A program made the position numbers and the translations under genes. 64,000 bases of DNA from Salinicola endophyticus (GTDB taxonomy: Bacteria > Pseudomonadota > Gammaproteobacteria > Pseudomonadales > Halomonadaceae): positions 2,046,001 to 2,110,000 of the forward strand of contig NZ_CP159578.1 of assembly GCF_040536835.1 (NCBI RefSeq), written 5' to 3'. Under the pieces are notes generated by a model, which worked only from the letters and a program-made list of their open reading frames with translations, did not search any database and was not told the origin of the DNA. Positions 1 through 64,000 of this stretch are shown here, piece by piece (the first letter of the stretch is position 1; each line of letters starts with the position of its first letter).

Positions 1-685
1 GCCGTTGGGTAGCGCCGAGCCACAAATCGGTGGCGCCGGCCACCAGCGGCGCCTGCGGATGTTCGCGACGCAGTTGCATGAGCTCGGCCAGGTGCTGCGG
101 CGTGTGGTAGTGCGTGGCGTGGCTGGCGCGACCGAGTGCGCGCCAGGCCGTCTCCAGTTCGGGGTCGTCGGCCCAGCTCGGGCGGCTGTCGGGCTGCGCG
201 GCCATGGCGTGGGCGGCATCGCGGATCGGGCGGTAGCCGGTGCAGCGGCACAGATTGCCGCCCAACGCGGCTTCCAGCGTCTGGGGAGCGAGCGGGGAGC
301 CGGGCGTCTGGCGGCGCGACTCGTGCAAGGCGAACAGCGACATTACGATGCCGGGGGTACAGAAGCCGCACTGACTGGCGTGCCACTCGACCATGGCGGC
401 CTGGGCCGGATGCAACGCCTCTCCTCGTGCCAGCCCCTCCACCGTGACCAGATGGCAGCCCTGGAGCTGGTGCGCCGGCGTGATACAGGCGTTGGCGGTG
501 CGCCACGTCGCGGGCGGCTGCGAGTCGGGCTCGGCGATCGCCACGGTGCAGGCGCCGCAGTCGCCCGAGGCGCAGCCCTCCTTGGTGCCGCAGTGACCCA
601 GGGTCTCGCGCAGCAATGTCAGCACGCTGGTGTCTGGCGCAGCCTCCACGCACTGGCGTTGGCCGTTGAGGAAGAATTCGATCAT
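1..685 (-). CDS. xdhA: Xanthine dehydrogenase small subunit (FAD/2Fe-2S), partial
   Basis: Oxidises hypoxanthine and xanthine to urate together with a molybdopterin large subunit (purine catabolism, cytoplasm). The 228 visible residues begin MIEFFLNGQ and hold the plant-type ferredoxin cluster motif with the cysteines of GHCGTKEGCASGDCGAC, then the second [2Fe-2S] domain with CGFCTPG and CRCTGYRPI. The start of the FAD domain (PLVAGATDLWLG) follows before the window edge. The gene runs off the left end, so only the N-terminal half is seen. It is divergent from the RutR-like regulator at 885, and the operator lies between them. The molybdate transporter close by fits a molybdoenzyme. I am confident of the family; the XdhA assignment rests on the 2Fe-2S plus FAD order. 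Confidence 0.9.
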   Translation of the reverse strand, partial: MIEFFLNGQRQCVEAAPDTSVLTLLRETLGHCGTKEGCASGDCGACTVAIAEPDSQPPATWRTANACITPAHQLQGCHLVTVEGLARGEALHPAQAAMVEWHASQCGFCTPGIVMSLFALHESRRQTPGSPLAPQTLEAALGGNLCRCTGYRPIRDAAHAMAAQPDSRPSWADDPELETAWRALGRASHATHYHTPQHLAELMQLRREHPQAPLVAGATDLWLGATQR

Positions 686-781
686 CGCTCACCCATGGTG
701 GTGGTGTTGTCGTTATGTTGGGCGTCACACGGCACAGCCAGCGGGAAAGCCGAGCGGTGCGTGACGAGAGCCGGTAAAAAC

Positions 782-795
782 TGACCGATCGGTCA
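782..795. promoter_or_regulatory. Palindromic operator between xdhA and the RutR-like regulator
   Basis: TGACCGATCGGTCA is a perfect 14-base palindrome. It resembles the known RutR operator (TTGACC-N4-GGTCAA half-site layout) and sits between the divergent xdhA and tetR-type genes. I infer that the regulator binds here to control itself and xanthine dehydrogenase. Confidence 0.6.
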
Positions 796-884
796 AGTCG
801 CTACAGGTTCTCCGATCGCACGCCCCTAGGCAAGAGGGTTCGGGTAAGATTGCGCGTGGACCTTCGACGATTCAAGGAGAGCGC

Positions 885-1517
885 GTGAACGACTCGATTG
901 CAGCGGAACCGACGGTTCGCGAGCGCAACGAACGGCGGATCTTCGATGCCGCGGAACAGGTCTTCGCGCGCCATGGCTATCGTGGTGCCAGCATCCAGGC
1001 GATCGCCGCCGCCGCCGAGCTACCCAAGTCCAACGTGCTCTATTACGTGGGCAGTAAACGCAGGCTCTACGTGGCACTGTTGGAACGCACCATGGCGCGC
1101 TGGAACACCGCGCTCAGCGATATCAGCGAAGACGATGACCCGGCCACGGTGATCGAGACGTTCATCCGCAGCAAGATGGCGCTGAGCCAGACGCACCCGC
1201 TCAGCTCGCGGCTGTTCGCCAATGAAATACTGCAGGGAGCGCCGTTTCTGCAGGAGACCCTTGCCGGCAGCATGCGCGAGTGGGTCGAGTCGCGTGCAGC
1301 GATCTTCCAGCGCTGGGCCGAGCAGGGGCGCATGGATCCGGTGGACCCGATCTGGCTGATCTTCCTGATCTGGTCGGCGACCCAGCACTACGCTGATTTC
1401 GAGGCTCAGATACTCGGTATCACCGGGCAGGCCGGTCTGGCGGATGCCGATTTCGCCGCCGCCAGCGACTGTCTATGTCAGGTGATTCTGAAGGGGTGCG
1501 GGCTGACGCGGGCGTGA
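885..1517 (+). CDS. rutR: TetR-family regulator, RutR-like
   Basis: 210-residue one-domain repressor. The N-terminal helix-turn-helix lies at about residues 35-54 (ASIQAIAAAAELPKSNVLYY). The C-terminal ligand domain closely follows E. coli RutR in layout, with LFANEILQGAP and PIWLIFLIWSATQHYADF in the same places as LFCMEMLAGAP and HLIFMIWASTQHYADF. RutR senses pyrimidines and controls pyrimidine and purine breakdown genes, which matches the divergent xdhA. The start is GTG, preceded by AAGGAGA at 873-879. The ligand here may be a purine instead of uracil; that is not visible. The family is certain and the exact orthology is likely. Confidence 0.8.
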   Translation: MNDSIAAEPTVRERNERRIFDAAEQVFARHGYRGASIQAIAAAAELPKSNVLYYVGSKRRLYVALLERTMARWNTALSDISEDDDPATVIETFIRSKMALSQTHPLSSRLFANEILQGAPFLQETLAGSMREWVESRAAIFQRWAEQGRMDPVDPIWLIFLIWSATQHYADFEAQILGITGQAGLADADFAAASDCLCQVILKGCGLTRA

Positions 1518-2004
1518 AAAACCAGAGGGTTATAAACCAGAGGGGTACAGGGACGGGCTTGGGGGCAAGCCAGACTGCGAGGGGAAAACGACCGGAACGA
1601 GACGATGAGACGTCGAGAAAAACACGACGGAAGCGAGTCCCTTCGCACTCGACCTCCTGTCGAGTCTCGACCTTGAGCTCCGGCAAGCTCCTTTTGCTCT
1701 GGATCTATCCCTGGGCTTTCCCTGGCGCGATCCCTGCCATCACGCTGCATCCCTGAGCGGGTTCCTGAAGCCCGGCTTCCTGCCACGCCCATTCTAGCCG
1801 AGCGATGAGTCCGTTCGCTAATGACTTTTTCGTTTAAAATCCAATAATTACAAAAAGAAACAGTGCTCGATAAGTGCGCCGGTCCAGGCCACGAGAAGCC
1901 GTTGTTTCGATTGAAGAAAAACCCTGCCGCAAACGCGCGTGACGGGTGAAGGACGCTCTTTGCGCGGTGCTTTCAGGCAGTGCCTCGCGCTGCGCCGGAT
2001 TGAG
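1518..2004. other. Non-coding stretch between rutR and modC
   Basis: 487 bases without a convincing gene. It starts with a short direct repeat (AACCAGAGGG twice around 1520-1545), then a small hairpin GGCTTGGGGGCAAGCC near 1556. A mixed segment follows that reads open in several frames but with no family resemblance. About 1825-1865 is AT-rich. No clear T-tract terminator is seen for either convergent gene. Confidence 0.5.
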
Positions 2005-3096
2005 TCAGCCCGGCGCCTCGAAGGCGACACTGCGAATCAGCGCGATCACCTCCCGCCCCGGTGTCAGGCGCAGCTCGTCGCACGCCTGTCGGGTCAGGCG
2101 CGCGCGCAGCGACTGCTCGCCGACCGCCAGAAGTAGCTCCTGGGCGCTGGGGTCGTGGCTCGAGGGAGCGGTATCGACGATGCGTGCGGCGAGGCCGTTG
2201 CGATAGCTGGTCTCCGCGGGCATGGCCAGGGCGATGGCCACGTCGCGCACCCCGATGCGCAGACGTACCTCGCTGCCGAGCGGCTGGTCGATACGCGGCA
2301 CGCGCAGCGTCTGGCCGTCGGCCAGGGTGACCCGGCTCAGCGCGTAGTGCGAGTCCTGGGCGGTGACCCGGCCGCACAGCCGTGACGCCGCGTCGAAGCC
2401 GCCCAGGCGGCCGCCGAGGTCGAGGCGTTGCAGCAGCGCGTCGAGCGGGCCGTGAGCCACCAGGCGCCCGCTGTCGATCAGTGCCAGGTGATCGGCGATG
2501 GCGGTGATCTCCTGGGTGTCATGGCTGACGTAGAGCACGGGAATGTCGATCTCCCGGGTCAATCGTACCAGGTAGCGCAGCAGCTCCTGCTTGCGTTCGC
2601 CATCGAGGCCGGTCAGCGGCTCGTCCAGCAGCAGCAGGCGCGGCTGGGTCAGCAGCGCGCGGCCGATGGCGACGCGCCGGGCTTCGCCACCGGAGAGCGT
2701 ACCCGGCAGGCGTTCGAGCAGCGGCTCGATACCCAGCAGCGCGACCAGATCGTCGAAGCGCCCACGGGCTGTCCGCGGCATGCCGTAGGTGAGGTTGCCG
2801 CGCACCCGATAGTGGGGGAACAGGCGCGGCTCCTGGAACACCACCCCGAGTCGCCGGCGATGCACCGGCACCGCGATACCGCGCTGGCAGTGGGTCAGCC
2901 ACTGCTGATCCAGGCGCACATGTCCGGCGTCCGGGCGGTCGAGGCCGGCGATCAGACGCAGCAGGCTGGTCTTGCCGCTGCCGGACTCACCGAACAGCGC
3001 GGTGACTCCGCTCGCCGCCACCTCCAGGGCCATCTCCAGGGTGAAGTCGCCGAGACGTTTGCGCAGGTCGAGCGAGAGGGTGCTGCGGGTGGTCAT
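2005..3096 (-). CDS. modC: Molybdate ABC transporter ATP-binding protein
   Basis: 363-residue ATPase that drives molybdate import at the inner membrane. Walker A is at residues 36-43 (GESGSGKT), the signature LSGGE at about 134-138 and Walker B LLLLDEP at 154-160. The TOBE/MOP-like oxyanion-sensing C-terminal domain covers roughly residues 290-360 and is typical of ModC. The ATG at 3096 overlaps the modB stop as ATGA, so the two are translationally coupled. A longer open frame reaching 3771 is only the out-of-frame shadow of modB and is not used. Confidence 0.95.
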   Translation of the reverse strand: MTTRSTLSLDLRKRLGDFTLEMALEVAASGVTALFGESGSGKTSLLRLIAGLDRPDAGHVRLDQQWLTHCQRGIAVPVHRRRLGVVFQEPRLFPHYRVRGNLTYGMPRTARGRFDDLVALLGIEPLLERLPGTLSGGEARRVAIGRALLTQPRLLLLDEPLTGLDGERKQELLRYLVRLTREIDIPVLYVSHDTQEITAIADHLALIDSGRLVAHGPLDALLQRLDLGGRLGGFDAASRLCGRVTAQDSHYALSRVTLADGQTLRVPRIDQPLGSEVRLRIGVRDVAIALAMPAETSYRNGLAARIVDTAPSSHDPSAQELLLAVGEQSLRARLTRQACDELRLTPGREVIALIRSVAFEAPG

Positions 3097-3788
3097 CGGT
3101 CGCGCTCCTGCAGGCGCTGCCGGGCGCGGCGGGCGAGCCACTCGGAAGTGATCAGCGAGAGCATCGCGATGGCGATGGAGATCGCGCACAGCCGCGCGGC
3201 GGCGGCCTCCTTGCCGGGGGTCTGGATCAGCGTGTAGAGCGCCAGCGGCAGGGTTCGGGTCTCGCCGGGGATGTTCGAGGCGAAGGTGATGGTGGCGCCG
3301 AACTCCGACAGCGCGCGGGCGAAGGCCAGCACGCTGCCGGTGAGCAGGCCGGGCAGAGCGAGTGGCAGGGTGATGGTGAACAGCACCCGCCAGCGCCCGG
3401 CACCGAGAGTCGCCGCGGCGGCCTCGAGCTTGGGGTCGACCGCTTCCAGCGACAGCCGTACCGCGCGCACCAGCAGGGGAAAGGCCATGACGCCGCCGGC
3501 CACGGCGGCGCCCTGCCAGGTGAAGGGCAGGGTGACGCCCAGCGTGGCCTGCAGCCAGTGCCCGAGCCAGCCCTGGCGCCCCAGCGCCAGCAGCAGCAGA
3601 TAGCCCACCACCACCGGTGGCAGGACCAGCGGCAGGTGGATGACGCCATCCAGCAGTGACTTGCCGCGGAAGTCGTGCCGCGCCAGCAACCAGGCTAGTG
3701 CGATCCCGGGGATCAGGGTCCAGCCCACCGCGCTGCCGGCGATCTTGAGGCTCAGCGTCAGCGCCTGCCACTCCGCATCAGAGAGCAC
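3093..3788 (-). CDS. modB: Molybdate ABC transporter permease
   Basis: 231-residue inner-membrane permease of the ModB/CysT type with about five hydrophobic segments. The cytoplasmic coupling loop around EAAAATLGAGRWRVLFTITLP is the EAA motif that docks on ModC. The start is GTG at 3788, five bases after the modA stop, giving VLSDAEWQAL, a usual ModB beginning. It overlaps modC by four bases. Second gene of the modABC operon. Confidence 0.95.
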   Translation of the reverse strand: MLSDAEWQALTLSLKIAGSAVGWTLIPGIALAWLLARHDFRGKSLLDGVIHLPLVLPPVVVGYLLLLALGRQGWLGHWLQATLGVTLPFTWQGAAVAGGVMAFPLLVRAVRLSLEAVDPKLEAAAATLGAGRWRVLFTITLPLALPGLLTGSVLAFARALSEFGATITFASNIPGETRTLPLALYTLIQTPGKEAAAARLCAISIAIAMLSLITSEWLARRARQRLQERDR

Positions 3789-3793
3789 TCGGC

Positions 3794-4573
3794 TCAGTCG
3801 CCCGTGAGCGGCGTGAAGCCGTAGCGAGTGAATATTCGACGTGCCGCGTCACTGGCCAGCCACTGGCGCAGCGCCTCGGTGGCCGGGCTGGGCGACGGCG
3901 TGACCACCGCCATGGGGTAGGTGATCGGCGTATGGCTGGTGTCGGGGAAGACGCCGATCTGACGCACACCGTCGCTGGCTTCGGCATCCGTCTGATAGAC
4001 GATCCCCAGTGGCGCTTCGCCGCGCTCCACCAGGGCCATGGCCGCGCGCACGTTGTCGCCACTGGCCAGGCGTGATTGCAACGCCGGCCACTCACCCAGG
4101 GATTGAAGCGCCTGCTTGGCGTAGATACCCGCCGGCACGTGGTCGGTATTGCCCACCGAGAGCCGCTCGCCGGGGCCCAGATGGGTGGCGATAGCGCTGC
4201 CATCCCCGGGGGTGAAGGGCGCGATCCGGCTGTTGCGCGGGGCGATCAGCACCAGCCGATTGGCGAGCAGGTCGACACGCTGAGCGACCGTGGTGCCCTG
4301 ATCGGCGAGCCAGTCCATCCACTGCTCGTTGGCCGAGAGATAGAGATCCGCCGGGGCGCCGCTGGCGATCTGGCGCGCCAGGGTCGAGGAGGAGGCGTAG
4401 ACCGGCACTACCTCGACGTCATGCGTCTGTTCGTAGCTGGCGATGGCGCGGTTCATGGCGTCGGTGAGCGACGCCGCGGCGAACACCTGGATGCGCTCGG
4501 CGGCGCTGGCGCTGAGCGGGAGCAGTATGAGCAGCAGGGCGCCGAGGATGGCGGCGGTGCGCAGCGCTGGCAT
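3794..4573 (-). CDS. modA: Molybdate-binding periplasmic protein
   Basis: 259-residue periplasmic solute-binding protein. A Sec signal peptide covers about residues 1-24 (hydrophobic ILGALLLILLPLSASA, cut after ASA). The mature part begins with the ModA hallmark VFAAASLTDAM and contains YASSSTLARQI, GAPADLYLSA and the anion-site segment GNTDHVPAGIYAKQAL. First gene of the operon, directly downstream of a ModE-type operator. Confidence 0.95.
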   Translation of the reverse strand: MPALRTAAILGALLLILLPLSASAAERIQVFAAASLTDAMNRAIASYEQTHDVEVVPVYASSSTLARQIASGAPADLYLSANEQWMDWLADQGTTVAQRVDLLANRLVLIAPRNSRIAPFTPGDGSAIATHLGPGERLSVGNTDHVPAGIYAKQALQSLGEWPALQSRLASGDNVRAAMALVERGEAPLGIVYQTDAEASDGVRQIGVFPDTSHTPITYPMAVVTPSPSPATEALRQWLASDAARRIFTRYGFTPLTGD

Positions 4574-4581
4574 GGCGTTCT

Positions 4582-4605
4582 CGCTATGTCTGCTTGGAAA
4601 TAACG
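4582..4605 (-). promoter_or_regulatory. ModE operator in front of modABC
   Basis: Read on the minus strand, CGTTATTT-N8-ACATAGCG matches the layout of the E. coli modA operator as I recall it (CGTTATAT-N8-ACATAACG), with the same 8-base spacer and only two changed bases in the arms. It begins a few bases upstream of the modA ribosome-binding region. A -10-like TATAGT lies just upstream at 4612-4617, with a weak -35 (TCGACG) at 4635-4640. A repressor bound here would cover the transcription start. I infer molybdate-dependent repression by the nearby ModE. Confidence 0.75.
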
Positions 4606-4684
4606 AGAATGACTATAGACCACCCGGGCGAGAGCGTCGATTTACCCGCCGGCGCTGAGTCCGGTGTCGGCAACCGTTGCCCGC

Positions 4685-5062
4685 TCAGGACTCGGGTGTC
4701 GGGGCGTGCTGCGGGCGCAGCAGCGCACGCAGGGCCGCGCTCTCCGGCGCGGCGTCGAGGCGCTGCAGCAGCGCGTGATAATGGCCGATGAGCTCGCGGG
4801 CCAAGGGGGTCAGGGTGGCGCCACCACGCTGGCTGCCGCCGGAGCTGGTGTCGACCAGCGCGGCGTCGAAGTGACGGCTCATGGTCTCCAGCAGCTGCCA
4901 CGCCTTCTTGTAACTCAGGCACATCTCGCGGCAGGCGGCGGCGATCGAGCCGTGGCGCTCGATCGCCTCGAGCAGCGCGATCTTGCCCGGGCCGAGCACG
5001 ATATCGCGCTCGGCGACCAGGCGCAGCTGGAGCTGGGGGCGGGGATGATGGGTGCGGGTCAT
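4685..5062 (-). CDS. modE: ModE-type molybdate regulator, DNA-binding domain only
   Basis: 125-residue LysR-like winged-helix domain of the ModE N-terminal family: LGPGKIALLEAIERHGSIAAAC, then SYKKAWQLLETM and GGSQRGGATLTPLA. The molybdate-binding TOBE/MOP repeats of full-length E. coli ModE (about 260 residues) are absent, so this is the short form. A TTG nine bases upstream could also start it, giving 128 residues. It lies upstream of modA in the same direction, with the operator between. How the short form senses molybdate is not visible; ModC or a separate MOP protein may help. Confidence 0.85.
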   Translation of the reverse strand: MTRTHHPRPQLQLRLVAERDIVLGPGKIALLEAIERHGSIAAACREMCLSYKKAWQLLETMSRHFDAALVDTSSGGSQRGGATLTPLARELIGHYHALLQRLDAAPESAALRALLRPQHAPTPES

Positions 5063-5171
5063 CGAGAGCAAGCCGTGGCTGGGAGCGAGGCCCTACCATA
5101 GCACTCGGCTCCGGTCAGACCAGAGCCGACCGATGCGAGCGCAGCGCCGGGCGCCGCGCTCGCGATCGAGT

Positions 5172-6563
5172 TCAGGCGGTGCTGGCGACGCTCGCGGGGC
5201 TCGACAGACGCCAGCGCAGCCAGTCGATCGCCACGAACAGCACCAGGCTCGCTCCCATCACCGGCAGGGCGAGGCCCAGCGCCAGCGCCACCAGCAGCAC
5301 GCCCAGGCGAGGCCTCCAGCCGAGCTGTGCGAAGAGCGCGCTCAGGGTCTGCGGCGCAGCGCGCGTGCCGCTCGCCGGACGCCGCTGCCACCACATCCGA
5401 TAGCCCCAGCAGATCAGCGTCGCCAGACTGCCGGCCACTGCCACCAGCACCAACTGATTGGGTAGCCCGAAGAGCACGCCCATGTGCAGGTCGATGCCCC
5501 AGCGGGTGAGCTTGGCCGCCAGCGGGAAGGTGGTGAAATCGGTGCGGTCGAGCACCGCGAAGCTGTGCGGGTCGAGCGCCACCTGGTCGACCTCGGTGGG
5601 CCACTCGCGGCCGATCTCGCGTACCTGCCAGGCGCGATCCGCTGCCGCCGGCGGCAGCAGCTCGATCTTGCCCGCATGCAGGCCGGCATGGCGGGCCGCT
5701 GCCAGCGCGCGGTCGAAGTCGGCATCGCTGACCTGCGCCGCGCCCATGTGCATGCTACCCGCAGCATGATGATGCGCGGCGTGGGGATCGGCGGCGGCCG
5801 CGTCCTGCCCCTTGAGCGCCGTGGAGACACTCGGCGTGCCCCAGCCCCAGGCGTGGCGCAGTTCGGCGATATTGCCGCCGGCCCACTTCGACCAGGTGAG
5901 GCCGGTGGCGGAGAAGAACACCAGCCCCAGCGCGCCGACGATGCCCAAGGTGGCGTGTCGTTGGCGCCGACGCTGCGGGCTGGCTGCCGGCGCGCGGCGG
6001 GCGCCGCGGCGCTGCCACCAGAGGATCACGCCGCCCAGTGCCAGCAGCCATAGCCAGGAGGCGGCCAGTTCGCTGTAGACGCGTCCCGGCTCGCCCAGCA
6101 GCAGGCTGCGATGGAGCTGATCGATGGTGGTGCGTAGCGGCAGCACGCCGCTGGTGCCGTAGACCGGCAGGTCGCCGCGCACCGCCAGCGTCACCGGGTC
6201 GATGAACAGCGCGCGGTGCTGGAATTCACCCACGCCGGGGTCATCGAACATCACCCGGGTGGTCTGGCCCGGGGCGGGCGCCGGGCGCACCGCGGCGGGG
6301 GCTTGGCTGATACCCGCTGCGGCCTCGGCGGCGGCGATCTGGCGCGCCAGCGGTTGCGCCGCGCCCTCGCTCTGGGCGGTCAGGGCGTCGTGGTAGACCC
6401 ACTGCTCGAGCTGCGGGGTCAGGGCATAAGCGATACCCGAGAGGGCCGCGATCAGCAGGAAGGGCCCCACGAGGAGGCCGACATAGAAGTGCAGCCGCGT
6501 GATCATCGCGAGCAGCAGTTGACGGGTGCGGCGGCGCTCGGCCGCTGCCATGGGGGTCGACAT
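5172..6563 (-). CDS. PepSY-associated TM-helix membrane protein
   Basis: 463-residue inner-membrane protein of the PepSY_TM family (PiuB-like iron or copper-linked membrane proteins). About five membrane segments are visible: LHFYVGLLVGPFLLIAALSG near residue 30, one near 175, one near 210, one near 380 and a terminal one near 440. Large periplasmic PepSY regions lie between them. A His-rich stretch (AHHHAAG) near residue 275 could bind metal. The DUF2946 gene upstream on the same strand probably forms an operon with it, a pairing often linked to copper. Substrate not known. Confidence 0.8.
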   Translation of the reverse strand: MSTPMAAAERRRTRQLLLAMITRLHFYVGLLVGPFLLIAALSGIAYALTPQLEQWVYHDALTAQSEGAAQPLARQIAAAEAAAGISQAPAAVRPAPAPGQTTRVMFDDPGVGEFQHRALFIDPVTLAVRGDLPVYGTSGVLPLRTTIDQLHRSLLLGEPGRVYSELAASWLWLLALGGVILWWQRRGARRAPAASPQRRRQRHATLGIVGALGLVFFSATGLTWSKWAGGNIAELRHAWGWGTPSVSTALKGQDAAAADPHAAHHHAAGSMHMGAAQVSDADFDRALAAARHAGLHAGKIELLPPAAADRAWQVREIGREWPTEVDQVALDPHSFAVLDRTDFTTFPLAAKLTRWGIDLHMGVLFGLPNQLVLVAVAGSLATLICWGYRMWWQRRPASGTRAAPQTLSALFAQLGWRPRLGVLLVALALGLALPVMGASLVLFVAIDWLRWRLSSPASVASTA

Positions 6564-6648
6564 GGATATCTCCGAATTGGCGACGTCGGCCGCCTGAGTG
6601 CGGCGCGCCGACAGGGTCCGACGCCGTGAGGCGGCGGACGCTGGAAAG

Positions 6649-7077
6649 TCAGCTCAATGCGGCAATGATCGGTGGGGCGCGTGGCGAAAAGCGGGCGTGC
6701 GGGTCGGGCGGCGTCGCCAGCGGCGTGGGCGCTGCCACGCTGGGGGCCGCGGGTGACACGATGGGCGGCGGTATCACCGCGGGCGTGGCGATGCCCGGCG
6801 CGTGCAGGAACAGCTCGCAGTAGCCGCAGGCCGCCAGATGCCAGTGGTCGCTGGCGCTGAAGCGTGCTGCGCTGCGCATGTCGCCGGTCATGGCGGCGGA
6901 CGGCGACGCAGCGTGATGCGCCGGTGTCTGCAGCGCGTGCAGCGGCATGCCACCGTGCGCTGGCATCTCCATCAGACGCTGGGACTGGCTCACCAGCGGA
7001 CCGACGAACGCCATCAGCATGGCGAACAGCGCCAGCCAGGTCAGCGGTCGGTAGCAGTGGTGCCACAGGCGGGTCAT
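6649..7077 (-). CDS. DUF2946 family small membrane/periplasmic protein
   Basis: 142 residues with one N-terminal hydrophobic segment (LTWLALFAMLMAFVGPLV, residues about 13-30) that is either a signal anchor or signal peptide. His and Met residues follow, then the DUF2946 hallmark HLAACGYCELFLHAPG. The C terminus is Pro/Ala-rich and low complexity. The family is of unknown function but commonly neighbours copper-handling genes, which fits the His/Met/Cys-rich content. Likely co-transcribed with the PepSY gene downstream. Confidence 0.75.
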   Translation of the reverse strand: MTRLWHHCYRPLTWLALFAMLMAFVGPLVSQSQRLMEMPAHGGMPLHALQTPAHHAASPSAAMTGDMRSAARFSASDHWHLAACGYCELFLHAPGIATPAVIPPPIVSPAAPSVAAPTPLATPPDPHARFSPRAPPIIAALS

Positions 7078-7181
7078 GGCCGGAATCCGTCGCGTCGTCG
7101 ACCCGCGACTCTAGCGCTTCCGGACGGTGGCGCCAATCGCTGGCGCCGGGGGTGTGTAACTATGTCGCAGAGGCTGGATCG

Positions 7182-7886
7182 TCAGTGCGTCACCATCTGG
7201 CCGTCGAGGCGATAGCCGTGCTGGTAGATGCTCTGCAGACGCACGCCGTGGCGGCCGTCCAGCTCGAGTTTGCGGCGCAGGCGGCTGACGTGGGTGTCCA
7301 GGGTACGCGTGGAGAGGCTACCGTTCTGCCCCCACACGATCTCGAGTAGATGCGCCCTCGACAGCAGTTCGCCGCTATGGGCGAAAAACAGGCTGATCAA
7401 ACGATATTCCCGTTCGGTCAAGGGTACCGGACAGTCGGAGAGCAGCACCTGACGCTGATCCGCATCCAGCGCGTAGGGCCCCAGGCGATAGCGCTCGCGC
7501 TCCCTGTTCTGATCCAGCCGACGTGTCAGGGCGTTGACCCTGGCCACCAGCTCCAATGGCCGCAGCGGCTTGCCCAGGAAGTCGTCGGCACCCAGCTCCA
7601 GCGCCTTGACCACCGACGCCTCCTCGTCATTGGCGGTGATGAACAGGATCGGCCCCTGCCAGCCATCGTGGGTACGCAGATGACTCAGCACATCCATGCC
7701 GCTGGCGTCGGGGAGATACCAGTCGAGAATGATGAGATCGAACCGCTGGTTCTTCAGCGCACGCTGGAACTCGCTGGCACGGGCGTAGGTGTGCACGCGA
7801 TGACCGGCGCCTTCCAGGCAGATGGTGATGAATGCCTGCTGATCGGGATCGTCTTCCAGTACGCCGATATGTATCGATGAGGTCAT
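7182..7886 (-). CDS. OmpR/PhoB-type response regulator
   Basis: 234 residues. The receiver domain (1-115) has the acidic pair D12-D13, phospho-acceptor D55 (LIILDWYLPD), T84 and K106 (FLGKPL). The C-terminal winged helix (about 140-230) includes LTEREYRLISLFF and TLDTHVSRLRRKL. It is a DNA-binding transcription regulator. It is divergent from the hybrid histidine kinase at 8158, and a 23-base inverted repeat lies between them. The kinase is the best candidate partner, but that pairing is inferred from position only. Confidence 0.9.
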   Translation of the reverse strand: MTSSIHIGVLEDDPDQQAFITICLEGAGHRVHTYARASEFQRALKNQRFDLIILDWYLPDASGMDVLSHLRTHDGWQGPILFITANDEEASVVKALELGADDFLGKPLRPLELVARVNALTRRLDQNRERERYRLGPYALDADQRQVLLSDCPVPLTEREYRLISLFFAHSGELLSRAHLLEIVWGQNGSLSTRTLDTHVSRLRRKLELDGRHGVRLQSIYQHGYRLDGQMVTH

Positions 7887-8001
7887 GCGACAACCTGTCC
7901 TTGAATGATCTGTCTCGTTTTCGATCCAGTCTGCCTCAGCGGCCTACAACTTCCCAGTCGAACTGGAGAGAACGAGAGTTCATTACGCTCACGTTTAAAC
8001 C

Positions 8002-8024
8002 TTTATCGGCAAGATGCCGATAAA
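8002..8024. promoter_or_regulatory. Inverted repeat between divergent regulator and kinase genes
   Basis: TTTATCGGCA-AGA-TGCCGATAAA is a perfect 10-base inverted repeat with a 3-base spacer, in an AT-richer stretch between the two divergent signalling genes. It lacks a T-tract for a terminator and looks like an operator. It would overlap an alternative kinase start at 8014, which argues for the later start. Confidence 0.5.
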
Positions 8025-8157
8025 AATGTGGGGTTGCCAGGAGGATACGCTACTCGGACGCCGGCTATCGCCGATTCTTGTCTTGGCAGGTGCCGCGCGA
8101 CCCAGGACTTCGTTCACCGCGCGCCTGAGATGGCTCGTTCCGCTGCAGGACTCGTTG

Positions 8158-10422
8158 ATGCCAAGCTTGAAAGACATTCTTCCTCTGACCCGGCGGTTTT
8201 CCGGTGTGATCGTGGTCACGGTGATATTCCTCGTCAGCACCGTCACCACGGGGGGCATCACGCTGGTGCGGCAGCACGCCGCCGGCGAACAGTCGTTCGA
8301 TGAGCTGACGTGGGCCGTTCATCGGTTGGATAGAGAGAGCCGTCGGATTGCGCTGCAGATCGCAACCCTCACCTCTGAAGCCGACTGGCGTGCTTTGCGG
8401 CGCGACGTCGAGGGGCTATCAAACCAGGCCGCTAGTCTGTCTCGGCCGGCTCAAGGGAAAGCGAGCGATACTCTGGCCACTGACCCGGCAGGCGCGGCGC
8501 TCGGCCAGGCAGTGGAGCGGCTACGAGCAGAAATCTCCTCGCTCTCGTCACTGCCGCAGGCTCGGCGTATGGCGGCGATACCCGAACTACTCCGTGCGGT
8601 CACCCCCCTGCTGGCGGCTTCGGAGGACCAGGTGAGGCGCGTGCATGCTCGGGTCGAGTCGCTGCACCGTTCCGACCACCGTCAACTGTCCCAGCTCTAT
8701 GCGTTCGTGATGTTCCAATTGGTCATGACGGTGCTCTCCGCTGTCGTCTTGATCAAAGCGCTGTGCCGCGAGGCGAGCGAGAGCCGGAAACAGCTGCGTG
8801 AACTTGAGATCCAGCGCGTGGCCTTGAACGAGGCGCTCGAACGAGCGGAGTCGGCGAGTGTCGTCAAGTCGGACTTCATGGCCATGATGAGCCATGAGAT
8901 ACGCACGCCCCTCAACGGCATCGTCGGCATGGCAGATTTGCTGGATCGCGAAGTGGGTTCGTCTCAGGGAGAGCGTTATCTGGACGCCTTGAAACAGAGC
9001 GCAGCTGGCTTGCAGGTCATCATCAACGACATTCTCGACTACTCGAAGCTGGAGGCGGGCACGCTGGTCCTGGACCGTAGCGCCTTCGATCTCGAAGCGT
9101 TCGTGTCCCAGATCTGTGACACCTATCGTCTCGGTGACACCCGCGTGGCATTCGCAGCGACACTCTCCCCCGAATTGCCCAGGCAGGTGGTGGGTGATGT
9201 GACACGCCTGCGGCAGGTCGTCATGAACCTGCTCAACAACGCTTTCAAGTTCACGGCGTCAGGCCGGATTACACTCAACGTGAGTAGAGAGGATTCAGGC
9301 TGGCTGCGATTCGAGGTGAGTGACACCGGCTGTGGCATTCCCGCGCAAGATCGGGATCGACTTTTCGCGCCGTTTTCGCAAGTCGATAGTTCGATCACCC
9401 GGCGTCACGAAGGTACCGGGCTGGGACTGGCGATATGCAAACGCTTGGTAAAGGCGATGGAGGGGGAGATCGCTTTCGAGAGCCGAGAAGGCGAGGGGAG
9501 CCGTTTCTGGTTCCGTCTGCCGTTGATCGAGGCGAATGGCGAGCGTGCCGATAAGATCGACTTCGTTCCAATGGAACTGGAGTTCTGCCACGTTCTACTG
9601 GTCGAGGACAACCCGATCAATCAGCAGGTGGCCAAGGGGCTGATGGAGTCGCTGGGCCTGCGGGTGACGCTGGCCGACAACGGCAGTAAGGCACTGTCAT
9701 TGTTGACCACCCGGCATGAGCTGTTCGATCTCGTCCTGATGGACATGCAGATGCCGGTACTCGATGGTGTGGAGACCACGCGACGCTGGCGTGCCTGCGA
9801 GCAGGGTCGGCGTTTGCCGATCGTGGCGATGACTGCCAACGTCATGCCCGAAGACCACCAGCGTTGCTTCGACAGCGGTATGCAGGGGGTCATCACCAAG
9901 CCGTTCACCCGCGCCAGTCTGCTGCAAGACCTCTCCAAATATCTCGCTAACCGTCATGCGCGCACGGTCGACGATAATACGCCGGCACTGGGTGAGCGGA
10001 CGATGCACCTGGCCTCAGTGTCTGCTGCCGACGTTCGGTCGGTACCGCTGTTGAGCACGCCGGTCCTGAAGGAGCTGCAGGCTGCTCTGTCGCTGCAGGC
10101 GGTCGAGTTGCTATATCGTCAGTTCTTCCAGCGCTTGCCGGCACGTTTCTCAGCGCTGAACCGCGCCATCGAGGCACAGGATCCGGTCACGGTTCAGCAG
10201 GAAGCCCATGCCCTGAAGGGGGCGGCGGCAGCGCTCGGGTGCCAGGCACTCTCGATGCTCGCTGCCCACTGTGAAAGTCTGGCAAAGCAGCGTCATGATG
10301 CAAAATTGCCCGAAGCCATCCTGGCATTGATCGCCAGTGGAGAGCCTTCACGGGCTGCGGTTATCTCCTGCCTGGATATTTCGCTCCCCGGTCTCGAGAC
10401 CACTAGTGCAGAGCAGGCTTGA
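8158..10422 (+). CDS. Hybrid sensor histidine kinase with receiver and Hpt domains
   Basis: About 754 residues. Order: a membrane segment at about 16-33, a periplasmic sensor of about 140 residues, a second membrane segment at about 180-200, HisKA with H246 (MSHEIRTPLNG), HATPase with NNAFKFT, DTGCGIP and GTGLGL, a receiver with VEDN and phospho-acceptor D529 (LVLMDMQMPV), and an Hpt domain with H684 (HALKGAAAALG). This is a complete His-Asp-His relay at the inner membrane. The frame is open back to an ATG at 8014, but that start falls inside an inverted repeat and adds no domain. Its 3' end overlaps the convergent EAL gene by 20 bases. Confidence 0.92.
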   Translation: MPSLKDILPLTRRFSGVIVVTVIFLVSTVTTGGITLVRQHAAGEQSFDELTWAVHRLDRESRRIALQIATLTSEADWRALRRDVEGLSNQAASLSRPAQGKASDTLATDPAGAALGQAVERLRAEISSLSSLPQARRMAAIPELLRAVTPLLAASEDQVRRVHARVESLHRSDHRQLSQLYAFVMFQLVMTVLSAVVLIKALCREASESRKQLRELEIQRVALNEALERAESASVVKSDFMAMMSHEIRTPLNGIVGMADLLDREVGSSQGERYLDALKQSAAGLQVIINDILDYSKLEAGTLVLDRSAFDLEAFVSQICDTYRLGDTRVAFAATLSPELPRQVVGDVTRLRQVVMNLLNNAFKFTASGRITLNVSREDSGWLRFEVSDTGCGIPAQDRDRLFAPFSQVDSSITRRHEGTGLGLAICKRLVKAMEGEIAFESREGEGSRFWFRLPLIEANGERADKIDFVPMELEFCHVLLVEDNPINQQVAKGLMESLGLRVTLADNGSKALSLLTTRHELFDLVLMDMQMPVLDGVETTRRWRACEQGRRLPIVAMTANVMPEDHQRCFDSGMQGVITKPFTRASLLQDLSKYLANRHARTVDDNTPALGERTMHLASVSAADVRSVPLLSTPVLKELQAALSLQAVELLYRQFFQRLPARFSALNRAIEAQDPVTVQQEAHALKGAAAALGCQALSMLAAHCESLAKQRHDAKLPEAILALIASGEPSRAAVISCLDISLPGLETTSAEQA

Positions 10423-11569
10423 CCCGTTCGACGAGCTGTTGGTACCAGTTGTCGAAGTCCTGCGCGGAGAGCGGACGCGCCAGCCAGAAACCCTGTCCCA
10501 GATCATAGCCGGCGGCCCTGAGCAGCGCGTGCTGTTCGGGGGTTTCGATACCTTCCGCCACCACGGCCATATCGAGCCGGTGCCCCAGGTCGAGGATAGA
10601 GAGCGCGATCGCCTTGGCTCGCTTGTCCTGTTCGATACGAGAGATGAAGCTACGGTCGACCTTCAGCTCATCGAATGTCAGGCGATGAAGTTGCATCAGC
10701 GACGAGTAACCGGTGCCGAAATCGTCGAGTGACAAGCGACAGCCCCGCTGACGCAGTCCGGCGAGAACATGCTTGGCATATCCCAGACAGCCCAGCGTGG
10801 TGGACTCCGTGACCTCCAGAATAAGATCGCGGGGTGCGATGTCGTAGCGGTCGATCAAACTATCGAAGTCCTCGAACAAATTGGCAGACTTGATCCACGC
10901 GGCGGGTACATTGACCGAGAGGCTGAGGTCCCAGCGCGATTGCCGCCAGCGTTGTAGCTGACGGCAGGCGAGGTTGAGCACCTGCCAGGTCAGCTCGACG
11001 ATCATCTCGTGATACTCTGCCAGGGGAATGATGACATCGGGCGACATCACGCCTCGACTCGGCTCCTGCCAGCGCACGAGCGCTTCGGCGCCAACCACGC
11101 GGTTGAGGCTCAGATCGAACTTCGGTTGGAAGACCAGGAAAAGCTCTTCCTGGGCCAGTCCACGTGCCAGATCCTCCGCAGTGGGCGTATCGGGTTTGCT
11201 GCTGGCGGGTATCAACCAGCGATCCAAATCTGCGATGAGCTTCGACTTGTGCAGAAAGCCGAGCATGCCGAGGCCGTGCTGATTGCCGTAGCGAATGATG
11301 CGATCCGCAACGCCATGGCTGCACCCGCTGATAACGAGAATGCTGGCGTCGATCTTCAGGTCGAAGAGATACTCGAGAATATCGAGCCCGGTGAACTCGC
11401 CGAGGGAGAAATCCAACAGGATCAAGTCGACATCGAGTCTTTGAGGGCATCTCGCCAGCTCTTCGAGGCCCTCGGCGGTGTCTACGCGATAGCCCCGCTG
11501 ACTCAGCAGATGCTCACACAGAGAACGGATGTCGGCGTCGTCATCGATGACCAGGGCAAGTTTGCTCAT
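10403..11569 (-). CDS. Response regulator with EAL c-di-GMP phosphodiesterase domain
   Basis: 388 residues. The receiver (1-120) has acidic DDD at 9-11 and phospho-acceptor D53 (LILLDFSLGE). The EAL domain starts near residue 140 with GAEALVRW. The usual catalytic and metal residues are present: N in LSVNVP, E in LEVTES, DD in LDDFGTGYSSL, K in ELKVDRSF and E in VAEGIE. It should hydrolyse c-di-GMP to pGpG under phospho-control. The hybrid kinase ends convergently on it and the chemoreceptor lies upstream on the same strand, so it may couple the relay to motility and surface behaviour. Confidence 0.92.
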   Translation of the reverse strand: MSKLALVIDDDADIRSLCEHLLSQRGYRVDTAEGLEELARCPQRLDVDLILLDFSLGEFTGLDILEYLFDLKIDASILVISGCSHGVADRIIRYGNQHGLGMLGFLHKSKLIADLDRWLIPASSKPDTPTAEDLARGLAQEELFLVFQPKFDLSLNRVVGAEALVRWQEPSRGVMSPDVIIPLAEYHEMIVELTWQVLNLACRQLQRWRQSRWDLSLSVNVPAAWIKSANLFEDFDSLIDRYDIAPRDLILEVTESTTLGCLGYAKHVLAGLRQRGCRLSLDDFGTGYSSLMQLHRLTFDELKVDRSFISRIEQDKRAKAIALSILDLGHRLDMAVVAEGIETPEQHALLRAAGYDLGQGFWLARPLSAQDFDNWYQQLVERVKPALH

Positions 11570-11634
11570 GATGGAAATCTCCTGGCTGAGATTTGGCAGG
11601 CATCACGGAATTGGGATGCCTGCCCCTTGCGATA

Positions 11635-13317
11635 TCAGAAGGAGTCCCACTCATCTTCCGCTCTGGCAGGGCTTTTTGTCCCCTGTGCGATGACTCGCTC
11701 CGAGGGAAGATTCGCTGCCGGAGCGCGCCGAGACTTCGGTGCAGCGACTTCATCTGCCGTGCTACTCAGCTTGAAGCTTGCGAGCAGGTCGTTCAGCAGC
11801 GCTACCTGATCGCGCATCTCGGAGGCCGCCGCGCGCGACTGTTCCACCATCGAGGCATTGTGCTGGGTCATGCTGTCGAGGTCGGAGACCGCCGTGTTGA
11901 CCTGACTGATGCCCACGCTCTGCTCTTTGGTGCCGGCGCTGATCTCGGCGATGACGTCGTTGACGCGTCTGGCGCTCGCCATGATTTTCTTCATCGCGTC
12001 ACCCGCCTCGTCCACCAGCTTCGCACCGCTCTGGGTATGCGACACCGAGGTGTCGATCAGTTCTCGAATCTGAGTGGAGGCGGCGCTGGAACGGCTGGCC
12101 AGAGTTCTTACCTCCTGCGCGACCACCGCAAAACCACGGCCATGTTCTCCGGCGCGGGCCGCCTCTACCGAGGCGTTCAGCGCCAGGATATTGGTCTGGA
12201 AGGCGATGCTGTCGATCAGACTGACGATATCGCTGATCTCGACCGAAGACTGGCGGATGTCGTTCATGGTAGCGATGACCGCCTGCATGGTTTGCTGGCC
12301 CAGCTCGGCATCACCCAAGGTCTCTTGTGTCAGGACGATGGCCTGTTGTGATGAGTCCGCCGTATTCTTGACCGTCGCTGAGATCTGTTCCATCGACGCC
12401 GATGTCTGCTGCAGATTGGACGCCGCCTGCTCGGTCTTGGCAGCCAGATTGGTGCTGCCATTGGCAATTTCATTGGCGGCGACATTGACCGATTCGGTGC
12501 TGCTTCTGACATCCTGTAGGACGCCATCGATACGCGCGATGAAGTCATCGACGCGGTTGGCGAGATCGCCGATTTCATCCTTTCTTTCACTGGCAATACG
12601 CGCGGTGAGGTCGCCATCGCCTTCGGAGATTTCGCGAACCCGCGCCGTGATCTTGCGCAGCGCCTTGGACATCAGTACCGGCCCCGCAAAGGCCAGTGAG
12701 ACGGCGACTGCCAGAATGGCAAGACTGAATATCATCACGAAGATGCCTTGGGTATCGGCCCAATCCAGCACTTCATCCTCGACGGCATGGACTTTCTTGA
12801 GTGTGGCGCCCTCCGCAACGTCGAGAAGCTCTCTCATGGCATCCAGTGCCACGATAGAAGCGTTATCTGCCTGGTCTCTTGCAGCCTCTACGTCATTTTC
12901 TCCGTGCAGCCTGAACGTTTCCTCGGATGCCGTTTTCCAGGTCTGATAGCGCTGACTGAAATCCTGTGTCAACTGGACGACGTCTGGATAGTTATGCATC
13001 AGCTTCTGGAAAGCGAGCATTCTGTCCTCGACCTGTTGGGCGTTCTCTCGATAAGAAGCCTCGAGTTCTTCCGCGCGAGGCGAGCTGGGTGATACCAAGA
13101 GATAGGCCAGTTCCGCTGCCCTTGCCTGATAGATGTCCCTGTCGGCATTGAGTATGGTATTCGTCGCCTCGTTGAAGGTATCGCTGAACTCCATGAGGCG
13201 CGATTTCAGCGCTTCGATGAGACGATAATCCGCGGCACCGAGGATGATCAGCGCGATAGGCACCATCAAGAAAGCCAGCGTATATTTCACTCGGATTTGG
13301 TGTAGTTTTTCCAACAT
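11635..13317 (-). CDS. Methyl-accepting chemotaxis protein
   Basis: About 560 residues. A membrane segment lies near residues 12-32, then a four-helix-bundle type periplasmic sensor (about 35-190), a second membrane segment ([19 protein letters not shown]), HAMP, and the signalling hairpin with tip [24 protein letters not shown] sequence and [19 protein letters not shown]. The last five residues EWDSF fit the aromatic-ending pentapeptide that tethers CheR/CheB. The start [10 protein letters not shown] at 13317 is chosen over an upstream ATG at 13350 because it puts the membrane segment at the N terminus. Ligand unknown. Confidence 0.93.
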
Positions 13318-13535
13318 GGCGTAGGCCCCCTGCGTGGGTAGTAAGAACAAAGGTAAGGCCCGCTGCCATCGTTAGTCGACTAGCTTTCTCGAATGTTTAC
13401 ACTTGTTGACAAAGCATTGGTGGGATCTGCTCTCGACCTTGAAAGCACGCGAGTACCGCCGGGGATTTTGCACTTGGCAATTCGCACGTCTGGCGCCCGC
13501 GATGGGGCGAGCGCAGTCACGTCGATATCTAGTGT

Positions 13536-14060
13536 CTAGCGCGCAATGGCGTGCCCCTCATGGCCCAGCAGCCAGCGCTTGCGCTCGAGCCCGCCGGCGT
13601 AACCGGTGAGGCGGCCGTTGGCGCCGATCACCCGATGACACGGCACCACGATCGCCAGGGGATTGCGGCCATTGGCCGCCCCTACTGCGCGGGTGGCGGT
13701 GGGGCGGCCGATGGCCTCGGCTTGCTCGGCGTAGGAGCGGGTCTCGCCGAAGGCGATCGTGGTCAGCGCCTGCCATACCCGGCGCTGGAACTCGGTGCCG
13801 GGGGGCGCCAGCGGTAGCTCGAAACGGGTGAGCTCGCCGGCGAAATAGGCTTCGAGTTGCTGCGCACAGCGGCGGGTCAGGGCGCTCGGCCGGGCGTCGT
13901 CGCTGGCGTCGGTGACAAACCCGACCCAGGTCAGGCCGGCCTCGCTGGCGCGGATCTCGATCTCGCCCAGCGGCACGTCGGCGGGTGGGGTGTAGCGCTG
14001 GCACGCCTCGGTGTGGCCGGCGAGCGGGCAGGGCGCGAAGAAAGAAAGCGCTGCGTTCAT
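13536..14060 (-). CDS. ogt: Methylated-DNA-[protein]-cysteine S-methyltransferase
   Basis: 174-residue suicide repair enzyme that removes alkyl groups from O6-guanine. The active-site motif PCHRVIG is present with its cysteine, preceded by the ANGRNPLAIVV helix and followed by GYAGGLERKRWLL. The start at 14060 overlaps the stop of the Ada/AlkA-type gene as ATGA, so the two are coupled in an alkylation-damage operon. It has no Ada N-terminal domain; that domain is on the partner gene. Confidence 0.92.
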   Translation of the reverse strand: MNAALSFFAPCPLAGHTEACQRYTPPADVPLGEIEIRASEAGLTWVGFVTDASDDARPSALTRRCAQQLEAYFAGELTRFELPLAPPGTEFQRRVWQALTTIAFGETRSYAEQAEAIGRPTATRAVGAANGRNPLAIVVPCHRVIGANGRLTGYAGGLERKRWLLGHEGHAIAR

Positions 14061-15532
14061 ATCACGGTGTCCCATAGTTGCAGGGTGAGGTAGCTGCGCC
14101 AGGGCGCGGCACGGGCAGGGTCGAGCGGCTGTGGCTGATGCGCCAGCGCTCGGCGCAGGCCGACATCGCCATCGAGCCAGACGTCGGGGTCGCTGAGGCC
14201 ACGGAAGGCCGCGACCTTGGCGGTCCAGGGGCCGATGCCCTTGAGCCGCTGCCAGCTCGCGGGGTCGTCGCCGAGCTCACCATCCCGATAGGCGGTGGCG
14301 AAGCGCTTCAGCGTCTCGCGCCGCGCCCCCGGCAGCTTGAGGAAGGCCAGATCGCTGGCGGCGATCGCCGCCGGCGTGGGGAAGCGACGGCGGCCGGCAT
14401 CATCCTGCTCGCCCAGATGGTCGATCAGCTGCTGCAGTAGACGGGTGGCGGCGACAATCGAGATCTGCTGGCCGAGCACCGCACGCACGCCCGCCTCGAA
14501 TAGATCCCAGACCCCGGGCAGACGCAGCCCCGGCCTCGGCGTGAGCCCCGGCAGCGCCGCGGCGAGATGGCCTTCGATCGTCTGGGTATCGGCATCCAGA
14601 TCGAGCAGCCGGCGCAGGCAGCGGACCACCTCGTCGAGCGCGGCGAGATCGCTCAGCGCCAGGCTGACGGCGAAGGCGTGGCGCTCGGGCAGGTGGTACG
14701 CGGTGAAATGGCCGGTAACCGCGCCCAGACGGAAGGTGCGTCCGAAGCGCTCGTCATCGATCCACTCCAGCCCGGTGAGCTGATGCAGGGCGTGGAAGTG
14801 GCGCAGACGCGCCCAGTCGTAGGGCGGGCGATAGGTGAGCGTCAGTGTCAGTGGCGCCTGTGGATCGCCACGCCGGCGGCGCACCGCGCTGGGGCTGAGG
14901 TGCAGCTGGCGCTGGAAGGCGTCATTGAAGCGGCGCAGGCTGCCAAAGCCGCTGGCATAGGCGATATCGGTGATCGGCAGTGCGGTGTCGTGGAGCAGCT
15001 GCTTGGCGAACAGACATTGGCGATAGAGCGCATAGGTCTTGGGCGATACCCCCAGGTGACGCTGGAACAGCTGGCGTAGATAGCGTTCACCGATACCCAG
15101 ACGCCGACACAGCGCGGCCACACTGCCGCGCTGCAGGCTACCGGCATCGATCAGCGCCAGCGCTCGGCTCAGGGTGGTATGGGTGCCGCGCCAGGCGGGC
15201 GAGCGGGGGGCGCTGTCTGGGCGGCAGCGCAGGCAGGGCCGGAAACCCGCAGCAGCGGCGGCGATCGCCGAGCCGAAGTAGCGCACGTTCTCCTCGTGCG
15301 GGGGCGTCACCGGGCAGATCGGGCGGCAGTAGATGCCGGTGGTGACGACCCCGATGAAGAAACGGCCATCGAAGCGGGCGTCGCGAGCCAGGCGCGCCCG
15401 ACGGCACTGCTCGGGGGCGAGCGAGAACGGCGCTTCGAGCTCGCTTGCCTGGGGAGGCGAGGCGCCTAGCCGGGCGGCGTCGGGCAGAGACGTGCTGGCG
15501 TCGGTAACGTTGAGTTGGGAAGCGTCGTGCAT
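14057..15532 (-). CDS. alkA: Ada-type regulator fused to AlkA 3-methyladenine glycosylase
   Basis: 491 residues. The N-terminal Ada Zn domain has the four-cysteine set YCRPICP and CLRC, which accepts methyl from DNA phosphotriesters. An AraC-type HTH follows (FGSLRRFNDAFQRQLHLSP), then the AlkA N-terminal domain and an HhH-GPD glycosylase with LKGIGPWTA and the catalytic Asp region WLDGDVGLRRAL. It combines damage sensing, activation and excision of alkylated bases. The ogt gene downstream supplies the O6-guanine function found in classic Ada. The frame reads from an ATG at 15532; the first 35 or so residues are not conserved. Confidence 0.92.
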   Translation of the reverse strand: MHDASQLNVTDASTSLPDAARLGASPPQASELEAPFSLAPEQCRRARLARDARFDGRFFIGVVTTGIYCRPICPVTPPHEENVRYFGSAIAAAAAGFRPCLRCRPDSAPRSPAWRGTHTTLSRALALIDAGSLQRGSVAALCRRLGIGERYLRQLFQRHLGVSPKTYALYRQCLFAKQLLHDTALPITDIAYASGFGSLRRFNDAFQRQLHLSPSAVRRRRGDPQAPLTLTLTYRPPYDWARLRHFHALHQLTGLEWIDDERFGRTFRLGAVTGHFTAYHLPERHAFAVSLALSDLAALDEVVRCLRRLLDLDADTQTIEGHLAAALPGLTPRPGLRLPGVWDLFEAGVRAVLGQQISIVAATRLLQQLIDHLGEQDDAGRRRFPTPAAIAASDLAFLKLPGARRETLKRFATAYRDGELGDDPASWQRLKGIGPWTAKVAAFRGLSDPDVWLDGDVGLRRALAHQPQPLDPARAAPWRSYLTLQLWDTVI

Positions 15533-15616
15533 GGATTACGAGTCCGGCGGTTCGCGGGTGACCCCAGTGTAGCGCCTGGAAGCGCGCGAACTCGCCGGAT
15601 TCGGCACCCTACGCTT

Positions 15617-15792
15617 TGTCTGAAAAATGCCTGCGCTCGTCCATACGGCGTTAAAAATCGGCTGGAGCGCCAGCCCGGTCAAAAATGCTCATTTACACCC
15701 CGTAAACTGGAGCGCCAGCCCGGTCCGTTTTCGCCGATTTTTGCCTTAGCTGCGCGCCCCGGCCTTGCCTTCGCTCGTCGACTTTTCAGACA
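15617..15792. repeat. Dispersed palindromic intergenic repeat, copy 1
   Basis: 176 bases with perfect 10-base terminal inverted repeats TGTCTGAAAA / TTTTCAGACA. The centre holds the core GCTCATTTACACCCCGTAAACT (15687-15708), itself a TTTAC/GTAAA stem. The core is flanked by two copies of TGGAGCGCCAGCCCGGTC. The same 22-base core occurs at 28172-28193. It looks like a non-coding REP/MITE-type element; no ORF inside. Confidence 0.7.
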
Positions 15793-15815
15793 GCACCTAG
15801 TGAAACAGCTCGCCT

Positions 15816-17957
15816 TCAGGGTTCATCCCACATCCGCTCGTAGTCCTGCCAGTAGTGCCCCATCTCGCGATCCTGGGTCAGCCCGTAGAGGGTGTAGCGC
15901 CGCGCCAGGCGCGCCCCGCCGTCACGGGTCAGCGGTTGCCAGGCGATGGTGGTGGCATTGCGGCTCGAGGTGTCGAAGAAGGCGTCGAACGGAATCGAGA
16001 CGTAGAAACCCTTGTCGAAGCTGCCCTCGCCGTAGTCATCGCCGGCATCGGTGAAGGTCGACCAGGCGCCCACGCGGACCCCGGAGTCGAATTGGCGCGA
16101 GAGATCGAAGGTGACCCCCAGGTCGCCGGCCAGATAGCGCCCGACGCTGACCTGGGCGAGCACGTCCTCGACCCCGGTCTCGATATAGGTGGTGGCGTGC
16201 CCGGTCCAGGTCGAGTAGGCACGCAGGCCGAAGCGCTGGTCGAAGTCGCGCTGCTTGACCCAGTTGAGATCGACGCCGAAGGCGACCGGACTGTCGAAGG
16301 GGCGATAGAGCACCTCACCGCCACCGCCGACGTACATCATCTCCAGCAGTCCGGCGTAGGCCATGCCGTACCAGTTCTCACCCAGACGCGCGGTACGCGT
16401 GTACTGCAGGTTGTAGATGCCGAGGCTGGTCCGGTCGAGATAGTCGCCGATACGCGTGCGTACCCGCGGCAGCTTGGAGTCGGCGATATAGTCGTAGCGG
16501 TCCAGATTGTCGAACAGGTTGAGCGCCAGCTGGCCGCTGAACCAGCCGTTGGCGTCGGTGCGGTAGTTGGCATCGAGCTTGGCGTAGAGCTGGTAGAGGA
16601 AGCCGTCCGGGCCGCCGATGTTCTGGTTGAGCCCCGGCGCCAGCCGCCAGTCGAAGCCTTCGAGATCGTCGGCGTAGAGCCGCTCCCCATCCGGTGCGCG
16701 GTCGTCGGGCTGGGTCAGGGCGGAGGCGTAGAGTCCGTAGTGATACTGCTGATCATAGGCGGCCGAAGCGGCGGCGCGACGGAAGGCGTGGCGGTCGTGA
16801 ACGTCGTCGCGCAGACCCATGCCGACGCTCTGCCAGCGGTAGCGGTAGGTGTCGATATCGTCGGCGGTATGGTTGTTGAGAATGCGATTGGCGCGCCCCT
16901 CGCTGACCAGCAGCGAGCGGTAGCGCGTGGCTTCCGCCTCGACCACCAGCTCGTCGTCGCGCCGAGTGATGCGATGCACGCGCATCCCGGCGTTGGCCTG
17001 CAGGTCGCGGCTGACCGCCTGCCAGTCGTCGGTGGTGCGCGGCGGCGGCTCGGCCACCGCGACCGGGCGCGGGTCGCCGGTCTTGGCCTGGCGCGCGCCG
17101 GCCAGGTTGGCGCTCAGGGTGAGGCCGAGCATGGCGGTGTCGCCGCGCTCCCAACCCGCCGCCAGCGAGAGATTGTCGCCGAGGCGCCAGCGCGCCCCCA
17201 GATTGAGCGGTGAGCGCTGGCGCTGCGGGTTGTCCAGGGGCTCCGAGCGGTAGTCGTTGCCGTCGTACTCGAGCTGCAGCGTCAGCGGCTCCCACGGAGT
17301 TTGGTACTCGACCCCGCCGAACACGCCGATATCGCCGCTGAACAGATCGCCGAACTCGAAGTCGCCGGCCTCTTCCGGGTTCTCGCTGCGGCGCGAGTCG
17401 AAGCGTCCGGAGAGCGCCGAGAGCGGATTGCCGAGCCCGCCGCCGGCGCCCAGATAGCCCCAGCCCAGGCCCAGGGTGAAGTCAAAATCGTTCCAGCGCT
17501 TGCTCGCCACCAGGTACTCGCTGCCGAACAGCCCGGTACCGCCGAAGTCGCGGAAACCCAGCGCCAGCGCCGGGGTGTAGCGATCTTCCTGATGCAGTCT
17601 GAATTTGAAATCGATGCCCTTGTCGAGGTAGTCCCGTTCGGCGTCGCCGGAGGCGCGGTAGTCGCGGTTACCGATCGAGGTGTAGCGGAAACCCGCCTCG
17701 AGCCAATCCATCGGCTGCACGCTGACCTGGTAGCGCGAATAGGGCGAGACGTGGTTGTAGTGCAGCGAGATTTCGCCCAGCGGCGCCATGCGCGCGCTGG
17801 GTGTCTGCATCAGGCCAACGCCCCCGAAATCGCTCTGGGCGGAGCCGAGCTCGGCCACGGCGTGGGGCGCAGCGCCAAGCAGCAGGGGCAGCGAAAGCCC
17901 CATGGCGGGAGTCGCACGGCGCAGCGTGCGGGAACGGCGGGAGATCGGAAGCATCAT
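15816..17957 (-). CDS. yjbH: YjbH-family exopolysaccharide outer-membrane protein
   Basis: 713 residues. A signal peptide (about residues 1-35, hydrophobic core MGLSLPLLLGAAPHAVA) precedes beta-strand-rich sequence of the YjbH family, beginning FGGVGLMQTPSARMAPLGEI. Many aromatic-ended alternating strands and a terminal aromatic-rich stretch suggest an outer-membrane barrel. In E. coli, yjbEFGH is an exopolysaccharide-related operon of poorly known mechanism. It is the last gene of the leftward operon, 13 bases after the yjbG homologue, and lies beside a Wzx/Wzy locus. Role in polymer export or surface retention is inferred. Confidence 0.88.
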   Translation of the reverse strand: MMLPISRRSRTLRRATPAMGLSLPLLLGAAPHAVAELGSAQSDFGGVGLMQTPSARMAPLGEISLHYNHVSPYSRYQVSVQPMDWLEAGFRYTSIGNRDYRASGDAERDYLDKGIDFKFRLHQEDRYTPALALGFRDFGGTGLFGSEYLVASKRWNDFDFTLGLGWGYLGAGGGLGNPLSALSGRFDSRRSENPEEAGDFEFGDLFSGDIGVFGGVEYQTPWEPLTLQLEYDGNDYRSEPLDNPQRQRSPLNLGARWRLGDNLSLAAGWERGDTAMLGLTLSANLAGARQAKTGDPRPVAVAEPPPRTTDDWQAVSRDLQANAGMRVHRITRRDDELVVEAEATRYRSLLVSEGRANRILNNHTADDIDTYRYRWQSVGMGLRDDVHDRHAFRRAAASAAYDQQYHYGLYASALTQPDDRAPDGERLYADDLEGFDWRLAPGLNQNIGGPDGFLYQLYAKLDANYRTDANGWFSGQLALNLFDNLDRYDYIADSKLPRVRTRIGDYLDRTSLGIYNLQYTRTARLGENWYGMAYAGLLEMMYVGGGGEVLYRPFDSPVAFGVDLNWVKQRDFDQRFGLRAYSTWTGHATTYIETGVEDVLAQVSVGRYLAGDLGVTFDLSRQFDSGVRVGAWSTFTDAGDDYGEGSFDKGFYVSIPFDAFFDTSSRNATTIAWQPLTRDGGARLARRYTLYGLTQDREMGHYWQDYERMWDEP

Positions 17958-17970
17958 GCTCGGGGCGTCG

Positions 17971-18777
17971 TCAGTCGGTGGCGGTGGTCAGGCGTGAAGC
18001 GGCGTCCGGGGTAAAGGTGTGGCAGGTATCGCCGGGCAGACGTGTGGCCAGAAAGTCGGGCAGGCGGGCGTCGACCCAGCGCGCGCTCACCTCGTCCAGA
18101 GGGAGTTGCAACACCACCCGGCTACCCGGCACCAGCGTGGCCGACTGGCGATTCCACGCGGCCATGCCCAGCCGACGTATCCCGCCACGCGGATCGATCA
18201 GCGCCAGGCGCTCGCTCTCTGCGCGGGCGGCCTCGGGCAGCGCGTTCAGCAGCGTCTCGGTGGTCATGCCGGGGTGCCAGTCGAGCCGCGTCACCCCCTG
18301 GGGCGTCCACGCCTCGACCCAGCTCGGCGTCTCGCACCAGCCAACACGATCGAGATCGGCCAGGGCCGGCATGTGGCGCGGATGCGCCATCAGCCAGCTT
18401 GGGTCGACCCGCCCAGGGATACGTGCAGGCGCCTGGGCATCGAGTGCTCGCGACCACTCGCCAAGCCCGTCGGCCAGCCCCGTCTGGCGCTGCAGTCGGG
18501 CCTGCATGGCGAGCCCGTCGAGTTCGGCGCGCAGGCGCCGCTGCATCTGGCGTGTCGCGATGTCGGTGCGCTCGGCGCCCACATAGGCGAATGGCCAGTT
18601 CACTCGGGCCTGTTGCGACAGTGCCGACCACGCCTCCAGCAGTGTCGTGGCCACGGTCGTGCGGCCCTGAATCTCGATGGTCACGGGGGCCTCGTCGGCC
18701 GGCGGCGTGGCCGCGGCATCGAACGCGAGGGTGCCCAGCGCCAGCAGGCCAAGCGCGAAGGGGAGAGGGGATCGCAT
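17971..18777 (-). CDS. yjbG: YjbG / GfcC-family capsule biosynthesis protein
   Basis: 268 residues with a signal peptide (MRSPLPFALGLLALGTLAFDAAA). The mature part follows the GfcC-like layout: VTIEIQG..TTVATTLLEAW at the start, PLLPGD-like mid-regions and VPGSRVVLQLPL near the end. GfcC/YjbG proteins are periplasmic partners of polysaccharide export with SLBB-like folds. The ATG at 18777 is chosen because the open frame further upstream would bury the signal peptide. It sits between the yjbF and yjbH homologues. Confidence 0.83.
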   Translation of the reverse strand: MRSPLPFALGLLALGTLAFDAAATPPADEAPVTIEIQGRTTVATTLLEAWSALSQQARVNWPFAYVGAERTDIATRQMQRRLRAELDGLAMQARLQRQTGLADGLGEWSRALDAQAPARIPGRVDPSWLMAHPRHMPALADLDRVGWCETPSWVEAWTPQGVTRLDWHPGMTTETLLNALPEAARAESERLALIDPRGGIRRLGMAAWNRQSATLVPGSRVVLQLPLDEVSARWVDARLPDFLATRLPGDTCHTFTPDAASRLTTATD

Positions 18778-18836
18778 GTGTCGGTCGTTTCCCTGACGGT
18801 GAAAAGGCGCTGCGTGCCGATCCTTCGGCATGACAG

Positions 18837-19511
18837 TCACCAGGGGCGGGCGATCTGCCACGTCAGCGTCGGTGCGTCCGGCCACGGCTGGCCGGTATAG
18901 GCCCATAGCCGCTCATCTTCGGGGTCGCGCCATAGCGTCGCTTCGGTGATGGCGCCGCCGGCCCAGTGCGATATTTCCTGGCAGCGCGCCAGTCGGCGCC
19001 GGGTCAGCGGCAGCTCGACCGCTGCCGGTGCCGCGCAATTGAGCGTTACCTGGGCGCTATCCTGGTGCAGATCGCCCTCGGCATCCTGCCACTGGCGTTC
19101 GATCCGGTAGTGCGTCTCGCTGCCCGGACGACGCCAAGGGTAGGGCGGCGGCGGTGTACCCTCGGCGCTGAGAATGCGGGTGCCCAGCAGCTCGTCGCGC
19201 AGCCCGGCAGTGGTCACCGGATAGCCATCCTCGAGCGCTAGCGTAGCGCCATCGCGAAACTGCCAGTAGGTGGTATTGGCCTGCTGACTGGCCAGCACCA
19301 CCAGCCCACCGTGGCCGGCCAGGTCCAGCGCCAGCGAGGCGTAGGGCAGGGCGGCGGCCTGGGCGGCCACGTCGGGCCCCCGCAGGCCGGCGACGACATC
19401 GCCGGGGGAGCGCTGACTGCCGATGGTGCAGCCCGACAGCGCCAGCGCGAGAACTATGAAGAAGACCGCCCGAGGGCGGCCTTCCCGGCAACGCTGAGCC
19501 GATATGCTCAT
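18837..19511 (-). CDS. yjbF: YjbF-family lipoprotein
   Basis: 224 residues. The signal peptide ends in a lipobox LALSGC, so the mature protein is a lipid-anchored envelope protein. The body matches the YjbF/GfcB family: TYWQF, DGYPVTTAGL and the TRILSAEGTPP-type segment seen in these lipoproteins. The ATG at 19511 overlaps the yjbE stop by one base (TGATG), so translation is coupled. A TTG three bases upstream is the only alternative. Confidence 0.85.
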   Translation of the reverse strand: MSISAQRCREGRPRAVFFIVLALALSGCTIGSQRSPGDVVAGLRGPDVAAQAAALPYASLALDLAGHGGLVVLASQQANTTYWQFRDGATLALEDGYPVTTAGLRDELLGTRILSAEGTPPPPYPWRRPGSETHYRIERQWQDAEGDLHQDSAQVTLNCAAPAAVELPLTRRRLARCQEISHWAGGAITEATLWRDPEDERLWAYTGQPWPDAPTLTWQIARPW

Positions 19512-19750
19512 CAACGTGTGCCGGTCGTACCGGTGGTGCCGGTGGTACCGGTACCACCACTTCCGTCGCTGCCGCCAGCGGCAGCCAGCGCGCCCACCGA
19601 TGAGGCGGTCGTGCTGGCGCCCACGGCCGAGGCCGTCGACGCGCTGGCAGCGGTGCCAACGCCGGCTGCACTGCCCGTGGCGACTTCCTGGGCTGCAGCG
19701 AGCGAAGAGACCGCCATGAAGGCGACTGCCAAGATGGCTCGCTTCTTCAT
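19511..19750 (-). CDS. yjbE: YjbE-like small secreted Ala/Gly/Ser/Thr-rich protein
   Basis: 79 residues. The signal peptide is MKKRAILAVAFMAVSSLAAA, followed by a low-complexity mature part and a tail made of glycine and TGT repeats ending TGTR. E. coli YjbE has the same build: a short secreted protein rich in small residues with a threonine-rich tail. AGGAG lies just before the ATG at 19750. First gene of the yjbEFGH-type operon. Its function is unknown; the composition suggests an extracellular matrix role. Confidence 0.8.
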   Translation of the reverse strand: MKKRAILAVAFMAVSSLAAAQEVATGSAAGVGTAASASTASAVGASTTASSVGALAAAGGSDGSGGTGTTGTTGTTGTR

Positions 19751-19835
19751 AGATAGCTCCTGGTTGAGTGGAAAGTTAAACGAGTGCGATTGACGCCTCG
19801 CCCGTGGCCCGAAGACCGATGACATTCTTGCCAAT

Positions 19836-19866
19836 ATTATGCGGCGGGGCAATCGGAAGTTGTCAA
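19836..19866 (-). promoter_or_regulatory. Candidate sigma-70 promoter for yjbEFGH operon
   Basis: On the minus strand a perfect -35 TTGACA (19861-19866) is followed after 19 bases by CATAAT (19836-19841), about 85 bases upstream of the yjbE start. The spacer is longer than ideal, so this is a candidate only. Confidence 0.45.
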
Positions 19867-20481
19867 ATCATTGATGCCAAGAGATTTGCAAATAGTGGTG
19901 ACCCCAACAGATAGGTCATTTTATCCAAAAACGTGTTGCGTCATTGAGAAGGGAATCGCGAGTTATTGTTACGGGACGGTGACAGCAGGCGGTATCGCGG
20001 CGACCGGAGTGGGCGCTGATGCGTGTCGTTTGGCAACGTTTTAACGGGTTTTGTAAAAACCTAAATCGAATTGTCAGCAATTGGCGACAGCGACGCTGTC
20101 GCCGGCAGGCGTGCACCAAAAAGGGCCGATTCGCAGGCAGGGTTGCGACATTATCACGCCGGGCTGCGAGGGGAAGTAAGACCAAAGGCCAAGCCGCCTG
20201 GCGTGGCTTCTGATGGCTTGTAAGCCATTGAAAATTGGCTGCAATGGAGGTTTCTTCGGTAGGGCTCGGCGGCGCTGCCGGGCGCGCTGTTGGTCACGCG
20301 AGTGTCGGGATGTCGCCCCTGCGAGGTGCCTGTCACAGATAACCTGTCGCCATTTCGTTACAGCTGGCTAACGCGAAGGGGGGCGTCAAATACGCAAGAA
20401 AATGATTTTTAACCGATGCCATGCCGTTCTGTCGGTGGTTACGTAATTCGAATGTTTCAGTAAAGTATCTTTTTATGAAGT

Positions 20482-20497
20482 TGGCACGGGTTTGGCA
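20482..20497 (+). promoter_or_regulatory. Candidate sigma-54 promoter of the exopolysaccharide locus
   Basis: TGGCACGGGTTTGGCA matches the -24/-12 consensus TGGCACG-N4-TTGCA, with GG and GC correctly spaced and one mismatch in the -12 box. It points toward wza. No activator site is recognised. Confidence 0.5.
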
Positions 20498-20617
20498 TTG
20501 CTTGAATGAAGTCGGGTTGCCGCCAAGGATAGCGCAGCTTAAATCGCGCCGGATTTGGGCGATGCACTAGATATAGAGCTTCATGAAGGGCTTCGGGGAA
20601 TGCCATGACAACCTCGG

Positions 20618-20629
20618 GGCGGTAGCGTG
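20618..20629 (+). promoter_or_regulatory. ops element (JUMPstart core) upstream of wza
   Basis: GGCGGTAGCGTG is identical to the E. coli ops core that pauses RNA polymerase and recruits RfaH, which suppresses termination in long polysaccharide operons. It sits between the sigma-54-like promoter and wza, on the transcribed strand and in the untranslated leader, as expected. RfaH control is inferred. Confidence 0.8.
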
Positions 20630-20857
20630 TTTAAATTTAAAGTTGTCGGCCCTGTGTTTTTGTTGACGTGTTGAGTCAATGCACTGATGTCACGCAAGCG
20701 GCGTCAGCAAATAGGGATTCAGGGGCAAGGAAAATGCTGCCGCGGGCAAGCGGCACCGAGCGACAGGGATGGTGCAATGGCAGAGGCGAGAGGGATGAGA
20801 CGCAAGCATCAAAGGGTGGGGTCGGCCGTAGTCTGGCCGCTGCGAGGCGGATCTTCG

Positions 20858-22021
20858 ATGAGGATGGCCGGCGTTGGACGGGGCCTTGCCGGTCTCGCCG
20901 TACTGCTGCTGGTTAGCGGTCTCAGTGGCTGCGCCTTCGCTCCCGGTGGTCATATCGGCTATGAGACCGACTCGGCGCCCATCGACGATCTGGTCGATGT
21001 CGAACCGATCACGCTGGGGCTGATTCGGACCCAACAGGCCGGTGCGGCTGGCGCCGGAAAGCCCGATCCGTCAGCGCTCAGCCACGCGCTCGAAGACGCC
21101 GGAGAGGCGTCGCCGGCCTCGGCCTATCAGTATCGCGTCGGCGTAGGCGATGTGCTCTCGGTGACCGTCTATGACCACCCTGAGCTGACCATTCCCGCCG
21201 GCGGCGAGCGCCCCAGCAGTGAGTCCGGTAGCACCGTCGGCAGTGATGGCACCATCTTCTACCCCTATGTGGGCCGAATGAAGGTGGCCGGGCGCACCGT
21301 GGACGCGGTGCGCGACGAGCTGCAGCGGCGGCTGACGGCGTACATCGCCTCACCCCAGGTCGACGTCAAGGTGGCCGGCTTCAACTCCCAGAAGGTCTAT
21401 GTCACCGGTGAGGTCGACAAGCCCGGCGTCATGCCGGTGACCAACGTGCCGCTGACGCTGCTCGACGCCATCAATCAGGCGGGCGGCATGCGTGAGACCG
21501 CCAACTGGCACGACGTGGTGCTGACCCGCGGCGACGAGATCGAGCATATCGATGTCCACGCCATGCTCCAGGACGGCGACCTCAGCGCCAATCGTCGCCT
21601 GCGCGACGGCGATGTGGTGCACGTGCCCGACCTGGGCAACCAGAAGGTGTTCGTGATGGGCGAAGTGGTCGACCCGGTCTCGCTGCCGATGGGCAATTCA
21701 CGGCTGTCACTGACCGATGCGCTCTCCCAGGCCGGCGGCATGAACGAGGCCGAAGCCGACGCCAAGGGCATCTTCGTGATCCGCCAGGCGCCGGCCGCCA
21801 GTGGCAAGCTGGCGACCGTCTATCAGCTCGATGCGCGCAACGCCACCGCGCTGGTGCTGGGTACCCAGTTCATGCTCCAGCCCACCGACATCGTCTACGT
21901 CACCGCCGCGCCGCTGAGCCGCTGGAACCGGGTGATCAATCAGCTCACCCCGACCATCACCTCGGTCTATCAGGTGACCCGTGCCACGCGCGACTTCGAC
22001 GAACTCCGGGACGGTAACTGA
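20858..22021 (+). CDS. wza: Wza-type polysaccharide export outer-membrane lipoprotein
   Basis: 387 residues from the ATG at 20858. This start gives a compact lipoprotein signal (MRMAGVGRG...LVSGLSGC); earlier in-frame ATGs at 20777 and 20687 would only lengthen the n-region. The export domain YRVGVGDVLSVTVYDHPEL is followed by SLBB repeats (KVYVTGEVDKPGV and KVFVMGEVVDPVS, each followed by LxDAxxQAGGM). The C-terminal amphipathic helix SRWNRVINQLTPTI forms the outer-membrane pore in Wza. It is the octameric exit channel for the polymer. First structural gene of the locus, 3 bases before wzb. Confidence 0.93.
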   Translation: MRMAGVGRGLAGLAVLLLVSGLSGCAFAPGGHIGYETDSAPIDDLVDVEPITLGLIRTQQAGAAGAGKPDPSALSHALEDAGEASPASAYQYRVGVGDVLSVTVYDHPELTIPAGGERPSSESGSTVGSDGTIFYPYVGRMKVAGRTVDAVRDELQRRLTAYIASPQVDVKVAGFNSQKVYVTGEVDKPGVMPVTNVPLTLLDAINQAGGMRETANWHDVVLTRGDEIEHIDVHAMLQDGDLSANRRLRDGDVVHVPDLGNQKVFVMGEVVDPVSLPMGNSRLSLTDALSQAGGMNEAEADAKGIFVIRQAPAASGKLATVYQLDARNATALVLGTQFMLQPTDIVYVTAAPLSRWNRVINQLTPTITSVYQVTRATRDFDELRDGN

Positions 22022-22024
22022 ACG

Positions 22025-22462
22025 ATGTTCCAGCGCATTCTGGTGGTCTGTATCGGCAACGTTTGCCGCAGCCCGGTGGCAGCGGCGCTGCTGCGCCAAC
22101 GCTTCCCCGGGCGCCAGATCGAGTCCGCGGGGCTGGGCGCGCTGGTCGGCCAGGGCGTCGACCCGCGGGCCCGGCGGCTGGGCGAGCGCGACGGTCTGAG
22201 CCTCGAAGGCCACATCGCGCGTCAGCTCGATGGCGACATGCTCAAGGACGCCGAGCTGATCCTGGTCATGAGCGAGGGGCAGCGCCGCGCGATCGCCGAG
22301 CGCGAACCGGCGGCTTCGGGCAAGACCCTGCTGTTCGGGCGCTGGCTCGCCGAGCCCGAGATCCCCGATCCCTACCACAAGAGCGAGAGCGCCTTCGCGC
22401 ACGTCCATCGCCTGATGGTGAGCGCTGCCGACGGCTGGATCGGCAAGATGCCGGAACGATGA
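22025..22462 (+). CDS. wzb: Low-molecular-weight protein-tyrosine phosphatase
   Basis: 145 residues. The P-loop CIGNVCRS carries nucleophile C9 and R15, and the general acid Asp is in IPDPYHKS. It dephosphorylates the C-terminal tyrosine cluster of Wzc, which is needed for cycling of high-molecular-weight polymer export. It lies directly between wza and wzc, as in colanic acid and group 1 capsule loci. Confidence 0.95.
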   Translation: MFQRILVVCIGNVCRSPVAAALLRQRFPGRQIESAGLGALVGQGVDPRARRLGERDGLSLEGHIARQLDGDMLKDAELILVMSEGQRRAIAEREPAASGKTLLFGRWLAEPEIPDPYHKSESAFAHVHRLMVSAADGWIGKMPER

Positions 22463-22481
22463 AAGGATGCAAGGACCCACG

Positions 22482-24719
22482 ATGACTCACGCCTCGAACC
22501 CTCTGTCGGGAACTCAAGCCTCGACGCCCCCGGTGAGCGCGCCGCGCAGCCACGAAGAGATCGATATCCGGCGTCTGTTCGGGATTCTGGTCGATCACAA
22601 GAAGTGGGTGCTGGCGAGCGTCGCTGCCTTCGCCCTGCTGGGGCTGATTTATGTCAGCGTGGCGACCCCGATCTATCGCGCCGATGCGCTGGTGCAGATC
22701 GAGAGTTCGTCACCCGGTAACAATCCACTCAAGGAGGTCTCGACGCTGCTGGGCCAGGAGCCGCCGACGCTGTCGGAGATCGAGATCATCCAGTCGCGCA
22801 TGGTCCTGGGGCGTGCGGTCGATCTGCTCAACCTCGACATCTCCGTGGACCCGGTGACGCTGCCGGTGATCGGCGGGCTGCTCGAGCGCCAGCATGTCTC
22901 GCGGCCCGGCTTCGCCGCCGGCTGGCACTATGCCTTCAGCGGTGAGTCGATCGCGGTCAGCGAGATGCCGGTGTCCGATGCCTACGAGGGGCAGCCGTTC
23001 CGGCTGCGGGTGCTCGACAGCTATCGCTACCGCCTGTTCGATGCCGACGGCAATGACCTGGGCGAGGGCAAGCTGGGCGAGCTGAGCAACTTCGCCCATG
23101 GCGGCGTGGCGCTGCGGGTGACTTCGATCGACGCCGCTGCTGGCGCCACCTTCGAACTGCGCCACGGCTCGCATCTCGCCGCCATCAATGCCCTGCGCGG
23201 GCGCTTGGCGGTGGCCGAGGCGGGTAGCGAGACCGGGATCCTCAGCTGGAGCCTCACCGGCACCGATCCGCAGGAGACCGAGAAAACGCTCAACACCATC
23301 GCCGATATCTACTACTCGCAGAACGTTCAGCGCCAGTCCGAGGAGGCGCGCAAGAGCCTCGAATTCCTCGATGGCCAGGTGCCCAAGATCCGCGCTCAGG
23401 TCGATCGCGCGGAGGAGAAGCTCAATCGCTATCGTGAGTCCCAGGACAGTGTCGATCTGTCGCTGGAGACCAAGTCGGTGCTCGACCGTCTGGTCAATCT
23501 CGAAGCCCAGCTCAACGAGCTGGAGATGAACGAGGCCGAGATCGCCCAGCGCTTCACCAAGAGTCATCCGACCTATCAGGCGCTGCTTGAGAAGAAGGCC
23601 CAGCTCCAGCGTGAGCGAGCGAATCTCGATCAGCAGATCAAGGCGATGCCCAAGACCCAGCAGGAGATCCTGCGTCTCAAGCGCGATGCCGAGGTCAACA
23701 ACGAGATCTACGTGCAGCTGCTCAACAAGGTGCAGGAGACGCGCATCGCCGAAGCCAGCACCGTGGGTAACGTCCGCGTGCTCGACTCGGCCCAGGTCCA
23801 GGCGACTCCGGTGGCACCCAACAAGCCGCTGCTGCTGGCGGTGGCGGTGATCGTCGGCCTGATCGTCGGCGTCGCGGGGGTGTTCCTGCGTGCGCTCTTC
23901 CATCGGGGTATCGAGACCCAGGAGCAGATCGAGGAGACCGGGTTGGCAGTCTACGCGACGGTGCCGCTGTCGGACGAACAGCGCAAGCTCAATCGCCGCG
24001 AGCAGCGTGGCCGCCGTGGCACGCGGCGCGATCCGCGCCATCCGCGGGGACTGCTGTCGTTGCGCAATCCGGCCGACGTCTCGGTCGAGGCCCTGCGCGG
24101 CTTGCGTACCAGTCTGCACTTCGCGATGCTCGAAGCGAGCGATAACCGTCTGATGATCACCGGCCCCAGCCCCGGCGTGGGCAAGAGCTTCGTCAGTGTC
24201 AACCTGGCGGCGGTTTGCGCCCAGGCAGGGCAACGTGTGCTGCTGGTCGATGCCGATATGCGCAAGGGGCAGGTGCACAACGTTTTCGGCGCGACCTCGG
24301 AGTCAGGGCTGAGCGACGTGCTCGGAGGCCGGCTGGCGCTGGATGAGGTGATCCGCGGGGTGGACGAGTGCGAGGGGCTTAACTATGTGGCGCGGGGTAC
24401 GGCGCCGCCCAACCCCTCGGAGCTGCTGATGGGGCCGCGCTTCAGCGCGTTCCTCGCCGCAGCCAGTGAGCGCTTCGATCTGGTGATCGTCGACTCGCCG
24501 CCGATTCTGGCGGTCACCGACGCCGCGATCATCGGCAAGCAGGTCGGCACGTCGCTGATGCTGGTGCGCTTCGAGCGTAATCCGGTCAAGGAGCTCGAGC
24601 TGGCGATCGGTCGTCTGCGCACCGCCGGGGTCGAACCGCGCGGCGCCATCCTCAACGCGGTCGAGCGCAAGGCGGCAACCGCCTATGGCTACGGCTACTA
24701 CCACTACAACTATCAGTGA
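22482..24719 (+). CDS. wzc: Polysaccharide co-polymerase / bacterial tyrosine kinase
   Basis: 745 residues. The Wzz domain is bounded by membrane segments at about residues 39-60 and 448-470, with a long coiled coil between them. The cytoplasmic BY-kinase has Walker A GPSPGVGKS near 560, Walker A' LLVDADMRK near 587 and Walker B LVIVDSPPI near 666. The C terminus is a tyrosine cluster (YGYGYYHYNYQ) for autophosphorylation. It sets chain length and links synthesis to Wza. AAGGA lies 6 bases before the ATG at 22482; an upstream ATG at 22467 lacks spacing. Confidence 0.95.
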   Translation: MTHASNPLSGTQASTPPVSAPRSHEEIDIRRLFGILVDHKKWVLASVAAFALLGLIYVSVATPIYRADALVQIESSSPGNNPLKEVSTLLGQEPPTLSEIEIIQSRMVLGRAVDLLNLDISVDPVTLPVIGGLLERQHVSRPGFAAGWHYAFSGESIAVSEMPVSDAYEGQPFRLRVLDSYRYRLFDADGNDLGEGKLGELSNFAHGGVALRVTSIDAAAGATFELRHGSHLAAINALRGRLAVAEAGSETGILSWSLTGTDPQETEKTLNTIADIYYSQNVQRQSEEARKSLEFLDGQVPKIRAQVDRAEEKLNRYRESQDSVDLSLETKSVLDRLVNLEAQLNELEMNEAEIAQRFTKSHPTYQALLEKKAQLQRERANLDQQIKAMPKTQQEILRLKRDAEVNNEIYVQLLNKVQETRIAEASTVGNVRVLDSAQVQATPVAPNKPLLLAVAVIVGLIVGVAGVFLRALFHRGIETQEQIEETGLAVYATVPLSDEQRKLNRREQRGRRGTRRDPRHPRGLLSLRNPADVSVEALRGLRTSLHFAMLEASDNRLMITGPSPGVGKSFVSVNLAAVCAQAGQRVLLVDADMRKGQVHNVFGATSESGLSDVLGGRLALDEVIRGVDECEGLNYVARGTAPPNPSELLMGPRFSAFLAAASERFDLVIVDSPPILAVTDAAIIGKQVGTSLMLVRFERNPVKELELAIGRLRTAGVEPRGAILNAVERKAATAYGYGYYHYNYQ

Positions 24720-24813
24720 TCCCGCGAGCCGCCATGAAACCCACCACCGTCGACGCCGCCGGACCCCGGAGCCCGTCTCTTCCGGCGCGGACAAGGGCCG
24801 CGAGGGCATATCC

Positions 24814-26187
24814 ATGACGCCTGCATTCGCGGCGATCCGCACCCGGCTGCGCGGTGAACTCGTGGTCAACCTCTGCCGTACCTTCGCCGCACGCGGCGTG
24901 GCCGCCCTGGGCACGGTGATGCTCGGGGTGGTGCTGGGCCGGCTCTATGGGGCCCAGGGGGTGGGGCTGTTCGCGCTGGCGCAGAGCCTGATCTTCGGTG
25001 CCGGCATCATCGCCTGCTATGGCCTCAACGGCTCGCTGATGCGCTATGTCAGCCAGGACAGCGATAGCCCCAACGTGCGCTGCTATCTGCGCTGGGCGCT
25101 GCTTCGGGCACTCATGCTGAGTGTGCTCTTCGCCCTGGCGATCTGGCTGTTGCGTGCGCCGATCGCCAACGTCTTCGCCGCACCGACCCTGGGCGAGATG
25201 CTGCCGGCGATCGCCGTGGCCACGCCGGCCTTCACGCTGTCGTTCGTCCTCGCCGGTTTCCTCAAGGGGGTCAGCATGCCGGCGCGTGCCAGCCTGCAGG
25301 AGAATGGCGCCATCTCGCTGTGGGCGGCCATCGCCATTCTCGCGCTGGCGCTCGTCGGCGACACGCGCTCGCTGGTGCTGGCGAGCTGGGCCTTCTGCGC
25401 CGCCGCCTGGCTGGTCTTCGCCCAGGGCGCGCTGCACACCCTGCGCTGGTTGCGCCGGCACGCCGCAGCGGTCAGCGGTGCGCCGGATCCGGCCACACTG
25501 GCGAACAAGGGCGCCTTCTTCGCCACCGCCCAGAGCTTCATCATGCTCAATCTGTCGATGTTCCTGCAGCAGGTGCTGGGGATGTTCATCGCCGGGGCGC
25601 TGTTGAGCCACGTCGACCTGGGGCTGTTCAAGTCGGCGGAGCGCGTCGGCATGATCATCAGCTTCATTCTGCTGGTGATCAACGCGGTCTTCCCGCCGCG
25701 TTTCTCGCGCCTATACCACCAGGGCGACCACCGCGCGCTGGCGCGGCTGGCGCGTCAGAGTAGCCGCGTGGCCACGGCCATGGCGCTGCCGCTGGCGCTG
25801 CTCTGCCTGATCTTCCCTGCCTGGGTGCTGGGCTGGTTCGGGCCCGAATTCGGCGCCGCCGCGCCGCTGTTGCGGATCATCGCCCTAGGTCATCTGGTCA
25901 ACGTCGCAACCGGATCGGTGGCCTTTCTGCTGACCATGACCGGACGCGAGCGGCTGATGCGTAACATCTCACTGATCTGCGCCACCCTGGGACTGATTGC
26001 CTTTCTGGTCCTGATCCCGCTGCTGGGTGCGCTGGGGGCGGCGCTGTCGCTGGCGCTGGTGCTCTCGTTGCAGAACGCCGTCGCGGCATTCTTCGTCTGG
26101 CGCGACATGGGCATCGTCATGCTGCCGTTGCCGCTGCCCGGGCGTGCGGCGACCGCCGACACGCCGCGTCGCCACACCCATCCGTGA
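24814..26187 (+). CDS. wzx: Wzx-type polysaccharide flippase (MOP superfamily)
   Basis: 457 residues with about 12-14 membrane segments. It starts LRGELVVNLCRTFAARGVAALGTVMLGVVLGRLYGAQGVGLFALAQS, the usual start of oligosaccharide flippases (given here only as a region, residues 9-55). It moves the undecaprenyl-linked repeat unit across the inner membrane for Wzy. It lies just downstream of wzc. The open frame reaches back to 24685 inside wzc, but homology starts at the ATG at 24814. Exact substrate not visible. Confidence 0.88.
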   Translation: MTPAFAAIRTRLRGELVVNLCRTFAARGVAALGTVMLGVVLGRLYGAQGVGLFALAQSLIFGAGIIACYGLNGSLMRYVSQDSDSPNVRCYLRWALLRALMLSVLFALAIWLLRAPIANVFAAPTLGEMLPAIAVATPAFTLSFVLAGFLKGVSMPARASLQENGAISLWAAIAILALALVGDTRSLVLASWAFCAAAWLVFAQGALHTLRWLRRHAAAVSGAPDPATLANKGAFFATAQSFIMLNLSMFLQQVLGMFIAGALLSHVDLGLFKSAERVGMIISFILLVINAVFPPRFSRLYHQGDHRALARLARQSSRVATAMALPLALLCLIFPAWVLGWFGPEFGAAAPLLRIIALGHLVNVATGSVAFLLTMTGRERLMRNISLICATLGLIAFLVLIPLLGALGAALSLALVLSLQNAVAAFFVWRDMGIVMLPLPLPGRAATADTPRRHTHP

Positions 26188-26227
26188 GCAAGACCTATAC
26201 GTGAGAAAGACAAGGAGTCCCTCGAGC

Positions 26228-27118
26228 ATGTGCCGATACCCACACGCGACAGGCAGGGCGCCGGAAACGCCCGTTACCTCGTCCGCCGGCGCCTCCGATA
26301 TCGCGACCCTGCCGCTGGCGGCGCTGCTGGAGGCGGTGCACGCGGCCGGCGAGCGGGTCATGGCGATCTATCGCGGCGACGCCGAGGTCACCTGGAAGAC
26401 CGACGACTCGCCGCTGACGGCGGCCGATCTGGCCGCCCATGAGGCGCTGGTGCAGGCGCTCGAACGGCTCACCCCGGGGTATCCGGTGGTTTCGGAAGAG
26501 GCCGCCGAAGCCACGTTCGAGACCCGTCGCGGCTGGCCGCGTTACTGGCTGATCGACCCGCTCGATGGCACCAAGGAGTTTCTCAAGCAAAACGGTGAGT
26601 TCACCCTCAACGTGGCGCTGATCGAGGCGGGGGTGCCGGTGTTCGGCATCGTCCACGCCCCGGCGCTGCCGGCCGGGCCCACCACCTGGTGGGGCGGCGA
26701 AGAGGGTGCCTTCAAGCAGATCGGGGCGGGCGTGGTCGAGCGCATCGGCGTGCGTGCGCTGCCCGACCCGGCGGCCGAGTCCTGGGTGGTGGTGGGCAGC
26801 CGCTCCCACGCCGCCGAGGCGCTCGAGGCCTTCTGCGCCGGGCTGCCGGCACATCGCCTCACCAGCCTCGGCAGCTCGCTCAAGCTCTGCCTGGTGGCGG
26901 AGGGGAGCGCCGATCTTTACCCGCGCCTGGCCCCGACCTGCGAGTGGGACACCGCCGCGGCCCAGGCGGTGGTGCTGGCGGCGGGGGGCGAGGTGCTCGA
27001 GGCCGAGACGCTGGCGCCGTTGCGCTGCACCCAGGGCGAGAGCTACGTCAATCCTGCCTTCATCGTCTGTGCGCAGCGCGATGAGCGCTGGGAAAGCGCG
27101 CTGCAGCGCGCACGCTGA
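26228..27118 (+). CDS. cysQ: 3'(2'),5'-bisphosphate nucleotidase (PAP phosphatase), locus copy
   Basis: 296 residues of the inositol-monophosphatase superfamily. Metal-site motifs are VSEEAA and [11 protein letters not shown], and the C-terminal [11 protein letters not shown] motif is intact. It hydrolyses PAP, the inhibitory by-product left when a sulfotransferase uses PAPS. It is placed between wzx and cysD inside the polysaccharide locus and ahead of a sulfotransferase, so it probably serves polymer sulfation. A second, distinct copy lies at 47166. AAGGAG lies upstream of the ATG at 26228; the longer open frame is a shadow of wzx. Confidence 0.92.
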
Positions 27119-27197
27119 CCGTGGCGCGTGCCGCCGCTCGCGATGTCGCGAGTGCCGGCTCGCGCGGATAGGGACATCAAACCGTACGGAACCCCTC

Positions 27198-28115
27198 ATG
27201 CTGGAAATCACACCGGAACGTCAAACCCACCTCAAGCAGCTCGAGGCGGAGTCGATTCACATCATCCGTGAGGTCGCGGCCGAGTTCCGCAACCCGGTGA
27301 TGCTCTACTCGATCGGCAAGGACTCCTCGGTGATGCTGCATCTGGCGCGCAAGGCGTTCTATCCGGGGACGCCGCCGTTTCCGCTGATGCACGTCAACAC
27401 CACCTGGAAGTTCAAGGAGATGATCGAGTTCCGCGACCGCATGGCGGCCAGCGTGGGCATGGAGCTGATCGAACACATCAACGAGGAGGGGCGCGCCGCC
27501 GGCATCAACCCCTTCGATCACGGTAGCGCCAAGTACACCGACATCATGAAGACCCAGTCGCTGAAGATGGCGCTGGACAAGTACGGCTTCGATGCTGCCT
27601 TTGGCGGCGCGCGGCGCGATGAAGAAGCGTCCCGGGCCAAGGAGCGTGTCTACTCCTTCCGTGACAAGCACCACCGCTGGGACCCCAAGAACCAGCGCCC
27701 GGAGCTGTGGCGGCTCTACAACGGCAAGGTCAACCAGGGCGAATCGATCCGCGTCTTCCCGCTCTCCAACTGGACCGAGCTGGATATCTGGCAGTACATC
27801 TACCTCGAATCGATCCCCATCGTGCCGCTCTATTTTGCCGCGCCGCGCCCGGTGGTCGAGCGTGACGGCATGCAGGTGATGGTCGACGACGAGCGCCTGC
27901 CGCTGGCACCGGGTGAAGTGCCGGAAGAGAAGTGGGTGCGTTTTCGCACCCTCGGCTGCTATCCGCTCACCGGGGCGGTGGAGTCGCGGGCGGCGACGCT
28001 GCCCGAGATCATCCAGGAGATGTTGCTGACCCGCACCAGCGAGCGCTCGGGCCGGGCCATCGACCGCGATCAGGCGGGGTCGATGGAGAAGAAGAAACGC
28101 GAGGGGTACTTCTAG
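27198..28115 (+). CDS. cysD: Sulfate adenylyltransferase small subunit
   Basis: 305 residues of the PAPS-reductase-like ATP pyrophosphatase family. The PP-loop is [11 protein letters not shown], and [15 protein letters not shown] is the CysD signature. With CysN it makes adenosine 5'-phosphosulfate from ATP and sulfate. The length is normal. It is separated from cysN by 165 bases holding an inserted palindromic repeat, which is unusual because cysD and cysN are usually adjacent. Confidence 0.96.
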
Positions 28116-28116
28116 C

Positions 28117-28254
28117 CGCTGGCGAAAACTCGCTGTGCTCGGCCAGACGGTGTTGAACATCGGCTCAAGCTGCTCATTTACACCCCGTAAACTCCGCGCT
28201 TTCGCCGCTGTTCGCCTTGTCTGGCCATCGCTCGCTGACTTTTCGCTCAGCGTC
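28117..28254. repeat. Dispersed palindromic intergenic repeat, copy 2
   Basis: About 138 bases between cysD and cysN. It has imperfect terminal inverted repeats (CGCTGGCGAAAA against TTTTCGCTCAGCG) and an inner pair GGCCAGAC / GTCTGGCC. It shares the identical 22-base core GCTCATTTACACCCCGTAAACT (28172-28193) with the copy at 15617-15792. As a strong RNA hairpin it could stabilise or attenuate the cysD-cysN transcript. Confidence 0.7.
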
Positions 28255-28280
28255 TGATTCTTGAATTTCGGGATTTCAAC

Positions 28281-29714
28281 ATGGCCCACCAGTCTTCGCT
28301 CATCGCCGACAATATCGAGCAGTACCTGCACGAGCACGAGAACAAGGACCTGCTGCGCTTCATCACCTGCGGCAGCGTCGATGACGGCAAGTCGACCCTG
28401 ATCGGGCGGCTGCTGCACGACTCCAAGATGATCTACGAAGATCAGCTCGCCGCCATCACCCGCGACTCCAAGACCAGCGGCACCACCGGTGACAAGGTCG
28501 ACCTGGCGCTGCTGGTCGACGGCCTGCAGTCGGAGCGCGAGCAGGGCATCACCATCGATGTCGCCTATCGCTTCTTCTCCACCGACAAGCGCAAGTTCAT
28601 CATCGCCGACACCCCGGGGCACGAGCAGTACACCCGCAACATGGCCACCGGTGCCTCCACCGCCAGCCTCGCGGTGATCCTGATCGATGCTCGCCACGGG
28701 GTGCAGACGCAGACCCGTCGGCACAGCTTCATCGCTGATCTGCTGGGTATCCAGCACCTGGTGATCGCGGTCAACAAGATGGATCTGGTCGACTACGCCG
28801 AAGCGCGCTTCGACGAGATCGTCGCCGAGTATCGCGCCTTCGCCGAGAAGCTCGACGCTCGCGATATCCGCTTCGTGCCGCTCTCGGCGCTGGAGGGCGA
28901 CAACGTCGTCAACCCCAGCGAGCAGATGGAGTGGTACACGGGCCCTGCACTGCTCGACCTGCTGGAGACGGTCGAGATCGCGCACGATGCCAACCTCTCT
29001 GATCTGCGTCTGCCGGTGCAGTACGTCAACCGCCCGCACCTCGACTTCCGCGGCTACTGCGGCACGCTCGAAGCCGGGATCCTGCGCCCCGGTCAGGCGG
29101 TCAAGGCGCTGCCCTCGGGCAAGCGCTCGCGGGTGGCGCGTATCGTCACCTTCGACGGTGACCTCGAAGAGGCGTACCCCGGGCAGGCGGTGACGGTGAC
29201 CCTGGAAGACGAGATCGACCTCTCCCGCGGTGACTGGCTGGTGGCGGCGGATGCCGAGGTGACCCAGGCCAGCGCGCTGGAGGCCGACATCGTGTGGATG
29301 CACGAGAACGCCCTCGAACCCGGACGGCTCTACGACTTCAAGCTGGGTACCCAGGAAGTGGCCGGGCGGGTGGCCGAGATCGAATACCAGATCGACGTCA
29401 ACAGCCTGGCGCAGCTGCCGGCGGAGCAGCTGGCGCTCAACGCCATCGGGCGCTGCCGGGTGGAGCTGACCGCGAGCGTGCCGCTGGACGACTACCGGCG
29501 CAGCCCGGGGACCGGCAGCTTCGTGGTGATCGACCGGCTGAGCAACGTCACCGTGGGCGCGGGGCTGATCCGCGGCGCGGCGGCGGGCCGCGAGGCGAGC
29601 GGCGAGGTCGACTGGAAGGCCTTCGAGGTCGAGTTCAACGCGCTGATCCGCAAGCACTTCCCGCACTGGGAAGCGAAGGATTTGCGCACCGTGCTGCGCG
29701 GCATCGGCGACTGA
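28281..29714 (+). CDS. cysN: Sulfate adenylyltransferase GTPase subunit
   Basis: 477 residues, an EF-Tu-like GTPase. G1 is GSVDDGKST (31-39), then [13 protein letters not shown] (G3) and NKMDLVDY (G4), followed by beta-barrel domains II and III. GTP hydrolysis drives APS synthesis by CysD. No APS kinase domain is fused; that step is given by cysC at 36888 in the same locus. The gene is followed directly by the sulfotransferase. Confidence 0.96.
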
Positions 29715-29823
29715 CCCGCGCCGCGACACAGCCCAACCCCACCGCCATGCCAAGCCTCCGGCGCGTCGCCCGACGCCGCCGGGGCGCCTCGATTCACTGC
29801 GATCACTCATCGACGGGAGTGCC

Positions 29824-30555
29824 ATGAGCCTGCTGATACAGACCCGCTATCGCCTGAAAAAGAGCCCCCTGGCCAAATCCTTGATCCTGGGTATCAACGA
29901 CCGCCTGCCGCTGGAGGTGAAGGATCGCCTCTATCGTCACCTGGTCGACCCCTATTCGGAGCAGGAGGAGAACAACGACGTGGTCTTCGTGCATGTGCCC
30001 AAGACCGCCGGCAACAGTATTTTCCAGGCGCTGTTCGGAGTGCCGGCCCACGGCCACGATCCGGCCGAGCGCTATCGCCGCTTCGATGCCGAGCGCTTCG
30101 CGCGCTACTACAAGTTCGGCTTCGTGCGCCATCCGCTGGATCGCCTGGTCTCCGCCTACGTCTACCTCGAGAAGGGCGGTATCGGGCGCTACGACCGCGC
30201 TTTCCGTGACAAGTATCTGCGCGGCGTCTCCGGTTTCGATGATTTTCTGCGCCGGCTGGCGTCGCGGCCGCGCTATCGCCGCCGGGTGATGCGCTGGGTC
30301 CACTTCCGGCCCCAGGCCGAGTTCCTGTGCGACGCCCAGGGCCAGCCGCTGGTCGACTATGTCGGGCGCTACGAGAACATCGATGCCGACTATCGGCGTA
30401 TCGCCGCCGATCTGCGCATCAGTCGCGTGGCGCCGCTGGCGGTGGTCAACGCCACTGCACGCCGGGACTATCGCGATTACTACGACAGCGAGCTTACCGC
30501 GATCGCCTCACGCCTCTACCGGCGCGATTTCGAGATCTTCGGCTACACGCCCTGA
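29824..30555 (+). CDS. Sulfotransferase (PAPS-dependent, carbohydrate type)
   Basis: 243 residues. The 5'-phosphosulfate-binding loop is FVHVPKTAGNSI (55-66) and the 3'-phosphate site is VRHPLDRLVSAY (101-112) with R102 and S110, as in the carbohydrate sulfotransferase 2 family. It transfers sulfate from PAPS to a sugar hydroxyl. No signal peptide or membrane segment is seen, so it probably acts in the cytoplasm on the lipid-linked repeat unit. Flanked by cysN and wzy, it is the key link between the sulfate-activation genes and the polymer. Confidence 0.9.
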   Translation: MSLLIQTRYRLKKSPLAKSLILGINDRLPLEVKDRLYRHLVDPYSEQEENNDVVFVHVPKTAGNSIFQALFGVPAHGHDPAERYRRFDAERFARYYKFGFVRHPLDRLVSAYVYLEKGGIGRYDRAFRDKYLRGVSGFDDFLRRLASRPRYRRRVMRWVHFRPQAEFLCDAQGQPLVDYVGRYENIDADYRRIAADLRISRVAPLAVVNATARRDYRDYYDSELTAIASRLYRRDFEIFGYTP

Positions 30556-30562
30556 GCGCCGC

Positions 30563-31753
30563 ATGACCCTTTCGTACTCATGGACCCGAGACATGCTGGT
30601 CATCGATGCCAAGCGCGTTTTCGTGGCGCTGGTGGCGATCTTCGCCATCGCGCTGCCCAAGTCGGGTGTCGCCCTCGGCGGCATTCCGCTCAATACCATC
30701 TATCTGCTGATCGTGGTGGCGTTCCCGATCCTGTTCCTCAAGGCGATGCTGGGGAGTGGCAAGCTCTTTCGCCAGGATCGCTACGCCTGCTACGTGTGGC
30801 TGCTGGTGCCGTTCTGGCTGCTGTTTCTGGCGGTCACGCTGCTCAACGGTATCGCCAACGTGGGCATCTACTTCGGCTACGTGATGGCGCTGATCGTGGT
30901 GCCGATCTTCGTCTACGTCTGGTCGAAACGCCTGGGGCCAGAGCATATCGCCTATCTGCTCGTCTGCCTGCGCCACTGCATCCGTTTCGCTATCGTCTTC
31001 GGCCTGGCGCTGTTCCTCTACAAGATCGCCACCGGCCAGTACTTCTCGATCCCCATGCTGACCACCACTTATGGGGCCGAGCTGACGCTGGAGGCGAAGA
31101 TGAACGACCGCGGCGGCCTGTTCAAGCTCTTCTCGACCTACAACAACGGCAATATCTACGCTGTGTGCATGATCATGCTGCTGCCGCTCTACAGCGTGAT
31201 CGAGACCCGCCGCCTGTGGGTGCTGGGGCTGATGCTGACGATCATGCTGACGCTGTCACGCACCGCCTGGGCGCTGCTGCTGGTCTACTGCATCTTCGAA
31301 TATCTGCTCTTCAACCGTGCCATCTCGGTCAAGAAGCTGATCCTGATCTGCTTCGCGCTGTGCCTGGTGGTGCCGGGCATCGTCGGTCTGCTGGGACTGA
31401 TGGGGCGCGACGTGACCTTTCTGTTCGACAGCGATCTGGGGGGACGCGCGGGATACCTGCAGTACTTCTTCGACGCCGGTCTGATCTCGCACACGCCGCT
31501 CTACTGGTCCTACGAGATTCCCTACGTCTCGATCGCCGAATTCGTGGGGCTGATCGGCCTGCTGCCGTTTCTCTTGTTCTTCGCCAACGTAGTGATGGCA
31601 CGCAGCCTGTTCGACCCCTCGCGTCCCGTGAGTCGCGGTGCCTGCATCGGCTGCGTCATGTACTGGGTAGCCACCTTCTCCGATGCGGCGCTGGTACTGG
31701 TGCCGACCTTCCTCATCTTTTCTTTGCTGGTAATGCTCTCCTTCAGCGAGTGA
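30563..31753 (+). CDS. wzy: Wzy-like O-antigen/exopolysaccharide polymerase
   Basis: 396 residues, very hydrophobic with about 10-12 membrane segments, a large periplasmic loop in the middle (KMNDRGGLFKLFSTYNNGN region) and a second loop with GGRAGYLQYFF. This layout fits O-antigen ligase/polymerase family members. It would join flipped repeat units at the periplasmic face. Sequence conservation in this family is low, so the call rests on topology and position between the sulfotransferase and GT4 genes. The ATG at 30563 is seven bases after the sulfotransferase stop. Confidence 0.78.
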   Translation: MTLSYSWTRDMLVIDAKRVFVALVAIFAIALPKSGVALGGIPLNTIYLLIVVAFPILFLKAMLGSGKLFRQDRYACYVWLLVPFWLLFLAVTLLNGIANVGIYFGYVMALIVVPIFVYVWSKRLGPEHIAYLLVCLRHCIRFAIVFGLALFLYKIATGQYFSIPMLTTTYGAELTLEAKMNDRGGLFKLFSTYNNGNIYAVCMIMLLPLYSVIETRRLWVLGLMLTIMLTLSRTAWALLLVYCIFEYLLFNRAISVKKLILICFALCLVVPGIVGLLGLMGRDVTFLFDSDLGGRAGYLQYFFDAGLISHTPLYWSYEIPYVSIAEFVGLIGLLPFLLFFANVVMARSLFDPSRPVSRGACIGCVMYWVATFSDAALVLVPTFLIFSLLVMLSFSE

Positions 31754-31757
31754 TCCC

Positions 31758-32817
31758 ATGAAAATCATGCATGTATGCGAGACGGTGACGGGCGGCATCG
31801 CCACCTATCTCAACAATGTCGCGGGCGAGCAGTTGCGCCATCCCGATGTCAGCGGGGTCTCTGTGGTGCTACCGGCGGCACAGCGTGAGGAGCTCGCGCT
31901 GGGGACGGCGGTGCGCATCCACGACTTTCCCGGCGAGAGTCGGCTGCACCGCCTGCGCCACCTGGCCACGCGGCTGTCGGCGGCGGTGGCGGCAGAGAGG
32001 CCGGACGTGGTCCATGTCCACAGCACCTTCGCCGGACTCGTCTGCCGCGGGCTGCCGCTGTCGCTGGGCGGGGCCAAGCTGGTCTACCAGCCCCACGGGG
32101 TGGCCTTCGACCCGCATCGGGTCGGCGGGCTCAAGCGCCGCGCGATCCAGTGGGTGGAGCGCGCACTCTATGCGCGCAGCGATGCGCTGGTGGCCATCTC
32201 CGAATACGAGCAGACGCTGCTGAACGCCGCGGGCATGGGCGAGCGCACGCTGCTGATCAAGAACTGCGTGCGCGACACCCGTGAACCGCGTATCGGCGCC
32301 GACAAGGAGGGTTTCTACCTGTTCATCGGACGCTTCGATCGTCAGAAGGGTTTCGATCGTCTCTATGCCAGCTGGGGCGAGTCGCATGGGGAGCTGCGGG
32401 TGGTCGGCGGCAGCGTGGTGGATGCCGGTACGGCGTTCGCCCCCAAGGCGAACATGCACCTGCTCGGCTGGCTCGACAATGCCAGCCTCGATAGCCTGAT
32501 CGCCCGGGCCAAGGCGCTGATCGTGCCCAGCCGCTGGGAGGGATTCGGCCTCGTGGTCCTCGAGGCCTACCGTAACGCGACCCCGGTGATCTGCTCCAAC
32601 CGCGGTGCGCTGCCGGAGCTGGTGCGCGATGGCGAGACCGGCCAGGTGTTCGATTTCGACGATTTCACGCCGTCGCTGGATGCCGCCCTGGCGCGCTTCG
32701 AGGCGAGCGACCGCGAGGCCATGGGGCGTCGCTGCCGGGAGCGCTACGAGCGTGAATTCTCGCCCGCCAGCATGAATGCGGCGCTTCTCAAACTCTACCG
32801 CTCGAGCGAGCACTGCT

Positions 32818-32825
<8 letters not shown>
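31758..32825 (+). CDS. Glycosyltransferase family 4
   Basis: 355 residues with a GT-B fold. The N-terminal half starts MKIMHVCETVTGGIATY, with the acceptor-side loop GGIATYL and HVHSTFAG. The donor half has FIGRFDRQKGFD and the nucleotide-sugar motif PSRWEGFGLVVLEA. It adds one sugar to the lipid-linked unit in the cytoplasm. It is the only ordinary glycosyltransferase in the locus, and its stop overlaps the next start by 8 bases. Donor sugar not predictable from this. Confidence 0.9.
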
Positions 32826-34879
<2,054 letters not shown>

Positions 34880-34880
<1 letters not shown>

Positions 34881-35443
34881 TGGCAGGGGGCGACTATGGC
34901 GATGTGCGCAGCGGCATCGAGCTCGTGCTGTTCGATGTCGATGGCGTGCTCACCGACGGCACGCTGCTGATCGGTCCCGAGGGCGAGGCACTCAAGCCGT
35001 TCAACGTCCGCGACGGCGTGGCGGTGGGGCTGCTGCGCCAGCACGGGATCAAGAGCGGGGTGCTCTCGGCCAAGTCGAGCCAGCCGCTGCTCACCCGCGC
35101 CACTCAGCTGGGGATGGACGTGGTCAAGCTCGGCTTCAGTCGCAAGCTGGAGGCGATCGCCCAGATCAGCGCCGAGTGGCAGATTCCGCCGGCGCGCATC
35201 GCCTTCGCCGGTGACGACATCATCGATATTCCGGTGATGCGCCGGGTCGGGGTCGCCTATGCGCCGGCGGATGCCCATCCGCTGGTGCGCGAGGTCGCCA
35301 CGCAGGTGACCGCCAGTCGCGGCGGCCGCGGTGTGGCGCGCGAGATCGCCGAGGATCTGCTCGCGGCCCGGGGGCTGAGCCTGGCCGAGATGTACGCCCA
35401 TCTGCTCGAGGACGATGACGCGCTGGGCGATCTGGTGCAGTAG
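34880..35443 (+). CDS. kdsC: 3-deoxy-D-manno-octulosonate 8-phosphate phosphatase
   Basis: 187 residues, a HAD phosphatase without cap. Motif I LFDVDGVLTDG carries both aspartates; SAKSSQ is motif II and FAGDDIIDIPVM is motif IV. It removes phosphate from Kdo 8-phosphate. The start is one base inside the kdsA stop. A 458-base gap follows before kdsD. Confidence 0.95.
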
Positions 35444-35901
35444 TCGATCGGTCACATCTAGCATCTACGACCAGCATCCCCGTTCCATCGACCCCGTGCC
35501 CCCCACGGCGCCAGGTGCCAACGGGGGCCGGACAGGCCACCGCCCAGCGCCCGCTGGCGGTGGCAGCGCCAAGCCAATGCCGAATGGATCGAGCCACTCG
35601 GGCCCGCCTAAAAACGGCGTTTCTCTAACGTTTTCATCGGGTATCGCCACCAGGGCAACAGGGCCAAGCCCCTGCGCCAGCCACGGCATACCCCCGCGCT
35701 GATCCCGCGCTATCCGGTACTCACTCAGTCATCACTCAGCACGACCCCGCGCTACCCCAACAGACGCCGGCACCGGCGCGGCGTGCCTTGCCCGATTCCG
35801 GGGCGGGTGCGCCGCTGCGCGGCCGGGCGTCTCTGACGCGGGTTACCCATCGGTCATGCAGTCGCTCATGAGACACATTCAGGAGACACATGGAGGTCCC
35901 T
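35444..35901. other. Gap between kdsC and kdsD, possible gene remnant
   Basis: 458 bases without an intact gene inside an otherwise tightly packed operon. One frame (about 35525-35610) reads ARWRWQRQANAEWIEPLGP then stop, which resembles the N-terminal region of RimJ-type acetyltransferases; past the stop nothing convincing remains. The last 60 bases hold the kdsD ribosome-binding site. A decayed gene is possible but weakly supported. Confidence 0.35.
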
Positions 35902-36834
35902 ATGAATCTCACCTATCTCGATACCGCCCGGCAGGTCTTCGCCAAGGAAGCCGAATCCCTGCTCGAAGTCTCGCGCAAGCTCGACAACGACCTGATCTCC
36001 GCGGTCGACGCCATCCTGCGCACGCCGGGTCGGGTGGTGGTGTGCGGTATGGGCAAGTCCGGCATCGTCGGACGCAAGATCGCCGCCACTCTTGCCAGCA
36101 CCGGTACGCCGAGCTTCTTCATGCATCCGGGGGAGGCCTACCACGGCGACCTGGGCATGGTCACCGAGCACGACGTCTTCCTGGCCATCTCCAACTCCGG
36201 TGAGACCGAGGAGGTGGTCAAGCTGATCCCGTTCCTCAAGGACAACGGCAACTATCTGGTGGGGCTGACCGGCAGCCCCGGCTCGACCCTGGCACAGGCG
36301 GCGCACAGCCATCTCGACATCGGCGTGCTGGAGGAGGCGTGCCCGCTGCAGCTGGCGCCGACCTCCTCGACCACGGCCACGCTGGCGATGGGCGACGCGT
36401 TGGCGGTGACGTTGATGAAGGCGCGCGACTTCCAGCCCGAGAACTTCGCCCGCTTTCACCCCGGGGGCTCGCTCGGGCGGCGTCTGCTGAGCCGGGTCGA
36501 GCACGAGATGCGCAGCGACAACCTTCCGCTGGTGGAGGCCGACGCCCAGGTACTCGACGTGATCCAGGCGATGTCGCGGGGCCAGCTCGGCATGGCCGTG
36601 GTCCGCCACGGCGAGCGCTGGGGAATCATCACCGATGGCGATCTGCGCCGGGCGATCGAGAAGTACGGCGAGCGCGTGTTCACCCGCCGGGCGTTCGACT
36701 TCATGACCCCACAGGCGTCGCGGATTGCGCCCACTGCCCGGGTCGAGGATGCACTGGCGCTGATGGACAGCAAGCAGATCAGTGTGCTGCTGGTGTTCGA
36801 TCACGAGCGCCTGGTCGGTGTGTTCAAGAAATGA
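35902..36834 (+). CDS. kdsD: Arabinose 5-phosphate isomerase
   Basis: 310 residues of the KdsD/KpsF/GutQ family. The SIS domain (about 35-180) has [28 protein letters not shown] sequence, then [12 protein letters not shown] and [10 protein letters not shown]. Two CBS domains follow (about 205-310). It converts ribulose 5-phosphate to arabinose 5-phosphate, the first step to Kdo. GGAGG six bases upstream fixes the ATG at 35902. Its presence in a capsule-type locus recalls kpsF of E. coli group 2 capsules. Confidence 0.94.
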
Positions 36835-36887
36835 GGGAGGCGGGAGTGCAGGGCAAGGCAGTGCAAGGCAAAGAAGAAGGAGCGTGC

Positions 36888-37484
36888 ATGAGCGACAACA
36901 CCGTCTGGCATGCCCACCGTGTGGACCGGGAGCAGCGCGAGGCGCTCAACGCTCAGCGCGCCTGCCTGCTCTGGTTCACCGGACTGAGCGGCTCCGGCAA
37001 GTCGACCATCGCCGGGCTGGTCGAGGAGCGGCTGCATCAGCTTGGCAAGCTGACCTATCTGCTCGACGGCGACAACGTACGCCAGGGGCTGAACGGCGAC
37101 CTCGGCTTCTCCGACGCCGATCGGGTCGAGAACGTGCGGCGTATCGGCGAGCTGTCCGGGCTGTTCGTGGATGCCGGGGTGATCACGCTGTCAGCGTTCA
37201 TCTCGCCGTTTCGCAGCGAGCGGGCCGCGGTGCGCCGGCGGCTGGCGGCGGGGGACTTCATCGAGGTATTCGTCGATGCCCCGCTGGCGACCTGCGAGGC
37301 ACGCGATCCCAAGGGGCTCTACCGGCGCGCACGGGCCGGCGAGATCGCTGACTTCACCGGCATCGATTCGCCCTATGAGCCGCCCCAGGCGCCCGAGGTG
37401 CATCTGCACAACGACGGCAGCCGCTCGCCGGCGGCGATGGCGCAGCAGGTGGTGGATTACCTCGCGGACCGGCGCTGCGTATGA
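36888..37484 (+). CDS. cysC: Adenylylsulfate (APS) kinase
   Basis: 198 residues. The P-loop [10 protein letters not shown] lies at 31-40, [20 protein letters not shown] is the APS-binding segment (about 64-83), and [11 protein letters not shown] carries the phospho-acceptor serine. [14 protein letters not shown] is also typical. It phosphorylates APS to PAPS, the sulfate donor. With cysDN, cysQ and the sulfotransferase it completes polymer sulfation supply inside this one locus. AAGAAGGAG precedes the ATG. Confidence 0.96.
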
Positions 37485-37538
37485 GGCGACGGGCGTTGCC
37501 GGCGATGGCGAACCGAGTGCGAGCGGTCTTTGACAATC

Positions 37539-37593
37539 ACGCGTTCAGGGAGAACTACGCGTTACGGAATACCTACGCGTTCAAGGGAGAACC
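37539..37593 (+). repeat. Three 18-base tandem repeats in the wcaJ leader
   Basis: Three head-to-tail imperfect copies start ACGCGTT (37539, 37557, 37575); copies one and three read ACGCGTTCA(A)GGGAGAAC. The third supplies the GGGAG ribosome-binding site of the next gene. A TTGACA at 37530-37535 precedes them, without a clear -10. Confidence 0.6.
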
Positions 37594-37596
37594 ACG

Positions 37597-38958
37597 ATGA
37601 AAAGCCTGAATCCGGTCCGGCGCCTGGCGCCGCTGATGGATGTAATGGCCATAGTGCTGGCGGGCGTGCTGGCCAGCGAGGTGCGTTTCGGCAGTGCGCG
37701 GCTCGACAGCGGCAACGCCCTGGTGCTGGTGCTGGTGGCGCTGGCGGTGGTGCTGATCAATCTGTTCGGCGGCGGCTACAGCAAGTGGCGCTCGACCCGG
37801 CTGCGCAGCCGTATCTACCGGCTGCTGTGGGTGTGGGCGGCGGTGTTCGCGGTGCTCGCCAGCCTGCTCTATCTGTTCAAGCTCTCCGAGAGCGTGTCGC
37901 GGCAGTGGCTGGTGTTCACCTTCCTGCTGTCGTTCTGCCTGGTGTGTGCGTCGCGGGCGCTGCTGATGATGCTGACGCTCTATCACAACGCCAGCGCCAA
38001 GAACCGGCGCAAGGTGTTCCTGGTCGGCCCCGAGGAGAACCTGCTCGATGTGGCACGCTCGCTGCGCCGCCACCGCGAGCAGGGCTATGCGCTCGCCGGT
38101 ATCTGCCGCGCGCGGGTACTGCGCAGTCAGCAGACGCCGCGCCATCTGGCCCAGCGGGTGGAGAAGTCGGGCGCCGACGAGGTGTGGATCTGCCTGCCGG
38201 TCTCGGAAGGCGCCCACGTCAAGGCGATCATGTACAACCTGCGCCATCTGCCGCTGGAGATTCGCTTCATCCCGCACTTCGCCGATATCCCGCTGCTCAA
38301 TCATCGGGTCAGCCAGGTCGCCGGCAATCACGCCTTCGATCTCAGCGTCAGCCCCATCGCCGGCAGCGCGCAGTGGGCCAAACGCCTGGAAGACATCGTG
38401 ATCGGCGGGTTGATTCTGCTGTTGATCGCGCCGGTGTGCCTGGCCTGCGCATTGGCGGTGAAGCTGTCGTCTCCGGGGCCGGTGCTGTTCAAGCAGCTGC
38501 GCACCGGGGCCAACGGCCACGATGTCCAGGTCTACAAGTTCCGCTCGATGAAGGTCCACCAGGAGTCCGCCGGCCATATCTCCCAGGCGACCCGGCGCGA
38601 TCCGCGCATCACGCGGGTCGGCGCCTTCCTGCGCCGGACCTCGCTGGACGAGCTGCCCCAGTTCATCAATGTGCTGCAGGGGCGCATGTCGATCGTCGGG
38701 CCGCGTCCGCACGCCCTGGCGCACAACGACTACTACAAGGATCTGGTCGAGTCCTACATGCAGCGGCACATGGTCAAGCCGGGCATCACCGGCTGGGCCC
38801 AGGTGTGCGGCTATCGCGGTGAGACCGACACCCTGGACAAGATGCAGCGCCGGGTCGAGCACGATCTCTGGTACATCAACAACTGGTCGCTGCTGCTGGA
38901 CCTCAAGATCATCTTCCTCACCGTCTTCAAGGGCTTCACCGGTCAGAACGCCTACTGA
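37597..38958 (+). CDS. wcaJ: Undecaprenyl-phosphate hexose-1-phosphate transferase (WcaJ type)
   Basis: 453 residues. The N-terminal half has four membrane segments and a CoA-binding-like domain (KVFLVGPEENLLDVARSL). The C-terminal transferase core starts with a membrane hairpin (GGLILLLIAPVCLACALAV) and has YKFRSMKV, RTSLDELPQFINVL and MSIVGPRPHA. It loads the first sugar phosphate, typically glucose 1-phosphate, on undecaprenyl phosphate at the inner membrane and so starts each repeat unit. The long N-terminal part marks it as the WcaJ/WbaP class. Confidence 0.92.
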   Translation: MKSLNPVRRLAPLMDVMAIVLAGVLASEVRFGSARLDSGNALVLVLVALAVVLINLFGGGYSKWRSTRLRSRIYRLLWVWAAVFAVLASLLYLFKLSESVSRQWLVFTFLLSFCLVCASRALLMMLTLYHNASAKNRRKVFLVGPEENLLDVARSLRRHREQGYALAGICRARVLRSQQTPRHLAQRVEKSGADEVWICLPVSEGAHVKAIMYNLRHLPLEIRFIPHFADIPLLNHRVSQVAGNHAFDLSVSPIAGSAQWAKRLEDIVIGGLILLLIAPVCLACALAVKLSSPGPVLFKQLRTGANGHDVQVYKFRSMKVHQESAGHISQATRRDPRITRVGAFLRRTSLDELPQFINVLQGRMSIVGPRPHALAHNDYYKDLVESYMQRHMVKPGITGWAQVCGYRGETDTLDKMQRRVEHDLWYINNWSLLLDLKIIFLTVFKGFTGQNAY

Positions 38959-39005
38959 TACGGCGCTTTTGACCCCTCATCCGTTACGTTCGAAGGAGCT
39001 GAACG

Positions 39006-41027
39006 TTGGCTAGACACTCAAGCTACCTGTACGAGATTCAGGGCTTGCGCGCGGTGGCGGCGCTCATGGTCGCCGTCTATCACATCTGGATCCAGAAGGT
39101 CTCCGGCGGCGTCGATGTGTTCTTCGTCGTCGCCGCCTTCTTCATCGTCGGTTCGCTGACCCGCGGCGGGCCACCCACGCTGGGCGGACTGTTCGACTAC
39201 TACGCCAAGACCCTGCGCCGGGTGGTGCCGAGCGCGGCGGTGGTGATCGTGACCACGGTGGCGCTGTCGCTGTGGTTGATGCCGGATTCGATGTGGCGCA
39301 ATCAGATCAAGCACGCCCTGGCTTCGACGCTGTTCGTCGAGAACTGGGCGCTGGCTTTCACCGCCACCGACTATCTGCAGCAGGGCTCGCCGCCGTCGCC
39401 GTTCCAGCAGCTGTGGGCGCTGGCGGTGCAGGTGCAGTTCTACTGCCTGTTCCCGCTGCTGCTGTGGGCGGCGGGCCGCGTCGGCCGGCGTGACCAGCAC
39501 GGCTATCGCCGACGGGTGATCGTCGCGCTGGCACTGATCGGGCTGCTGTCGCTGAGTTACAGCGTCTACATGACCGCGCGCAACCAGCCCTGGGCCTACT
39601 TCGATAGCGGTGCGCGGGCCTGGGAGTTCGCCATCGGCGGCTTGCTCGCCTTCGCGGTGACGCGGATGACGCTGTCGCGTTTGGCGGCGAAGCTGCTCGG
39701 CTGGGTGTCGCTGGCGGTCCTGCTCACCTTTGCACTGTTTCTCGAGGTGTCGTCATCGTTCCCCGGGGTGGTGGCGCTGATTCCGGTGCTGGCGGCCTGC
39801 GGCATCATTATCGCGGCGCGCAACCAGTGCGACATCTGGCTGCTCAACAACCGCGGCGTGGTGTGGTTCGGTGATCTCTCGTTCGCGTTCTATCTGTGGC
39901 ACTGGCCGCTGCTCTCCTGCTATCGCTATGCCACCGGCGGCTTCGATGTCGGGCTGCTGCCGGGGCTGGCGATCATCGGCGGCGCCGCGCTGCTGGCGGG
40001 CTTGACCACCTGGGGGTTCGAGAACTCCGTACGCCGTTCGGCGTGGCTGTCGCGGCACAGGTTCGCCACCTATGCGGCCTGCGCTGCGCTGCTTGCATTG
40101 CCGATGGCGGCCCTGGGCGGCTGGTATCATGACTACCAGGGGCGCCGCGCCAGCGCCGAGGCGGCACTCGATCAGTTCCTGCATCACGCCCGGCCGGCAG
40201 AGGCGACGGTCTATCCGCCGACCTTGATTGCCAGCATGGATCTGCCGCCGTCGTCCCGGGATGGTTGCCATCAGACCGCGACGGATGCCGAGCTGGTGGA
40301 GTGCAGCTACGGTGACCCTGACGCCGACAAGACAGTGGTGCTGGCCGGCGGCTCCCATGCCCAGCAGTGGCTGGCGGCGCTGCAGCGAGTGGCGGCGCGT
40401 GAGCGCTTCCGTCTGGTCACCCTGACCAAGGGGGGCTGCATGCTCTCCCTCGACGCCGATGCCGATTACATGGCGTATCCCTCCTGCCACGCCTGGAACG
40501 AGCGGGTGATCGAGCGCATCCGCCAGATCCAGCCCGACTATGTGTTCACCAACTCGACCCGTGGGCAGGGCGCGGCGGAGCATGTGCCAGAGGGCTACCT
40601 GGCGGCGTGGCGCGCGCTGGCCGAAGGCGGCGTGCGGGTGCTGGCACTGCGCGACAATCCCTGGTTCGGTTTCGACGTGCCCGAGTGTGTCGATCTGCAC
40701 AAGGATGCCCCGGATGCCTGCGCCAAGCCGCGGGATGCGCTGCTCAGTCGGCGCTCGCCCACCGCTGATTATCACCTCGGCAACGTCTACTTTGCGGACA
40801 TCAGCGATCTGTTCTGCGATGAGCGCCTGTGTCGGCCCCGGCAGGGGAAGGTGCTGCTCTACCGCGACGACCATCACATCACCAATACCTTTTCGCAGCT
40901 GGCGGCGCCGCGTATCGCCCGTACCCTAGCGCGAGCAGAAGCCGCGTTCGCCGCGGCGGACGCGGGTCACTGGATCGCCGGTGCGCCCCAGGGCGCTAAA
41001 CCCGTCATACCGAGGAAGGGGTCATGA
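39006..41027 (+). CDS. Acyltransferase-3 family protein with C-terminal SGNH domain
   Basis: 673 residues. The N-terminal acyltransferase-3 domain has about ten membrane segments and begins EIQGLRAVAALMVAVYH with its conserved H. A periplasmic SGNH-like domain covers about 430-650: block I is VLAGGSHAQQW (GGSH in place of the common GDSH) and the terminal D-x-x-H region is RDDHHITN. Such proteins acetylate or otherwise acylate surface polysaccharides. The start is TTG at 39006, fixed by AAGGAG at 38994-38999 and by homology beginning right there. It overlaps a small Tat-signal ORF by ATGA. Confidence 0.9.
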   Translation: MARHSSYLYEIQGLRAVAALMVAVYHIWIQKVSGGVDVFFVVAAFFIVGSLTRGGPPTLGGLFDYYAKTLRRVVPSAAVVIVTTVALSLWLMPDSMWRNQIKHALASTLFVENWALAFTATDYLQQGSPPSPFQQLWALAVQVQFYCLFPLLLWAAGRVGRRDQHGYRRRVIVALALIGLLSLSYSVYMTARNQPWAYFDSGARAWEFAIGGLLAFAVTRMTLSRLAAKLLGWVSLAVLLTFALFLEVSSSFPGVVALIPVLAACGIIIAARNQCDIWLLNNRGVVWFGDLSFAFYLWHWPLLSCYRYATGGFDVGLLPGLAIIGGAALLAGLTTWGFENSVRRSAWLSRHRFATYAACAALLALPMAALGGWYHDYQGRRASAEAALDQFLHHARPAEATVYPPTLIASMDLPPSSRDGCHQTATDAELVECSYGDPDADKTVVLAGGSHAQQWLAALQRVAARERFRLVTLTKGGCMLSLDADADYMAYPSCHAWNERVIERIRQIQPDYVFTNSTRGQGAAEHVPEGYLAAWRALAEGGVRVLALRDNPWFGFDVPECVDLHKDAPDACAKPRDALLSRRSPTADYHLGNVYFADISDLFCDERLCRPRQGKVLLYRDDHHITNTFSQLAAPRIARTLARAEAAFAAADAGHWIAGAPQGAKPVIPRKGS

Positions 41028-41194
41028 GTCTGACACGTCGTCAATTCATCAGTGCCATGCTGGCCGTGGCCGCGACCACCGCGGTGCCCATGCTCTCAGG
41101 GCCGAGGCGTACGCTTCCGGATGAGCGTGCGGTGCGGCCGCTATCCGGTGGCCTGCGAATCGTGGGGGAGGCCAATCGGGTAATGCTTGGCTGA
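41024..41194 (+). CDS. 56-residue ORF with Tat signal sequence
   Basis: The reading frame starts MSLTRRQFISAMLAVAATTA. TRRQFIS is a twin-arginine motif, followed by a hydrophobic stretch and a proline. Only about 30 residues follow before the stop at 41192. GAGGAAGGGG precedes the ATG, which overlaps the acyltransferase stop (ATGA), so it should be translated. It may be the stub of a Tat-exported enzyme that lost its body, or a genuine small secreted protein. No function is assigned. Confidence 0.6.
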   Translation: MSLTRRQFISAMLAVAATTAVPMLSGPRRTLPDERAVRPLSGGLRIVGEANRVMLG

Positions 41195-41249
41195 GTCGAT
41201 GCGCATGGCCATCGCCATGCGCTGCCAGCACGCTAGGCTCGTCCGACAC

Positions 41250-41279
41250 AAGACGCCCGCCGAATTCGGCGGGCGTCTT
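41250..41279. terminator. Bidirectional terminator at the end of the exopolysaccharide locus
   Basis: Perfect 12-base stem AAGACGCCCGCC with loop GAATTC, between the rightward small ORF and the leftward beta-helix gene. It would stop both convergent transcripts. Confidence 0.85.
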
Positions 41280-41312
41280 GCGTTGGTGCCGGGGTGACTG
41301 CGGCCGTCGGCG

Positions 41313-43673
41313 TCAGTCGCCGCCGCGGGCCACGTCGAGGCCGAAGGCGAGCGCGGCATAGCGCCGGGTGCCTCCCTCGTCCAGTGCCTGCACCTGCACC
41401 GGAGAGAAGTCGAGGGTGCGATTGTCGCCGGCATTGAGCTGCAGGGCATCGCCACCCGACTGCCGATTGAGGGCGAGATCCGTGATGCCGCTGCGGGCCG
41501 GGATCAGATTGCGCCCGAGGCGGAAGGCGTGTCCTGGGCGGCGCCCGGCTTGACGCGCATCGCACAAGGCGATCGCGGTCTCGACCCCGGGGACGTCGAT
41601 GCGCAGGTCGTCGAGATCGAAGATCGCGGTGCCGGCATAGGCACGCAGCTGCCCCAGCAGTGGTACTACGCCAGCCGGCTGTGGCACTTCTGAGACGATC
41701 GCGCCGCCTTTCCAGTAGCCGTAGTCGCTGCGGTTGGTGCCCAGCGCCACCAGTACATCGCCGTCACGCGCGGGGCGAGTGAAGGTGAAGCGGCAATCCT
41801 TGAGATAGGGCGACTGGGCGTTGCTGTGACCGCGCAGGTCCATGACCACGTCATGGTGGCTGATGTTGCGATAGGTGACGTCGGCCCAGGAGTCGACGAT
41901 CACCGCGCCGAAGCCTTCGCCCTCATAGACGAAGGCGCCGGTATCGAGGGTCACGTCCTGGCTGAAATCGGGATCCTCGAACCCGGCCAGGCGGCGGAAC
42001 AGGGTGCGGCCCAGACCGGGACCGAACTTGGACTCCTCGAGGCGCTCATGCAGGGTGCCGGCACTGGCGCTCTGATGGGCGACAAAGTTCTTGATCACGT
42101 TGCCGCGGGTGGCATAGAAGATCGAGATGCCGAAATTGGCAGCGTTCTCGGCGTAGAGACCGTCGAACAGACAGTAGGTGCAGCCCTCGAGGTCGAAGGC
42201 GGTGTCGCTTACCTCCTTGGCGCTGCAGCCGTAGACCTTGATGTTGTGGGCATTGTTGAAATAGATCGCGCCATTGGTCCAGCGGCAGTGGACGTCCTGG
42301 ATGAAACCGTCGCGCAGGCGCCGCATCCACCTGAGTTCGCCGCCCTTGCCCGGGCGTGCCGAGCCGCCCCAGCCGGAAACGTTGCAGTAGTCCATGTGCA
42401 CATGGGAGATGCTGAAGTCGCGCACGAAATTGAGGCGTACGGCACCCGCGCGCCTGCTGTCGCCGGGGCTGAGGGTGTAGCGACCGGCACCGCCGGAGAG
42501 GTCGCTGATGCGGATGCGTTCGCTCAGGTCGTCGGGCACCTCGGGGTTGAAGCCGGCGGTCACGGCGTTGTCGCTCTCCGGGTCCTCCTCATGGGTGGAA
42601 TAGCGCCGGTTGAGCTCCAGTTCGTGGAACACTTTCAGGCCGCCGCAGCGTACGTGATGGATATCGCGGTAGACCACGTCGCGGACGCAGACCAGGGTCA
42701 CCGCGCCGCGGCAGAAGTCGCGCGCTTCCAGGGTGAGTCCACTGAAATGAATGTCGTGGCTGAAGGCGGCCTCCAGATCGCCCTGCGGTCGCCCCTCGGC
42801 CCAGGCGGCGATCACGTGGGGTTCGCGCAGCAGGAACAGGCCGTCGCGGAAACCGCTGGCCACATAGTCGCTGACCAGGCGGCTGTTGGCACGCGCGCCA
42901 GCACCCACCAGACGGGTGCCCGAGCACAGTGTGATACGCCGTTTGCCCAGATAGAGGGCGCAGCCCTGGGGTAGGTCGGGCAGGTATTTGGTGCGATAGG
43001 GCGTCTTGTCCAGGGTCTCCTGAAACCAGGCCGACTCGTCGCTGCCGCGGCCCTCGGCGTCGATATAGTCGGCGCGAAAGCCCACCTTGAGCAGGTCGAT
43101 GTCGTCGCCGGGCTGGACATAGGCGGCGCCATCGGCGGCCCACAGGGTGAAGCGGTGGAAGTCGTCGTGGTGTGGATGATCAATGGGCAGCCACGCCATC
43201 TGGTTGGCCCGCGTGGGGTCGTCAAGGGTGGTGACACGCTGCAGCTGGATATCCAGTTCGAAGGGGCGATCGCGATAGAAGCTGCGGCAGACCAGCCAAC
43301 AGCCGTCGGCGACGCGGGCTCCCGGCCAGTCGCGCAGGGTGTCCACGCTATCGACCACCACCAGGCGCTGATCGAGCGCCTGGGCCAGCGGCTGGGTGCC
43401 CGAGGCGGAATGAATCTCGCCCTGGTCGAAGAACTGGGCGTGCAGGCGCTGCTGCTGGGCGCCATCGGCCACCTCCACCACATAGTGGCCGTTGGGGGCG
43501 GCGAACTGGATGCGGCCATCCGCATCGGCGTGGAATGGGTTGGACAGCGGCTGGCCGCGGCCATCCTCCAGGCCGGCTGCCAGCGTCTCCTTGCCCTGGG
43601 GCAGGACGCTGACGGCGGCGCGTGGTAGCGCTCGACCGTCAGCGCGCTGGGCGAAGAAGGTTTTGACTTCCAT
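41313..43673 (-). CDS. Right-handed beta-helix protein with tailspike-like N terminus
   Basis: 786 residues. The first 90 (DGRALPRAAVSVLPQGKE, then SNPFHADADGRIQF and PNGHYVVEVADG) follow the layout of phage tail-fibre/tailspike N-terminal domains. The middle (about 230-620) has the short hydrophobic-polar rungs and Asn/Asp turns of a parallel beta-helix, as in pectate lyase-like and depolymerase proteins. No signal peptide or membrane segment is seen. It faces the polysaccharide locus across a shared terminator, so a lyase, hydrolase or surface role on that polymer is plausible but unproven. No phage genes flank it. Confidence 0.7.
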   Translation of the reverse strand: MEVKTFFAQRADGRALPRAAVSVLPQGKETLAAGLEDGRGQPLSNPFHADADGRIQFAAPNGHYVVEVADGAQQQRLHAQFFDQGEIHSASGTQPLAQALDQRLVVVDSVDTLRDWPGARVADGCWLVCRSFYRDRPFELDIQLQRVTTLDDPTRANQMAWLPIDHPHHDDFHRFTLWAADGAAYVQPGDDIDLLKVGFRADYIDAEGRGSDESAWFQETLDKTPYRTKYLPDLPQGCALYLGKRRITLCSGTRLVGAGARANSRLVSDYVASGFRDGLFLLREPHVIAAWAEGRPQGDLEAAFSHDIHFSGLTLEARDFCRGAVTLVCVRDVVYRDIHHVRCGGLKVFHELELNRRYSTHEEDPESDNAVTAGFNPEVPDDLSERIRISDLSGGAGRYTLSPGDSRRAGAVRLNFVRDFSISHVHMDYCNVSGWGGSARPGKGGELRWMRRLRDGFIQDVHCRWTNGAIYFNNAHNIKVYGCSAKEVSDTAFDLEGCTYCLFDGLYAENAANFGISIFYATRGNVIKNFVAHQSASAGTLHERLEESKFGPGLGRTLFRRLAGFEDPDFSQDVTLDTGAFVYEGEGFGAVIVDSWADVTYRNISHHDVVMDLRGHSNAQSPYLKDCRFTFTRPARDGDVLVALGTNRSDYGYWKGGAIVSEVPQPAGVVPLLGQLRAYAGTAIFDLDDLRIDVPGVETAIALCDARQAGRRPGHAFRLGRNLIPARSGITDLALNRQSGGDALQLNAGDNRTLDFSPVQVQALDEGGTRRYAALAFGLDVARGGD

Positions 43674-43816
43674 GAGGGCGCACTCTCGCGTCGTGAACTT
43701 GCCGAGTATTATCCGCGACTCGCCACCCACGCTCTTTTGCGACTTGGTGTGGTTTTGTCAGCCGGCGGTGGAGGTGCGTATCCGCCACCGGCAGTGCCCG
43801 CGCTAACGCTGGGGAA

Positions 43817-44545
43817 TCAGAGGCCGAAAAGCTGTACCAGGGGGGGCAGCACGAAGGCGGTGACCAGCCCCGAAAGCCCCATGGCCAGGCCGGAGAAGGC
43901 CCCGGCGATGGCCCCGTAGGTGGAGAAACAGTAGGCGGTACCGAAGCCGTGGGCGGCCAGGCCCATGGAGAAACCGCGGATGGCAGGGTCGGTGATTCGG
44001 CCCAGGCGCAGGACCCAGGGGCCGATGATGCAGCCGATGACCCCGGTGAGCAGAACCAGCCCTGCGGTCAGCGAGGGAATGCCGCCGATCTTCTCGGCGA
44101 TGCCCATGGCGATCGGCGAGGTCACCGACTTGGGCGCCAGCGACAGCACGGTCGCGTGGTCGGCACCCAGTACCAGGCTGATACCCACCGCCGACACCAC
44201 CGCGGTAGCGACGCCGGCGAGGGTGCCGGCAAACACCGGCCACAGCAGGCGGCGTACGCGCTCGCGCTGGTCGAACAGAGGGATCGCCAGTGCCACGGTC
44301 GCGGGGCCGAGCAGGAAGTGCAGGAACTGCGCGCCGGCGAAGTAGGTGGGATAGTCGGTATGGGTGAGGAGCAGAAAGGCGATCAGCAGCGCGATCGACA
44401 GGATCACCGGGTGCAGCAGCGGCGTGCCGCCGGCCCAGCGATTGATGCGGCTGGCGATGACGAAGGCGATCAGGGTGGCGAACAGATGCAGCAGCGGGCT
44501 GGCGGCGAGGTAGACCCACACCTGGCCGAGAGGCAGCGGGCTCAT
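43817..44545 (-). CDS. lrgB: LrgB-family membrane protein
   Basis: 242 residues with about seven membrane segments, including YPTYFAGAQFLHFLLGPATVALAIPL and LAPKSVTSPIAMGIAEKIGG-type LrgB signatures (only short parts cited: LLGPATVALA and PKSVTSPIA). LrgAB pairs act as export or import systems linked to murein hydrolase control, overflow metabolites and, in some bacteria, pyruvate or glycolate transport. The ATG overlaps the lrgA stop by four bases. Confidence 0.92.
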   Translation of the reverse strand: MSPLPLGQVWVYLAASPLLHLFATLIAFVIASRINRWAGGTPLLHPVILSIALLIAFLLLTHTDYPTYFAGAQFLHFLLGPATVALAIPLFDQRERVRRLLWPVFAGTLAGVATAVVSAVGISLVLGADHATVLSLAPKSVTSPIAMGIAEKIGGIPSLTAGLVLLTGVIGCIIGPWVLRLGRITDPAIRGFSMGLAAHGFGTAYCFSTYGAIAGAFSGLAMGLSGLVTAFVLPPLVQLFGL

Positions 44546-44910
44546 GCGTCCTCCTCCTGGGATGTGCCGCTGCGGTGGGCGAGCCGCTGCATCACCTGAC
44601 TGGTCACCCACAGGGTCACCGCCGCCGAGAGCACCAGTGTGATCAGCAGGATCCAGAACTCCTGCTGGATCAGCCCGACGTGCTCGATCAGCCCGACGCC
44701 GGCGGGCACGAACAGCAGGGTGAGATACTTGAGCAGGCCCTCACCCATGCTGCGCAGACTGGCCGGAACGCTGCCGCGAATGACGAGGCCGACGAGCAGG
44801 ATCAGCATGCCGATGACCGGGCCGGGAATCGGCAGCGACAGTGCCAGACTCAGTACCTCACCGAGAAATTGACAGCCGAGCAGAATGCTCATGCCGATGA
44901 TCAGGGACAT
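44542..44910 (-). CDS. lrgA: LrgA/CidA-family holin-like protein
   Basis: 122 residues with four membrane segments. The family hallmark LPIPGPVIGMLILL lies near residues 26-39 and LLFVPAGVGLIEH near 65-77. It forms a membrane complex with LrgB, which is encoded directly downstream with an ATGA overlap. Exact substrate or role in this organism not visible. Confidence 0.92.
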   Translation of the reverse strand: MSLIIGMSILLGCQFLGEVLSLALSLPIPGPVIGMLILLVGLVIRGSVPASLRSMGEGLLKYLTLLFVPAGVGLIEHVGLIQQEFWILLITLVLSAAVTLWVTSQVMQRLAHRSGTSQEEDA

Positions 44911-45119
44911 GGTGACCTCTTGCGCGCGTGGGGGGATGACAGGCGGGCGCCCAGAAAGGGGGCTATTGTACGTCGATTGTGGCGATCACCAAGTGCATCC
45001 CGCCGCTGCCCTGCAAGCGATTGATAAAAAAGATGAAAGAAGCGCTTTTCATTTCCGGAAACGCAAGGTAGTATACGCAGCGTTTCGCAGGGTAGCCCAC
45101 GGGCAAGCCCGGGTGAAGC

Positions 45120-45196
45120 CGGAGCGTGGCGCAGCTTGGTAGCGCGCTGCAATGGGGTTGCAGAGGTCGCAGGTTCGAATCCTGTCGCTCCGACCA
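45120..45196 (+). tRNA. tRNA-Pro (anticodon GGG)
   Basis: 77 bases with encoded CCA. The acceptor stem is CGGAGCG/CGCTCCG, the D-arm GCGCAGCTTGGTAGCGC, the anticodon stem CTGCA/TGCAG with loop ATGGGGT (anticodon GGG, reading CCC), and the T-arm GCAGGTTCGAATCCTGT. A TAGTAT -10 with TTTTCA 17 bases earlier lies upstream near 45046-45075. A terminator follows. Confidence 0.95.
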
Positions 45197-45203
45197 AATC
45201 GAG

Positions 45204-45245
45204 AAAATGGCCAATCGGATTCGCTTCGATTGGCCATTTTTTTAT
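45204..45245 (+). terminator. Intrinsic terminator after tRNA-Pro
   Basis: 14-base stem AAAATGGCCAATCG / CGATTGGCCATTTT with a 9-base loop, followed by more T residues. It starts eight bases after the tRNA CCA end. Confidence 0.9.
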
Positions 45246-45407
45246 GTGTCGATTTCTCTGTCCGACTGTTTGTCGCTGCGCCGACATGGGGCGTCGTGCG
45301 CGGGTGAGGTAACGCGTGTCCTGGGCCAAGGAGCACGCGGCCCCGGCGCTTCTGCCGAAGAGGTCCTGGCTTGCCCAAGGCTTTCACGCTGCGCGACTCA
45401 TACCGGG

Positions 45408-46904
45408 TTATCGCCAGAGAGCTTCGATCACCCCCACGCTGATCAATGTCACCAGCACGGAGCCGACCAGATTGAGCAGGAAGCCGGCCTGTATCATCGA
45501 CTGTATCTTCATCTTTCCGGTGGCGAAGACGATGGCGTTGGGGGGTGTCGCCACCGGCATCATGAAGGCGCAGCTGGCAGCGATCGCAGCCGGTACGGTG
45601 ATCAGTAGCGGGTCGACGCCCAGTGAAATCGCCAGCGCGCCGAGCAGCGGCAGAAAGGCGGCGGCGGTGGCGGTGTTGGAGGTCAGCTCGGTGAGAAAGA
45701 TGATCACCAGCACCACGGCGCCGATCAGCAGGAGTAGCGGCAGGACGTCGAACAGGCTCAGTTGATTGGCGATCCAGTCGGCGAGCCCCGAGCTGCTGAT
45801 GCTGCTGGCCAGTGCCAGACCGCCGCCGAACAGCAGCAGGATGCCCCAGGGGAGATCCTTGGTGTCCTCCCACAGCAGCAGCGGACGGTGCGGCTCGTTG
45901 CCGCTGGGAATCAGGAACAGGCCGACCCCGGCGATCAGCGCGATCGAGGTGTCGGAGAGCCAGCCCACGCCCATGTCGTTGAGCAGCGGCCGGGTGATCC
46001 AGGCCAGCGCGGCGAGCAGGAAGACCACGCCGACACGCATTTCTGCCGCACTCAGCGGGCCCAGCTTGCTCAGCTCGTCGCGAATGACGTTACCGTCCTG
46101 GCCGTGTTTGTCCTCGTCGTTGTTCTCGCTGCTGTTCTGACTCTCCTGCAGGCGCAGATCGAAACCGCCGCGGGTCAGCCACCACCAGGCCACGGCCATC
46201 ATCGCAAGACTCACCGGCAGCCCCACGGTCATCCACTCGGCGAAGCCCAGTTCGATGTTCTGCTCGCTGGAGAGGTAGCCGGCGAGGATGGCGTTGGGCG
46301 GTGTGCCGATCAGGGTGGCGATGCCGCCGATGCTCGCCGCGTAGGCGATCGCCAGCAGCAGGGCGGTAGCGTAGCGCTCGACCTCGCGTGAGTCGGCGCT
46401 GGCGAACAGCGACACCACCGACATGCCGATCGGCAGCATCATGATCGCGGTGGCGGTGTTGGAGACCCACATGCTGATGAACCCGGTGGCGAGCATGAAG
46501 CCGGCGATCTGCTGGCGCGGCTTCTGACCCACCAGAGCGAGGATGCGCAGGGCGATCCGGCGATGCAGATTCCAGCGCTGCATCGCGATGCCAAGCAGAA
46601 AACCGCCCAGGAACAGGTAGATGGTCGGGTTGGCGTAGCTGGCGGCGGTGCCCTTGAGCTCGGCGATTCCCAGCGCGGGAGCCAGCGGGATCGGCAGCAG
46701 CGAGGTCGCTGGAATGGGGATCGCCTCGGTGGCCCACCAGGTCGCCAGCAGCAGCGCCAGGCCGACACAGTGCCAGGCAGCGGATGACATCCCGGCGGGC
46801 GGCGGCAGCAGTAGCGTCGCCAGCACCCAGAGCGGCCCCAGGATCAGCCCTATCCTGGCGGCGAGGGAGGGGGGCGAATGCGCTTCCGTGCGAGTGGTGG
46901 TCAT
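45408..46904 (-). CDS. SLC13/DASS-family sodium-coupled anion transporter
   Basis: 498 residues with about 11-12 membrane segments and the two SNT substrate/sodium motifs of the family: WVSNTATA near residue 145 and LTSNTATA near 418, plus the APPN-like GTPPNAI and ATPPNAIVF. It takes up di- or tricarboxylates, or sulfate in some members, with sodium. A charged Asn/Glu/Asp-rich loop lies near 255-275. It ends in the gap after tRNA-Pro. Substrate cannot be told from sequence alone; sulfate would fit the neighbouring cysQ but is only a guess. Confidence 0.85.
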   Translation of the reverse strand: MTTTRTEAHSPPSLAARIGLILGPLWVLATLLLPPPAGMSSAAWHCVGLALLLATWWATEAIPIPATSLLPIPLAPALGIAELKGTAASYANPTIYLFLGGFLLGIAMQRWNLHRRIALRILALVGQKPRQQIAGFMLATGFISMWVSNTATAIMMLPIGMSVVSLFASADSREVERYATALLLAIAYAASIGGIATLIGTPPNAILAGYLSSEQNIELGFAEWMTVGLPVSLAMMAVAWWWLTRGGFDLRLQESQNSSENNDEDKHGQDGNVIRDELSKLGPLSAAEMRVGVVFLLAALAWITRPLLNDMGVGWLSDTSIALIAGVGLFLIPSGNEPHRPLLLWEDTKDLPWGILLLFGGGLALASSISSSGLADWIANQLSLFDVLPLLLLIGAVVLVIIFLTELTSNTATAAAFLPLLGALAISLGVDPLLITVPAAIAASCAFMMPVATPPNAIVFATGKMKIQSMIQAGFLLNLVGSVLVTLISVGVIEALWR

Positions 46905-47165
46905 GACGTCTCTCCGATTGACAGGGCGATGGCGCTGAGCGTTGGGGCGGATGACGAGGGGGAGGCCACGCGCCCCATCTCGAACCCCATTGACTCCAGT
47001 CTATCAACAGATTTTCACGCTGCACCTGGCGTGCCGGCTGCCGCCGAGGGTGCGGTGTGTGCGGTGGTCTAATATCATGCGCGCACGCCGCGGCCGTCCT
47101 CGGGTCGGCCGCCCACCCGCAGCACGGCGACGGCGGTAGCGCCGCCGGTGACCTAGGATGACTGC

Positions 47166-47978
47166 ATGAGCGCTTCTCTCTATCCCTCTTTCGACGCCTT
47201 GGCGTCGCTCTGCAGGCGTGCCGGCGAGGCGATCCTGAGCATCGCCGCCGACGGGCTGGAGACGCGCTTCAAGACTGACGCCAGCCCAGTGACCGCGGCC
47301 GATCTCGCCGCCCACCAGGTATTGATGGCGGCGCTGCCGATGCTGGGCGATGTCCGCTTGCCGGTGCTCTCCGAGGAGGCGGCCGCCACCCCCTGGGAGG
47401 CGCGGCGGCGCTGGTCGCGCTACTGGCTGATCGATCCGCTGGATGGCACCAAGGAGTTCATCCGCGGCTCCGACGAATACAGTGTCAATGTCGCGCTGAT
47501 TCGCGATCAGCGCACGGTGCTGGGGGTGATCGCCAGGCCCGGGAGTGGCGAGGTGTGGGCCGGCGGCGGTGAATGCGGCGCCTGGTATCAGCCAGCCGCC
47601 GGGGCTGCCTGGATTCGGCTCGCGGTCGAGTCGCATACGCCGCCGCGGGTGATGGTGAGCCGCCATCACTGCGATGCGCGCACCCGGGCATTGCTCGAGC
47701 ATTTGCCTGGAGCCCGGGTGGAGGCCTTCGGCAGTTCGCTCAAGTGCTGCCGCATTGCCGCCGGCGAGGCGGATCTCTACCCGCGCTTCGGCCCGACCAG
47801 CGAGTGGGACACTGCGGCGGCGCAAGCGATTCTGGAAGGCGCAGGCGGGGCGCTGGTCGATCCACGAGACTGGCAACCGTTGCGTTACAACACCAAAGCG
47901 TCACTGCTCAACCCGGATTTCGTCGCCTGTGCCGACCGCCAGGGAGCCTGGCGGGCGGCTTGGCAGGCGGCGCCGTGA
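47166..47978 (+). CDS. cysQ: 3'(2'),5'-bisphosphate nucleotidase, second copy
   Basis: 270 residues of the same family as the gene at 26228, with [17 protein letters not shown] and [11 protein letters not shown] intact. The two copies differ clearly outside the motifs, so this is not a recent duplication. It is followed after 46 bases by a DUF2489 gene, an arrangement seen in other gammaproteobacteria for the housekeeping cysQ. It probably clears PAP from ordinary sulfate assimilation. Confidence 0.93.
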   Translation: MSASLYPSFDALASLCRRAGEAILSIAADGLETRFKTDASPVTAADLAAHQVLMAALPMLGDVRLPVLSEEAAATPWEARRRWSRYWLIDPLDGTKEFIRGSDEYSVNVALIRDQRTVLGVIARPGSGEVWAGGGECGAWYQPAAGAAWIRLAVESHTPPRVMVSRHHCDARTRALLEHLPGARVEAFGSSLKCCRIAAGEADLYPRFGPTSEWDTAAAQAILEGAGGALVDPRDWQPLRYNTKASLLNPDFVACADRQGAWRAAWQAAP

Positions 47979-48024
47979 GCGCGGCGACGTCAGTGAAGAC
48001 AACCGATCGGTTCAGGAGAGTGTG

Positions 48025-48510
48025 ATGTCTGTATGGGGAGTGAGCGCGCTGCTGCTGGTGGCTCTGGCGATGGTGGTGGGGCTTGCCCTGTACGCCCGCC
48101 GGCTGTGGCGCGAGGTGCGGCGACGCGAAGCGTTTCGCCGCGACGAGATCGCGCGCGCCAATCGCAACTGTATCGATAGCCTGGCGGCGATCTCGCAAGC
48201 GATGCTCGAACGCCAGGTAGACCTGGTCGAGGGCGCCCTGCGCTGCAAGGTGCTGTTGGACATCGTCGATCACCAGTTGGTGACACACGAGCGCTTCAAG
48301 GTGATCGCCGAGGTTCAGGCGCAGGCGGCGCACCTGCGCACGCACGAGGCGCGGCGCGAGTTGACGCCGCGTCAACGCCACCGCGAGGATCTCGCTCGGG
48401 TGGCGATCGCCGAGCAGTACGAAGGACGGCTGGACGACGCTGCCCGAGCGCTGCAGACGCTGTGTGCCGATTGGCCCGAGAAGGGGGCGGCAATCACGCA
48501 AACGGCATGA
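48025..48510 (+). CDS. DUF2489 family membrane-anchored protein
   Basis: 161 residues. One N-terminal membrane segment (VSALLLVALAMVVGLALYARRLW) is followed by a cytoplasmic helical domain with ARANRNCIDSLAAISQAML, CKVLLDIVDHQL and ELTPRQRHREDLARVAI, the conserved parts of DUF2489. AGGAGAG precedes the ATG. Function unknown; it probably shares a transcript with the cysQ copy upstream. Confidence 0.8.
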   Translation: MSVWGVSALLLVALAMVVGLALYARRLWREVRRREAFRRDEIARANRNCIDSLAAISQAMLERQVDLVEGALRCKVLLDIVDHQLVTHERFKVIAEVQAQAAHLRTHEARRELTPRQRHREDLARVAIAEQYEGRLDDAARALQTLCADWPEKGAAITQTA

Positions 48511-48715
48511 ACTTTTCGCCGCCACGCTTTGCCAATCTCGTAAATGATGCTAAAAAAGAACAGTGTTTCCGACGCGGGTTTGCATCCCGGTAAGGAATCG
48601 ACAATGCTGTTACGGAGCTGCAAAGAAAAAAGGGACAATGGGAACATTGACCGCTACTCGACTCGATGGCTTTCCATCGCAAGAGATTTCTTTGTCGTTG
48701 AGGGAGGGGAATGAC

Positions 48716-48744
48716 TTTCTCCCAACGAAATCGGCTTCTATACT
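48716..48744 (+). promoter_or_regulatory. Candidate promoter of the OmpA-like lipoprotein gene
   Basis: A good -10 TATACT (48739-48744) follows a weak -35 TTTCTC after 17 bases, and lies 57 bases before the start codon. The region 48511-48715 before it holds no gene that I can support. Confidence 0.4.
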
Positions 48745-48800
48745 CGAAGCCGCTGGGTAACGCCCGTTACGACTAGCGCTGTGTTAAGAAGGAGTCTTAC

Positions 48801-49694
48801 ATGAAAAAATCAACGACTGGCCTGCTGCTGGGCTCTGCTCTGGTAGTCGGTCTTTCTGGTTGTGCCAGTTCTGGCATGGAGTCCACCGGTAGCTCTTCCG
48901 ATCAGGCGTGGTACAACTCGCCGTTCGTCTGTGGCATCGCTGGCGGTCTGATCGGCGGTGGTCTGGGCTACGCAACCAGCGGTAGTTCCGACGAAGACAC
49001 TGGCGCAGCCGTGGGTGGCGTTGCCGGCGCGACGGCAGGTGCCCTGCTGTGTGCCGACTACTCCTCCAATGTCGTCGACAGCGACGGCGACGGCGTGCCG
49101 GACGATCGCGACCAGTGCCCGAACACCCCGGCTGGCGTCGCGGTTGACGCGGTAGGCTGCCCGCTGGACACCGACGGTGACGGCGTGCCGGACTACATGG
49201 ACCAGTGCCCGGGTACCCCGGCTGGCGTCGAAGTCAACGCTCAAGGCTGCCCGCTGGATTCCGACGGTGACGGCGTGCCTGACTACCAGGACCAGTGCCC
49301 GAACACCCCGGCTGGCGCCAAGGTCAACTCTCTGGGCTGTGAAGAGAGCGTCATTCTGCGTGACGTCAACTTCAAGTTCGATTCCGCTGAGCTGACTCCG
49401 CAGGCCGAGTCGATCCTCGACGGTATCTCCCAGAAGCTGATGGCCAGCTCCAACACCAACGCCAAGCTGCGTATCCGTCTCGACGGCTACACTGACTCCG
49501 TGGGTCCGGCTGACTACAACCAGAAGCTGTCCCAGCGTCGCGCTGACTCCGTCAAAGCGTACCTGGTCAACAAGGGCTTCAATGCTGACAACATCATGAC
49601 CTACGGTCACGGTGAGAGCGATCCGATCGCCAGCAACGACACCGCTGAAGGTCGTGCTCAGAACCGTCGCGTCGAACTGGACGAGTGGAAGTAA
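48801..49694 (+). CDS. OmpA-family lipoprotein with thrombospondin type-3 repeats
   Basis: 297 residues. The lipobox is VGLSGC (acylated Cys at 21). A Gly-rich segment (GGLIGGGLGYA) follows, then three calcium-binding TSP3 repeats (about 93-182), then an OmpA_C peptidoglycan-binding domain with FKFDSAEL, DGYTDSVGPADYNQKLSQRRADSV-type motif and the final AQNRRVEL. It should be anchored in the outer membrane and hold the murein. A strong ribosome site (AAGGAG) and own terminator suggest high, single-gene expression. Confidence 0.93.
   Translation: MKKSTTGLLLGSALVVGLSGCASSGMESTGSSSDQAWYNSPFVCGIAGGLIGGGLGYATSGSSDEDTGAAVGGVAGATAGALLCADYSSNVVDSDGDGVPDDRDQCPNTPAGVAVDAVGCPLDTDGDGVPDYMDQCPGTPAGVEVNAQGCPLDSDGDGVPDYQDQCPNTPAGAKVNSLGCEESVILRDVNFKFDSAELTPQAESILDGISQKLMASSNTNAKLRIRLDGYTDSVGPADYNQKLSQRRADSVKAYLVNKGFNADNIMTYGHGESDPIASNDTAEGRAQNRRVELDEWK
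49077..49346 (+). repeat. Three 90-base TSP3 coding repeats
   Basis: Three in-frame units start at 49077, 49167 and 49257. Each encodes D-x-DGDGVPD-x-x-DQCP-x-TPAG, with nearly identical DNA between units (GACGGCGTGCC and CCAGTGCCCG kept), which points to recent duplication or conversion. Confidence 0.85.
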
Positions 49695-49720
49695 GCTCTC
49701 CGCTAGATCGATGTGATCAA

Positions 49721-49750
49721 GAGGGCGCCTTCGGGCGCCCTCTGTCGTTT
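49721..49750 (+). terminator. Terminator of the OmpA-like lipoprotein gene
   Basis: Stem GAGGGCGCC / GGCGCCCTC closed by the very stable TTCG loop, followed by a short T-rich stretch (TGTCGTTTT). From here to the thrS leader (49751-49986) no gene is seen. Confidence 0.85.
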
Positions 49751-49986
49751 TAGGTAGCCCTGTCCCGTGCTATCTCTCCTGCCATGCCCGCTCTCCACCC
49801 ACGCCCGCTCTTCTACTAGGCCAGACAAGGGCGATCGCGTAATCGATGGCGTCGTGCCGCCGGCACTGATACGCTATCGGCCCCAAACTCGCCTCACGGC
49901 GATATCGTCAAGTCGAAGCCTTTCCGCCGAACATCGGCCTGCCCGTATGCGGGCTGATCGTGGATAGCGACGTCACCGTATCGAAC

Positions 49987-50020
49987 CGTTCACGTGGTCC
50001 TTGGTGTGGACCACCACTGA
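49987..50020 (+). promoter_or_regulatory. tRNA-Thr anticodon-arm mimic in the thrS leader
   Basis: A perfect 7-base stem GTGGTCC/GGACCAC (49994-50000 and 50008-50014) closes a 7-base loop TTGGTGT. U33 plus GGU in this loop copies the anticodon of tRNA-Thr(GGU). An outer TTCA/TGAA stem extends it. It lies directly before AAGGA (50025-50029) and the thrS ATG. In E. coli, ThrRS represses its own translation by binding an anticodon-arm mimic placed this way; I infer the same here. Confidence 0.65.
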
Positions 50021-50036
50021 ACATAAGGATGTCTTC

Positions 50037-51947
50037 ATGCCTATTGTCACGCTGCCCGACGGCAGTCAGAGAACCTTCGAGCACCCCATCAGCATCATGG
50101 CGCTGGCCGAGTCCATCGGGCCGGGTCTGGCCAAGGCGTGCATCGCCGGCAAGATCGATGGGGTCGAGGTCGATGCCGCGGATCTGATCGAACACGATGC
50201 CGAGGTTGCCATCATCACCGCGCGCGACCCGGAAGGGGTGGATATCATCCGCCACTCCTGCGCCCACCTGATGGGGCATGCGATCAAGCAGCTCTATCCG
50301 GCGGCGAAGATGGCGATCGGCCCGGTCATCGAAGACGGCTTCTATTACGACATCGACTTTGGCGAGTCGATCTCGTCGGAGGATCTGGAGCAGATCGAGG
50401 CGCGCATGAAGGCGCTGATCGACCAGGATTACGACGTCGTGCGCGAGTACGTCGACAAGGCCGAGGCGCTGGCGACCTTCGTCTCCCGCGACGAGCCCTA
50501 CAAGCAGGAAATCGTCGAGGGGATTCCCGATGGCGAGACGATTCGTCTCTACCACCATCAGGAGTACATCGACATGTGCCGCGGGCCCCATGTGCCCAAC
50601 ACCCGGCACCTCAAGGCGTTCAAGCTGACCAAGCTGGCCGGCGCCTACTGGCGGGGGGACTCCGCCAATCCCATGCTGACCCGCATCTACGGCACGGCCT
50701 GGGCCGACAAGAAAGCGCTCAAGGCCTATCTCCAGCGTCTGGAAGAGGCCGAGAAGCGTGACCACCGCAAGCTGGCGCGGCGCTTCGACTTCTTCCACAT
50801 GCAGGAAGAGGCGCCCGGCATGGTGTTCTGGCACCCCCGTGGTTGGACCCTGTGGCAGGTGGTCGAGCAGTATATGCGCCAGGTCTACAAGAGCGGCGGC
50901 TATCAGGAGATCAAGTGTCCCCAGGTGATGGACGTGTCGCTGTGGAAGAAGTCCGGCCACTGGGACAACTACGCCGAGAACATGTTCTTCACCGAGTCGG
51001 AGAAGCGTGAGTATGCGCTCAAGCCGATGAACTGCCCCGGCCATGTCCAGGTCTTCAATTCGGGTCTACGCAGCTACCGCGAGCTACCGATCCGCTATGG
51101 TGAGTTCGGCGGCTGTCATCGCAACGAGCCTTCCGGTGCGCTGCACGGTATCATGCGCGTGCGCGCCTTCACCCAGGACGATGGCCACGTCTTCTGTACG
51201 CCCGAGCAGATCGAGCCCGAGGTGACTGCCTTCCATCGTCAGGCGCTCAAGGTCTATGCTGACTTCGGCTTCGACGATATCGCGGTGAAGATCGCGTTGC
51301 GCCCGGACAAGCGCCTGGGTAGCGACGAGACCTGGGATCGGGCCGAGGGTGCGCTGCGTGCCGCGCTCGCCAACTGCGACGTCGAATGGCAGGAGCTGCC
51401 CGGCGAAGGTGCTTTCTATGGTCCCAAGATCGAGTACCATATGAAGGATTGCCTGGGTCGCGAGTGGCAGGTGGGTACCATGCAGGTCGACTTCATGATG
51501 CCCGGCCGCCTCGGCGCCCAGTACGTGGCCGAAGATGGCTCGCGCCAGACCCCGGTCATGCTGCACCGTGCCATCGTCGGCTCGATGGAGCGCTTCGTGG
51601 GCATCCTGATCGAGCACTATGCCGGTGCCTTGCCGCTGTGGCTGGCGCCGGTCCAGGCGGTGGTGTTGAACATCACCGATGCACAGCGCGAATATGCCGA
51701 GAATCTCCTGAAGCGCTTGCGTGAAGCGGGCTTCCGCGTCGAAGCGGACTTGAGGAATGAGAAGATCGGCTTTAAAATTCGCGAACATACGCTGCAGAAG
51801 ATCCCTTATCTGCTGGTTGTCGGAGATAAGGAAGTCGAATCGGGTGCCGTTGCCGTGCGTACTCGGTCCGGCGAGGATCTGGGCTCCCTGTCGGTAGAGA
51901 CGCTGCTGGCGCAGCTCGAGCAGGCAGGCAAGCCGGATCAGCACTGA
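50037..51947 (+). CDS. thrS: Threonyl-tRNA synthetase
   Basis: 636 residues. An N-terminal TGS domain ([14 protein letters not shown]) is followed by the editing domain with the HxxxH-type [10 protein letters not shown], then the class II catalytic core (motif 2 [24 protein letters not shown], Zn ligand Cys in PMNCPGH) and the anticodon-binding domain. It charges tRNA-Thr. The ATG at 50037 follows AAGGA and the tRNA-like hairpin. First gene of the conserved thrS-infC-rpmI-rplT-pheST-ihfA block. Confidence 0.97.
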
Positions 51948-51981
51948 GCAGCAACGTGAATCGCCAAACGGAGATCTAACG

Positions 51982-52521
51982 ATCAAGCGTAATAATCAGC
52001 GCGGGCGTCCTCAGGAAAAGCGCGCGCCCATCAATGACCGTATTCGTGCAGACGAAGTTCGCCTTATCGATGCCGAGGGCGAGCAGGTGGGAGTCGTTCC
52101 CATGCAGGAGGCGCTGGAGCGTGCCGAGGAAGCCGGTATGGACCTCGTGCAGATTTCCAATGCCGACCCCATCGTCTGCAAGATCATGGACTACGGTAAA
52201 TTCCTCTTCGAGCAGAAGAAGCAGAAATCGGCTCAGAAGAAGAAGACCAAGCAGATTCAGGTCAAGGAAGTCAAATTCCGACCTGGCACGGACGAGGGTG
52301 ACTATCAGGTGAAGCTCAAGAACCTGATACGTTTCCTCGAAGGTGGCGACAAGGGCAAGGTCACGCTCCGCTTTCGCGGTCGCGAGATGGCGCACCAGGA
52401 CATCGGTCGTCGACTGATGGAACGGATCGCCGGCGATCTCGAGGAGATGGCGACTGTCGAATCCTTCCCCAAGATGGAAGGCCGGCAGATGATCATGATC
52501 CTTGCGCCCAAGAAGAAGTGA
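51982..52521 (+). CDS. infC: Translation initiation factor IF-3, ATC start codon
   Basis: 179 residues covering the whole IF-3: N domain from [19 protein letters not shown], a Lys-rich linker, and a C domain with [16 protein letters not shown] and [11 protein letters not shown], ending LAPKKK. No ATG, GTG or TTG lies in frame before residue 36, so the start must be a rare codon: ATC at 51982, with GGAG at 51970-51973. A discriminated start codon lets IF-3 repress its own synthesis, as with the AUU start in E. coli. Confidence 0.93.
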
Positions 52522-52540
52522 TCCGCGGGCAAGTCGAACG

Positions 52541-52566
52541 GGGTGTGGCGTCTATTCGCCACGCCC
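52541..52566 (+). promoter_or_regulatory. Hairpin between infC and rpmI
   Basis: Stem GGGTGTGGCG / CGCCACGCCC (one G-U pair) with a 6-base loop, 42 bases before rpmI. L20 controls rpmI-rplT through leader RNA structure in E. coli; this hairpin is a candidate part of such a control site. Confidence 0.35.
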
Positions 52567-52608
52567 GGCCTCGGGTTTTCTAAAGAAATCGGATCGGAGT
52601 TTCTACTC

Positions 52609-52803
52609 ATGCCGAAAATCAAGAGCAACAGCGGCGCTGCCAAGCGCTTCAAGAAGACCGCCAATGGCTTCAAGCACAAGCAGTCTTTCCGTAGTCACAT
52701 CCTGACCAAGAAGTCCACCAAGCGTAAGCGTCAGCTGCGCGGTATGAAGCAGGTCCACGCTGCCGACAAGCAGCTCGTGGCCCGCATGCTGCCGAACCTC
52801 TGA
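52609..52803 (+). CDS. rpmI: 50S ribosomal protein L35
   Basis: 64 residues, very basic. It begins [17 protein letters not shown] and contains [15 protein letters not shown], both standard for L35. It is a large-subunit protein. The ATG at 52609 follows a GGAG; the frame upstream is only leader sequence. Next to rplT as in all relatives. Confidence 0.97.
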
Positions 52804-52842
52804 GCCCCGTTGGTCGACCTTTTTTAACGTCAGGAGAGTACT

Positions 52843-53193
52843 ATGTCTCGCGTCAAGCGTGGTGTCGTCGCACGTCGTCGTCACAAGAAGATCATGAAGC
52901 AGGCCAAGGGTTACTACGGTGCGCGTTCGCGCGTCTTCCGTGTAGCCAAGCAGGCGGTCATCAAAGCCGGTCAGTACGCTTATCGTGACCGCCGTCAGCG
53001 CAAGCGTCAGTTCCGCGCGCTGTGGATCACCCGTATCAATGCGGCGGCACGCAACAACGGCCTGTCCTACAGCCGTTTCGTTGCCGGCCTCAAGAAGGCG
53101 GGTATCGAGATCGACCGCAAGGTGCTGGCCGATCTGGCTGTTCACGAGAAGGCCGCGTTTACGGCGCTCGTCGAGAAAGCCAAGGCTGCATAA
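52843..53193 (+). CDS. rplT: 50S ribosomal protein L20
   Basis: 116 residues, basic. Starts [17 protein letters not shown] and contains [19 protein letters not shown] and [18 protein letters not shown]. It is an early assembly protein of the 50S subunit and, in E. coli, the autorepressor of rpmI-rplT. AGGAG precedes the ATG. Confidence 0.97.
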
Positions 53194-53236
53194 GCCGGTC
53201 ATCCCCGGCCCCTCGCGGGTCGGAGTAATCGCGTGA

Positions 53237-54370
<1,134 letters not shown>

Positions 54371-54397
54371 GTTCTTCGCCAGTCAAGGAGTATCAAG

Positions 54398-56779
54398 ATG
54401 AAGTTTTCCGAAGCGTGGCTGCGCGAGTGGGTCTCTCCTCAGCTCGATACCCAGGCCCTGGCGGATGCCATCACCATGGCCGGCCTGGAGGTCGATGCGA
54501 TCGAGCCGGTCGGGGCGGTGTTCGTAGGCGTGGTGGTCGCGGAGGTGGTGGCCAAGGCGCCGCATCCGGATGCCGACAAGCTCAATGTCTGCAAGGTTCA
54601 GGACGGTAGCGGTGAACCGGTGCAGGTGGTGTGCGGTGCGCCCAATGTCGCCGTGGGTCAGAAGGTGCCTTTCGCCCGGGTCGGCGCGGTGCTGCCCGAG
54701 GATTTCAAGATCAAGCGTGCCAAGCTGCGGGGCGTCGAGTCCCACGGCATGATCTGCTCCGCCTCCGAGCTGGGGCTGGAAGAGGGTCACTCCGAGGGGA
54801 TCTACGTGCTGCCCGCGGAGGCGCCGGTCGGCAAGGACTTCCGTGCCTGGATGACGCTCGACGACAGCACCATCGATGTCGACCTGACCCCTAACCGCGG
54901 TGACTGTCTCAGTCTGCGCGGTATCGCCCGTGAAGTCGGCTGCGTTACCGCGACCCGGGTAGTGGAGCCGAATATCGCGCCGGTGGTGGCGCGCAGCAAT
55001 GCCCAGTTCCCGATCGCGGTGAGCGACGAAGCGGGCTGTCCGCGCTATCTCGGCCGGGTGATCCGTGACGTCGATCTGAGCGCACAGACGCCGCTGTGGA
55101 TGCGTGAACGCCTGCGCCGCAGCGGTATTCGCAGTATCGATCCGGCGGTCGATGTCACCAACTACGTGATGCTCGAGCTGGGGCAGCCGATGCACGCCTT
55201 CGATCTCGACGTGCTCGAAGGGGGCATCGAGGTGCGCCGGGCCCACGACGGCGAGCGGTTGACCCTGCTCGACGGTCAGGAGGTAGTGCTGGATGGCACC
55301 ACCCTGGTGATCGCCGATCAGGCCAAGGCGCTGGCGATCGCCGGCGTCATGGGGGGCGACGATAGCGGCGTCGGCGCTGAGACCCGCCATCTGTTCCTCG
55401 AGGCCGCCTTCTTCGCACCGCTCGCGGTGGCGGGCAAGGCGCGTGAGTTCGGGCTGCACACCGATGCCTCTCACCGCTTCGAGCGCGGCGTCGACCCGGA
55501 CATCACGCGTCCGGCGATGGAGCGTGCCACCGAGCTGCTGCTGGCGATCGTCGGTGGCACCCCGGGGCCGATCTCCGAGGTGCGCAAGCCGGCACACCTG
55601 CCCCAGCGTGACGACGTCGCGCTGAGCCGCGAACGCCTCGCCGCCTGCCTCGACGTGCGCCTGCCCGACGAAGAGATTCAGCGTATCTTCCGCGGCCTGG
55701 GCATGACCGCGTCGGCGCCCGGCGACCGTTGGCGAGTGCAGATCCCGAGCTGGCGTTTCGACATCGCCATCGAGGAGGATCTGATCGAGGAGCTGGCACG
55801 CGTCCACGGCTACAACCGGTTGCCCGTACGCCGGCCCCAGGCGCGGCTGAGCCTGAAGCCGGCCGACGAGGCGCTGCAGCCGCTGCGCCGGGTGCGTCGT
55901 CATCTCGTCTCACGTGGCTATCAGGAGGCGGTGACCTACAGCTTCGTCTCCCCCGAGCTGCAGTCGCTGCTGCTGCCGGAAGCGGTATCGCCGACCCTGG
56001 CCAACCCCATCTCCAGCGATATGTCGGTGATGCGTCACAGCCTCTTCCCGGGGCTGCTCAAGGCGCTGATGCACAACCTCAATCGCCAGCAGCAGCGGGT
56101 GCGCCTGTTCGAGACCGGGCTGGTGTTCCAGGGCGAGCTCGATGCGCTGACGCAGACGCCGATGATCGGCGGTCTGGTGTGCGGTAGTCGCGACGTCGAG
56201 GGCTGGGCCGCGGGGCGTGAGAGCGTCGACTTCTTCGATCTCAAGGGCGACCTCGAAAGCCTGCTGGCGCTCGGCGGCTGCGCCGACGAGTGGCAGTTCG
56301 TCGCCGCCAGCCATCCCGCGCTGCATCCGGGGCGTACCGCCGAACTCTACCGGGGTGGCCAGGCCCAGGGCTGGATCGGTGCGCTGCACCCGTCGATCCG
56401 CGCGCAGTTGGGCATCAAGCCGGAGGTCTATCTGTTCGAAGTCGCTCAGCAGGCGGTGCTCGAAGGGCGGATCGCGGCCTTCCAGCCGCTGTCGCGCTAT
56501 CCGGAGGTGCGTCGCGATCTGGCCTTCGTGGTCGATGCCGAGGTGGGTGTGGCACCGCTGCTGGAAGCGATCCGGGCACGTGCCGGTGAGTGGCTAACCC
56601 AGTGGCAGCTGTTCGATGTCTACCAGGGGCAGGGGGTTGCCGAGGGGCACAAGAGCATCGCCCTGGGCTTGACCTGGCAGCATCCTTCGCGCACTCTCAA
56701 TGACGATGAAATCAATCAGTTAATTGCAGCCGTGGTGGACGAAGCCGAGTCCCGTTTCGGCGCCAGGCTGCGCAGTTGA
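54398..56779 (+). CDS. pheT: Phenylalanyl-tRNA synthetase beta subunit
   Basis: 793 residues, full length. Order: N-terminal and tRNA-binding EMAP-like domain (ADKLNVCKV, VVCGAPNV), B3/B4 editing region (FERGVDPDITRPAMER), B5, the core-like domain, and the ferredoxin-fold anticodon-binding domain at the C terminus (RYPEVRRDLAFVVD to the end). It follows pheS by 27 bases with AAGGAG. Confidence 0.97.
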   Translation: MKFSEAWLREWVSPQLDTQALADAITMAGLEVDAIEPVGAVFVGVVVAEVVAKAPHPDADKLNVCKVQDGSGEPVQVVCGAPNVAVGQKVPFARVGAVLPEDFKIKRAKLRGVESHGMICSASELGLEEGHSEGIYVLPAEAPVGKDFRAWMTLDDSTIDVDLTPNRGDCLSLRGIAREVGCVTATRVVEPNIAPVVARSNAQFPIAVSDEAGCPRYLGRVIRDVDLSAQTPLWMRERLRRSGIRSIDPAVDVTNYVMLELGQPMHAFDLDVLEGGIEVRRAHDGERLTLLDGQEVVLDGTTLVIADQAKALAIAGVMGGDDSGVGAETRHLFLEAAFFAPLAVAGKAREFGLHTDASHRFERGVDPDITRPAMERATELLLAIVGGTPGPISEVRKPAHLPQRDDVALSRERLAACLDVRLPDEEIQRIFRGLGMTASAPGDRWRVQIPSWRFDIAIEEDLIEELARVHGYNRLPVRRPQARLSLKPADEALQPLRRVRRHLVSRGYQEAVTYSFVSPELQSLLLPEAVSPTLANPISSDMSVMRHSLFPGLLKALMHNLNRQQQRVRLFETGLVFQGELDALTQTPMIGGLVCGSRDVEGWAAGRESVDFFDLKGDLESLLALGGCADEWQFVAASHPALHPGRTAELYRGGQAQGWIGALHPSIRAQLGIKPEVYLFEVAQQAVLEGRIAAFQPLSRYPEVRRDLAFVVDAEVGVAPLLEAIRARAGEWLTQWQLFDVYQGQGVAEGHKSIALGLTWQHPSRTLNDDEINQLIAAVVDEAESRFGARLRS

Positions 56780-56806
56780 TCTGTCGTCCTGTGCGAAGGA
56801 GCGATG

Positions 56807-57115
56807 ATGGGAGCGCTGACCAAGGCTGAACTCGCCGAGCACCTGCATACGGAGCTCGGCTTCTCCAAGCGAGAAGCCAAGTACATGGTGGAGACGTTCT
56901 TCGAGGAGATTCGTGGCTGCCTACGCGAAAACGAGCAGGTGAAGCTGTCGGGGTTCGGCAACTTCGACCTGCGCGACAAGCGCGAGCGGCCGGGACGCAA
57001 CCCGAAGACGGGCGAGGAGATACCGATCTCCGCCCGGCGCGTGGTCACCTTTCGACCCGGGCAGAAGCTCAAGGCCAAGGTCGAGAGCTTCGACGGCGAG
57101 CTGCAGGAGCCCTGA
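56807..57115 (+). CDS. ihfA: Integration host factor alpha subunit
   Basis: 102 residues of the HU/IHF family: [36 protein letters not shown] arm with its Pro ([10 protein letters not shown]), then [14 protein letters not shown]. It bends DNA together with IhfB and assists sigma-54 promoters, among others. Two ATG codons stand in tandem (56804, 56807); the second has better spacing to AAGGAG. Last gene of the block, as in E. coli. Confidence 0.96.
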
Positions 57116-57132
57116 GCGCGACTCCGACTTCC

Positions 57133-57167
57133 AAGACCGCCTGCCGGCAGCCCCGGCGGGCGGTCTT
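57133..57167 (+). terminator. Terminator after ihfA
   Basis: AAGACCGCC(T)GCCGG paired with CCGGCGGGCGGTCTT around a short loop, 18 bases after the ihfA stop. The T-tract is short. Confidence 0.8.
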
Positions 57168-57260
57168 GCGTTGAGACGGCGTCGGATGAGCCGCCCCGGG
57201 CGGTTGTGCTAGGCTTTGCGCGCAAAATGCCTGCGCTCGCCGACGTTGCTTACAAACTCT

Positions 57261-57304
57261 AAGCTCGCGCCCACGGCGGGCGGCCGCCGTGGGCGCGAGC
57301 TTTT
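57261..57304 (+). terminator. Very long perfect hairpin before the flavodoxin gene
   Basis: The arm AAGCTCGCGCCCACGGCGG (57261-57279) is perfectly complementary to 57284-57302 with a GCGG loop, then TTTT. It lies only 24 bases before a start codon. Just upstream, AAAATGCCTGCGCTCG (about 57225) repeats the left end of the palindromic element at 15617, so this may be a degenerate copy. Confidence 0.65.
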
Positions 57305-57327
57305 CACCCACTCTAGACCGAATTGAT

Positions 57328-57789
57328 ATGCCCAGACTGAAGATCTACGTAGGAACCGTCTACGGCGGCGCGCTCGATGTCGCCGAGCAAATCTCGCCGC
57401 TGTTCGAGCAGGCCGGCTACGAGGTCGCCGTGATCGAGCAGCCGACGCTGGCCGATCTGGTCGACGACCGTCCCGATCTGGCGCTGTTCTGCCTCTCGAC
57501 CACCGGCAGTGGAGATTTCCCCGGTGATTTCGTGGCCTTCGCGCGTGCCCTCAAGGAGACGCCGCCGGCGCTGAACGGGTTGCGCTACGGTCTGATCGCG
57601 CTGGGCGACAGCTCCTATGGCGACACCTTCTGCGGCTCCGGTCGGGCGCTCGACGACATCCTCACCGACCTTGGCGCGCAGCGTCTGTGTGAGCGCCTGG
57701 AGATCGATGCCATGGAGACCTTCATGGCGGATGACGCCGCGCTGCCGTGGGTCGAGACGTGGATCGCCGAGCAGGGGCTGGGCGTATGA
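57328..57789 (+). CDS. Flavodoxin-like protein (MioC type)
   Basis: 153 residues with an FMN-binding flavodoxin fold: GTVYGGALDVAE is the phosphate loop, LSTTGSGDFPGD and ALGDSSYGDTFCGSG are the isoalloxazine loops. The short length and sequence fit MioC-like flavodoxins, which carry electrons in reactions such as biotin synthesis. Its stop overlaps the next start (ATGA), tying it to a small membrane protein. The partner enzyme is not visible. Confidence 0.85.
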   Translation: MPRLKIYVGTVYGGALDVAEQISPLFEQAGYEVAVIEQPTLADLVDDRPDLALFCLSTTGSGDFPGDFVAFARALKETPPALNGLRYGLIALGDSSYGDTFCGSGRALDDILTDLGAQRLCERLEIDAMETFMADDAALPWVETWIAEQGLGV

Positions 57790-58172
57790 GTGACACCACC
57801 ACCTCGGCGCGGGCATTGACCGCGACCCGTTTCAGCACGCTGCTGGGACTATGGCTGGTGATGCTGCTCTCGCTGCCGCGCTACTGGCTGCTCGGTGACC
57901 AGACCCGTCTGGCCCTGCTGGGCGCCTTCGTGGTGGCGGTGAGTGTGGCGCTGGCGGTGATCTGGCGGCTGATGTCGACGGCGGAGCGCGGCCGCTGCCC
58001 GCGGGCCATCCGTCATCTGCTGATCTGCCTGGTGGTGGCACTGGTGGTGGTGGCCGGCTGGCATATGCTCAGCGGTGCCGGCGTGGTCTGGGCGGTGACC
58101 CTCTCCCAGGGCATGGCGCTGGGGCTGGTGCTGCACGTGGTGCTGCGGCTATGGCGGCGTCGCGGAGAGTAG
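57786..58172 (+). CDS. Small four-helix membrane protein of unknown function
   Basis: 128 residues with four predicted membrane segments (LLGLWLVMLLSLPRYWLL, LALLGAFVVAVSVALAVIW, HLLICLVVALVVVAGWHML and VVWAVTLSQGMALGLVLHVV) and a basic tail RLWRRRGE. I do not recognise the family. The ATGA overlap with the flavodoxin gene means they are co-translated and may work together, for instance in membrane electron transfer; that is speculation. Confidence 0.7.
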   Translation: MSDTTTSARALTATRFSTLLGLWLVMLLSLPRYWLLGDQTRLALLGAFVVAVSVALAVIWRLMSTAERGRCPRAIRHLLICLVVALVVVAGWHMLSGAGVVWAVTLSQGMALGLVLHVVLRLWRRRGE

Positions 58173-58210
58173 CAGTACGGAAGGGCGCAGGCGCCAACGC
58201 AGAGACCAAA

Positions 58211-58248
58211 GCCAACGGGCGACGGGGAGATCCCCGTCGCCCGTTGGC
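58211..58248. terminator. Bidirectional terminator between the membrane protein and ppnN
   Basis: A 17-base perfect stem GCCAACGGGCGACGGGG / CCCCGTCGCCCGTTGGC with AGAT loop between convergent genes. No long T-tract is present. Confidence 0.75.
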
Positions 58249-58284
58249 GTCATGGCCTGCCGCCCGCGCCGCGCGGGTGCTGGC

Positions 58285-59664
58285 TCAGTGCGGTGGGGCG
58301 AGCGTGTAGCAGGGCACGTATTCGCTACCCGGCAGCTTCATGCGTCCCTGGGCCACGAAGGAGGTGAGCAGGGCGTCGAGGCGCTCCATCAGCTCGGGCT
58401 CGGCATGCAGGCGGAAGGGGCCGTGCTCGGCGATCGCGCGCACCCCCGGCTCTTTGACGTTGCCGGCGACGATACCGGAGAACGCCCGGCGAAGGTTGGC
58501 GGCCAGCTCGTGGCGCGGCTGGTCACGATGCAGCGCCAGGCCTGCCATGGCCTGGTGGGTCGGCTCGAACGTCTGCTGGAAACCGCGCTCGATATTGAGA
58601 CGCCAGTTGAAGTAGAAGGCGTCGTTCTGGGCGCGACGAAATTCGGCGACATCGTCGATGCCGCGGCGCATCTCGCGGGCGACGCTGGTCGGGTCGTCGA
58701 CGATGATGCGGTAGTGGCGACGCACCGACTCACCCAGCGTATAGCAGAGAAACTCGTCGATGCGCTGGAAATAGTCGCTGGCGCTGGCCGGCCCGGTCAG
58801 GATCACCGGGAAGGGGATATCGCGGTTGTCCGGATGCATCAGGATGCCGAGCAGATAGAGAATCTCCTCGGCGGTGCCGACCCCGCCGGGGAACACCACG
58901 ATGCCGTGACCCACGCGCACGAAGGCCTCGAGGCGTTTCTCGATGTCCGGCATGATCACCAGCTCGTTGACGATCGGATTGGGCGACTCCGCGGCGATGA
59001 TGCCGGGTTCGGAGATCCCCAGGTAGCGACCGCCGCGTCGGCGCTGCTTGGCGTGGGCCAGGTTGGCGCCCTTCATCGGGCCCTTCATGGCCCCCGGGCC
59101 ACAGCCGGTGCAGATGTCGAGTTCACGCAGCCCCAGATGGTAGCCCACCGCCTTGGTGTAGTCGTACTCCTCGCGGCTGATCGAGTGACCGCCCCAGCAC
59201 ACCACCATGCTCGGCTCGTGAGCGGTACGCAGGGTGCTGGCGTTGCGCAGGATATGGAACACCGCGTTGGTGGCACCCTCGTTGGTGTCGAGGTCGAAGC
59301 GCGGGTTGTTCTGAATCTCGTTGTAGACGTAGACGATATCGCGCAGGACCGAGGAGAGCTGCTCACGGATGCCGCGGATCATGCGGCCGTCGACAAAGGC
59401 GCAGGCCGGGGCGTTGGAGAGCTTCAGGCGGATGCCACGGTCCTGCTGCAGCACCTCGATATCGAAATCGTGATACGCCTGCATCACCGCCAGGCCGTCG
59501 TCGGTAGGGGTGTCGCAGTTGAGGATCGCCAGCGCGCAGCGCCGCAGCAGATCGTGCAGACCGCTGCTCGAGGTATCGCGCAGGCGGTTGACTTCGGACT
59601 GGGAGAGAACTTCGAGGCTTCCTTCTGGGGAGACGATGGTGGAAAGCGTCTCGGGCATGGCCAT
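58285..59664 (-). CDS. ppnN: Nucleotide 5'-monophosphate nucleosidase PpnN (YgdH)
   Basis: 459 residues of the long LOG-like family. The N-terminal domain is followed by the lysine-decarboxylase-like/LOG core with GGHSISREEY, CTGCGPGAMKGPMKGA and the nucleotide motif PGGVGTAEEI, and a C-terminal helical domain. In E. coli, PpnN cleaves purine and pyrimidine monophosphates to base and ribose 5-phosphate and is stimulated by (p)ppGpp. Start MAMPETLSTIVSPEGSLEVL-type at 59664. Single gene with its own surroundings. Confidence 0.93.
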   Translation of the reverse strand: MAMPETLSTIVSPEGSLEVLSQSEVNRLRDTSSSGLHDLLRRCALAILNCDTPTDDGLAVMQAYHDFDIEVLQQDRGIRLKLSNAPACAFVDGRMIRGIREQLSSVLRDIVYVYNEIQNNPRFDLDTNEGATNAVFHILRNASTLRTAHEPSMVVCWGGHSISREEYDYTKAVGYHLGLRELDICTGCGPGAMKGPMKGANLAHAKQRRRGGRYLGISEPGIIAAESPNPIVNELVIMPDIEKRLEAFVRVGHGIVVFPGGVGTAEEILYLLGILMHPDNRDIPFPVILTGPASASDYFQRIDEFLCYTLGESVRRHYRIIVDDPTSVAREMRRGIDDVAEFRRAQNDAFYFNWRLNIERGFQQTFEPTHQAMAGLALHRDQPRHELAANLRRAFSGIVAGNVKEPGVRAIAEHGPFRLHAEPELMERLDALLTSFVAQGRMKLPGSEYVPCYTLAPPH

Positions 59665-59707
59665 TTCCTTGCGCAGAGAGCGCCCGCCGCGGCGGGCGAT
59701 ATGGGGA

Positions 59708-59995
59708 TTATTGGGGGGTACGGTCGACGGCGCGCTGCCATAGCGCGGCGATCTGCGCGCGATCGGCGTCGCTCATGCCGTCCTGGGCGAAGGTGCTCTC
59801 GAGCCACTGCCAGTAGGTGGCGTCGAAATCCTCCGCCACCACCTCGGCAGGATCGTAGTCGGCCATCTCCTGGACCAGACCGATCTGCGGAATCATGTAG
59901 CCGAGAGCGAACAGGTCGTTCTCCGCGGCGTTCTCTTCCATCTCGAGCAGGGTGCGCTGGACGGCCTGGGCGCGTTGCGCGAAGGGATCTGACAT
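59708..59995 (-). CDS. YfcL-family small protein
   Basis: 95 residues, acidic. It resembles E. coli YfcL in length and in the segment NDLFALGYMIPQIGLVQEMA, followed by an acidic helix and SDADRAQIAALW near the end. Function unknown. The start at 59995 (MSDPFAQRAQ) is chosen because the longer frame adds unrelated residues. It lies 43 bases upstream of ppnN on the same strand and may share its transcript. Confidence 0.7.
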   Translation of the reverse strand: MSDPFAQRAQAVQRTLLEMEENAAENDLFALGYMIPQIGLVQEMADYDPAEVVAEDFDATYWQWLESTFAQDGMSDADRAQIAALWQRAVDRTPQ

Positions 59996-60211
59996 AGGAT
60001 TCTGAACTATCCGAACAAATGGGTTCAGGCATGCTAACACGGGTGTTGGCACGGCGCAGTGACACCGGCGGCGGTGCGTCTCGAGCCATAAATTGCTATG
60101 ATGGGTAAGCGGCTATGATGACAATCAGACGTTATCCAGCCCCGGTGACGCGACGTTTTCGCGTTCTTTGGCTCTTCCTACCCTGCCTGCGTGAGTGAAT
60201 CGCGTTTTTCC

Positions 60212-61132
60212 ATGTTCAACGCCCAGTATTTTCGTACCTTCATGATGCTCGTCGAGACCGGCAGCTTCACCCAGACCGCGGGCAAGCTCGACATGACCCA
60301 GCCCGGGGTCAGCCAGCATGTGCGCAAGCTCGAGGAGTACCTCGGGCGTTCGCTGCTCAACCGCCAGGGGCGCAAGTTCTCGCTGACCGATGCCGGCCGC
60401 CGCGCCTACGACTATGCGGTCAAGCTGTTCGCCGAGCACGAGTATTTCCGTCACTCGCTGGACGATGACTCTCCCGATAGCGGCGAATGCCGTATCGCTT
60501 CCCCGGGCAGTGTGGGGCTGATGTTCTATCCGTTTCTGCTCGGCTATCAGCAGATGCACCCTGGGCTCACGGTCAACTACAGCTTCGCCTTCAATCACGA
60601 GATCGCCGCCGACGTGCTGGCCGGGCGCTACGACGTGGGCATCGTCACCGAGGTGGGCAAGCAGCCGGATCTGCACTTCGAGGCGTGGCACCAGGAGCCG
60701 TTGTGCCTGGTGGTGCCGGCGGATTTCGCCGGCACCACCTTCGCCGAGCTGCAGGCGCTGGGCTTCGTCAATTACACCGACGGCAATACCAACGCCAGCC
60801 TGGTGCTGCGCAACAACTTCGGCGGCGAGTTCCGCAGCATGACGCACTTTCCGCGTCAGGGATTCACCAACGAAGTGGGGCAGGTACTGGATGCGGTCGC
60901 CCGTGGGCTGGGGTTCACCGTGGTCTCGCGACCGGTACTGGAGACCTCGCCATGGCAGCGCCAGGTGCGCGAGCTACCACTGGCGCAGCCGGTCTACGAC
61001 ACCCTCTATCTGGTCACCCGGAGCGACGTCGAGCTGCCCAAGCGCTACCGGCAGCTGCTCGAGACCTTCCGTCAGCAGCGCCTCAACTCGCTCTACGGCT
61101 ACAGCGAGCTGCCGTCTCTGGAGGGTGCCTAA
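60212..61132 (+). CDS. LysR-family transcription regulator
   Basis: 306 residues. The winged HTH (about 1-60) has FRTFMMLVETGSFTQTAGKLDMTQPGVSQHVRKLE (cited as a region), a standard LysR head, then the periplasmic-binding-like effector domain from about residue 90. The ATG at 60212 places the HTH right at the N terminus; a GTG at 60191 adds seven residues. It is divergent from the YfcL gene and convergent with gcvP across a terminator, so its target is not clear. Confidence 0.9.
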   Translation: MFNAQYFRTFMMLVETGSFTQTAGKLDMTQPGVSQHVRKLEEYLGRSLLNRQGRKFSLTDAGRRAYDYAVKLFAEHEYFRHSLDDDSPDSGECRIASPGSVGLMFYPFLLGYQQMHPGLTVNYSFAFNHEIAADVLAGRYDVGIVTEVGKQPDLHFEAWHQEPLCLVVPADFAGTTFAELQALGFVNYTDGNTNASLVLRNNFGGEFRSMTHFPRQGFTNEVGQVLDAVARGLGFTVVSRPVLETSPWQRQVRELPLAQPVYDTLYLVTRSDVELPKRYRQLLETFRQQRLNSLYGYSELPSLEGA

Positions 61133-61257
61133 TCGAGTCGGGACGTCGGGACGCAATGTCTGGATAGTATGACTGGATAGCATGGCGAGTGCTCAGAGAC
61201 GCCAATCGGCCTGAGACATACATGGCCCGCCACCGGGTCGATGTGTTCCCCAAAAAC

Positions 61258-61293
61258 AGCAGCGGCCGCTCGATGAGCGGCCGCTGCTTTTTG
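61258..61293. terminator. Bidirectional terminator between lysR and gcvP
   Basis: Stem AGCAGCGGCCGCT / AGCGGCCGCTGCT with a CGATG loop, flanked by AAAA on the left and TTTTT on the right, so it works in both directions for the convergent genes. Confidence 0.9.
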
Positions 61294-61318
61294 GGCGCAT
61301 GGGTCTTTTGCGCGTGCC

Positions 61319-64000
<2,682 letters not shown>

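Follow-up and report, generated by a model that had tools for sequence, protein, structure and literature searches.

Sulfate-activation and sulfotransferase genes as an optional cassette of a Wzx/Wzy polysaccharide locus in Salinicola endophyticus

A question raised by this locus is whether genes for sulfate activation and transfer that lie inside a polysaccharide cluster serve the polymer or supply activated sulfate more generally. In the window (the whole 64,000-nucleotide stretch of S. endophyticus DNA that was analysed), positions 26228–37484 run from the cysQ start codon to the cysC stop codon, exactly the span given by the first-pass annotation, and contain intact cysQ, cysD, cysN, Sulfotransfer_2 and cysC genes. 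Pfam and NCBIfam profiles bear out its description of a sulfation set interspersed with wzx, wzy and one glycosyltransferase, with wza–wzb–wzc upstream; it listed the sulfation genes correctly but overlooked a beta-Kdo-transferase-like gene and kdsA, kdsC and kdsD in the same span. The genus is Salinicola, which shares its family with Halomonas, the source of the sulfated exopolysaccharides that the first-pass annotation cites. We consider it likely that this is a Wzx/Wzy capsule or exopolysaccharide locus, with a repeat unit in which beta-Kdo is probably present and to which an optional cassette adds sulfate. This reading draws on gene identities and order, on loci with and without the cassette, on the homogenization of cysN and on the predicted folds of two key enzymes.

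Wza, Wzb, Wzc and Wzx are encoded together with an initiating phosphoglycosyl transferase (Pfam), the combination by which a Wzx/Wzy locus is recognized. All locus features from 20618 to 41027 lie on the forward strand: wza, for the outer-membrane export protein (20687–22021; Poly_export, SLBB, Wza_C); wzb, for a low-molecular-weight tyrosine phosphatase (22025–22462; LMWPc); wzc, for the tyrosine autokinase and chain-length protein (22467–24719; Wzz, GNVR, WZC_N); the wzx flippase gene (24685–26187; Polysacc_synt, MatE), the reading frame of which overlaps wzc and has a tentative start codon; and, downstream, genes for a GT4-family glycosyltransferase (31758–32825; Pfam), the initiating transferase (37597–38958; Bac_transf, CoA_binding_3) and an AT3-SGNH acyltransferase (39006–41027; Pfam) that probably O-acylates the polymer. 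The putative wzy polymerase gene (30563–31753) was assigned from its expected place, the strong hydrophobicity of its 396-residue product and a Wzy_C match of 20.1 bits, which is under the 31.7 cut-off. Divergent yjbH and gfcC-like genes adjoin the locus on the reverse strand (15816–18906), followed by a yjbF match (18837–19514). Upstream of wza lies an ops-like element, GGCGGTAGCGTG (20618–20629), a possible RfaH recruitment site for the long operon. A pattern search found its core, GGCGGTAG, near the wza start in four of five relatives (G173, G188, G186 and G178) and none near wza in G181, wza starts in the relatives being approximate. Two copies of the 11-mer GGCGGTAGCGT are present in the window (20618 and 46362), so the ops-like call leans on position and conservation. 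A sigma-70 promoter scan returned 1 site against 2.6 expected, and Rfam at gathering thresholds gave nothing but one tRNA.

The sulfation enzymes are assigned by family profiles. The product of cysQ (26228–27118) is a 3'(2'),5'-bisphosphate nucleotidase for PAP removal, scoring 258.6 bits with TIGR01331 (cut-off 228.8) and 236.9 bits with a second CysQ model, PRK10931, below its cut-off of 379. ATP sulfurylase is encoded by cysD (small subunit, 27198–28115; TIGR02039, 526.7 bits, cut-off 396.6) and cysN (GTPase subunit, 28281–29714; TIGR02034, 657.7 bits, cut-off 336.1), the latter having no fused APS-kinase domain. The APS kinase gene cysC (36888–37484; TIGR00455, 250.6 bits, cut-off 138.7) lies apart from the other sulfation genes. 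Between cysD and cysN, a dispersed repeat (28116–28280) was considered as a functional element but set aside, being one of at least 40 matches genome-wide including itself (40 of 114 candidates scored); it is missing between cysD and cysN in the genome's own housekeeping pair and in S. tamaricis.

The PAPS-dependent sulfotransferase (29824–30555) matches PF03567 at 72 bits (cut-off 22) and has no NCBIfam match or predicted membrane segment. It carries the motifs HVPKTAGNS and FVRHPLDRLVSAY, presumably for binding of the 5'-phosphosulfate and 3'-phosphate, together with His78; residues K60, G63, R102 and S110 are invariant across 34 aligned sequences (the model and alignment took 33 of 120 listed matches, with 220 found). 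Foldseek alone gave no structural match at E ≤ 0.001; a second-look aligner placed the predicted fold nearest to heparan sulfate sulfotransferases, by a small margin over SULTs, and this modelled likeness does not fix the acceptor. A search of genome contigs for the sulfotransferase found ten loci, three in Salinicola or MFB021 and seven distant at 30–34%.

The neighbouring kdoT (32818–34035; PF05159) encodes a predicted retaining beta-Kdo transferase, with a predicted GT-B fold closest to those of the retaining beta-Kdo transferases WbbB, KpsC and KrkA at 12–21% identity in structural alignments. Its Asp256, a candidate catalytic nucleophile, is invariant in 51 sequences (50 of 105 matches were used), and HMMER alignment places this motif no more than one residue away from that of WbbB Asp232. 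The enzymes that share this predicted fold have different products: WbbB (GT99) caps O antigen, KpsC (GT107) forms the Kdo linker in group 2 capsules and KrkA (GT140) builds the Escherichia coli K13 repeat, as described in PMC12887879. Downstream of kdoT are kdsA, for Kdo-8-phosphate synthase (34035–34880; NCBIfam), a kdsC-type Kdo-8-phosphate phosphatase gene (34880–35443), which is above cut-off for TIGR01670 and below that of the equivalog PRK09484, and a kdsD/kpsF-type arabinose-5-phosphate isomerase gene (35890–36834), above cut-off for TIGR00393 and below that of the KdsD equivalog PRK10892. We rejected the idea of an extra Kdo set for the polymer alone: no other kdsA was found in the genome, and the five genomes of the genus that lack kdoT have kdsA–kdsC as well, so the role of these genes may lie chiefly in lipopolysaccharide.

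Together, these assignments suggest a pathway of which we infer the substrate, sulfated position, order of steps and polymer. CysDN and CysC would produce cytoplasmic PAPS, while the initiating transferase, the GT4 enzyme and the Kdo transferase would assemble an undecaprenyl-linked repeat unit, onto which the soluble, cytosolic sulfotransferase would place sulfate, with PAP cleared by CysQ. Because PAPS is cytoplasmic, sulfation is expected before flipping; the sulfated unit would then be flipped by Wzx and the units joined outside by Wzy.

Comparison across the genus shows the cassette to be optional. The locus was found in 13 of 18 genus genomes; 8 of the 13 orthologous loci carry cysN, one or more sulfotransferases and cysC, and the other 5 have none of these. 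In the eight sulfation-bearing loci cysC stands at a separate position, yet its presence tracks that of cysN and the sulfotransferase, and across the family an APS kinase is found in all 24 genomes with a related sulfotransferase compared with 126 of 251 others (raw counts, relatedness ignored). The 'one dedicated module' of the first-pass annotation is only partly borne out: a linked set serving this locus is supported, but the set is not a dedicated one as stated, the local cysDN being 97–99% identical in DNA to a housekeeping pair elsewhere in the genome, with cysN evolving in concert. The sulfotransferase pairs of two genomes accompany a distinct wzy clade, and one genome has a backbone almost the same as that of an unsulfated sister, into which sulfotransferases together with wzy seem to have been exchanged. 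We tentatively propose, as a possibility somewhat short of even, that the cassette together with wzy behaves as a capsule allele open to exchange: a lipid-linked, Kdo-containing unit would be sulfated before flipping, each Wzy would be matched to a sulfation pattern, and lineages would switch between unsulfated, one-enzyme and two-enzyme versions of one backbone through joint sulfotransferase–polymerase swaps. The gene for a 371-residue acyltransferase follows that of the initiating transferase in all five unsulfated loci and was absent from the fetched stretches of seven sulfated loci; a simple exchange of sulfate for this acyltransferase is weakened by a 62% relative at the remaining sulfated locus (G183), cut by the end of the fetched stretch.

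Bacterial polysaccharides that differ in sulfation usually differ in all other respects as well, which makes the effect of sulfate hard to isolate. Close Salinicola relatives share this locus with or without the sulfation genes (for instance S. endophyticus CPA92, G177, with the cassette and G178 without it), so a single genus offers paired natural material, and sister species of the two kinds provide a natural test of the role of sulfate in such a polymer. The near-identical cysDN copies also carry a warning, as draft assemblies break at such loci: of the eight sulfated loci, four run out within cysDN or next to it, and one more, that of MFB021, is split at this point, the genomes with cysDN breaks being G175, G176, G177, G182 and G187. 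In the assembly of S. tamaricis F01 the matches for the initiating transferase, wzc and wzx are fragmented.

A search of the rest of the genome for a second cysDN or cysC, proposed in the first-pass annotation, returned the housekeeping cysDN and, as the sole other APS kinase, the cysNC of a second, ABC-type capsule locus (L008). These results bear on an alternative that we regard as unlikely, in which the local cysDN and cysC support sulfur assimilation or the PAPS level and their polysaccharide-locus setting is incidental. The near identity of the two cysDN pairs does imply that the local one is not a specialized enzyme. The 18 kb examined around the housekeeping pair contained no cysC match, and the CysH of the genome scores 121.8 bits with PAPS-reductase models compared with 61 bits with APS-reductase models (both below cut-off), so assimilation may use the two polysaccharide-locus kinases; PAPS has also been reported as a signal acting on exopolysaccharide expression in Vibrio vulnificus (PMC6113621). 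However, of 227 family genomes with CysH of the same type, 98 have no clear APS kinase match and 72 not even a weak one, although cysD is present in 271 of 275, which suggests that this CysH does not need PAPS. Moreover, APS kinase accompanies extra cysD copies (111 of 113 family genomes with at least two cysD matches compared with 37 of 158 with one; raw counts), and cysC is missing from all five loci that lack the sulfotransferase.

To judge from four-fold sites, the locus cysDN is homogenized with the housekeeping pair. The cysN copies of G000 and G189 agree at 93.3% and 99.6% of these sites within each genome compared with 84.0–84.9% between genomes (four comparisons), even though the locus copies occupy the same place with orthologous neighbours on both sides. 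Separate recent duplications in each species, with no gene conversion, would explain the near-identical pairs at similarly low probability; consistent with that, both full cysN copies were obtained from only three genomes (G000, G189 and G183) and cysD has no within-genome excess between G000 and G189 (96.6–98.7% across all six comparisons). The shared position of the locus copies argues against it, as does cysD in G183 and G175 (97.1% within compared with 89–92% between genomes). Least probable is a sulfotransferase target other than the polymer, such as the lipopolysaccharide core or a lipid carrier, with the Kdo genes belonging to lipopolysaccharide, which the single kdsA presumably serves too: the sulfotransferase gene ends 7 bases ahead of wzy within the wzx-to-AT3 run, sulfotransferase pairs go with their own wzy clade, and the kdoT protein resembles capsule-linker as well as O-antigen enzymes.

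Our favoured reading, a polymer sulfated by an optional cassette, has partial precedents. Duplicated sulfate-activation genes are tied to a carbohydrate sulfotransferase in rhizobial nodPQ/nodH, where a lipo-oligosaccharide signal rather than a polymer is modified. The open-licence literature searched yielded no description of such a Salinicola locus, whereas polysaccharide loci with PAPS genes next to sulfotransferases have been published. The synechan (xss) cluster of Synechocystis PCC 6803 is likewise a Wzx/Wzy-dependent exopolysaccharide locus with a sulfated polymer, but it is cyanobacterial, and PAPS, cysC, cysD and Kdo are unmentioned in the main text of the report (PMC8205485). Vibrio sp. 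KMM 8419 has second copies of cysC, cysN and cysD alongside the sulfotransferases of a polysaccharide cluster, which the authors regard as a hallmark of making sulfated polysaccharides, but with ABC-type export, no wzy in the cluster as described and rhamnose-3-sulfate (PMC11641403). Closest in taxonomy is Cobetia marina KMM 1449, also of the Halomonadaceae, the capsule cluster of which, published in 2025, similarly combines PAPS genes (cysNC, cysD and cysQ) with a sulfotransferase; the statement of the first-pass annotation that the genetic source of the sulfate is poorly described was therefore overstated. That cluster has ABC-transporter (kps) export, a fused cysNC and an L-rhamnose-2-sulfate repeat, and its authors point to both Kdo and sulfate in polymers of Cobetia (PMC11766843). 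It is L008 in the same Salinicola genome that resembles this type, having both the ABC transporter and the fused cysNC, but with no cysQ match found. The window locus has neither; it instead has Wzx/Wzy, cysN and cysC as separate genes and, among those for the repeat unit, a Kdo-transferase-like gene, so that a single Wzx/Wzy system combines sulfation with an enzyme of the Kdo-transferase type.

The first-pass annotation had described sulfation genes interleaved with wzx, wzy and a glycosyltransferase gene, a reading borne out by gene identities and order. The Salinicola endophyticus genome is a single contig of 4,319,187 bases (window at 2046001–2110000), and the plus strand of the locus carries, in order, wza, wzb, wzc, wzx, cysQ, cysD, cysN, the gene for a PAPS-dependent Sulfotransfer_2 sulfotransferase, wzy, a GT4 glycosyltransferase gene, kdoT (PF05159, predicted retaining beta-Kdo transferase), kdsA, kdsC, kdsD, cysC and the genes for an initiating phosphoglycosyl transferase (PGT) and an AT3-SGNH acyltransferase. 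Intergenic gaps are shorter than 80 bases except for cysD–cysN (165), cysN–sulfotransferase (109), kdsC–kdsD (446) and cysC–PGT (112). An ops-like element lies about 70 bases upstream of wza, and its core is found close to the wza start in four of five relatives examined. Kdo for lipopolysaccharide presumably depends on the kdsA of this variable polysaccharide locus (34035–34880), because it is the sole kdsA found in the genome. Directly after the cysD stop is a 165-base repeat (28116–28280) of a dispersed family with 40 matches in the genome, including itself; the housekeeping cysDN of the probable S. avicenniae genome has a 79% relative at the same place, and the S. endophyticus housekeeping copy has none. 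An extra small open reading frame between the locus cysD and cysN of the probable S. rhizosphaerae genome (L095, about 13560–14110) resembles, by eye, S23/four-helix-bundle proteins. Elsewhere in the window (14057–15532), an Ada metal-binding domain, AraC-type DNA-binding domains and an AlkA N-terminal domain form one fusion, adjoining a methylguanine methyltransferase gene.

Orthologues of kdoT (at least 80% identity) occur in 13 of 18 genomes of the genus, and in all 13 loci they adjoin GT4, kdsA, kdsC, kdsD and PGT genes. Sulfotransferase relatives are present in 8 of these 13 genomes but not in the remaining 5; they comprise type A (one sulfotransferase, 72–100% identity, six genomes) and type B (two each, 36–39%, two genomes). 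All eight sulfotransferase-bearing loci have cysN, the sulfotransferase and cysC. We saw cysQ in five (S. endophyticus, S. tamaricis F01, S. rhizosphaerae, S. avicenniae and strain MFB021) and cysD in six (in one, the end of the gene only); in the remaining genomes the contig stops within cysD or cysN. The five loci free of sulfotransferase (G173, probable S. halimionae G178, G181, G186 and G188; here termed unsulfated) have no match to cysQ, cysD, cysN, sulfotransferase or cysC (E ≤ 1e-8), and in them wzy directly follows wzx and PGT directly follows kdsD. An extra membrane acyltransferase-like gene follows PGT in all five (L101:18170–19285 in one stretch read), and S. rhizosphaerae also has a 62% relative of it, which is cut. 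In S. tamaricis F01, PGT, wzx and wzc matches fall in overlapping pieces (L094, about 2828–4184 and 16648–19070), consistent with frame breaks or assembly errors.

A tree built from seven locus proteins places the type B genome G176 within the unsulfated group, with support of 100 both for the group as a whole and for the cluster of G176 with G173, G181 and G188, which implies more than one gain or loss of the cassette. G176 and unsulfated G188 are 99.5% identical in kdoT and 71.5% in wzy; G176 wzy clusters with that of G182, the other type B genome (support 100). Support is weak in the cysC tree and for the position of G176 in the PGT tree. We read these sequence relationships as the sulfotransferases and wzy having moved as one stretch, a single event that may be simple linkage.

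The proposal that the sulfation genes form a dedicated module fits the joint presence of the sulfotransferase, cysN and cysC in 8/8 loci and their joint absence from 5/5, but fits less well with the local cysDN, which is nearly identical to a pair at 2916321 (98.8% for cysD and 97.6% for cysN, DNA identity over aligned stretches). A search for a second cysDN or cysC found that pair, together with a fused cysNC (2457405) and a third cysD (2459335) in a second, ABC-type locus, and no further separate cysC; the genome thus has three cysD genes, two APS kinases and one cysH-like gene. At four-fold sites, cysN copies agree at 93.3% within S. endophyticus and 99.6% within S. tamaricis F01, and at 84.0–84.9% in all four between-genome comparisons; seven other locus genes agree at 85.1–92.9% between these two genomes. 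The two cysN copies of S. rhizosphaerae are 96.7% alike, and its locus cysN is 84.8% like that of S. endophyticus. Gene conversion is the simplest account of the cysN copies. For cysD, identities in S. rhizosphaerae and S. avicenniae are 97.1% within a genome and 89–92% between genomes; among S. endophyticus, MFB021 and S. tamaricis F01 they are 97.7–98.8% in the comparisons made, with no within-genome excess, and in these closest species cysD conversion is one possible account. A further S. rhizosphaerae cysD (L113), beside another cysN–cysC pair, clusters with the other cysD copies of that genome and its neighbouring cysN shares just 74% identity with the window cysN, a contrast that suggests patchwise conversion.

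Across 275 family genomes, counted without regard to relatedness, 150 carry a clear APS kinase (E < 1e-40) and 36 more have a weak match only (E 3e-5 to 1e-3); the tool's own count over the family cut-off is 179. All 24 sulfotransferase-positive genomes have a clear APS kinase, as do 111 of 113 genomes with at least two cysD matches versus 37 of 158 with one (four genomes without a cysD match were dropped, and some extra matches are gene fragments). CysH of the S. endophyticus type (L006:1441–2061, minus strand; genome 1745140–1745760) is found at high score in 227 family genomes, leaving out 7 weaker matches; 98 of these lack a clear APS kinase and 72 lack even a weak match. Each of the 30 best-scoring sequences (L158–L187; 6 belong to genomes that lack a clear APS kinase) contains two cysteines but never a CC pair, a pattern from which Fe-S APS reductases differ. 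This CysH may therefore reduce APS directly, possibly without an iron-sulfur cluster, and APS kinase in the family would in that case serve sulfation; against this, family models favour PAPS reductase.

PAPS is produced in the cytoplasm and the sulfotransferase has no membrane segment; because of this, sulfate would be expected, from the known Wzx/Wzy pathway, to join the lipid-linked unit ahead of flipping. With PGT, GT4 and kdoT as its transferases, the locus suggests a repeat unit of roughly three sugars including one Kdo, to which transferases encoded elsewhere could add.

The second locus (L008, genome 2450000–2469000) has cysNC and the third cysD among genes for an ABC ATPase, an ABC-2 membrane protein, Poly_export, two Capsule_synth proteins and a polyketide synthase. 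PF03567 has no other match above cut-off in the genome; a sub-threshold match (18.4 bits, cut-off 22; 2441025–2441150) lies in a 631-codon open frame about 9 kb away, which may encode the sulfotransferase of this locus. The arrangement of L008 resembles the Cobetia KMM 1449 cluster (PMC11766843, section 2.4), although, unlike that cluster, it has no cysQ match. Polysaccharide loci that combine PAPS genes with sulfotransferases are already published for Cobetia (PMC11766843) and Vibrio (PMC11641403), as is a sulfated polymer of the Wzx/Wzy type for Synechocystis (PMC8205485); what is new here is the Kdo component and the presence or absence of sulfation genes across the genus.
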